A stretch of DNA of 33,309 bases from Planctomycetales bacterium (GTDB lineage: Bacteria; Planctomycetota; Planctomycetia; Pirellulales; Pirellulaceae). Both the position numbers and the translations under genes were made by a program. Where the stretch lies: the NCBI GenBank assembly GCA_020426595.1, contig JAGQPS010000012.1, positions 1 to 33,309 on the forward strand, given 5' to 3'. The notes below the pieces were generated by a model. That model searched no databases. It saw only the letters and a list, made by a program, of their open reading frames with translations, and was not told the origin of the DNA. Shown piece after piece: positions 1 through 33,309 of the stretch (position 1 is its first letter; the number at the start of each line of letters is the position of its first letter).

Positions 1-1479
1 CCAAACATCGCTCTTGGGATTGGTGAACGACTTGCCTGTCTTGAGTTGAGCCAACATGCCGTTGTATCCGTCGACTCGAACGACCGCGGCAAGCGCTTGT
101 CCCATCGCCAGATCGTACGCCGCTTGCCAGCGCGGGTTGGTGATCTTCGCGCGATCCGCCTCGCCTTCCTTGAGGATGTCGGCGATCGTGTTCAAGTTCG
201 GACTCAACAAAGCCGCCGGTTGCTGGGCGATGTCGAGCGCGTTTTTCAGCGCGGCCTCATCGGTCGCATCGAACTGCATGATCGGGTTCTGAATCGTCCG
301 CGCCATGGGGAATCGACGAGCCACGGTGAGCAGCGCCGCGATCGCTTTGTTGCCGTCCCGCTCCGTGCGGTAGTCCTCGAGACTGCCGTAGTTGGGCGCG
401 TAACGCGCCATCGTGGCTGCGTCGAAGCGCGGGGCCACGTCCGAAGGCCAGCGCGAGTCGTAGGTCATCGCCGAGCTAAATCGACTGGCCGGCGGGCGGA
501 TCGCGAGGAATGCTCCGCCGCCCGCGCGACTGACTCGCTCCAGTCCCCATGGGCCGAAGCCCGAATCAAGCACGACGGCGCCGGTTCCGGCTCCCGTGAG
601 TTGAAAGGGGAGGAACTCCGGTTCGGGCGTTTCCGGCCCGTAGGCTCGTCCGTCCGCCTCACCCCGTTCGTTACGGAGAGCAGTGAGGCCGAACGGAGCC
701 GCGTAGCCGACGACGTAGATCGGAGCGGTCATCGAACGACTTCGCGTGGCGACATCGTCCGCTTGCTGCCAGTCGCCCCCGACCTCACCCGTGATCAACA
801 CGACCGCGATCATCGCTCGGTCGTCTCGGTACGGCGAAAGACGCTCCAGCGCCGCTTCCATGCCACCAAAGGTCAGACTCGGTTGAGGCTTGAAGGTCAA
901 CTGGTCGACCGCGTCGCCGATGGCGCTCGAATCGCGAGTCGGATCCTCGGTGAACCATGTGGTATCGGAATCGACTCCCGCGATCAGCGAATCAACCTGA
1001 CACTCGTCATGCTCCGAGTAGTAGTCGATCAACGCGCCCGCGCTGGCTCGGCTGAGCACCTCGGACTGCGCGCTCTGGTCGAAGAGCCACGCCACGACGA
1101 CTCGATCCTGCGCGGCATACTGCTCGAACTGCTCCATCATCCGGTCGACGGCCGCGTCCTCGCTGAGCGCTTGATCATTGTTGGGCCGATTGGTGCGTGG
1201 CTGGCCGCCGCCCAGGGTCGTGACGCGAATGCCGCCGCTACTCGATGATCCGCTCGAGCTATTTCCGTCACCGGAACCGCCCGACTGGCCCATCGGGCGC
1301 GATGAGACGGTTGAGTTGTCGGACGGAGGCGGGTCCGAGGTCGCCGATGTGTTTGTTGTTCCCGAAGTCGCGGGCGACTGGGACGTACCAGAATCGCCAC
1401 AACCGACGAGACTCGCGGCGACCACGATCAAGCCGAATGACAGGCATCGAACGAGGGAGAAGGGCCGGATGAGTGTCAT
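1..1479 (-). CDS. vWA-like lipoprotein, 3' end outside the window
   Basis: Reading leftward from ATG 1477-1479 the frame stays open to base 1, giving 493 residues with no stop, so the C-terminus is missing. A hydrophobic stretch at residues 13-26 ends in LVGC (Cys27), a lipobox, which predicts a lipid-anchored exported protein. A Ser/Gly/Pro/Thr-rich linker follows (about 28-85). Residues about 125-330 resemble a von Willebrand A fold: strand VVVAWLFD followed by QSAQ where DxSxS is expected, then AVVLITGE and PIYVVGYA strands. The third MIDAS residue is Gln rather than Ser, so metal binding may be altered. The start overlaps the upstream gene's stop as ATGA and has GGAG six bases ahead. It is the last visible gene of the leftward operon. 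The fold is assigned from strand pattern only; the exact function is unknown. Confidence 0.72.
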   Translation of the reverse strand, partial: MTLIRPFSLVRCLSFGLIVVAASLVGCGDSGTSQSPATSGTTNTSATSDPPPSDNSTVSSRPMGQSGGSGDGNSSSGSSSSGGIRVTTLGGGQPRTNRPNNDQALSEDAAVDRMMEQFEQYAAQDRVVVAWLFDQSAQSEVLSRASAGALIDYYSEHDECQVDSLIAGVDSDTTWFTEDPTRDSSAIGDAVDQLTFKPQPSLTFGGMEAALERLSPYRDDRAMIAVVLITGEVGGDWQQADDVATRSRSMTAPIYVVGYAAPFGLTALRNERGEADGRAYGPETPEPEFLPFQLTGAGTGAVVLDSGFGPWGLERVSRAGGGAFLAIRPPASRFSSAMTYDSRWPSDVAPRFDAATMARYAPNYGSLEDYRTERDGNKAIAALLTVARRFPMARTIQNPIMQFDATDEAALKNALDIAQQPAALLSPNLNTIADILKEGEADRAKITNPRWQAAYDLAMGQALAAVVRVDGYNGMLAQLKTGKSFTNPKSDVW

Positions 1480-2450
1480 GGTCGTCTCCAACTTCCATTT
1501 TCGTATACGTGGTCGCGCGGATCGAACTCAGAGGCGTTCAACCAGTCGACATCATGCAACGGCGGTAAGGTTTCCAATCCGATCGAACTCCAGCCCGTCG
1601 TGCCCCGAACGACCTCGGTGGAATCTCCCGGAGTAAAATCCGGAGCCAACAAAGCCAACTCGAAGCGTACCAGATCGGCGGTGCGTCGAGGCGAGAGTGA
1701 GTGATCGTAGGCGTAGCGCTTCAAGTCTTGGAAAGGAAGCAAATGCTCGACGGTGAGGTACATCGTCGTGAATCCCTCTTGCCGCATGAGCAGAAGGGCC
1801 TGCTCCCCTTCATCCTGTCTCACGAGTCTCACGGTTCGCAACAACATTTCGCGGTCGAGAGCCGAGAGCGGAGCTCGAATCGCCGTCGCGGGTGGTTTGA
1901 GCCATTGAACCCGATCGTTCTCCCCATATCGGTAGGCTAGGGTGCGAAAACGACGCTCCTCGTCGGGCGATCGAGCCAGCGAAACGAGGCTCGCCAGCGA
2001 GCCTTCCCGCGCCGATCCTCGTTCATGGTAGGCGACGATCAGGAATAGCCGAATCGCCAATTGGACCGCCTGGGGATCGACTCGTTGGGAGGCGAGCTCC
2101 TCGGCGAGCTCTCGATAGCCTTCCCATTGACCGGCTTGCAACGCATCGAGGCGGGCGGGATCCTCGGCTCGAGCGATGAGCAGGATCTGATCGCGCGGCA
2201 CGATTTGCTCCCGCGTGATCCCCTCGGCGTCCTTGATGGCGATCGTTACTCGGTCCTCTTGCTCGGCGACAACGGTCCCCACCATCGGTTTGGCTTGCCC
2301 TCGCACGACCAGCACATCGGCCCAGGCTTCACCGAGCAGCGGCAAGAGTGACAACGACAACGCCATACCAACGACCCAGCGCGTGGCTCGGCCAACACGC
2401 TGTCGAAAGCGTGGCAAGGATGCCGCGGAAATCTCCTCGCGTGGGCTCAT
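1476..2450 (-). CDS. Secreted protein of unknown function with N-terminal beta-module
   Basis: This encodes about 324 residues. I chose ATG 2448-2450, which overlaps the previous gene's TGA as ATGA; an upstream in-frame TTG at 2465 is possible but would only lengthen the overlap. A signal peptide (hydrophobic VVGMALSLSLLPLLG, then EAWA before DVLV) predicts export. The mature N-terminus is a short beta-rich stretch, beginning DVLVVRG and including GTVVAE and VTIAIKDAEG, that resembles the start of the product at 9957-11294. The remainder is largely alpha-helical with no motif I recognise. Its stop overlaps the start of the vWA lipoprotein, so the two are probably translationally coupled and may act together in the periplasm. 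No catalytic residues are evident. Confidence 0.75.
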   Translation of the reverse strand: MSPREEISAASLPRFRQRVGRATRWVVGMALSLSLLPLLGEAWADVLVVRGQAKPMVGTVVAEQEDRVTIAIKDAEGITREQIVPRDQILLIARAEDPARLDALQAGQWEGYRELAEELASQRVDPQAVQLAIRLFLIVAYHERGSAREGSLASLVSLARSPDEERRFRTLAYRYGENDRVQWLKPPATAIRAPLSALDREMLLRTVRLVRQDEGEQALLLMRQEGFTTMYLTVEHLLPFQDLKRYAYDHSLSPRRTADLVRFELALLAPDFTPGDSTEVVRGTTGWSSIGLETLPPLHDVDWLNASEFDPRDHVYENGSWRRP

Positions 2451-5212
2451 CGCATCAACATCCAAAGTCGAAGCATGGTTAGTTCCCCGTCGATCAACTG
2501 GTCCAGCGCGTTATCGGTGGACTGGGACCGGGTCTCATAGTCACTCCCCAGTCGCTTGGCATTCGCCGTTTCATCGGGACGCTTCAAGCTAACCCAGTCG
2601 ACCAACAATTGAATCCAGACTCGCTGTGCCGCGATGGTCACTTGAACCTCGTCCGCCGCGAGATAGGACAAGGCATGCAGGTTGCGTTCCGCATCCTGGT
2701 AGTGCGGTAACCCCGACGCGCCGGGGTCGTTGGTTGTCGACCAGACGATCCACTGCCGGAGCGCGGCCGTCAACTCCTGGCTAGGATAGTCCGAGAGGCT
2801 TCCGGTTGGCGCGCCTCCCAACGTCAAGCGACGCACGTCATAGACCGAGCCGAGGGCGCGGAACAACGGCTGAGGTCCATCTTCCGGAGTGGCCGTGACG
2901 ATCGGTCTTGGCGTGGCGCGAGTGGACGCCTCGAGGAGTTCCAAACCCTCGGTCAACAGCAACCGCCGCAGCTCATCGACCGTCAGCGAGTTGGCGTTGA
3001 GTTCCAAATCACCCGCATGAAAGGCCCGGTAGACCTCGGCGGTCAATTCGGGCCGCGTGCGGGGCGAATCGAGTTCATCGGCCAGACAGAGGTACAAGTC
3101 GGGCCACCGACGCATTTCAGTTACCGCGGACAGGACGCGGCGTTGTTCCGCCGCATCTCTCTGCCCAACCAGGAATCGCGCGACGGAAAGCGCGAGATCG
3201 CGGCGCCCAATAAGCAGCCGGTTTTCGGTCAGTGTGTCGCCTATCGCGCGGAAGGTCGCCAACGCGCTGGCCACCGAGGCGTGTTCCAGATCCTCGATTC
3301 GATCGACCAAGCGACGAATGGAACCGACGTCATCCACGTCGTCACTCGCGTCGGTGGATTCCGACGAATCCACTCCGGGAGGCAAGAATTCGGGTGGCCC
3401 GGCGTTCATCGCTTGAACGGCTTGCGACCCTTCCGCCGGCGCGACCACGAGTCTCGTCGCGATCGTGTTCAGGAAGCTAAGCTCCACGAGCCTCGTGAGT
3501 TTCTGTTCGCGCGATGATCCCGCCACGGGAGTCGCGGAAGTAACCTTGGAGCCGAGTTGATTCCAGACGAAACTCGGCGCGCGATCAACGACCGCGGCGC
3601 TCAACCCCAGTTGCTGACGCAAGGCCATGGCGACTTCGTCGGGAGCCGATGAAGTCGTCGTGAGACGAAAGTTCTCCTTGAGTCGTTCGGCTAGGTACTT
3701 AGCCAACTCGGGCTCTTGTGGGATCTCGATGAACTCCAACAACGCCGGCACATGTTCCTCGTTCGATCTCAACGTCGCGCTGTCGAGCAAGGACCGATAC
3801 CGCCGCCAATCCGCGGCGCTGGACCGGAGCAACTCGACCGATAGCTCGGTCAGCCACAAGCGGCGTTGTTCCTCGTCGATGACCTCTCGTCCGACCGTGG
3901 TCAGCTCGTCAAATCGCTGCATCGCCACCGCTGGGTTGCGGCTCGCGTGGGCCAGCAGTTGCTCGGCCATCGCCCGCATGTAATCGGCTTGGTACTGCCG
4001 CAGTCCGTCGGGACCTTCGGACGCCGCTAGGGTGCCGGTGAGGTTGCCCAATTCGATCCGGACTTCCTCGCGCCGAGCAATCGCGTAATCCTCGGTCGCC
4101 GTGAATTCCGCCAGAAGCTCGATCGTGTTCCAACCACGACGGTAGAAGCTGTCGCCGCTGGGGAGTCCATCGCGAGGAGGCCGAGCTTGATCGACGATGA
4201 GTCGAATCGTGCGGTCGACCATCGCTTGATTGGGTTCGTTGGCCAGCACGCCGTACAGGACCGCCTGCAATCGCGTACGGGTTTCCGGCGAGTTGGCCGT
4301 GTTACCCAGCGTGGTCACGACTCGTTGGTAGGCCTGTTCTCGTTCGACTTCGTCGGAGCTGGCGAGGCCCGGACCCCAGTCCCGAAACCCGCTGACCCGC
4401 GCGATGGCGTTGCCCACCGCCAAACGCATCGGTTCGTCCCACCAGGGAGGCGGCGCGAAGGTGCCGTCTCGCCGAGGATCCTCTCCGCTGGGGCCCTCGG
4501 CGGTCGAGTTGTTTCGCGAGTCAAGGATGCGGCGGTAGGTGACGATCAGCACGCCGGTCACGACCAGAATGACGGTCAACCCAACCATGGCGACCATCAA
4601 GTTCGTGCGACGCTGATCGGCTCGTTGTTTCTCTCGGTTGAGACGGCAATAGAGCTCGATCGTCGAGGCCACGTGCTCCTTCGAGACTCCCCATTCATCG
4701 CCCAACACAATCAGACGTTGCCGAGTATCGATATCCACCCAGACCGCGTCCTGGACGACTTCGCGGACCGTGGTCTCGACATGGCGTTCCGCCTCGGTCG
4801 CTGATATCCGTCGCTTGCCGAGTTGTTTCACCACCTGCGAGAAGATGTCTCGGGCGCGGGGAACATCGAGCTGGTACTTGGTCTCACCCAGCTTGACCGC
4901 TTTTTGCTCGACGTCGTGGGTGACGATCTCACTCGAGCGTTTGGACAGCTCCTTCTCGAGGTAAGCCTGAAAGGCCCGTTCGTACCGGTTGGGTCGGCGG
5001 ACTTGCGGCGGGCCTTGTTGGAGCACGCTGATCGCTTGCTCGAATAACTCGCGCGGGAGCTGCATTTCATCCGCGATCGCTTGCAGCTTCATGCTGGCCG
5101 CGGACGTCATGCCACGCTCGGCCGCGATGACCGGAGCCGCGCGATGTAGGAACTTCTCGAGACGCGAGTCGCGCTTGGGTAGTTGGGGTTGCTCTTCGCT
5201 AGGAGGCGTCAT
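2447..5212 (-). CDS. Large single-pass membrane protein of unknown function
   Basis: This encodes 921 residues from ATG 5210-5212, which has GGGAGG nine bases upstream and lies five bases after the preceding stop; an in-frame start at 5263 would overlap that gene by 46 bp. There is no signal peptide. Residues 1-200 are charged and helical, with motifs of the kind 'IADEMQLPRELFEQAI' and 'GDEWGVSKEHVASTIE', suggesting short repeated helical modules. One membrane helix follows at about 205-226. The remaining 690 residues are mostly alpha-helical and presumably face the periplasm. I recognise no enzyme motif. The downstream gene overlaps as ATGA. The topology suggests a protein that links a cytoplasmic helical domain to a large periplasmic domain within the ExbB/ExbD operon; a scaffold role is inference only. 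Confidence 0.8.
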   Translation of the reverse strand: MTPPSEEQPQLPKRDSRLEKFLHRAAPVIAAERGMTSAASMKLQAIADEMQLPRELFEQAISVLQQGPPQVRRPNRYERAFQAYLEKELSKRSSEIVTHDVEQKAVKLGETKYQLDVPRARDIFSQVVKQLGKRRISATEAERHVETTVREVVQDAVWVDIDTRQRLIVLGDEWGVSKEHVASTIELYCRLNREKQRADQRRTNLMVAMVGLTVILVVTGVLIVTYRRILDSRNNSTAEGPSGEDPRRDGTFAPPPWWDEPMRLAVGNAIARVSGFRDWGPGLASSDEVEREQAYQRVVTTLGNTANSPETRTRLQAVLYGVLANEPNQAMVDRTIRLIVDQARPPRDGLPSGDSFYRRGWNTIELLAEFTATEDYAIARREEVRIELGNLTGTLAASEGPDGLRQYQADYMRAMAEQLLAHASRNPAVAMQRFDELTTVGREVIDEEQRRLWLTELSVELLRSSAADWRRYRSLLDSATLRSNEEHVPALLEFIEIPQEPELAKYLAERLKENFRLTTTSSAPDEVAMALRQQLGLSAAVVDRAPSFVWNQLGSKVTSATPVAGSSREQKLTRLVELSFLNTIATRLVVAPAEGSQAVQAMNAGPPEFLPPGVDSSESTDASDDVDDVGSIRRLVDRIEDLEHASVASALATFRAIGDTLTENRLLIGRRDLALSVARFLVGQRDAAEQRRVLSAVTEMRRWPDLYLCLADELDSPRTRPELTAEVYRAFHAGDLELNANSLTVDELRRLLLTEGLELLEASTRATPRPIVTATPEDGPQPLFRALGSVYDVRRLTLGGAPTGSLSDYPSQELTAALRQWIVWSTTNDPGASGLPHYQDAERNLHALSYLAADEVQVTIAAQRVWIQLLVDWVSLKRPDETANAKRLGSDYETRSQSTDNALDQLIDGELTMLRLWMLMR

Positions 5213-5217
5213 GCGCG

Positions 5218-7944
5218 TCAGCCTCCCAGTTGTTGGGCCAGCGTTTGAAAACGCGTGCGCCAAGGTTCAAAGGGAATGTCGGGATGGAGCAATTGAAATT
5301 GATTCCAAACCTTGCGAGCGTCGTCGGGCCTCAGGCGGCGAAGGCAGTCGAGTTCGTAGTATCGAGCCTCGTACCAGCCAGCGCTGCCCGATTGGAGTCC
5401 GGCGGCCAGTTTGGCCCAAGGCTCGACCGCCTTATCCCAAGCTCCCTGTTCATAGGCGGCAAGGCCGAAACCGCGAAGAGCGGTGGAGTCGGTTGGAAAG
5501 GCGGCGGCGAGTGGCTCATAGACTCGCAGCGCTTCGGCCATGTCGCCGGCGGCGAACGCGTGGACTCCGAGTCGCTGGGCGGCGACCCGGGCGTTGCGTT
5601 CGTTGCGAAGGGTCGTGGGGGAATCACCCAGGAGCGATACCAATGTCCGGTAAGCCGGCACCGCCTCGCGGGAAATCGCGGGTCGCTGACTTTCATTCGC
5701 GGCTTCCCAGCGGCGTTCGAGTTCCCGAGTGACATAGACGAGACCCGATTTGCGATATGTCGGATCGTCGGCCTGTTCGGCGAGCCAACGTGCTTCCGCC
5801 TGGGCGGCCGCCGCTTGCTCGTTCGCCAACAGCTGCTGCATGCGTAAGTAATGGTACTGGGCGACCCCGCCGTGGCTTGACGCAAACTGGCTCGCCAAGT
5901 TCTCGGCTTGGTCCAACCAAGTCGACAGGTCCGAGGCATTGCCAGAAGCCCAGGCTGCTTCCGATCCGAGCAGGATCGCGCGCAATCGCTTCTCGCGTAA
6001 TTCCGGATCGATCGCCTGGGTCGAAAACCGACGGACTTCGTTGGCGAGCGCGAGATAAGCCTCCGCCTTGTCGGCTTCCGCCGCGTTCTTCCAGGCTTCG
6101 TACCGCAACGTGACCAGTTCGAATCGAGCCATGAGGTAGTTCGGATCACTCGAGCCAATGGCCTCGAGCACCGCGATGCTGCGAGCGGAACTCCCCGACT
6201 GGCGCTGCAGGCGAGCCAGTTGATACTTGGCCTCCGTCGCCTTGGGATGATCGGCGAAGGTAATGGTGATTTCCTGCAAGGCGGCCACGGCGGCATCGAG
6301 TTGAGTCGGGTCGTCCTGCGCCATTTGCTGGAAACAGATCGCGCGGAGCCAAGCGGATTCCACGGCGAGATCGCGGTCATCGGATCGCAGCAGCTGAGTC
6401 GCTTGTTCGAGATCGTCGACGGCGGTGGAGAGTTGATCGCTACGGTACTCCGCCCAACCGAGCTCGAATAAGGCGCGACCGAGTGACGGCAGATGGGCTC
6501 GCGCTTCGGGCAGCTCACGGGCTCGGGCCAAGGCTTCGGCCGCCGCGGCGAAGTCCTCGGCTCGTCCCGATGCTTCCGCCTTGGCCAGCAACTCATGCCC
6601 CAACATCCAGCCCATCCAAAAGTTGGCGGCACGCGGAGGCTGACCGGGAAACTCGGTTCGCAGTTCATCGATCAGTTGAAACTGCCTCAGTCGCACGAGG
6701 GTTTCGTATCCCATCATCCGCAACTCCTCGGCATGCGATCCTCCCGCGGCCAATCGCATCTCGCCTTGCCGGACCAGCGTGCGACCAAGACGTACGTCGG
6801 GAACTTGCGCCGGTGGCGTGACGCTATGCAGTCGCTTGCTGGCCAGGCTGAGCGCGGGAATGGGACGATCGGCGATGAGCGCCAACAGAATCGACTCGCC
6901 TTCCTTTTCTTGTCGCACCGCGGCGACGACGGAGTCGTCATTGAGGGCATTCAGCCATTGATCGGCGATCGAGTCGTTCCCCGCGACTCGTTCGATGAGC
7001 GCCATGCCGAGCGCCGCGCGGGCTCGCAAGGGGACCTCGAGAGCGAGGCTCTCGGCGTCCATACCCTCCGAGTCGCGGTCGTACTCGAACTCGAGGAATT
7101 CACCGAGTCGCGCGCGACCGCGGTCACACGACGCCGTTCGTGTCGCGGCGTTGGTTTCCGTGGACGCGAGGTACAGATCGTTCCAAGCGGCGTAGAACAA
7201 CGCTCGTAGATAAGCGGCTCGCACCGCTCCGGCTTGATTGAGTAGTTTCTCGGTTTGTTCCTCACTCCGTTCCCGGTCCAACTGATCCTGCAGCGTTTCC
7301 TCTTCCGCCTCGAGTCGGCCAAGCTTTTCGGCGAAGGATTCCTCGAGTCGAGCGAGCGAGGCACGGGCGGTCGCACGACGTTCCTCGTCGGTTGGTAGTT
7401 CCCACCACGCGACCGTCAGCTCATAGGCCTGTTGGTGTCGCGCTTGGAGAATGATCGTGTCGAGTTCCGGAGTTCGCAGCTGGCTGACCTTGTTGAGCAC
7501 CAACTCGAGCTGATTGAGCGATCGTTCAAGGGCTTCCCCTTGGAGCCGGCCGGTGCCGAGCTGTTGGCTATGAAGCTGCACGATCCGTCGCCCGATGAGC
7601 TCTTCCTCGGACGGTGTCGTCGCGGCGAGAAAACGGTCCTGCAAATGGACATCCAACAATTCGGTCAGATCGAGCCGCTCAAGGTAGAGCTCAAGCTCGG
7701 ACGGAGGCGCCGAGGCCGCGGTCCGAGTGGTCGGCTGGGCGCTCGCGGTTCGTCCCGCCATCGATAGCAAGGCGACGAACAGTCCCACGAACGCGGCGCT
7801 ACCCAGTGCACGGAACTGCGTTTCAGCGGCGCGTCTCGATGTGGAACGGCAGCCCGTCCGTTCGTTCAGCGCAGCAGCGCGCTCACGCCTTGGTCGAGGC
7901 GGTCCGAGCAACGAAGCATGGGCAGGCTGGACGAGGCGGGACAA
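5218..7944 (-). CDS. Exported TPR-like repeat protein (908 aa)
   Basis: The start is TTG 7942-7944: an AGGAG Shine-Dalgarno lies eight bases upstream and no in-frame ATG occurs before the hydrophobic segment. After a basic N-terminus of about 45 residues there is a hydrophobic segment (AAFVGLFVALLSMAG, about 49-63) ending near TASAQ, read as a signal peptide or anchor. The mature part is almost entirely alpha-helical, with TPR-like pairs such as 'ALFELGWAEYRSDQLSTAV', 'AKYQLARLQRQSGSSARSI' and 'LRGFGLAAYEQGAWDKAVE', and a coiled-coil-prone segment near 205-240. TPR arrays bind proteins. In ExbB/ExbD operons of other bacteria TPR proteins often accompany the proton channel, so a periplasmic adaptor role is plausible here. 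The partner is not identifiable from sequence. Confidence 0.8.
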   Translation of the reverse strand: MSRLVQPAHASLLGPPRPRRERAAALNERTGCRSTSRRAAETQFRALGSAAFVGLFVALLSMAGRTASAQPTTRTAASAPPSELELYLERLDLTELLDVHLQDRFLAATTPSEEELIGRRIVQLHSQQLGTGRLQGEALERSLNQLELVLNKVSQLRTPELDTIILQARHQQAYELTVAWWELPTDEERRATARASLARLEESFAEKLGRLEAEEETLQDQLDRERSEEQTEKLLNQAGAVRAAYLRALFYAAWNDLYLASTETNAATRTASCDRGRARLGEFLEFEYDRDSEGMDAESLALEVPLRARAALGMALIERVAGNDSIADQWLNALNDDSVVAAVRQEKEGESILLALIADRPIPALSLASKRLHSVTPPAQVPDVRLGRTLVRQGEMRLAAGGSHAEELRMMGYETLVRLRQFQLIDELRTEFPGQPPRAANFWMGWMLGHELLAKAEASGRAEDFAAAAEALARARELPEARAHLPSLGRALFELGWAEYRSDQLSTAVDDLEQATQLLRSDDRDLAVESAWLRAICFQQMAQDDPTQLDAAVAALQEITITFADHPKATEAKYQLARLQRQSGSSARSIAVLEAIGSSDPNYLMARFELVTLRYEAWKNAAEADKAEAYLALANEVRRFSTQAIDPELREKRLRAILLGSEAAWASGNASDLSTWLDQAENLASQFASSHGGVAQYHYLRMQQLLANEQAAAAQAEARWLAEQADDPTYRKSGLVYVTRELERRWEAANESQRPAISREAVPAYRTLVSLLGDSPTTLRNERNARVAAQRLGVHAFAAGDMAEALRVYEPLAAAFPTDSTALRGFGLAAYEQGAWDKAVEPWAKLAAGLQSGSAGWYEARYYELDCLRRLRPDDARKVWNQFQLLHPDIPFEPWRTRFQTLAQQLGG

Positions 7945-7952
7945 TCAAGCGA

Positions 7953-7957
7953 CTCCT
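7953..7957 (-). promoter_or_regulatory. Shine-Dalgarno that decides a TTG start
   Basis: On the minus strand AGGAG is followed by eight bases and then TTG 7942-7944. This supports the unusual TTG initiation codon for the TPR-like protein. Confidence 0.55.
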
Positions 7958-8038
7958 GTCGACGGGGGCTGCGGGCTCGAATCCATTGGGGGTAGTGTCG
8001 CTGGCGCTAACGAGCCTGAGCGTGACGACCGAGGGGCA

Positions 8039-8470
8039 TTATTCGTTCGAGGCGGGGACATAGGACACGCTGGGAAACCCCGCGGTGCGACAAGCTTGGA
8101 TCGCGGCGGCGGTCATGTCGAACGAAGCTCCGTCGTGCACGATCACGAACGCTCCCTCGTCCTTATTCTCGAAGGCTTCCAGTAGACGCGTCAACTCGGC
8201 GGTTTCCGTGAACTCGCGACTTCCAATGCGATAGAGGCCTCGTCCCCCTTGGGTCAGCACTTCGACAACGGCGGGTTCGAGTCGTCCGGCGGACGGCTGA
8301 GCCTCGGTTTGGTCCTTGACTTGAATCACCGGCCGCAACTGCTTCTCGGCCTTGGTGAAACTGGTCGTGACCAGAAAGAAGATCAACAGCAGGAAGACGA
8401 CGTCGATCATCGCGGTCATCGAGAGTTCGATGCGCCCGGCTTCCTGTCGATGTCGGCTTGAGAGTTTCAT
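8039..8470 (-). CDS. ExbD/TolR family proton-channel subunit (second copy)
   Basis: This encodes 143 residues, the usual ExbD size. A short basic cytoplasmic N-terminus is followed by one membrane helix (about 20-40) beginning MTAMIDVVFLLLIFF; Asp23 is the conserved membrane aspartate that carries protons in ExbD/TolR. The C-terminal periplasmic domain includes 'GAFVIVHDGASFDMTAAAI'. With an ExbB partner, such proteins use the proton gradient to energise an envelope partner (TonB or TolA type). It lies 76 bp downstream of another ExbD and is clearly diverged from it, so the two probably form a heteromeric channel or serve different partners. The Shine-Dalgarno is weak. Confidence 0.9.
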   Translation of the reverse strand: MKLSSRHRQEAGRIELSMTAMIDVVFLLLIFFLVTTSFTKAEKQLRPVIQVKDQTEAQPSAGRLEPAVVEVLTQGGRGLYRIGSREFTETAELTRLLEAFENKDEGAFVIVHDGASFDMTAAAIQACRTAGFPSVSYVPASNE

Positions 8471-8484
8471 GTCGAGGCCTGTTG

Positions 8485-8507
8485 GGGCGGGGCGGGGCGG
8501 TCTGGGA
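8485..8507 (+). other. G-quadruplex motif between the two exbD genes
   Basis: The plus strand carries G-runs of 4, 4, 4 and 3 separated by loops of 1, 1 and 6 bases, meeting the usual quadruplex rule. It lies in the 76-bp gap on the template strand of the leftward operon. Confidence 0.5.
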
Positions 8508-8546
8508 ATGACTCGCGGTTGGTCGGTTTCATCGCGGCTCTCGGCG

Positions 8547-8969
8547 TTACCCTCCGGGAGTCGCTTGGACGGTGACTCGTACTTGGCGGACTCCTAGATC
8601 AACCAGACGCCGCACGAGTTCATTGGGCGCGTCGGTCGTGGCTCGACGGTCGCAGCGAATCAGTACGCGTAAGGCCGCTGGATCGCCTCCCTTGGCCGCG
8701 ATCTCCTGGCCGATGAACAACACCGCCTCCGAGATATCCGTCTCGCGACCCGAGATGACGATGGTTCCGTCGGATCGAATGTTGACCGTGTAGGTTTCTG
8801 GTTCGACGTCCTCGACGCCTTCCTGCAACGGAAGCTCCACCGGCTCCTCGTTGACTCGTGTGATCTGCGAAACGGTCATGAAGAAGATGATCAACAGAAA
8901 AACGATGTCGATCATCGGCGTCATATTGAACGCGACGTCGGGTCGTTTGCGTTGTCGACTGAGTCTCAT
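8547..8969 (-). CDS. ExbD/TolR family proton-channel subunit (first copy)
   Basis: This encodes 140 residues. The N-terminus is basic, then one membrane helix begins MTPMIDIVFLLIIFF, a near-consensus ExbD motif with the proton-carrying Asp21. The periplasmic domain holds 'YTVNIRSDGTIVISGRETD' and 'LRVLIRCDRRATTDAPNEL', typical of ExbD. It is 86 bp after the ExbB-type gene and 76 bp before the second ExbD. No tonB-like gene is visible between 1 and 12 kb, so the energised partner is probably a non-TonB protein such as the TPR-like or membrane proteins of the same operon (inference). Confidence 0.92.
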   Translation of the reverse strand: MRLSRQRKRPDVAFNMTPMIDIVFLLIIFFMTVSQITRVNEEPVELPLQEGVEDVEPETYTVNIRSDGTIVISGRETDISEAVLFIGQEIAAKGGDPAALRVLIRCDRRATTDAPNELVRRLVDLGVRQVRVTVQATPGG

Positions 8970-9025
8970 GGCGACTCTCGATCAGTAAGCGTCGAACCGC
9001 CAACGGCTAGGGAGCCGTGGCGACC

Positions 9026-9048
9026 GGGGCGGGGAGGGACGCGCTGGG
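9026..9048 (+). other. G-quadruplex motif between exbB- and exbD-type genes
   Basis: The plus strand carries G-runs of 4, 4, 3 and 3 with loops of 1, 1 and 7 bases. It lies in the 86-bp gap, in the same relative place as the motif at 8485-8507. Confidence 0.5.
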
Positions 9049-9055
9049 CGATGCG

Positions 9056-9865
9056 TTACACTCGCTTGCGACCGAGTGGTAACAACGTGCGCTCCACTCG
9101 CTTGCCCGCTTCGGCGATCAGCGAGTCGATCTTGTTGCGGAAGTAGCTCAGTGCGACGAGCGATGGGATGGCGACGACGAGCCCAAGCAGCGTGGTGATC
9201 AGAGCCTCGCCGATGCCTCCCGCGAGTTCCTCGGGCTTGGCCATGCCTTGCTTCTCGGCGATGGTCATGAAGGCGCTGATCATACCGAGCACGGTACCGG
9301 TGAGCCCGAGCATGGGGGCGACCTGTCCGATCACGTTCAGCACTTCGGTCTTGCGGTAAAGACGGCCGGTGGCATCCTCGCCCGCTTCCTGCACGGCCGT
9401 CTTGTATTCCGCGAATCCATACTCGCTCGAGCGGTAGCGTTCGAGGCCCGCGAGGATCACTTCCGACACCAAACTGTAGCTGGCCGGGTCGTGGCAAAAG
9501 TCGATCGCCTCGTCGATCTCGCCTCGCGCGATTCGCTGCTCCAGCTCGGCCAACACATCCTCCGGCATCAGCTTGTTCTTCGTGATCGTGATCGCATGTT
9601 CGATCGCGAAATAAACGCTCACGACGCTGAGTAACAGAATCAAGACACTGATGGCGATACCGGCCGGGTCACCGGCGAAGAGCAGGCCCAACAAACGGCG
9701 TTGCCCCGGTTTCGATTCCTGGGATTCCGCGCCGGGCGTTGAAGGAGCCAAGGGATCGGTCAGTTCGGTCGAGTCACTGCCGCCTTGCCACGCCGAGACC
9801 GGTGACGGAAGAGCAAGGGCGCCTCCAATGATGAGGATCGCAATCAAGGCTCGCATCCAGCTCAT
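9056..9865 (-). CDS. MotA/TolQ/ExbB family proton channel with signal peptide
   Basis: This encodes 269 residues from ATG 9863-9865, preceded by GGGAG at seven bases; a start at 9937 is possible but places a charged 24-residue tail before the signal peptide. Residues about 1-26 form a cleavable-looking signal peptide ending VSAW, followed by a linker of about 40 residues. Three membrane helices follow: ISVLILLLSVVSVYFAIEH, then the family signature region 'TEVLNVIGQVAPMLGLTGTV', then 'ALITTLLGLVVAIPSLVAL'. Subunits of this family form the pentameric core of proton-driven motors with ExbD. The extra signal peptide plus periplasmic linker before the first channel helix is longer than in E. coli ExbB. 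Two exbD genes follow at once, so a functional channel is very likely. Confidence 0.92.
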   Translation of the reverse strand: MSWMRALIAILIIGGALALPSPVSAWQGGSDSTELTDPLAPSTPGAESQESKPGQRRLLGLLFAGDPAGIAISVLILLLSVVSVYFAIEHAITITKNKLMPEDVLAELEQRIARGEIDEAIDFCHDPASYSLVSEVILAGLERYRSSEYGFAEYKTAVQEAGEDATGRLYRKTEVLNVIGQVAPMLGLTGTVLGMISAFMTIAEKQGMAKPEELAGGIGEALITTLLGLVVAIPSLVALSYFRNKIDSLIAEAGKRVERTLLPLGRKRV

Positions 9866-9956
9866 GGCCGTTCTCCCGGCGGTGAATTGTTCAATGGAGT
9901 CGAATCGAGGCTGCCCGCGTCTTGGAAACGCGATCACACCGTTCGCGAACGTTGGT

Positions 9957-11294
9957 TTAGGGGGCGAGCGTTATCCGTCCGTCGCGCAGGGCCTGGCCGT
10001 GCCACGTCTCCGGAAATTGTCGCATAAGTTCATTCCGCACTCGTGCCGCCGCCGACGCCTGTTCCAGTCCCTGCATGGTGAGCGCCGCTCGCCATAGCGC
10101 GGCGGCCGCGATCTCAGGAGCGAGATCGCCTTGTTCGGCCGGAACCCGCAGCAATTCAATCAAGCCACGCGGCACCGAAGCCGCGGAACCGACTGAGATC
10201 TTGGCCAGCCCCAATTCGTAGCGAGCCAAGCTCTGTAGTTGAGGTTCCATTTGATCGATGCGCTGGTCCAAGGAAGCGATCCGTTCCCCCGCTTGTCCCG
10301 CCGCGCGAGACTCCTGGAGCCGTATGACGGACAACCAATCCTGCTGTCCGGGCGTGGCGGGATTGGACAACCGTAATTGCTCCTGAGCCAACGAGCGATC
10401 GCCGACCGCGAGGGCCAGTGACGCCACGTAGAGGCGGCAAGCGGGCGACGGATTGGGAAGTCGCTCGAGTTCCGCGACGACGATCGGCAAGGCCTTCGCC
10501 GCTTCCTCGGTGTCAAACCAAACCGGCGGAAGTTGGGGGTCCCAGAGCCCGTCCGACTTGGTTTGCGGCCAAGAGAAGCGAGGCGAGCGCGGATCCTGCG
10601 CGCTATCAAAGGGACGCTGGAGAGCGAGCCAAGCGGCCAAGGCATGCGCTCGCTCGCCTTGACTGAGGTGAAATCGGTACAAGCCAAGTTGGACCAACTG
10701 CCCGGCCGTCGAGCTGGAATCACCGAATGAATCGGCAAGCGATTCCGCGATGGGGCCCGCCCCACCGTCGTCGCGCAGATCGAGGCGATATCGCAAGCGA
10801 TAGAGCGTCGGCCCAAACTCGTTCAGCCACCGGTCGAAATCGGCCTGCTGATCACCAGAGACTTCACCGTAACGGATTTCTCCCCAGCCCAAACGACGCG
10901 ATCCGACCAACTGCACGCCTTGCTCATCAATGCGAGCGATCGTTACGTCCTCCAGAGTCGTGAAGTCACGTAGCACGATCGTATCGGCTCGGGTCACCTT
11001 CGCCGTGAGACCCCAGAAGAGCCCGACGAGAGCCAAGACAAACGCCGCGCGAAGCGTCGGACTCCAAACCCGCGGGACCGTCGCGAGTTCGGCGGGGAGA
11101 GAATAGGAGAATCGCCGAGGCCGACGGGGCGTCGAGCCATCTCGTTCCGACTCGCCAACAACGAACGGGGAGACACCGTCGACTCGTCGCGCGACATCAA
11201 GCAGGGAATTTGCTCGGAGTCGGCGGGGATGAGTCACGGTCTCTCGGCAAGGGGGTGGCGAGCATGTTCCAGGCGATGGGGCAACTTCGAGCAT
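9957..11294 (-). CDS. Secreted or membrane-anchored helical-repeat protein of unknown function
   Basis: Up to 445 residues from ATG 11292-11294. The Pro/Cys-rich beginning looks unlike protein-coding sequence, and a GTG at 11237 with GAGAG just ahead is an equally good start. A hydrophobic helix (about 82-102, AAFVLALVGLFWGL) is followed by a beta-rich stretch beginning DTIVLRDF that resembles the N-terminus of the product at 1476-2450. The rest is alpha-helical and TPR-like, for example 'GLYRFHLSQGERAHALAAW' and 'ALTMQGLEQASAAARVRNE'. It is the first gene of the leftward operon, 91 bp before the ExbB-type gene. No catalytic motif is seen. It probably acts in the periplasm with the channel proteins (inference). 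Confidence 0.72.
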   Translation of the reverse strand: MLEVAPSPGTCSPPPCRETVTHPRRLRANSLLDVARRVDGVSPFVVGESERDGSTPRRPRRFSYSLPAELATVPRVWSPTLRAAFVLALVGLFWGLTAKVTRADTIVLRDFTTLEDVTIARIDEQGVQLVGSRRLGWGEIRYGEVSGDQQADFDRWLNEFGPTLYRLRYRLDLRDDGGAGPIAESLADSFGDSSSTAGQLVQLGLYRFHLSQGERAHALAAWLALQRPFDSAQDPRSPRFSWPQTKSDGLWDPQLPPVWFDTEEAAKALPIVVAELERLPNPSPACRLYVASLALAVGDRSLAQEQLRLSNPATPGQQDWLSVIRLQESRAAGQAGERIASLDQRIDQMEPQLQSLARYELGLAKISVGSAASVPRGLIELLRVPAEQGDLAPEIAAAALWRAALTMQGLEQASAAARVRNELMRQFPETWHGQALRDGRITLAP

Positions 11295-11616
11295 CGGTAT
11301 TCGCTGCTGAGGCGGCTGACCTGTTCGGCAAAAAGGCGGAGCGAAACAACCGGCCTTGGATCTGGACGGCGATGAGTGACGCGGTCAGGGTCGCATCGTC
11401 TCCGACGCCACCCACCGGCGCATCCTACCGGTGCTCTGCAAGAGCGTCAACGAACAGGAGTTGCCCTGAATTAGTGGGTGCGATCTCCCCTCCAAGGTCG
11501 CTCGACGACTCGGTCCCTCGGCTCGTGCCACACCGTGGGACCGCGTTACCCCAAGTGAGCCGTCTCGATGCGGGAGCCGGTCTTGGGGTGATGAACGCTC
11601 CGCGATCCGAGTGGGC
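11295..11616. other. Intergenic gap between the SDR gene and the leftward envelope operon
   Basis: No convincing gene is present in these 322 bp. The gap should hold the 3' end signal of the SDR gene (an inverted repeat lies at 11548-11589) and a promoter for the leftward operon, which I could not identify. A second hairpin, CACCGG/CCGGTG with a nine-base loop, lies near 11411-11431. Confidence 0.6.
11548..11589 (-). terminator. Inverted repeat after the SDR gene, possible terminator
   Basis: ACCCCAAG at 11548-11555 pairs perfectly with CTTGGGGT at 11582-11589 across a 26-base loop, 28 bp after the SDR stop codon. There is no clear T-run, so intrinsic termination is only possible. Confidence 0.3.
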
Positions 11617-12348
11617 TCAAACGTACTCTTGATAGAGCGGCTTGATGATGAGTTCCGGAACGTGCGCGGCTTGCGGGAGCCGAGCGATCGTGGCGACGAC
11701 CGCGCCAATGTCGTCCGGTTGGACCATCTGAGCCTTTCGCTCGTCCGGCACCGGGACGGGGCGTTGGTCGAGGATCGGAGTATTGACTTCGCCTGGGTAG
11801 ATCGTCGTGACTCGGATTCCGTTCTTGGCCTCTTCGTTGCCCACGGTGGTACCGAGAGCCGCCATGGCGAACTTGGAAGCGCAGTAAGCCACGCCACCAA
11901 GGGTCAGGGCTCGCTTCCCGGAAATCGACGAGATGCTGATGATCAATCCGTCCTGCTGGGACCGCATGATGGGCAGGGCGTGAAAGAAGCAGTTGTAGGC
12001 GCCGGTGGCGTTGACCTGCAGCACCTGGTCCCACTGCTCGGGCTGCATTTCGCCCATCGATCGCGTTCGAATATTGATCCCCGCCGCGTGCACGAGGATG
12101 TCGAGACGTCCCCATTTTTCCTTCACGCTCTCAAAGAGTCGTCCCACCGCGTCACGATCGGCGACGTCGGCGGCGAGACATTCGACTCGATCATCGGCCC
12201 CACAAGCGGCTCGCGTCGCCTCGAGTGGCTCCAGGCGTCGGCCCACGAGCAGAAGGCGGCAACCTTCCGCGGCGAGAGCTTTGGCGATACCGGCTCCGAT
12301 ACCGGTTCCTCCTCCGGTAATGACGACCGTCTTGTCTCGTAGACTCAT
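11617..12348 (-). CDS. Short-chain dehydrogenase/reductase (SDR)
   Basis: This encodes 243 residues from ATG 12346-12348, with GAGGAG eight bases upstream; an upstream in-frame start at 12399 lacks such a site. It is a classical SDR in length and motifs: the nucleotide-binding TGGGTGIG (11-18), Asp61-Val after the fourth strand, HAAG (87-90) in place of NNAG, Asn113, and the catalytic Ser141, Tyr155 and Lys159 in YCASK. It should catalyse NAD(P)(H)-dependent oxidation or reduction of a small alcohol or ketone in the cytoplasm; GRR after the second strand suggests NADPH preference. The substrate cannot be read from sequence. It is divergent from the RDD operon and 322 bp from the next leftward gene, so probably monocistronic. 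Confidence 0.93.
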   Translation of the reverse strand: MSLRDKTVVITGGGTGIGAGIAKALAAEGCRLLLVGRRLEPLEATRAACGADDRVECLAADVADRDAVGRLFESVKEKWGRLDILVHAAGINIRTRSMGEMQPEQWDQVLQVNATGAYNCFFHALPIMRSQQDGLIISISSISGKRALTLGGVAYCASKFAMAALGTTVGNEEAKNGIRVTTIYPGEVNTPILDQRPVPVPDERKAQMVQPDDIGAVVATIARLPQAAHVPELIIKPLYQEYV

Positions 12349-12548
12349 CCGGTGGACTCCTCGGCAAATGGGCTCCGGTCGGAGCCGTGAGTGGTTCAAA
12401 GCGGGGGGCGTGAGTGGGAGTTAGGCGTCGCTGGAGACTCGCCCCAGGGCCAGTCGTTCCTCGCCGGGCCGTCACCAGCCGTGGCTTGGCCGGGTTTTCA
12501 CCTGCATTGGCCCAATGAGCTTGAGCTGATTTTGCTCTGATAACTCGC

Positions 12549-12577
12549 TTGAGCGACGCCACAACGGTGAGAATAAT
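12549..12577 (+). promoter_or_regulatory. Sigma70-like promoter candidate for the RDD-DUF58 operon
   Basis: TTGAGC at 12549-12554 and AATAAT at 12572-12577 are separated by 17 bases, matching the sigma70 layout in 4/6 and 5/6 positions. It would leave a leader of about 310 nt before the RDD start. A single match in a long gap is weak evidence. Confidence 0.25.
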
Positions 12578-12805
12578 CGACGATACCAATGCCAGGGGAG
12601 GGTGGGGTAGGTACGATTTGAGTTCCGCCCAGACTTCGGACGGGCCTAGCAGCGCCCGGAGATCGTGGCCGACTTGTGATCGTTCGCGTTCCCACTCGAT
12701 GATCCATGGCTAACCTCAGGGACTCCAAATGAGTTCGGTGGGTCGGCGGCGAATCGAGAATTGGTGAGCCGAGCGAACGGTGAGGCGGACGACAGGCGGT
12801 GGGGC

Positions 12806-12890
12806 GAGCGGCGATTGGAAGCGAATGGCGACTTGTGTTGAACGGCGACGTGTGGCGAATGGCAACGTGTGGCGAACGGTGATAGCGAGG
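12806..12890 (+). repeat. 17-bp tandem repeat, five degenerate units
   Basis: Five consecutive 17-base units start at 12806, 12823, 12840, 12857 and 12874. Each begins with GARYGG, and the third and fourth differ at only two positions. The last unit ends with the GAGG that may serve as ribosome binding site of the RDD gene. Confidence 0.75.
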
Positions 12891-12895
12891 CTTGG

Positions 12896-13924
12896 GTGAG
12901 CGAACAGCGGCAAGTGGCACGAGGTTTGGTTCCCGAGAACCAGGCGATTCGTTGGGACGTCAGTCAGCAGCTCGATACCACCGAGCGGATTGTGACTCCC
13001 GAGAACATCGCGTTCGAGCAGCACTGCGCGGGAATCTTCTCCCGTGGCTTGGCGTTCCTGATCGACGTCATCGTGTTCGCCGTGGTTTGGTTGGTCATGT
13101 TGTTCATCGAGTGGATGCTCGCCCTGGCCGTGATTTGGGCGGCCATTCAGCTCGGCGTTTCGAGTCTGCTCGACGATGTGTTTTTCATCGTGGCCGGCAT
13201 CAATCTGGTGGTGCTGTTTGTCTCGTATTGGTTGGTATGGGGGTGGACGGAGTCACGATTCAACGGTCGGACGTTGGGAAAGTTGGCCTTGGGAATTCGC
13301 ACGGTTTCGGTTTCGGGGCATCCGATCAACGGTTGGCAGGCGATGGTTCGATCGATCGTGCGTGGAGTCGAATTGATGCCGTTCGTGACCTGGGGAATGG
13401 TGGTCGGAATTATCATTCCTCCTCGCACGTTCGCGAGTCAGTACGATCCGTCCTTCCTGCCTCTGTACACGTCCATGCCTTTCGGAACCGGCTTGATCGG
13501 ACTCTTGTTTCTGACACTGTTCCCGCGATTCCAGCGACTCGGAGACATCGTGGCGGGCACGATGGTGGTCTACGATCGTTCGCGGAAGAACCCGGGGCTC
13601 GCCGAACTGGAGGATCCCCGCACGGCCGCCTTGGCGGAGTTCATACCCACCTCGTTTCGACCGCGTCGGGAACTGGTCAAGGCGATTAGCGTGTATGTGC
13701 ATCGCCGCGCGAGGCTAAGCGAAGCCCGGCGGAGCGAGATCGCGGGTCACATCGCCAAGCCCCTATTGGCTCGGTTTGGCATGTTGCCCGACACCAATTA
13801 CGACTTGCTGATCTGTGCGATCTATTACCGACAGTTGATTGCTCCCGACGCGACCGAGAAAGCCGAGGCGGCTCGCCTCGCCGCGAAATCGTCGGCTCTT
13901 CGAACCGTGGGAGGCCCCGCATGA
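12896..13924 (+). CDS. RDD family membrane protein
   Basis: About 342 residues from GTG 12896, five bases after GAGG; an in-frame GTG at 12869 lies inside the tandem repeat and lacks a ribosome binding site. The RDD domain is clear: TPENIAFEQHCAG, then FSRGLAFLIDVIV with the diagnostic Arg and Asp, several membrane helices, and the later GRTLGKLALGIRTV and FQRLGDIVAGTMVV motifs. The C-terminal 100 residues are soluble and helical. RDD proteins are membrane proteins, some linked to ion transport, but most have no known role. The stop overlaps the next start as ATGA. The same RDD/SpoIIM/DUF4129/DUF4350/MoxR/DUF58 set is known to me from actinobacteria and planctomycetes, without a defined function. 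Confidence 0.9.
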   Translation: MSEQRQVARGLVPENQAIRWDVSQQLDTTERIVTPENIAFEQHCAGIFSRGLAFLIDVIVFAVVWLVMLFIEWMLALAVIWAAIQLGVSSLLDDVFFIVAGINLVVLFVSYWLVWGWTESRFNGRTLGKLALGIRTVSVSGHPINGWQAMVRSIVRGVELMPFVTWGMVVGIIIPPRTFASQYDPSFLPLYTSMPFGTGLIGLLFLTLFPRFQRLGDIVAGTMVVYDRSRKNPGLAELEDPRTAALAEFIPTSFRPRRELVKAISVYVHRRARLSEARRSEIAGHIAKPLLARFGMLPDTNYDLLICAIYYRQLIAPDATEKAEAARLAAKSSALRTVGGPA

Positions 13925-14889
13925 AAGTTTCCCAGATCCTGGAGAACCGACAGGAGCAATGGATCGAGCTCGAAAAACTCTGTGGCTCGATGGCATTACC
14001 CGGCGGTCGTGACGCGACGTCGATCGCCAAGTTCAGCAACCTGTACCGCGACGCGTGCGCCGATCTCGCCTTGGCTTCATCCTATCAACTGCCCGATGAG
14101 ACGATCGACTATCTCCAGCGGTTGGTCGCGCGGTGCCACAATTTGCTCTATCGGTCACGAGGCTTCGATTGGGGCTCGGTTGGCAAGGTCTTGTTCCATA
14201 CCGTGCCTCAAGCTTGCTTTCGCGACGGCTGCATTCATTTGGCTTTCGTCGTGTTCTGGGGCTTCTTCCTCTTCGCGGCTTACATGGGGTATCACGACGA
14301 CGAGTTCGTGGAAAGCGTTCTCGGGCCTGGCCATCGCGAGCAAACGATCGAGCAGTGGGAGGGTTTCAGCGAGAACTCCATGGCCTCGAAATTTGGCATG
14401 GCCTGTTTCTACATCTTCAACAACGCCGGCATCGGCATGGGCTGTTTCGCCGCGTCGACGTTGTTCGTGCCTGGGTTGATCACCCTGCTTCAGAACGCGA
14501 TCGTCCTGGGGACGACGTTTGGTTTCATGTTCCATCCCAGCGCGGGAGTGGCCAGCGAGAACTTTCGCAACTTCGTCACGGCGCACGGTCCCTTCGAACT
14601 GACCGCGATCGTGTTGAGCGCGGGAGCCGGACTGAAGATCGGCATGTCATGGATTCGGACTCACGGCTTGAACCGCCTTGATTCGGTGGTGAAAGCCGGA
14701 AAGGAGGCGATTCCGATCGCCGGGTGCGCCTCGCTGTTGTTCTTCGGAGCGGCGATGATCGAGGGGTTCATCTCGCCGACGGAGTTGCCTTGGGCGTTCA
14801 AGGCGTTCATCGCGGTCTGTTGCTCGTTGTTTCTCGTCTTCTATTTCGTCGTACTTGGTTTTCCACGAGGAGAGTCCAGTGCGGCTTGA
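13921..14889 (+). CDS. SpoIIM-like (DUF95) membrane protein
   Basis: This encodes 322 residues; ATG 13921 overlaps the RDD stop as ATGA, with GGGAGG six bases ahead. A soluble helical N-terminus of about 95 residues precedes about five membrane helices. The family pattern is visible: 'FYIFNNAGIGMGCF', a HGPFELTAIVLSAGAGLKIG segment and AAMIEGFISP near the C-terminus. SpoIIM in endospore formers belongs to the engulfment complex with SpoIID and SpoIIP and acts on the septal wall, but this family is widespread in bacteria that do not sporulate, including planctomycetes. Here it is an operon partner of RDD and MoxR, so a cell-envelope role is reasonable. Nothing suggests sporulation. Confidence 0.88.
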   Translation: MKVSQILENRQEQWIELEKLCGSMALPGGRDATSIAKFSNLYRDACADLALASSYQLPDETIDYLQRLVARCHNLLYRSRGFDWGSVGKVLFHTVPQACFRDGCIHLAFVVFWGFFLFAAYMGYHDDEFVESVLGPGHREQTIEQWEGFSENSMASKFGMACFYIFNNAGIGMGCFAASTLFVPGLITLLQNAIVLGTTFGFMFHPSAGVASENFRNFVTAHGPFELTAIVLSAGAGLKIGMSWIRTHGLNRLDSVVKAGKEAIPIAGCASLLFFGAAMIEGFISPTELPWAFKAFIAVCCSLFLVFYFVVLGFPRGESSAA

Positions 14890-15808
14890 TCAAACCTATA
14901 TTCGCATTCGGGAGCGGTCGATCGTCGAGCTCGTCGATCTGACGTTCTTGATGATGCGGGCGTGGTGGCGTCCGTTGGTCTGGCTCGGTTTCCTCGGAGC
15001 GCTCCCTTGGATCGTATTCAACCTGTGGATTCTCGAACCGGCGGTCCTGTACCCACTCGATTACGACCAAGTCCCGCTCGTCAATGTGATCTTGCACTTT
15101 TGTCTCGTCGCCACCGAATCCCAATTGGCCATGATCTTGGTGACGGCCTACCTGGGCCGACGAGTCTTTGAACCACGCCCGAGTAAGCGGGATGTCGTCA
15201 AGCACGTGTGGCGGGAGCGAGGCGCGATTTTCGTCGTGCTAGGATTGAGGCGACTGGTATTGCCCTATCTCGGCATCGTCGTCCTGATGAAGTTTGGTGA
15301 GGCATTTTCGGATTCCGCGTCCAGCGCGATCGCCGCCGTGTTCCTGTGTTTTCTCTTGGTCATCATCCACCTGCCCATCTTGATGGCCCCGTTCTCTCCG
15401 GAAGTCGTCCTGTTGGAGCGTCCACGCGGTCGGACTCAAACGGGCGGATCGTTATTGAATCATCGCTTGCGTCGTCTTCATCAACAAAGCTCCGGCTTCT
15501 TGATGGTCCGCTTCATCGTGGCCAACGCGACCGCGACCCTATTGACTCTGTCGCTGTTCTACGGCTTGGGCGTGCTGTGGGGATACACGTTCGGGGAGAT
15601 GGTTCCCCGCTTTGGAATCCTGACCTTCGTCGTGCCGATCGCGATGTGGACTCGTGAAATGTTCGTGACCGTATTTCGGTTCGCCGGTTACATCGATGCG
15701 CGCATTCGACAGGAGGGCTGGGAGATCGAGCTGCTCATGAAAACGGAAGCGCGGGCGATGGAACAAGCGGTATCACCCGCTCTGCGGGCTACCTCGGAGG
15801 CCACGTGA
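14879..15808 (+). CDS. Multi-pass membrane protein of unknown function
   Basis: This encodes 309 residues from GTG 14879, chosen because AGGAGAG lies just upstream; it overlaps the SpoIIM stop by 11 bp. About six membrane helices are visible, for example PLVWLGFLGALPWIVFNLWI, AAVFLCFLLVIIHLPILMAP and LLTLSLFYGLGVLWGYTFG. The cytoplasmic loops are basic (RRVFEPRPSKRD and RPRGRTQTGG). I recognise no named family. Its position between SpoIIM and DUF4129 in a tightly overlapped operon suggests a subunit of the same membrane assembly. The stop TGA shares one base with the next ATG. Confidence 0.85.
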   Translation: MRLDQTYIRIRERSIVELVDLTFLMMRAWWRPLVWLGFLGALPWIVFNLWILEPAVLYPLDYDQVPLVNVILHFCLVATESQLAMILVTAYLGRRVFEPRPSKRDVVKHVWRERGAIFVVLGLRRLVLPYLGIVVLMKFGEAFSDSASSAIAAVFLCFLLVIIHLPILMAPFSPEVVLLERPRGRTQTGGSLLNHRLRRLHQQSSGFLMVRFIVANATATLLTLSLFYGLGVLWGYTFGEMVPRFGILTFVVPIAMWTREMFVTVFRFAGYIDARIRQEGWEIELLMKTEARAMEQAVSPALRATSEAT

Positions 15809-16725
15809 TGCAGTTGATATCGAGAACGCGAACGCGCCGAAACGAGACGCAAGCCAGGCGAGGGGCGGCCAGCGGGGGCGCGCCGAATGGACGGACCAAC
15901 GGACTCGGTTTCCTTGCTCTCATCCTGGTGCTCACCTTCTGGCTAGGGTCGTGCGGGGCGAGCAACGGGCAGGAGGAAGTTGACGGAGCCGAGGTGCCCG
16001 AGCTTCGGCAGATCGCTCCCGAGTGGTTTGGTTCCGAGCAGGGAAACGCTCGGGCGATCCCTATTGGAGAATGGACCGAGACCGACTCGTCAACGCGACG
16101 GGATGGATGGAATCGGCCGCCACCACCTCCACGAACGTCCAGTTGGTGGTCGCGGTCGTGGTGGAACTCAAGGGGCACCGGAAACGGCGCCGGAGTCGCG
16201 AACACCGCGGGGACGTTTTTTTCCTCGGTGGTCAACGTGATCTTGGTGGTGTTCGCCATCGTATTGATCGTGGGCCTGATCGCCCTAGCGATCTACGTCC
16301 TTAGCCGCATGTCGGGGAAGGCGACGAAGAAGAAACAAAACTTCGTGGCGGACACCGACCTGGATGTCTCCCGCGTCGAGGAGTTGCCGTTCAACGTCGT
16401 TCGTCCCCAGGGTGACCTGTTATCGGCCGCCCAGGCGGCTCGCGACGCCGGACGATTCAAGGAAGCCATCATCCTGCTGTTCGCCTATTTGTTGCTCAAG
16501 CTCGAAAAGCACTCGTGGATCGCCCTGGCGCGAGGCAAGACCAACCGAGGCTACCTCCGTGAACTACGTCGCAATCGAGACTTGCGGGGCATGATGGAAG
16601 GAGTCGTGGTTACCTTCGAGGACGCTTTTTTTGGCGCCCTGGATCCCACGCGAGACGAGATCGATCGTTGTTGGGACGATCTCGAACGGTTCCATCGCAT
16701 CGTGGAAGGAGGTCCCTTGCCATGA
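15808..16725 (+). CDS. DUF4129 domain membrane protein
   Basis: This encodes 305 residues from ATG 15808, seven bases after GGAGG; the GTG at 15805 is an alternative. A basic N-terminus of about 32 residues leads to a hydrophobic segment ending LGSC (Cys49), possibly a lipobox or a first membrane helix. A low-complexity Pro/Trp-rich stretch (about 95-125) follows, then a strong helix at 141-168. The cytoplasmic C-terminus (about 200-300) matches DUF4129: 'AAQAARDAGRFKEAIILLF' and GKTNRGYLREL, a helical domain. DUF4129 proteins accompany DUF4350, MoxR and DUF58 in other genomes but have no established biochemistry. Confidence 0.88.
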   Translation: MQLISRTRTRRNETQARRGAASGGAPNGRTNGLGFLALILVLTFWLGSCGASNGQEEVDGAEVPELRQIAPEWFGSEQGNARAIPIGEWTETDSSTRRDGWNRPPPPPRTSSWWSRSWWNSRGTGNGAGVANTAGTFFSSVVNVILVVFAIVLIVGLIALAIYVLSRMSGKATKKKQNFVADTDLDVSRVEELPFNVVRPQGDLLSAAQAARDAGRFKEAIILLFAYLLLKLEKHSWIALARGKTNRGYLRELRRNRDLRGMMEGVVVTFEDAFFGALDPTRDEIDRCWDDLERFHRIVEGGPLP

Positions 16726-17909
16726 GGATCGCCACGTCGATGCGAACGACGGGAAGGCGTTGGACCCGTCTTCCGCTCGGGCTCTTGATTGCGGCGTTAC
16801 TCGCGTCCGCCGCCTGGGGACAAACATTGCCCAACGAGTACGGCGGTTGGAGTGGCCGTACCTCGCGTCGCAGTCTCAATGGATTCTCGGCGTTCTCCGA
16901 GTTGCTACGAGATCGGGGGCATACCGTCCGCACGTGGCGGCAGCTCACTCCGACGATCGAAAGCTATGACACGATCATTTGGATTCCCGCCGGGGATCGG
17001 CAAATCACGGGAGATGAGTCCGATCGGATCGCCCGATGGCTCGACGACGGCTATGAGCGAACGTTGATTCTGGTGCTCAAGGACTATGACGCGACGCGGG
17101 ATTATCTCGAGGACGTCATGCCTCAGACCCAAGGGACCCAGGCCCAGCGTTATCGCCGCGAATGGGAGCTCATCGTGGCTCGCGATCAGACGTCTCCGGA
17201 TGTGGCCGGCATTGGTGATGGCGTGGAGTTCGCCGATCCTGGGCCGGTTCAGGGGCGGACCGTGGCGAGTCGACTCAGTGGTCCCTGGGCTCAGCAAGTG
17301 TCGGGGCCAACACGCATCGTGACTCGTCGCACGTTGAAGCTTCCGTTAAATCCGATAGGTGGTTCGCCAACCACGAGCCTTCTGCTCGGCGCCGATGGCA
17401 AGCCGTTCGTGTACGAGATACGAAACTACTCCCGGTATCCCAACAGCCGTGTCATCGTCGTGGCGAATGGCTCATTCCTCGTCAATTATGGTTTCACGCG
17501 GGAAGGCAACCGCGAGTTGGCCAACTTGTTGGCCGACGAGATTCCCTATGACGAGCCGGTCCTGTTCCTGGAGAGTGGCGAGCAGGAAATGTCGGTGAGC
17601 GATGAGGAACCGGAACTGCCGACGTTTTGGGATTGGATGAAGACCTGGCCGTTGTCATTTCTTTTTCCGCATCTCATTCTCGTCGGCGTGCTGACTTATT
17701 TCGTGTACGTTCCGCTGTTCGGACGTCCACGCCGATTGCCCCCGCCATCGCGCAGCGATTTGGGGCAACATGTCGATTCCGTCGCGGCGCTCCTCCAGCG
17801 TGATGGTGATCACGAGCGAGCCACGCGCATTTTGAATCATTACCGTGAACAAGTTCGGCAGGACTCGCGCGGCTTGGGTGTCGCCTCGGGTCGTCGTCGC
17901 AAATCTTGA
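16722..17909 (+). CDS. DUF4350 domain membrane protein
   Basis: This encodes 395 residues from ATG 16722, which overlaps the previous stop as ATGA and has AGGAGGT eight bases upstream. A signal peptide ends near ASAAWGQ (about 33). Residues 45-270 form an alpha/beta domain resembling the DUF4350 (glutamine-amidotransferase-like) fold: 'GFSAFSELLRDRGHTVRTW', YDTIIWIPAG and 'SRVIVVANGSFLVNYG'. No amidotransferase Cys is apparent, so a binding rather than catalytic role is likely. A membrane helix at about 312-332 (LILVGVLTYFVYVPLF) leads to a basic cytoplasmic tail of about 60 residues. With the signal peptide cleaved, the domain would face the periplasm and the tail could contact MoxR (inference). 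Confidence 0.87.
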   Translation: MRIATSMRTTGRRWTRLPLGLLIAALLASAAWGQTLPNEYGGWSGRTSRRSLNGFSAFSELLRDRGHTVRTWRQLTPTIESYDTIIWIPAGDRQITGDESDRIARWLDDGYERTLILVLKDYDATRDYLEDVMPQTQGTQAQRYRREWELIVARDQTSPDVAGIGDGVEFADPGPVQGRTVASRLSGPWAQQVSGPTRIVTRRTLKLPLNPIGGSPTTSLLLGADGKPFVYEIRNYSRYPNSRVIVVANGSFLVNYGFTREGNRELANLLADEIPYDEPVLFLESGEQEMSVSDEEPELPTFWDWMKTWPLSFLFPHLILVGVLTYFVYVPLFGRPRRLPPPSRSDLGQHVDSVAALLQRDGDHERATRILNHYREQVRQDSRGLGVASGRRRKS

Positions 17910-17921
17910 GAGTGCATCCCG

Positions 17922-19286
17922 ATGAGTTCTCCTTCCCAATCTCCCGGCGACGGCGCGCCGATCGAATTCAACTGTCCGACGTGCGGAGCCCGACTCCGTG
18001 TCGCCCACGAGCTCGCCGGCCGGGCGGTACGTTGTTCCAAATGCACGACCCAACTCAAGGTGCCGACCGCATCGAACGTCAACCCGACGGCTCCGGTAAG
18101 CCAGACCGCGGCGAATCCCACCGCGTCCAGCTCTTCCGCGCCGAGTCCTCCCGCGCGGAGCCCCGCGGCACAACCAGCGGATAGTTTGTTTGCCGAGGAT
18201 GGCGCGGAGACATTCTCTCCGCCGACTCGGACTTCCCCCATGTCCTCCGCGCCGCCGGCGACTTCCGAACCGACGGGGCGTCGCTCGATCAAGGAAATGC
18301 TCTCGGCGAGTGGCAAATATGAGACGCGTGATACGCCCACGCGGCGTCTGTTCGATCGCGTTGTCGAGCAGGTTTCCAAGATCTATGTCGGCCAGGACGA
18401 GCTCGTTTTGGGCACCTTGGTGGCGTTGTTCTCGAGCGGACACGTGTTGATCGAAAGCGTGCCTGGATTGGGCAAGACGCTATTCGTGCGCACGCTCGGG
18501 CGAGTCCTGGGATGTGACTTTGGCCGCATTCAGTTCACGGCCGACTTGATGCCATCGGATATCACCGGCGCCCCGATTTTCAATGTGAAGGAACAAGAGT
18601 TCCTGTTCCGGCCCGGTCCCGTATTCACTCAGGTCCTGCTGGCCGATGAAATCAACCGGGCTCCGGCCAAGACGCATGCCGCGTTGCTCGAGATCATGCA
18701 AGAGTATCGCGTGACCGTGGATGGGACGTCGCATCGACTCACGAGACCCTTTCTCGTCATCGCCACCCAGAACCCCGTGGAGTCGGAGGGAACGTACAAC
18801 CTCCCCGAGGCTCAGTTGGACCGGTTCATGTTCAAGCTGATCGCCGATTATCCCACCGAGGCCGAAGAGGCCCAAATTCTTGAGATGCACAGTCGTCAAA
18901 TTGATGTGGGTAAGCGGATCGAGGAGGAACTGGAACAAGTCACGACGCCGGAGGAAATCCTTCGAGCGACGCAAGAGAATGCATCGGTGCGAGTCGATCC
19001 CAAGTTGGTGGAATACATCAATCGACTGGTCCGCGCGACTCGCGAATGGCCTCAGTTCTATCTGGGAGCCTCGCCTCGAGCCGGCTTGGCCTTGATGCAA
19101 GGCGCGCGGACGCTCGCGGCCTTCTGCGGCCGCGACTATGCCATTCCGGACGACGTCGTGCAAATCGCCTTGCCCGTACTGCGTCACCGAGTCGTGCTTA
19201 CCGCCGAGGCGGAAGTGGAGCAATTGACGGTCGATGGAATCCTGGGCGAGATGATGCGCACGATTGAAGTCCCGAGGCTTTCATGA
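17922..19286 (+). CDS. MoxR-type AAA+ ATPase with N-terminal zinc ribbon
   Basis: This encodes 454 residues, starting 12 bp after the DUF4350 stop. Residues 16-47 form a treble CxxC pair (Cys18/Cys21 and Cys38/Cys41) within FNCPTCGARLRV and RCSKC, a zinc ribbon of the kind common in planctomycete proteins. An Ala/Pro/Ser linker (about 48-130) follows. The AAA+ domain has Walker A VPGLGKT (Lys185), Walker B LLADEIN (Asp242, Glu243), ATQNPVESEGTYNLPEAQLDRF with sensor and arginine-finger elements, and the MoxR lid domain. MoxR ATPases act as chaperones that mature or activate vWA-containing partners. Typical MoxR proteins are about 320 residues and lack the zinc ribbon. The DUF58 start overlaps the stop (ATGA), fixing the functional pair. 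Confidence 0.95.
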   Translation: MSSPSQSPGDGAPIEFNCPTCGARLRVAHELAGRAVRCSKCTTQLKVPTASNVNPTAPVSQTAANPTASSSSAPSPPARSPAAQPADSLFAEDGAETFSPPTRTSPMSSAPPATSEPTGRRSIKEMLSASGKYETRDTPTRRLFDRVVEQVSKIYVGQDELVLGTLVALFSSGHVLIESVPGLGKTLFVRTLGRVLGCDFGRIQFTADLMPSDITGAPIFNVKEQEFLFRPGPVFTQVLLADEINRAPAKTHAALLEIMQEYRVTVDGTSHRLTRPFLVIATQNPVESEGTYNLPEAQLDRFMFKLIADYPTEAEEAQILEMHSRQIDVGKRIEEELEQVTTPEEILRATQENASVRVDPKLVEYINRLVRATREWPQFYLGASPRAGLALMQGARTLAAFCGRDYAIPDDVVQIALPVLRHRVVLTAEAEVEQLTVDGILGEMMRTIEVPRLS

Positions 19287-20887
19287 TCGCTTTGCTGGCT
19301 CAAGGCATCCTTCCCATCGATGCCGACGACTTCGTACGCGGGCTAACCGACTGGATCGTATCGGCTCCGGTCATTTTCCTGGGGTTGGCGGCGTTGCCGT
19401 TGTTGCTCCTGAGCAGCTCCTTCAAGATCCATCCCTCGACGAGCTTGTTGCGCTGGGTCTTGGTGTTGGCCGCGGCGTCGATCGTCGCGATCGGCGAGTC
19501 GACGGCGCGCGCCTTGGGAGGCATCTCCACGGCGCTCGCGGTCGGTTATCTCGTGGCGGATTGGTTTCCTCGTGTCGGCTCGTGGGAGAAGCGATTCGTC
19601 TTTCGCTTCCTCATGTTTTCCCTCATCCTGCCACCATTGTTGATCACGGCGACGTCGCCGGTCACGTTGCTGCTGTGGGATGTGGGATTGGTTTTATTCG
19701 GCGCGGCCGATTTGTTGACCCTGCCTCGACTCGGCAAGCTTGAGATCGTCCGCAAGACGCTGCGCATCGCCTCGTTACGAAAGCGTCACGAAGTCGAGTT
19801 GACCGTCGTCAACCATTCGTCTTGGACGATGCGAATTCTATTGATTGACGACCGGCCTCAAGGCTGGGAAGCGACTCCCCATGATTTTGATTTGCGGCTG
19901 CGCCCTCGGACTCGCATGATCTTTCCGTATCGAGTCGTACCGAGCCAACGCGGTGGTTTTCGGCTCGCCTGTGTCTACGTGCGGGGCCGGAGTGGGATGG
20001 GACTTTGGAATCGAGACGCGAAGATCCCGTGCGATTCCGAGATCAAGGTCTTTCCCGACATGGCTCAACTACGGGAATACGCGCTCCTGGCTCGCACGAA
20101 TCGACTGCGGCAGATGGGTGTACGACGCACGCGGCGCATTGGTCAGGACAATGAGTTCGAACGACTCCGTGATTACACGGTGGACGATAATTTTCGACAT
20201 ATCGAATGGCGGGCGACGGCGCGTCGCAATCGCCTGACCGTCAAGGACTTTCAGGCCAACCAAAGCCAGCGTTTGGTTTTCATGCTCGATTGCGGTCGCA
20301 TGATGACGAATGAATCGCAGGGAATCGCCCTGCTTGATCACGCGATGAATAGCGTACTCATGGCGAGTTACGTCGCGCTGCAACAAGGAGATTCGGTCGG
20401 CTTGTTGTGCTTCAGCGATCAGATCCATTGCTATGTGCCTCCGAAGGGAGGCATGAAACAGATGAATCAATTGCTGCATGCCGTGTTCGACCAGCATCCC
20501 CGATTGGTCGAGAGCCGCTACGACGAGGCGTTCCTGCACTTGCGGACACAGTGCTCGAAGCGGTCGCTGGTCGTCTTGTTGACCAATGTCGTGGACGAAG
20601 TGAACGGCCAGCAAGTGTCGCGGTACCTCTCGAGTCTCGTCGGTCGCCACCTGCCTCTCGGCGTTTTTCTGCGTGACCATAGCCTGTTCGATCGAGCCGA
20701 TTGGCAGGCTAGAAACGAGACCGAGTTCTACCAAGCCGCGGCCGCGGCCGAGATCTTGAACTGGCGTCACCAAGTGCTCGTCCATCTGACCCACCAAGGC
20801 GTGCTGGCCATCGACTCGTTCCCCGAGGAGCTCACGGCCCCTCTCGTCAACGAGTATCTCGACATCAAAGCCCGCCATTTGCTGTGA
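19283..20887 (+). CDS. DUF58 domain membrane protein
   Basis: This encodes 534 residues, overlapping moxR as ATGA. Membrane helices lie in the first 140 residues (VIFLGLAALPLLLLSSSF, LRWVLVLAAASIVAIG and ILPPLLITATSPVTLLL). A beta-rich segment follows, then the DUF58 signature at about 287-325: FERLRDYTVDDNFRHIEW and ATARRNRLTVKDF. The following segment (LVFMLDCGRMM to VVLLTNVVDE) is vWA-like, but the DxSxS metal site reads DCGRM. DUF58 proteins are usual partners of MoxR ATPases; the pair is thought to be chaperone and client at the membrane. It is longer than common DUF58 proteins (about 300-440 residues), mainly through the N-terminal membrane part. It is the last gene of the operon. Confidence 0.93.
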   Translation: MIALLAQGILPIDADDFVRGLTDWIVSAPVIFLGLAALPLLLLSSSFKIHPSTSLLRWVLVLAAASIVAIGESTARALGGISTALAVGYLVADWFPRVGSWEKRFVFRFLMFSLILPPLLITATSPVTLLLWDVGLVLFGAADLLTLPRLGKLEIVRKTLRIASLRKRHEVELTVVNHSSWTMRILLIDDRPQGWEATPHDFDLRLRPRTRMIFPYRVVPSQRGGFRLACVYVRGRSGMGLWNRDAKIPCDSEIKVFPDMAQLREYALLARTNRLRQMGVRRTRRIGQDNEFERLRDYTVDDNFRHIEWRATARRNRLTVKDFQANQSQRLVFMLDCGRMMTNESQGIALLDHAMNSVLMASYVALQQGDSVGLLCFSDQIHCYVPPKGGMKQMNQLLHAVFDQHPRLVESRYDEAFLHLRTQCSKRSLVVLLTNVVDEVNGQQVSRYLSSLVGRHLPLGVFLRDHSLFDRADWQARNETEFYQAAAAAEILNWRHQVLVHLTHQGVLAIDSFPEELTAPLVNEYLDIKARHLL

Positions 20888-21348
20888 CTCCGCCCACCAT
20901 CGGTGGTGTCTTGGGTTGCCGCCGCACCCTCCGTCGCTAGCGCTGGAAGTGCCTCCCGAACCGCGGTGGGATTGTCGGGCTCGGTCCGTACCGAGCGTCA
21001 CCTGACGACGATGCGGGCTTGGACAAGAGTCACTCCCCGCGATGGAGTGAACGAGGGGACGCGTGCAAGTCGTGGCGGCATTCAGGTTGTACCGAGAGTC
21101 ACGTCTTTGGGGCTTTCGCGTTCGAGCCGCGTCCGCGGGTGACTCCGCCGATGGTTGCTCTCGGGCAACATCCTATTCGTGACTCGTTGCGGGAAGGCAT
21201 CGCGGTCCGTTCATGGCGTGCGCTTGTCCGCACCTTCGGTCGAATTGTCCTCTGTTCCGCGCCGGATCGGCTTCAACGGGCCATCCATGACATAGGTTTG
21301 CACCTGACGGGCCAGTTCCGCTAATCACGAGACAAGTGTCACTGCGTC
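20888..21348. other. Intergenic gap between DUF58 and the response regulators
   Basis: This gap of 461 bp has no convincing gene; short open frames at 20903-21142 and 21019-21324 lack ribosome binding sites or recognisable motifs. It contains small inverted repeats (CACCA/TGGTG at 20895-20908 and TCACTCC/GGAGTGA near 21030-21050). The heptamer GTGACTC, counted on both strands, occurs five times between 20884 and 21185. Confidence 0.55.
20895..20908 (+). terminator. Short hairpin just after the DUF58 stop
   Basis: CACCA and TGGTG pair across a TCGG tetraloop, eight bases after the DUF58 stop. There is no T-run, so a terminator role is uncertain. Confidence 0.25.
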
Positions 21349-21801
21349 ATGAGTATTCAAAGCTCCAGCCACGAAACTCTGCTCGCGAGCGTCGATCGTG
21401 ACGCGCCTCGCGTGCTGATGATCGATGACGATCCCGATATCACATGGTTCGTCAAGGTCGCGCTGGCGTACGACAATGTCATCGTGCTGCGTGACCATGA
21501 CGGTCAACGAGGCTCGTTGGATGCGTTGCAGGAATCGCCCGACTTGATCCTGACCGATTTGGATATGCCTCGACGCAATGGACACGAGGTGATTCACTTC
21601 GTGAGGTCCCATCCCGATCTGAAACACCTTCCGATCGTGGTGGTCACCAGCTCCAAGGAACCAGGAATCAAGGAGCGGGTGTTGAGCGAGGGAGCCAATG
21701 GCTTCGTTAGCAAGCCAATCGATATTCCGACGCTCAAACGCGAATTGGGACGTTGGTTGCCGAAACGCGGCGAGGCGGATTCGATGAATCGCAAGCCCTA
21801 A
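21349..21801 (+). CDS. Single-domain response regulator (CheY-like)
   Basis: This encodes 150 residues. Only a receiver domain is present: the acidic pocket Asp26-Asp28 in VLMIDDDPD, phosphoacceptor Asp70 in ILTDLDMP, Thr100 in VVVTSS and Lys122 in VSKP, all canonical. There is no DNA-binding or enzymatic output domain. Such proteins relay phosphate or act by protein-protein contact after phosphorylation by a histidine kinase, but no kinase gene is in the window. A second receiver gene follows 92 bp later. The N-terminal 20 residues are an unstructured extension. No clear Shine-Dalgarno is seen before the ATG, so the start is moderately sure. Confidence 0.92.
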   Translation: MSIQSSSHETLLASVDRDAPRVLMIDDDPDITWFVKVALAYDNVIVLRDHDGQRGSLDALQESPDLILTDLDMPRRNGHEVIHFVRSHPDLKHLPIVVVTSSKEPGIKERVLSEGANGFVSKPIDIPTLKRELGRWLPKRGEADSMNRKP

Positions 21802-21893
21802 CCGACCACGACAAGTCGCCAAACCTGGCGAAGTTCGAGAATAGCAAGAGATCACTGATCACTTATCTAGAAGTGCGAAAGCGAGTGTGAGCC

Positions 21894-22271
21894 ATGCGAA
21901 TCCTATTCGTTGAGGATGATCCCGGTTTTCAAAAACTCTCCAGTACCGTCGCGCGACGTGCTGGGCATGAATGCGTGTCGGTGGAAACGGTCGCCGGCGC
22001 CCGCGCCCTGCTTCAACAGGACTCCTTCGATCTGCTCGCTCTCGACCTTGAATTGCCCGATGGAGACGGTTTGGAGGTCTGCCAGCAGGCTCTATGCGAC
22101 TTCCACCGCGACGTGCCCATGGTGATCATCACCGGCAACAAGCGTGACCAACTCGAACAGGGTTGCCAGGAGTTGGGATTGGCTCTCATCGAGAAGGGGC
22201 CCGAATTCGCGCCCACGTTCCGCAACTTGCTCGAGCGGCTCGAAACAAGCGTGGCGAACGCGCAGTCGTAG
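21894..22271 (+). CDS. Single-domain response regulator, atypical active site
   Basis: This encodes 125 residues, a stand-alone receiver domain. The acidic pocket is ILFVEDDP (Glu7, Asp8, Asp9), the phosphoacceptor is Asp51 in LALDLELPDGDG and Thr80 lies in VIITGNK. The conserved Lys aligns with Lys101 but is followed by Gly instead of the usual cis-Pro, and the final helix is short. It probably receives phosphate from an unlinked kinase or phosphotransfer protein. It ends at a strong terminator 22 bp downstream. The repeat GATCACTGATCACT lies about 30 bp before the start. Confidence 0.9.
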   Translation: MRILFVEDDPGFQKLSSTVARRAGHECVSVETVAGARALLQQDSFDLLALDLELPDGDGLEVCQQALCDFHRDVPMVIITGNKRDQLEQGCQELGLALIEKGPEFAPTFRNLLERLETSVANAQS

Positions 22272-22293
22272 AAACCAATCAAGTCGAAAGAAC

Positions 22294-22330
22294 AAAACGG
22301 CGGCGCGGCCTTGGCTCGCGTCGCCGTTTT
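22294..22330. terminator. Bidirectional rho-independent terminator
   Basis: AAAACGGCG at 22294-22302 pairs with CGCCGTTTT at 22322-22330, and the stem continues inward with GCGCG against CGCGT including one G-T pair, about 15 bp in all with a seven-base loop. The A-run on the left and T-run on the right let it work on both strands. It lies between the convergent response regulator and oxidoreductase genes. Confidence 0.85.
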
Positions 22331-22371
22331 CCATTGGTAGGCATGGTTCGCCGAGGAGGGGCGAACGAGTG

Positions 22372-23418
22372 TCAACCGACGGCGACTTCCCCACCGGTCA
22401 CGACGCTTTGCGTCACGGCATGGCAGATGGCGATCGCATCACGAGCGAGGGAACCGCCGAGAAGTCCCGAAGGCTCGCCCGTCTCGATCGCTCGCCGCAA
22501 TTCGCTCATCTCTCCCACGAACCCATCGATGTCGTCGTGCGGGCCGAGATCGGGGCGCCGCACTTCTCCGTCCGCCGTGAGAATCTTGAGCGGCATGATC
22601 TCCACTTGCCCGTCGCTGAACGCGGCCAGCTCGAACTGCAACGTGGCCCGCTCCAGTTGGAGTTCGAAGCCATGAGTGAAGGGGCGCCCTTGGGAATTGA
22701 TGACCCCTCCGGTCGCTCCCACGGTGACCTGCGAATCCGCGAAACGAAACACCGCTTGGAACGATTCCACGACCTCGCCCCGCATCCGTCCCACCGCGGT
22801 GACACCGCTTGGCATGCCAAACAGAGCCCGGATGAAATGGGCATCGTGGACGTGCAAGTCGACGACCGGACCGCCGACCTGCCGCGCGTCATAGAAATCG
22901 GATAGCCAGGTCGGGTCCGAGATCAGACGCTTGAACGACCCACCGATCGGACGCCCAAACTCCCCCGACTCAACCAACTCGCGGGCGGCGGCGAACTCGG
23001 GAAAGAACGGGAGTACATGGCCCACCAGCAGTTGGCGATCCGCCTCGCGCGCGGCGGCGACCAGTCGGTCGCAGTCCTCAAGGGACACCGCTAGGGGCTT
23101 TTCGCAGAACACATGCTTGCCATGAGCGAAGGCGAGGGAGGCCGCCTCGTAATGCATGTGCGGTGGCAGGCAAATATCGACGACATCGATATTCGGGTCG
23201 GCGACGAGCTTCGACAAATCCTCGTACGCTTGGACTCCCTCGAGATCGACTTGCGTTCCTGGCGGCCCAAAATTGCCACGAATGCCGGTCCAGTCACCGC
23301 GACGCTTCGCCGCATCTCGAGTCGCGATCGCTCCGACTTCGATCCCTTCGCTCCGCTGGTAGGCCAACCAGTGGATCCAGCCCATGAACCCGATACCGAC
23401 GATGCCAACTCGAACCAT
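22372..23418 (-). CDS. Gfo/Idh/MocA family oxidoreductase
   Basis: This encodes 348 residues from ATG 23416-23418, with AAGGAG ten bases upstream. The Rossmann motif VGIVGIGFMG opens the protein, CEKP with Lys107 is the family's catalytic or cofactor-binding motif, and a GGPVVDLHVHDAHF segment carries Asp187 and His191 at the substrate site. These enzymes oxidise or reduce sugars and cyclitols using NAD(P)(H). The substrate cannot be predicted. There is no Tat or Sec signal, unlike many planctomycete family members, so it should be cytoplasmic. It faces the response regulators across a bidirectional terminator and follows the TPR-type gene at 166 bp with a terminator between, so it probably has its own promoter. 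Confidence 0.95.
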   Translation of the reverse strand: MVRVGIVGIGFMGWIHWLAYQRSEGIEVGAIATRDAAKRRGDWTGIRGNFGPPGTQVDLEGVQAYEDLSKLVADPNIDVVDICLPPHMHYEAASLAFAHGKHVFCEKPLAVSLEDCDRLVAAAREADRQLLVGHVLPFFPEFAAARELVESGEFGRPIGGSFKRLISDPTWLSDFYDARQVGGPVVDLHVHDAHFIRALFGMPSGVTAVGRMRGEVVESFQAVFRFADSQVTVGATGGVINSQGRPFTHGFELQLERATLQFELAAFSDGQVEIMPLKILTADGEVRRPDLGPHDDIDGFVGEMSELRRAIETGEPSGLLGGSLARDAIAICHAVTQSVVTGGEVAVG

Positions 23419-23526
23419 CGCGTAAGTACTCCTTGTCAGTCGCGGGCGACCTGATTGGCGGCGCGGCGCGCCGGCTCAATGGCGGCCCGCTGATGGCTTC
23501 CTCGACGAACCTGAAAACGCCTCTCG

Positions 23527-23562
23527 AGCCGCCTGCCCGATCTCGGATTCGTACAGGCGGCT
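23527..23562 (-). terminator. Hairpin terminator after the SEC-C-like/TPR gene
   Basis: AGCCGCCTG at 23527-23535 pairs perfectly with CAGGCGGCT at 23554-23562, with an 18-base loop. On the minus strand a TTTT run (23514-23517) follows nine bases after the stem. It lies 23 bp downstream of the stop of the leftward gene. Confidence 0.5.
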
Positions 23563-23584
23563 GAGGGATCGAAACGACGAGGCA

Positions 23585-25726
23585 CTACTCCATCCCAGGC
23601 AACCAGAGCTTCGACTCGGAGCCGCCCGAAGCGGCTCCCGCGCCCGCACTGGCCTCGGGAGTCCATAGTTCTCCGCTACTGGCGGGAGCCTCGGCGGGCG
23701 CCGCGGACGCACCGTCCTCGATCGGCGAGCCATCGGGGGCGAGCACGCCCAACCGAACGAGCAATTGCCCGACCGCCGACATCACGCCCGGATGATCGCG
23801 GAACTTGCGCTGCAAGGTCTCCATCGTCTGTTCGACCAGATCCGATTGACCGCGCGTCAAGCTCCACTCCAGCAGCGCCAACAGGAACGAGGGTTCGTCG
23901 ACCTCGGCTGTTTCACGTAGCGACTCCATTTCCTTGAAGTTGTCGCGACCCTCGCTCGAGGAGCCCGACGAAAAGGCGTGGAGGGCTAGGAGCTCGAATC
24001 GTTCACGAGCCGATAGCTCGGCGCTTCGTTTGAGCTTTTCACTCGCCGCCAAGTGAGTCAGATAGACGTGCCCCGAGATCTTGGCCACGGCGAGGGCTCG
24101 GTCGAGTTGGGCATCGTTCAGCGCCGGGAAATCGAGCTTCACGAATCGGACCAGCGGGAGACGGTCGAGGTTGAGACCGTCGGGCGAAAGCGTCGCGCGC
24201 ACGGGGAGTCCGAGCTTCTCACGCAGCGGATTCAGATCAATCCGTCCCGCGCTGCCGCCATGCAGGCTCTCCTCGGTCGATAGGATCCAAGCCAGCAACG
24301 CGCGGTGGAGCGATGAGTCCTGGGCCGCGGCACGGGGGGATTGGCCCCCAAGACGCGAGAGCGGCAGGTCGGGCCAACGCTCGAGCAGGAACTTCTCGAT
24401 CTTCTCGTTCAACAACGTGCGACGACGGTCTGATTCGACGGGGAAGGGGAGGTGCCAACGCACGCTGAAGAGAACGTCGATCACCCGCGCGCGATCGAGT
24501 TCCTCGCGCGAGCTTGGTTCGGCCGCCAAGGCATCGCCGAGCGATTCCCGCACGAGCTCGATGGCTTCCTCCAAACCGTGCCCGACGAATCCCTCGATTT
24601 CGACTCGTGGGTCACGATCGGTTTCGCGGCCGTAGACCATGACCGTGCCATGGACGTTGGGAATGGTGTCGAGCGAGACTTCACTCCCTTCGGTCAAGGC
24701 GGGGCGATCCAAGAGAGAGAAAACCGCTTTCGCCGGAGGCGCGCCTTCGGGGGAGCGATATTCCTTATGGAGCCAGGCCCTTGGGTTCTTCTGCAATTGG
24801 TCGACCGCTTGCTGGGCATCTGGTACGGGAAACGTCACGAGCTCCTGTGTCGTTTCAGCCTCGTCCAACACGTCGTCGCTGAGGATCATCGCGATCGCTT
24901 CCGCCTCGATCGCTTCCTCCATCGGGACGCCCGGAGTCTCGGCGTAGCGGCGCCAAGCCTCCGCCTGCGATCGCGGCTCGCCGATCCGATTCTCGAGGAT
25001 GGCGATGGCTTTCCTCAGAATCGGTTGGCCAGGATGGGCTTCATCAAGCTCACGAATTCGTAGCAGCCCCGAACGCCAACGGCCTCGATTCGCGTTGCCG
25101 CGCAGTGCGTTGTATTCCGCCGACCAGGAGCCTCCCTCGGGAGCCACCGGGAGCTCGAAATCGTGCTTGAGCAACACGGGAACGGAAGGATCCGAGACGG
25201 TGTGCATCAGGAGCTGCGTGACTTCCGGATCCGGCTCCGTCGTCAAGGACGAATACAAGGTCAGATGCGCCCGGGCCGCCAAGAGATTGCCCATGCTATG
25301 GAGCATGGCACCGACGATCCGAATGGCGTTCATGACGCCTCGGCTAATCGTTCGGTCGTAGTGTTCCAGCGCCAGTTGCAGCGTGTCGAGGGCCCCCGGC
25401 GCGTCGCCGGCGACCGCCAACAGAGTCGTGCGTTGCCCCAGCGCGACGGGGTTGACGGGGTTGCGTGACAACATGGTGTCGACCAAGCCTTGGGCTTGGT
25501 CGAACTGGCTGAGTTGGATCAGCACGCTGACTTTCGTGGCCAGCAGGCAATCCTTGTCCCCGTGTTTGCCAATCGCCCGGTTGATGCGGTCGAGCGCGGC
25601 CGCCTTCTGGTTGGCTTCCATCGCGGCGAACACCTCGTTAAGGTCGACGAGGATCTTGTTGCCACAACAGAACTTGATTTTCTTGTCCGCGCCACCAACG
25701 CAACGTTGGTACGAATCCAGTTCCAT
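23585..25726 (-). CDS. TPR-type protein with N-terminal SEC-C-like motif
   Basis: This encodes 713 residues from an ATG with AAGGA about ten bases ahead. The first 25 residues carry Cys9, then GGADKKIKFCCG with Cys20 and Cys21. This resembles a SEC-C metal-binding motif (CxCGSGKKxKKCC) with the first Cys missing. Helical TPR-like repeats follow (about 30-240), for example ALDRINRAIGKHGDKDCLLA and 'RRYAETPGVPMEEAIEAEA'. The middle (about 300-600) has no motif I recognise, and the C-terminus is Ala/Glu/Ser-rich and probably disordered. No signal peptide is present, so it is likely cytoplasmic. SEC-C motifs bind zinc and contact protein partners in SecA and many other proteins, which is the only functional hint. 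It appears to be transcribed alone. Confidence 0.85.
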   Translation of the reverse strand: MELDSYQRCVGGADKKIKFCCGNKILVDLNEVFAAMEANQKAAALDRINRAIGKHGDKDCLLATKVSVLIQLSQFDQAQGLVDTMLSRNPVNPVALGQRTTLLAVAGDAPGALDTLQLALEHYDRTISRGVMNAIRIVGAMLHSMGNLLAARAHLTLYSSLTTEPDPEVTQLLMHTVSDPSVPVLLKHDFELPVAPEGGSWSAEYNALRGNANRGRWRSGLLRIRELDEAHPGQPILRKAIAILENRIGEPRSQAEAWRRYAETPGVPMEEAIEAEAIAMILSDDVLDEAETTQELVTFPVPDAQQAVDQLQKNPRAWLHKEYRSPEGAPPAKAVFSLLDRPALTEGSEVSLDTIPNVHGTVMVYGRETDRDPRVEIEGFVGHGLEEAIELVRESLGDALAAEPSSREELDRARVIDVLFSVRWHLPFPVESDRRRTLLNEKIEKFLLERWPDLPLSRLGGQSPRAAAQDSSLHRALLAWILSTEESLHGGSAGRIDLNPLREKLGLPVRATLSPDGLNLDRLPLVRFVKLDFPALNDAQLDRALAVAKISGHVYLTHLAASEKLKRSAELSARERFELLALHAFSSGSSSEGRDNFKEMESLRETAEVDEPSFLLALLEWSLTRGQSDLVEQTMETLQRKFRDHPGVMSAVGQLLVRLGVLAPDGSPIEDGASAAPAEAPASSGELWTPEASAGAGAASGGSESKLWLPGME

Positions 25727-25873
25727 GAATCTTGGTCCTTGAGGAACGCGCGTTCTTGCTCTGGCGTTCCGCGTGTGATGGAAAGCTTCCGAGCCACAAA
25801 TGGCGGCCGGCGATTGAGAGCTGTTCGCTCGAGCCGCGAATGGTTGTTCTCTACCGAAAATGGTAGGGCAATC

Positions 25874-25907
25874 GCCAAACCCTCGAAACCCGACTAGGGT
25901 GTTTGGC
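25874..25907. repeat. Inverted repeat upstream of the SEC-C-like gene
   Basis: GCCAAAC at 25874-25880 pairs with GTTTGGC at 25901-25907, extended by about three more pairs after a one-base bulge. It lies about 150 bp before the leftward gene start and could be a regulatory stem or part of the adjacent repeat element. Confidence 0.4.
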
Positions 25908-25933
25908 CCTGCCTAAACGGGCGGATCCCGGAA

Positions 25934-26008
25934 GGTGACACACCGCGTTCCGCCCGAGCCAGCGACCCCAGGGCTCGCTGGCCGGGACAAGCGCCGGGGT
26001 GTGTCACC
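25934..26008. repeat. Nested long inverted repeat (75 bp) downstream of lysA
   Basis: Perfect 11-bp arms GGTGACACACC (25934-25944) and GGTGTGTCACC (25998-26008) flank a second stem, GCCAGCGA (25958-25965) with TCGCTGGC (25975-25982), strengthened by CCC/GGG pairing outside a small bulge. It starts 39 bp after the lysA stop. It could be a terminator-like structure without a T-run, or a dispersed palindromic element (REP or MITE type). Confidence 0.6.
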
Positions 26009-26046
26009 GCGCGAGGCGAGCGGCCAAACCGACCGCCGCAGGGAAT

Positions 26047-27324
26047 CTAGCTGAGTTCCTCGAAGGGGACTTCGCCCCGCATCAGATCCTCGGCCGTCTG
26101 ACGGGCTCGGGCCAAATGCGCGGCACCTTCCCGAACCACCACTTCGGCGGCAAACGGCTTGGAGTTGTAGTTCGAGGCCATGACGGCACCGTAGGCCCCC
26201 GCTCGCTCCAGAATCAACCAGTCTCCCACCTTGGCCTTGGGGAGGGAACGCTTGGCCACGAATCCGCCTTCTTCCTGGGTGAAGATGTCGCCCGACTCGC
26301 AGAGCGGGCCGCCGACGATGACATCCTGCTCCGGGCCAAGGTCGCGCGGCTGACGCGGGCAGATCGAGATCGGGTGATAAGCCCCGTAGAGGATCGGTCG
26401 AGCCAGATTGTTGAAGCCGGCATCCACCAAGTAGAAGAGGTTGTCGCCCATCCGCTTGATCGCCCGGATCTCCGAGACCAAGTAACCCGATTCGGCGACC
26501 AAGTATCGCCCCGGTTCAATCTCGAGTTCGATGGCATGCCCCACATGTTCCTCGAGCCGCCGGCGCGTCTCGGACCAGAGCTCGAAATACCGCCCCAGGT
26601 CGACCGTCTCCTGCTCGGCTCGATAGGCGATGGGCAAACCTCCGCCCGCGCTGATCGTATGCACGTCGATTCCGTCGGTCTTGGCCATGTCTTCCATCGC
26701 ACCACAAACCTGCCCGAGGTGCTCAAGGTCGGTGCCCGACCCAATGTGCATATGGAGTCCCACGATATTCAGCTGGTACTTGCGTGCGCGAGCCACGCAC
26801 TCCGAGACTTGTTCGTGCCAAATGCCGTGCTTCGATTGAGGGCCGCCCGTATTTGTTTTTTGGCTATGTCCGTGTCCAAATCCAGGATTGACTCGCAGGA
26901 TGATCGGGCTGCCCGGAGCGACACTCCCGAGTTGGTCGATCATGTCGGGCGAACCAAGGTTGGCGAGCAATTGGTGGCGGACCACGAGGTCCAAGGCTTC
27001 TCGATCAAAAATATCGGCGGTGTAGACAATCTCCGCCGGAGCATGGCCGGGTTGAAAGCCGACTCGCAACGCGCGGGCGATCTCACCGGCACTCACCGCG
27101 TCGACCCGCACGCCTCGGCCACGCATGTACCCCAGCACGGCCAAATTGCTGTTCGCCTTCTGGGCGTAGCGGATCACATCAAAGGCACGCAGCTCCTCGA
27201 TGCGACGGCCCACGGTTTCTAGGTCGTAAACGTAGGTCGGCGAGCCAAAACGCTCGACCAATTCGGCGACCGGTCGGCCACCGATTTCCGTGCGCACTGT
27301 CGAGAAAGCCAAGGCGTTGCTCAT
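26047..27324 (-). CDS. lysA: Diaminopimelate decarboxylase
   Basis: This encodes 425 residues from ATG 27322-27324, the usual family length; the frame runs open upstream to a GTG at 27456, but those codons look non-coding. It is a PLP-dependent fold-III decarboxylase: Lys56 in RYAQKANSN binds PLP, HMHIGSGTD (191-199) and GGG (227-229) bind the phosphate, EPGRYLVAESG (270-280) is the signature, and Cys342-Glu343 in GPLCESGD come from the partner subunit of the dimer. It catalyses the last step of lysine synthesis, meso-diaminopimelate to L-lysine plus CO2. Ornithine/arginine decarboxylases share the fold, but the CESGD motif and length favour LysA. Its presence implies the DAP pathway. No clear Shine-Dalgarno precedes the start. 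Confidence 0.94.
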   Translation of the reverse strand: MSNALAFSTVRTEIGGRPVAELVERFGSPTYVYDLETVGRRIEELRAFDVIRYAQKANSNLAVLGYMRGRGVRVDAVSAGEIARALRVGFQPGHAPAEIVYTADIFDREALDLVVRHQLLANLGSPDMIDQLGSVAPGSPIILRVNPGFGHGHSQKTNTGGPQSKHGIWHEQVSECVARARKYQLNIVGLHMHIGSGTDLEHLGQVCGAMEDMAKTDGIDVHTISAGGGLPIAYRAEQETVDLGRYFELWSETRRRLEEHVGHAIELEIEPGRYLVAESGYLVSEIRAIKRMGDNLFYLVDAGFNNLARPILYGAYHPISICPRQPRDLGPEQDVIVGGPLCESGDIFTQEEGGFVAKRSLPKAKVGDWLILERAGAYGAVMASNYNSKPFAAEVVVREGAAHLARARQTAEDLMRGEVPFEELS

Positions 27325-27457
27325 GGAGATTCGCTGCTCAAGCACTGAAGGAAAAGAAAGCTCGTCCCGCCCCATGATACCGGTCGAAGGGAGTTTGGTC
27401 ATGGGCCGCGCGGCGGCCACGGATGAGCCGCCCCAAGACGGGTTGCCAGAAGGCACG

Positions 27458-27502
27458 CGACTCCTCGAGAGCGGCCTCCTCGAAAGACGACTCCTCGAGT
27501 GA
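27458..27502. repeat. Three tandem 15-bp units upstream of lysA
   Basis: Units start at 27458, 27473 and 27488; the first and third share CGACTCCTCGAG exactly and the middle one matches at nine of twelve positions. Read leftward each unit contains GAGGAG. It lies about 134 bp ahead of the lysA start and could be a protein-binding site or a slippage product. Confidence 0.45.
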
Positions 27503-27585
27503 CACTAGGCGGGGCGGGTGAGTTCACAACCAGGCGAGCCACGCCGACAACGCGGGCGATCGTGTGAACTCGGGCTCCGGAGCAA

Positions 27586-27602
27586 CGGCTCCTCGCGAGC
27601 CG
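27586..27602 (-). terminator. Hairpin directly after the zinc-ribbon/pseudo-protease gene
   Basis: CGGCTC (27586-27591) pairs with GAGCCG (27597-27602) across a five-base loop, two bases past the stop codon. A 10-bp perfect palindrome, GCTCCGGAGC, follows at 27574-27583. No T-run is present, so termination is possible but unproven. Confidence 0.35.
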
Positions 27603-27604
27603 GA

Positions 27605-29692
27605 CTAATCGCGAGCCGGGATCAGCACCTCGGGCTCCTCGATCAACACCTGGCTCCGCACGACCCAGGCCTCGTTGGCCGAACTCGTCAGTGTTTCCGA
27701 GATGCGGGTGCGGGGCTCAACCGTTCCCCAAACCAACCAGCGTGTTCCGACGGCAAGCTCGTCGAACGATTGGGATATCGGAATCGCGATGCAGTGGTCC
27801 GTGCCGATGAGCCGCATGAGGACGGTGTCGCCCTCGGCGATTCGGGGAGCCATCCCCGCGGGTTCGATCACTTCGCCATATCCCCAGAACCCAGATTGAT
27901 GATCGTAGTGCTTCGCCGCCAACTCGTTGGTTTCGGTGATCGCCAAGCCTTCCGGCCAAGCGATCCGTTGCCATGTTTCGCGGATCGGGTCGACTCCGAA
28001 CATCAACAGACGCTGTAGATCCACCTCGACGTTGGCCGCGCCCTGGACTTGCTCCGCTCGAAACACGCGTTCCGCCAATTCCGCCGCCCACAGATAAGTC
28101 TCGTCCGTGACGATCTCGCCGCCGGCGGCGAGCAGTTGTTCGTTGAGACTCTCGATGCGGTCGAGCGATTCAAGGCTAATCGCCGGCACGTCGCCGGCGG
28201 GTGCCACGACCGGGTTCCGCGGTGACTCGGGATTCACATCGCCGGTTGTCATCGCTTCGTCGGGGTCGGTGGCGACCGTCGAAACGATGGGCTCCGGCCG
28301 GGCCACCGAGCGGGTATCGGCGAGCCATGTCGTTAACTCGTGTTGAAAGACGACGACCGCTTGAGGCTGACCTGTTTCGTCGGCGGCCGCGGCAGCGAGG
28401 ACGCCTAGGTTGCGACCATCGTCACCGACCACGAGGCTTCCCACCGCGGAGCGCGAAAGACCTGTGTCGGTCGAGAGCGGCAACACCTCGATGCCCGGAG
28501 TCGTCACATCGGTCAACGGAGCCGATGCAACCGGCGTAAGCCATCGGCGCGACTCCATCCAACCCGCCGCGATCCAGCGTTCGCTCGCGTCCGTCGAGGA
28601 ATCAAACTTCAAATCAGCGAAGGAGCCAAAGGGATGCGGATCGACTTGCACGACGGCCAGCGAGTACTTGGGCCAGCGCGCGACGACCGCTTGGATCGGC
28701 AGCCGTTGGGATGCGACCGCCGTCCATTCACTGGGAGCCACCCAGACCACCGCGTCGCTCAGCGCATCGTTGGGCATGTCGGGAATCAACACCCATCCGC
28801 GCGAGTCGACCAAAACGCCGGAGGCGCGCTGTCGGGTTTCGCTAGGACCGTATTCGATTCCCACCAGAAACGGACCGACGCGACTCCATAGATCCGCCGG
28901 ACGCGCCGCGAACTCAGCCGGCCAACCGACGAGCGGCTCGGTTTCGACAATTCCAGAATTGGCGAGCAATTCGGTCCCATGGTCCTGTTCGTCGACATTC
29001 GGATTGCCGCTTGCAGGAGCATCGGGAGCCGGGGGCCAAAGCACCGCGAGCAGGACTCCAAGACTCCCGAGCAAAGCCACCGCCGCCACGAGCCACGGCC
29101 ATTTTCGAGCTCGCTTGGGTCGCGGCTCAGGTAGCGCCGAATCGACGGTCGCATCGGGCGCGATCGTCGGATCGAGTTCCGCCGAGGTGTCCGTGGGACT
29201 CACCGAAGGAACCGTGGGTGGTTCCACCGAGGTCGTCTCGTGGGAAGCCGGAGGTTGCAGCGTGAACTCTTCTCGCGGTTCCGGTGGCCGCGCCCGGGCG
29301 GGTGCGATCGAATGAACCGGCGGAACCGCGGGCGGAGCCGCCACGGAGAGACGCCCACTCGCCGCTCGCAATGGCGCCAAGATCGGTGGCAGCGGAGTCC
29401 GCGAAGTCACGCGTCGAGCCGCGTGATCGGTGACGGCTCGAGGCAGAGGGAGCCGTTCGATCATCCCGCGCCAAGGAAGCTCGTGCGATTCACGCCGCAC
29501 CGTGGTTTGCCGGGCCCAGACAAAACGATAACCGCAATGCGGACAGGGGCGCTCGGCCGAACCGCTCGAGTCGACGCTCTGTTCCTTGGCGGTACCGTGG
29601 TCGTCGACGTTCTCGCCAACCAATAGCTCGGCCGACGAAATGCTGTGTTCGCAGGCCGGGCAGATGACGACGATGCCGAGCGTTGCTGACAT
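27605..29692 (-). CDS. Zinc-ribbon membrane protein with degenerate trypsin-like domain
   Basis: This encodes 695 residues from ATG 29690-29692; a longer frame to 29761 is possible. Cys11/Cys14 (CPAC) and Cys50/Cys53 (CPHCGY) form a zinc ribbon, followed by a Pro/Ala-rich linker and one membrane helix (about 199-218) after a KRARK stop-transfer cluster. Residues about 285-445 resemble an HtrA/trypsin barrel: SGVLVDSRGWVL, then 'PKYSLAVVQVDP' and 'GLSRSAVGSLVVGDDGRNLG'. The expected His, Asp and GxSGG Ser are all replaced, so it is probably a catalytically dead protease fold. A C-terminal segment (about 600-680) with WGYGEVIEPAG and GTRWLVWGTVEPR looks OB-like. Topology places the ribbon in the cytoplasm and the barrel outside. 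It may be a sensor or scaffold (inference). Confidence 0.8.
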   Translation of the reverse strand: MSATLGIVVICPACEHSISSAELLVGENVDDHGTAKEQSVDSSGSAERPCPHCGYRFVWARQTTVRRESHELPWRGMIERLPLPRAVTDHAARRVTSRTPLPPILAPLRAASGRLSVAAPPAVPPVHSIAPARARPPEPREEFTLQPPASHETTSVEPPTVPSVSPTDTSAELDPTIAPDATVDSALPEPRPKRARKWPWLVAAVALLGSLGVLLAVLWPPAPDAPASGNPNVDEQDHGTELLANSGIVETEPLVGWPAEFAARPADLWSRVGPFLVGIEYGPSETRQRASGVLVDSRGWVLIPDMPNDALSDAVVWVAPSEWTAVASQRLPIQAVVARWPKYSLAVVQVDPHPFGSFADLKFDSSTDASERWIAAGWMESRRWLTPVASAPLTDVTTPGIEVLPLSTDTGLSRSAVGSLVVGDDGRNLGVLAAAAADETGQPQAVVVFQHELTTWLADTRSVARPEPIVSTVATDPDEAMTTGDVNPESPRNPVVAPAGDVPAISLESLDRIESLNEQLLAAGGEIVTDETYLWAAELAERVFRAEQVQGAANVEVDLQRLLMFGVDPIRETWQRIAWPEGLAITETNELAAKHYDHQSGFWGYGEVIEPAGMAPRIAEGDTVLMRLIGTDHCIAIPISQSFDELAVGTRWLVWGTVEPRTRISETLTSSANEAWVVRSQVLIEEPEVLIPARD

Positions 29693-30009
29693 AGTTGCAT
29701 TCCCATGGCTGGAGCTGGCGGAAAGGGGCAACGAGCCATCCACCCCAACCGCACAATCCAAGGTCGATGGTCATTCACGACATCGCGAGGGCGATTCCCA
29801 CGCACACCGACGCGGTCGATCTCCGCGCGATCGGATGGAAGCGACCGCGCTCTCGCCCGCACGCCATCCTAGTTTTCGGCTCCGAATGGCTCAACAAAAC
29901 GGTCGGAATCAAGCGTCAACGCAATGTGTCGCGATGGGAGCATCGTGATTGGCGGTCCGACGGACGGAGGCACGGTTGGAGACGATAGGCCCGGGACGAC
30001 GGACCGGAC
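29693..30009. other. Intergenic gap between the helicase and the pseudo-protease gene
   Basis: This gap of 317 bp has no gene I can support. The short frames seen on both strands lack motifs. It should contain the end of the hrpA transcript and the promoter of the leftward pseudo-protease gene; I could identify neither. GTCCG/CGGAC occurs as a near-palindrome at 29955-29965. Confidence 0.5.
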
Positions 30010-33000
30010 CTATCGACGCACGAGCTCCCACTGTTTCTCGAGACGCTGAGGCGAGACCTTGCAGGACGTGCCGAGGTTTTGAGCCCAAAGTGAAACGCGA
30101 TACTCCTCGATGAGCCAGTGATAGAGATCGAGTTGATCGTCGATGATGCCGAGTCGTTGGTTGAGTCGGGCTTGCTCGCGCCAGCGTGATTCATGAGGTT
30201 CCACCAAAGCCCGGTTCTGGCGATCCTTGGGGCCGCCGGAGGGAAGCTTCTGGAGGCGATGCTCGATCGCGGCGAGGTAGCGGGGAAACTGTTTTAGCCA
30301 GGGCCAAGGTACCCGATTGAGAAACGGATCCTCGAACAGATCCATCAGCTGGTGATGGAGGTCCGTGAGCGCGGTTTCATCGATCGCTTGGGGAAGCTGC
30401 TCGACCGCGAGTTGCACATCGTGGTAGCGCCGAAAAAGATCGGGCAAGGTCTTGGCGAGCTCTTGGGCTGCTTGGGCGAGCGATTCTCCCTGGCGAGCCA
30501 TACATGCCACCCACTCCGCCTCGGACCGACATTCGGCTCGTCCCGTGACGAAAGCGATATCGCACAGGAGCAGCCCGAGTTGGTCGTCGAGCGTTTGTGG
30601 GTTGACGAGGCCTTGTCCCCAAATCGGCCAGCGATCGCGCTCGGGAAGCCATCGCACGTGCCCCTTGACCTCCTTGCGGCAATAGAGCCAAGCCAAACGC
30701 GACAATCCCAAACGACTATGAGCCGTCGCGACCTCCGGTCGGTCGAAGATACGCAACCCAACCGATTGTCCTTGGTCGACGATTCCGACAAAGCCCGATA
30801 GGGAGAGGTCGCCATGTTGGACCGCCAGGCTCGTGGGGAGGTCGCCCCAATCCCACGTCGTCAGTCCATCACGCGTCCATTGTTCATCCTTGAGCGTGGG
30901 TTCCTGCCTCGCGGAACCTCCTTGTCGCGTTTGCAACGCGATGAGATCCCGCCCTTCGGCGACCGCCTCGCCTTGTTCGTCGACGAGCCGGAAATTGAGC
31001 TTCCAGTGCTCCGGGATTTTATCGAGACCGAAGTTGTCCACGCGAATTGGTTCGCCAGCGATTCGGCTCAGTACCTGTGCGACCGCCTCGAGAAAGTCTC
31101 CTTGTTTCTCACGCAGTTCGCCGGCGACGAGTCGCGCGGTGTCGGGAGCGGGGACGAGCTGCCGACGAAGTGACTTGGGGAGCGAGCGTATCAACGCCTC
31201 GACATAAGGTTCGATGAAGCCGGGCACGAGCCACGGGACTTGCCGCGGAGTCAACTGCTTGATTCCCGCGGCCGGCAAGGTCGCGGTCGCGCCATCGCGT
31301 GGGCTGCCGGGCTCGAAATGGTATTCCAGCTCCAATCGCATATCGCCCCAATGCACGTGATCGGGGTAGAGCTCGACGGGAGTTTGATCGACCGAGGAGC
31401 CAAACAGATCATCCTTGGAAAGTCGTAGTTGTTGGTGCAGTGATCCATCTTGTTTGAGCAGTTGCCTGAGCGAGGCGGCGTCGACCACCGATTCCGGCAG
31501 CCGCTGCTCGTAGAGTTCCATCAACCGACCTTCCTCGACGATGCGCCCCAAGTCGCGGCTCTTGGCGACTTCCCCATCGAGTCGTTCGAGCAGTTCGCGG
31601 TTCTCGCGCAGCACCGGAATGTTGCCGTCGAACCGTTGAGCCACCAATCCCTCGTCGATCATCAAGCGTCGGGCCAAGTGGGGATCGTGGTTGCGTAGTG
31701 GCGTGCTTCGGCGCGGGACGATGGTGAGCCCGAATAGCGAGACTCGCTCGTCGGTCATCGCCGCCTGCGCTTTGTTGCTCCAGCGAGGATTGGAGTACGA
31801 GCGAGAAATCAAATGTTCGGCGAGTGGCTCGATCCAGCGCACGTCGATGGCGGCGGCGGTGCGCCCAAATCGCCGACTCGTCTCGACGATCTCATTCGTC
31901 ATGATCCACTCAGGACGCTTATTGGCGAGCCCGCTGCCGGGCCACAAGTGGAAACGTAAACCACCCGCTCCGATGTAATCTCCCTTGTCGGTACGCTGCG
32001 CCACGCCCGACAAGAGACCGGTGAGAAGAGAGCGATGAAGTGCCGCCGGATCCGACGTCCGACCTTTCACATTGAGGCCCGCGTCCTGACAGATCGAGAG
32101 CAACTGTCGATGCAGGTCCATCCATTCGAGCACGCGCGGAATGGATAGGAAATTCTGCACGAGCGCCTTGCGCCAAGCCGACGAAGTCAGCGATTCCTTG
32201 AGCGAGTGTTGGAAGTCCCACAACTTGAGCAAGCTCACGAAGTCGCTGCGCTCGTCCTGGAAGGGACGGTGTTTCTCGTCGGCCGCTTGCCGCTGTTCCA
32301 CGGGACGCTCACGCACGTCCTGGATTTCCAACCCCGAGGCGACGATCAGCATGTCGGTCAGGCAACCCGCCTCGTCGGCGGCGAGTAGCATGCGGCCCAC
32401 GCGAGGATGCACCGGCAACGTGGCGAGTCGCTTGCCCATGTCGGTCAAGCGACGGTGATCGTCCACGCCCCCCAATTCAAACAGCGTGCGATAGCCGTCG
32501 CGAATCGACTCGCCGTGTGGCGGATCCAAGAACGGAAACTCATCCACACGCCCTAACTTGAGACTCTCGGTGCGGAGGATGACCGTCGCCAGATCGGTGC
32601 GACGTATTTCAGGAGTCGTGAAGGCATCGCGTCGGAGATAATCTTGCTCGCCATATAGCCGCAAACAAATGCCCGGAGCAATTCGTCCGCAGCGACCGGC
32701 TCGCTGATCGGCCGACGCCCGCGAGATCGGTTCGATCGGCAGACGCTGCACCTTGCTGCGCGGCGAGTACCGCGAGATCCGCGCGGTGCCGAGATCGATC
32801 ACCGACATGATGCCAGGAACCGTCAGCGAGGACTCGGCGACGTTCGTGGCGAGGACGATCCGCCGCCCCCGAGCGGCCCGAAAAACTCGATTTTGTTCCT
32901 CGACGCTTAGACGCGCGTAGAGCGGGAGTATCTCGAGCTGATTGCCTCGCAAGAGACCATCAAACGAGGAACGAAGCCGTTTGTGAGCCGCTCGAATATC

Positions 33001-33309
33001 GGCCTCCGTCGCGAGAAACACGAGCATGTCGCCGCGCGTGTCACGCCACAGCTCGCGGACTCCTTGTTCGAGAAGTCGTAGCCAATCGGAGTCTTCGTTC
33101 GACTCTTGGCCCTCGACGTTTTCCTCGGGATCGCGATAGCGAACCTCGACCGGGTAGGTGCGTCCCGCGACGGAGACGATCGGCGCGGGGGACTCGGTCG
33201 ATCCAAAGTGTCGAGCAAAGCGATCGGCGTCGAGCGTGGCCGACGTGATGATCACGCGGAGCTCCGGGCGGCGTTGCAACAGTCGATGAAGATAGCCGAG
33301 TAAGAAATC
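30010..33309 (-). CDS. hrpA: HrpA-type ATP-dependent RNA helicase, 5' end outside the window
   Basis: The reading frame is open to the right edge, giving 1,099 visible residues that begin DFLLGYLHRLL. In HrpA this follows the DEAH box directly, so helicase motifs I and II lie off the window. Visible motifs are III (VIITSATLDADRF), V (LATNVAESSLTVPGI) and VI (QRAGRCGRI), then the winged-helix/ratchet region and the long DUF3418-type C-terminus ending in the EEYRVSLWAQNLGT and VSPQRLEKQW region. HrpA unwinds RNA with ATP; in E. coli it takes part in mRNA processing and in rescue of collided ribosomes. An apparent TTG start at 33279 is only an internal codon. The full protein should be near 1,300 residues. 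It is one of the most recognisable genes here. Confidence 0.96.
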   Translation of the reverse strand, partial: DFLLGYLHRLLQRRPELRVIITSATLDADRFARHFGSTESPAPIVSVAGRTYPVEVRYRDPEENVEGQESNEDSDWLRLLEQGVRELWRDTRGDMLVFLATEADIRAAHKRLRSSFDGLLRGNQLEILPLYARLSVEEQNRVFRAARGRRIVLATNVAESSLTVPGIMSVIDLGTARISRYSPRSKVQRLPIEPISRASADQRAGRCGRIAPGICLRLYGEQDYLRRDAFTTPEIRRTDLATVILRTESLKLGRVDEFPFLDPPHGESIRDGYRTLFELGGVDDHRRLTDMGKRLATLPVHPRVGRMLLAADEAGCLTDMLIVASGLEIQDVRERPVEQRQAADEKHRPFQDERSDFVSLLKLWDFQHSLKESLTSSAWRKALVQNFLSIPRVLEWMDLHRQLLSICQDAGLNVKGRTSDPAALHRSLLTGLLSGVAQRTDKGDYIGAGGLRFHLWPGSGLANKRPEWIMTNEIVETSRRFGRTAAAIDVRWIEPLAEHLISRSYSNPRWSNKAQAAMTDERVSLFGLTIVPRRSTPLRNHDPHLARRLMIDEGLVAQRFDGNIPVLRENRELLERLDGEVAKSRDLGRIVEEGRLMELYEQRLPESVVDAASLRQLLKQDGSLHQQLRLSKDDLFGSSVDQTPVELYPDHVHWGDMRLELEYHFEPGSPRDGATATLPAAGIKQLTPRQVPWLVPGFIEPYVEALIRSLPKSLRRQLVPAPDTARLVAGELREKQGDFLEAVAQVLSRIAGEPIRVDNFGLDKIPEHWKLNFRLVDEQGEAVAEGRDLIALQTRQGGSARQEPTLKDEQWTRDGLTTWDWGDLPTSLAVQHGDLSLSGFVGIVDQGQSVGLRIFDRPEVATAHSRLGLSRLAWLYCRKEVKGHVRWLPERDRWPIWGQGLVNPQTLDDQLGLLLCDIAFVTGRAECRSEAEWVACMARQGESLAQAAQELAKTLPDLFRRYHDVQLAVEQLPQAIDETALTDLHHQLMDLFEDPFLNRVPWPWLKQFPRYLAAIEHRLQKLPSGGPKDRQNRALVEPHESRWREQARLNQRLGIIDDQLDLYHWLIEEYRVSLWAQNLGTSCKVSPQRLEKQWELVRR

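What the first reader, a model, noticed from the sequence alone, without database searches (positions are those of the whole stretch)
8039..9865. Proton channel with two unequal ExbD subunits and no TonB
One ExbB-type and two diverged ExbD genes are followed by a TPR-like exported protein and a large single-pass membrane protein, with no TonB or TolA-like protein visible. The ExbB-type protein has its own signal peptide and linker. The energised partner is therefore unknown and may be one of the neighbours.
Basis: partly seen in the sequence, partly recalled or inferred. Interest (0 to 1): 0.5.

Follow-up and report, generated by a model that had tools for sequence, protein, structure and literature searches.

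The report
Proton motor with a detached arm
This planctomycete DNA encodes a proton-driven membrane motor whose two unequal stator subunits are ordinary in its group; the missing force-carrying arm is probably made from a gene elsewhere in the same genome rather than by one of the neighbours.

Summary
In detail: one ExbB-type gene (9056-9865), two different ExbD genes (8547-8969, 8039-8470), no TonB or TolA gene beside them. Two unequal ExbDs are ordinary here: 4 of the genome's 5 ExbD loci carry a pair. The genes lie in a planctomycete operon, TPR-A/ExbB/ExbD/ExbD/TPR-B/TM938/P329. In 15 of 38 ortholog loci with room, a gene just upstream encodes a membrane-anchored von Willebrand A (vWA) protein with the Ser-x3-His helix of TonB/TolA-like transducers, an architecture published in 2025 (PMC12204202). 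The window lacks this gene, but its genome has a homologue on another contig: zinc ribbon, Ser-x3-His helix, linker, vWA domain. In 119 family genomes this protein family and the window-type ExbB occur together in 45, singly in 2 and 2, neither in 70. Three other ExbB types of the genome show no association. The link survives correction on a proxy tree. No TonB C-terminal domain or receptor plug was found in the genome. Best reading: a vWA-type proton-driven transducer system whose arm is encoded in trans; a new variant of a known kind. Binding and function were not tested.

The parts
1..1479 (-). Lipoprotein (lipobox LVGC, by eye), weakly vWA-like, cut off by the contig end; follows P329 in the window's own subclade
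   Evidence: ORF read; of the loci scanned, homologues found only in L109 and L110, directly after P329 (the L109 copy is interrupted by N). vWA resemblance weak: Pfam E 0.015 and 0.083 for the two relatives, none for the window protein; PDB profile hits to an integrin I domain E 0.37; no profile match to the vWA transducers.
1476..2366 (-). P329: exported protein; its N-terminal stretch resembles that of TPR-A by eye
   Evidence: found in 23 of 31 ortholog loci with at least 6 kb beyond TPR-B.
2447..5212 (-). TM938 (921 aa): N-terminal region, one membrane helix, long helical remainder (orientation inferred)
   Evidence: AlphaFold2 mean pLDDT 66, almost all helical; present in 28 of 37 loci with room; Ser-x3-His in 0 of 29 homologues.
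5218..7944 (-). TPR-B: exported TPR-like protein (signal-peptide-like stretch near residue 50-70 of the ORF)
   Evidence: Pfam TPR_19 just above its cut-off, three other TPR models below theirs; in 43 of 47 ortholog loci.
8039..8470 (-). ExbD-2 (TolR/ExbD-like, 143 aa)
   Evidence: Pfam ExbD E=3.9e-14; channel Asp kept in 35 of 35 homologues.
8547..8969 (-). ExbD-1 (TolR/ExbD-like, 140 aa)
   Evidence: Pfam ExbD E=1.2e-18; channel Asp kept in 37 of 37 homologues.
9056..9865 (-). ExbB-type channel subunit (269 aa) with signal-peptide-like start and N-terminal linker
   Evidence: Pfam MotA_ExbB E=1.6e-28; aligns with E. coli ExbB 5sv0, E=9.3e-13; equivalents of ExbB T148 and T181 kept in 39 of 39 homologues.
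9957..11036 (-). TPR-A: exported protein, small five-stranded beta domain plus TPR-like helical solenoid
   Evidence: AlphaFold2 pLDDT 87.5; Foldseek best hits are TPR proteins, weak (best E 0.013, none at 0.001); recognised in 45 of 47 ortholog loci.
11617..12348 (-). Short-chain dehydrogenase, occupying the position where the vWA transducer gene lies in other relatives; probably not part of the machine
   Evidence: Pfam adh_short E=5.9e-52; also upstream of the operon in L109 and L110.

Best explanation
The window carries the motor and periplasmic parts of a vWA-type proton-driven force transducer system. ExbB most likely forms a pentamer around two ExbD helices, one from each paralogue. Protons passing the conserved ExbD aspartates drive it. 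The arm that takes up the force is not encoded here: it is most likely the zinc-ribbon / membrane-helix / vWA protein on contig C104 of the same genome (393 aa). Its Ser-x3-His helix would dock on ExbB as TonB and TolA do, and its vWA domain would act in the periplasm on the exported TPR proteins and/or the lipoprotein. Shown here: the genes, the channel residues, the conserved operon, and the strong co-occurrence of this ExbB with this transducer family. Inferred: the ExbD heterodimer, the docking, the force transfer. The cellular task is unknown; work on the outer membrane or on periplasmic/envelope polymers is likeliest.
For: Ortholog loci with the transducer gene upstream of TPR-A on the same strand: L025-L031, L104-L108, L114, L125, L143, L144; 15 of 38 with at least 1.5 kb upstream. 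Own genome: C104 32-1213 encodes the homologue, Pfam VWA_4 E=2e-10 and sub-cut-off zinc-ribbon hits, helix SCMVH. Co-occurrence in 119 family genomes 45/2/2/70, Fisher p=7.9e-28; by genus 29/1/1/37. Controls: ExbB types of loci C554 (109 of 119 genomes, p=0.31), C455 (113, p=0.40) and C776 (107, p=0.76) are not associated. On a proxy tree of 70 genomes ExbB changes 16 times, the transducer 15, jointly 18; 0 of 20000 simulations of independent evolution reached the observed 66 of 70 concordance, maximum 54. Ser-x3-His in 23 of 26 linked-type and 8 of 11 unlinked-type transducers against 0 of 29 TM938 homologues. The motor-facing end is similar between the two types (zinc ribbon 44%, helix+box 38% identity) while the vWA part is not (22% between, about 62% within; ten sequences). 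No TonB C-terminal domain and no TonB-receptor plug in the genome.
Against: The C104 gene ends 31 bases from a contig end, so its downstream neighbour is unseen. Of the four other ExbB/ExbD loci of the genome, C699 was not tested as a control. The transducer E-value cut was placed in a score gap after seeing the data; including the next hit (G296, 8.6e-47) gives 45/2/3/69. The proxy tree rests on three proteins of another motor locus. Exceptions: G318 and G380 have the transducer without this ExbB; G347 and G362 the reverse (G362's contig starts inside TPR-A; in the 18 kb fetched G347 shows only ExbB and TPR-A). In some transducers the motif is altered (L101 Asn for His, L143 Gln for His, L144 Ala and Gln, L100 Thr for Ser). 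Most family genomes lacking a linked transducer were judged on draft contigs.
Confidence: 0.7

Rival explanations
1. TM938, the single-pass protein two genes downstream of ExbD-2, is the energised arm: its helix docks on ExbB and its long helical part transmits force.
For: Same operon and orientation; one membrane helix and a large helical remainder; weakly similar ORFs lie at the same place in more distant planctomycete loci (26-58 bits in 13 of them).
Against: Ser-x3-His in 0 of 29 homologues, two of them without a segment over the cut; absent next to the motor in 9 of 37 loci with room; loci such as L025-L031 hold both TM938 and a vWA transducer, so it is not an alternative to it. It could still bind the motor in another way.
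Confidence: 0.15
2. The motor has no dedicated pulling arm: the two ExbDs themselves, with TPR-A and TPR-B bound to their periplasmic domains, act on peptidoglycan or another partner by rotation.
For: TPR-A, ExbD-1, ExbD-2 and TPR-B are the most constant genes beside ExbB (45, 46, 45, 43 of 47 loci); both ExbDs keep the channel Asp.
Against: Does not explain why the zinc-ribbon vWA protein tracks this ExbB and not the three other ExbB types tested.
Confidence: 0.1
3. The vWA-like lipoprotein at the window start is the partner in cis and replaced the membrane-anchored transducer in this subclade.
For: It follows P329 in the window and in two close relatives, which have no transducer gene upstream of TPR-A.
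Against: It has a lipobox and so no membrane helix to dock on ExbB; its vWA resemblance is weak; all three genomes also hold the unlinked transducer. More likely an accessory partner.
Confidence: 0.05

Closest known systems
vWA force transducers with TPR, tolQ-like and paired tolR-like genes in the PVC group (PMC12204202, Mol Biol Evol 2025; section 8 read in full; passages elsewhere)
   Same: One tolQ-like gene, a pair of unlike tolR-like genes, a TPR gene, and a membrane-anchored vWA protein with the Ser/His motor-binding motif; planctomycetes are named there.
   Different: Here the transducer gene is detached from the operon, carries an N-terminal zinc ribbon, and in the detached form has a different vWA domain. 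TPR-B, TM938 and P329 are added as conserved neighbours. A word search of that paper's main text for zinc, unlinked and orphan found none.
AglRQS gliding motor of Myxococcus xanthus (PMC3169522, passages seen)
   Same: One TolQ-like and two unlike TolR-like subunits; the likely arm GltG, which interacts with AglR in a two-hybrid test, is encoded in another cluster.
   Different: AglRQS/Glt is a gliding machine; no Glt protein was sought here, and no gliding function is implied.
TonB-ExbB-ExbD and TolA-TolQ-TolR
   Same: ExbB and ExbD families and channel residues; tonB too is infrequently next to exbBD, according to a passage of PMC12204202.
   Different: No TonB C-terminal domain and no TonB-receptor plug found in the genome; two ExbDs; vWA instead of a TonB/TolA C-terminal domain.
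Long ExbB of Serratia marcescens (PMC9008036, passages seen)
   Different: There it works with HasB/TonB; here no TonB was found.

Membership tests
5:2 proton motors (ExbB/TolQ/MotA with ExbD/TolR/MotB) | MotA_ExbB and ExbD domains with channel Thr and Asp residues | tested here: met
   Pfam hits over cut-off; Thr equivalents 39 of 39, Asp 37 of 37 and 35 of 35. The ExbB Glu176 equivalent is Glu in the window but Gln in 27 of 39 (Glu in 5).
5:2 proton motors (ExbB/TolQ/MotA with ExbD/TolR/MotB) | Pentamer around a dimer; proton conduction | not testable with these tools
   No complex prediction or assay available.
vWA-type force transducer system (PMC12204202) | TPR gene, tolQ-like gene, pair of unlike tolR-like genes | tested here: met
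vWA-type force transducer system (PMC12204202) | Membrane helix with Ser/His motif, linker, vWA domain, in the same genome | tested here: met
   C104 protein: SCMVH helix, Pfam VWA_4 E=2e-10. The Leu/Ser half of the SHLS motif was not counted.
vWA-type force transducer system (PMC12204202) | Transducer gene adjacent to the motor genes | tested here: not met
   SDR gene upstream of TPR-A; no transducer hit in the window by profile search; homologue on another contig. The paper says 'often', so adjacency is typical rather than defining.
TonB system | TonB C-terminal domain and TonB-dependent receptors | tested here: not met
   PF03544 0 and PF07715 0 matches in the held genome; both searches found their models in 3 of 14 control genomes.
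AglRQS/Glt gliding machine | Glt proteins and gliding | not tested
   Glt homologues were not searched.

The most novel reading that the evidence does not exclude
The arm is a modular, interchangeable part. Its motor-facing half (zinc ribbon, Ser-x3-His helix and following box) has been kept while the vWA working end was exchanged and the gene left the operon. The cytoplasmic zinc ribbon would let the cell control when the proton motor engages, so one motor could be re-aimed to a new envelope target by changing a gene in trans.
Probability: 0.3. Interest if true: 0.6.

Novelty: new variant of a known kind. Interest (0 to 1): 0.42.

Why it matters
It gives a concrete, testable partner to a motor that looks orphaned. 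It also suggests that planctomycetes without a detectable TonB system may run envelope work through vWA arms, and the linked and unlinked forms allow a natural swap experiment on how 5:2 motors choose their arms.

Tried and rejected
TonB elsewhere: PF03544 gave nothing in the genome; a TonB-receptor plug search gave nothing. TolA (PF06519), TonB_2 (PF13103) and Pal were not searched.

Chance or artefact: rejected; TPR-A, ExbD-1, ExbD-2 and TPR-B recur in 45, 46, 45 and 43 of 47 ortholog loci. Two of the 47 (L030, L031) have the same last 150 residues of ExbB.

Structure of TM938: almost all helical, mean pLDDT 66, the 50 Foldseek hits listed have TM-scores of at most 0.20; no use. TPR-A gave only weak TPR matches. 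ExbD-2 had no PDB match up to E 0.1. The C104 protein had no PDB match at E 0.01. Profile comparison of the lipoprotein with the vWA transducers matched only a stretch of signal/membrane residues (probability 1.3).

An ancestry explanation of the co-occurrence was tested on a proxy tree and judged insufficient, within the limits of that tree. The 70 genomes were chosen by me: mostly one per genus, plus G310, G362, G380 and both genomes of genus g265.

Literature: seven searches. Searches each returned only PMC12204202. Any statement that the detached zinc-ribbon form is unpublished rests on these and on the word search.

Full report
WHAT IS THERE. The window is the first 33,309 bases of contig C33 of a 5.96-Mb draft genome (867 contigs, 91% complete). 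On the minus strand the window reads, in order of transcription: TPR-A (9957-~11036), ExbB (9056-9865), ExbD-1 (8547-8969), ExbD-2 (8039-8470), TPR-B (5218-7944), a 921-aa single-pass protein here called TM938 (2447-5212), an exported protein P329 (1476-~2366) and a lipoprotein cut by the contig end (1-1479). Pfam confirms ExbB and both ExbDs well above cut-off; TPR-B has weak TPR hits, TPR-A and TM938 none. An AlphaFold2 model of TPR-A from 15 sequences (pLDDT 87.5) shows a small five-stranded beta domain followed by a TPR-like solenoid; the PDB matches are TPR proteins but weak.

THE CHANNEL LOOKS FUNCTIONAL. ExbB aligns with E. coli ExbB (5sv0) across residues 74-262. The equivalents of Thr148 and Thr181 are kept in 39 of 39 homologues; the equivalent of Glu176 is Glu in the window but Gln in 27 of 39. 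The helix Asp is kept in 37 of 37 ExbD-1 and 35 of 35 ExbD-2 sequences. That both keep it fits one heterodimer in the pore or two alternative homodimers; sequence alone cannot decide.

TWO UNEQUAL EXBDS ARE ORDINARY HERE. The genome has nine ExbD hits at five loci, four of them with a pair. Of 80 loci from the genome collection, 61 have at least two ExbD hits on the ExbB strand. AglQ/AglS of Myxococcus and the paired tolR-like genes described for the PVC group are published precedents. ExbB with a signal peptide and a periplasmic extension is known from Serratia.

THE OPERON IS CONSERVED. In 47 ortholog loci TPR-A is recognised in 45, ExbD-1 in 46, ExbD-2 in 45, TPR-B in 43. L119, L125 and L138 miss genes where their contigs end; L132 (genome G347) lacks both ExbDs and TPR-B in the stretch fetched; TPR-A was not recognised in L123 and L142. 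TM938 follows in 28 of 37 loci with at least 4 kb beyond TPR-B and P329 in 23 of 31 with at least 6 kb. Thus TPR-A, ExbB, ExbD-1, ExbD-2 and TPR-B form the core and TM938/P329 are frequent additions.

THE MISSING GENE. In 15 of 38 ortholog loci with at least 1.5 kb upstream, a further gene precedes TPR-A: a membrane-anchored vWA protein (Pfam VWA_3 E=1.6e-13 in L026). In the six same-family proteins read first (L026-L031) it begins with a zinc ribbon; in the distant locus L034 it does not. Its helix carries Ser-x3-His; the 2025 paper describes a Ser/His/Leu/Ser motif by which TonB and TolA bind their motors. In 14 loci of the named scan the order vWA, TPR-A, ExbB, ExbD, ExbD, TPR-B, TM938-like is seen; 11 of them are labelled Phycisphaerales, -aceae or -ae, and except in L143 the TM938-like matches are weak (26-58 bits). 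The linked order is therefore probably ancestral (inference). The window has a short-chain dehydrogenase at that place, as do two close relatives L109 and L110, and no vWA transducer was detected in the window by profile.

THE CANDIDATE ELSEWHERE. The same genome encodes, at C104 32-1213, a 393-aa protein with zinc ribbon, helix CGLGSCMVHLIILVLIGLIRW, a conserved IGxLP box, a linker and a vWA domain. In the ten relatives fetched (L094-L103) no operon gene was recognised beside this detached form (their other neighbours were not identified). Between detached and linked forms the zinc ribbon (44%) and helix plus box (38%) stay similar, while the vWA parts share 22% against about 62% within each form (ten sequences). 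Genomes G301 and G350 hold the linked copy and a second copy on another contig.

CO-OCCURRENCE. In 119 genomes of the family, window-type ExbB (E at most 1e-50) is in 47 and the zinc-ribbon vWA family (E at most 1e-60, above a gap in the scores) in 47; 45 have both, 2 only ExbB (G347, G362), 2 only the vWA protein (G318, G380), 70 neither (p=7.9e-28; by genus 29/1/1/37 of 68). With the next-best hit included the table is 45/2/3/69. Three other ExbB types of the same genome are near-universal and unassociated: C554 in 109 (p=0.31), C455 in 113 (p=0.40), C776 in 107 of 119 (p=0.76); the C699 type was not tested. Relatedness was addressed on a FastTree tree of 70 genomes built from ExbB and both ExbDs of the C455 locus: 16 changes for ExbB, 15 for the vWA family, 18 for the joint state, so most changes coincide. 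A two-state model of the vWA family evolving independently of ExbB never reached the observed 66 of 70 concordant genomes in 20000 runs (maximum 54). The tree is a proxy and midpoint-rooted.

Ser-x3-His was found in 0 of 29 TM938 homologues (L116 and L137 had no segment over the hydropathy cut); TM938 is often absent and occurs together with the vWA gene elsewhere, so it is probably an accessory. The motif was found in 23 of 26 linked-type and 8 of 11 unlinked-type proteins, types assigned by profile and the own C104 protein not counted. The six misses are L108 (no segment passed the cut, though SLAFH is visible), L143 (Gln for His), L144 (Ala and Gln), L100 (Thr for Ser), L101 (Asn for His) and L146 (no segment). 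The lipoprotein at the window start was found only in the window, L109 and L110 among the loci scanned and is at best weakly vWA-like.

MECHANISM. Shown: genes, channel residues, conserved order, co-occurrence. Inferred from the known families: ExbB pentamer around an ExbD dimer, proton-driven movement, docking of the transducer helix on ExbB, and force passed through the vWA domain to periplasmic TPR proteins or an outer-membrane partner. No TonB C-terminal domain or TonB-receptor plug was found in the genome, so nutrient import through TonB receptors is unlikely to be its task.

NOVELTY. The class was published in 2025 (PMC12204202, section 8 read in full). New here, as far as the searches named above show, are the detached arm, its zinc ribbon, the exchanged vWA end, the statistical link to one ExbB type, and the wider set of conserved neighbours. 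I rate it a new variant of a known kind, of moderate interest.

Noticed in passing
window 12869-20887, + strand: A divergent gene run RDD / SpoIIM / membrane protein / DUF4129 / DUF4350 / MoxR AAA / DUF58; the MoxR protein starts with a zinc ribbon (sub-cut-off Pfam hits) that looks like that of the vWA transducer.
   Followed up: partly
window 1-1479, - strand: Lipoprotein 42-48% identical to proteins of two close relatives and found in no other locus scanned; weak vWA resemblance.
   Followed up: partly
L021 (own contig C776) 14763-17406: A single-ExbD locus followed by a protein with a Ser-x3-His helix (SVAVH) and a long low-complexity stretch, cut by the contig end and without Pfam match: possibly another non-TonB transducer.
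   Followed up: no
L023 (own contig C554) 5045-8946: A near-universal paralogous locus (ExbB type in 109 of 119 family genomes) with its own vWA protein in cis (SMAAH helix, no zinc ribbon), TPR protein and two ExbDs.
   Followed up: partly
L155, L160, L163, L181 (TM938 position): TM938-like ORFs there start with a stretch that by eye resembles a J domain (PFALLGL ... ETPEADEVRLALH); Pfam found nothing in L155 and L163.
   Followed up: partly
G347 (L132): In the 18 kb fetched this genome keeps ExbB and TPR-A but shows no ExbD or TPR-B, and it has no zinc-ribbon vWA protein over the cut: perhaps a decaying copy of the system.
   Followed up: no
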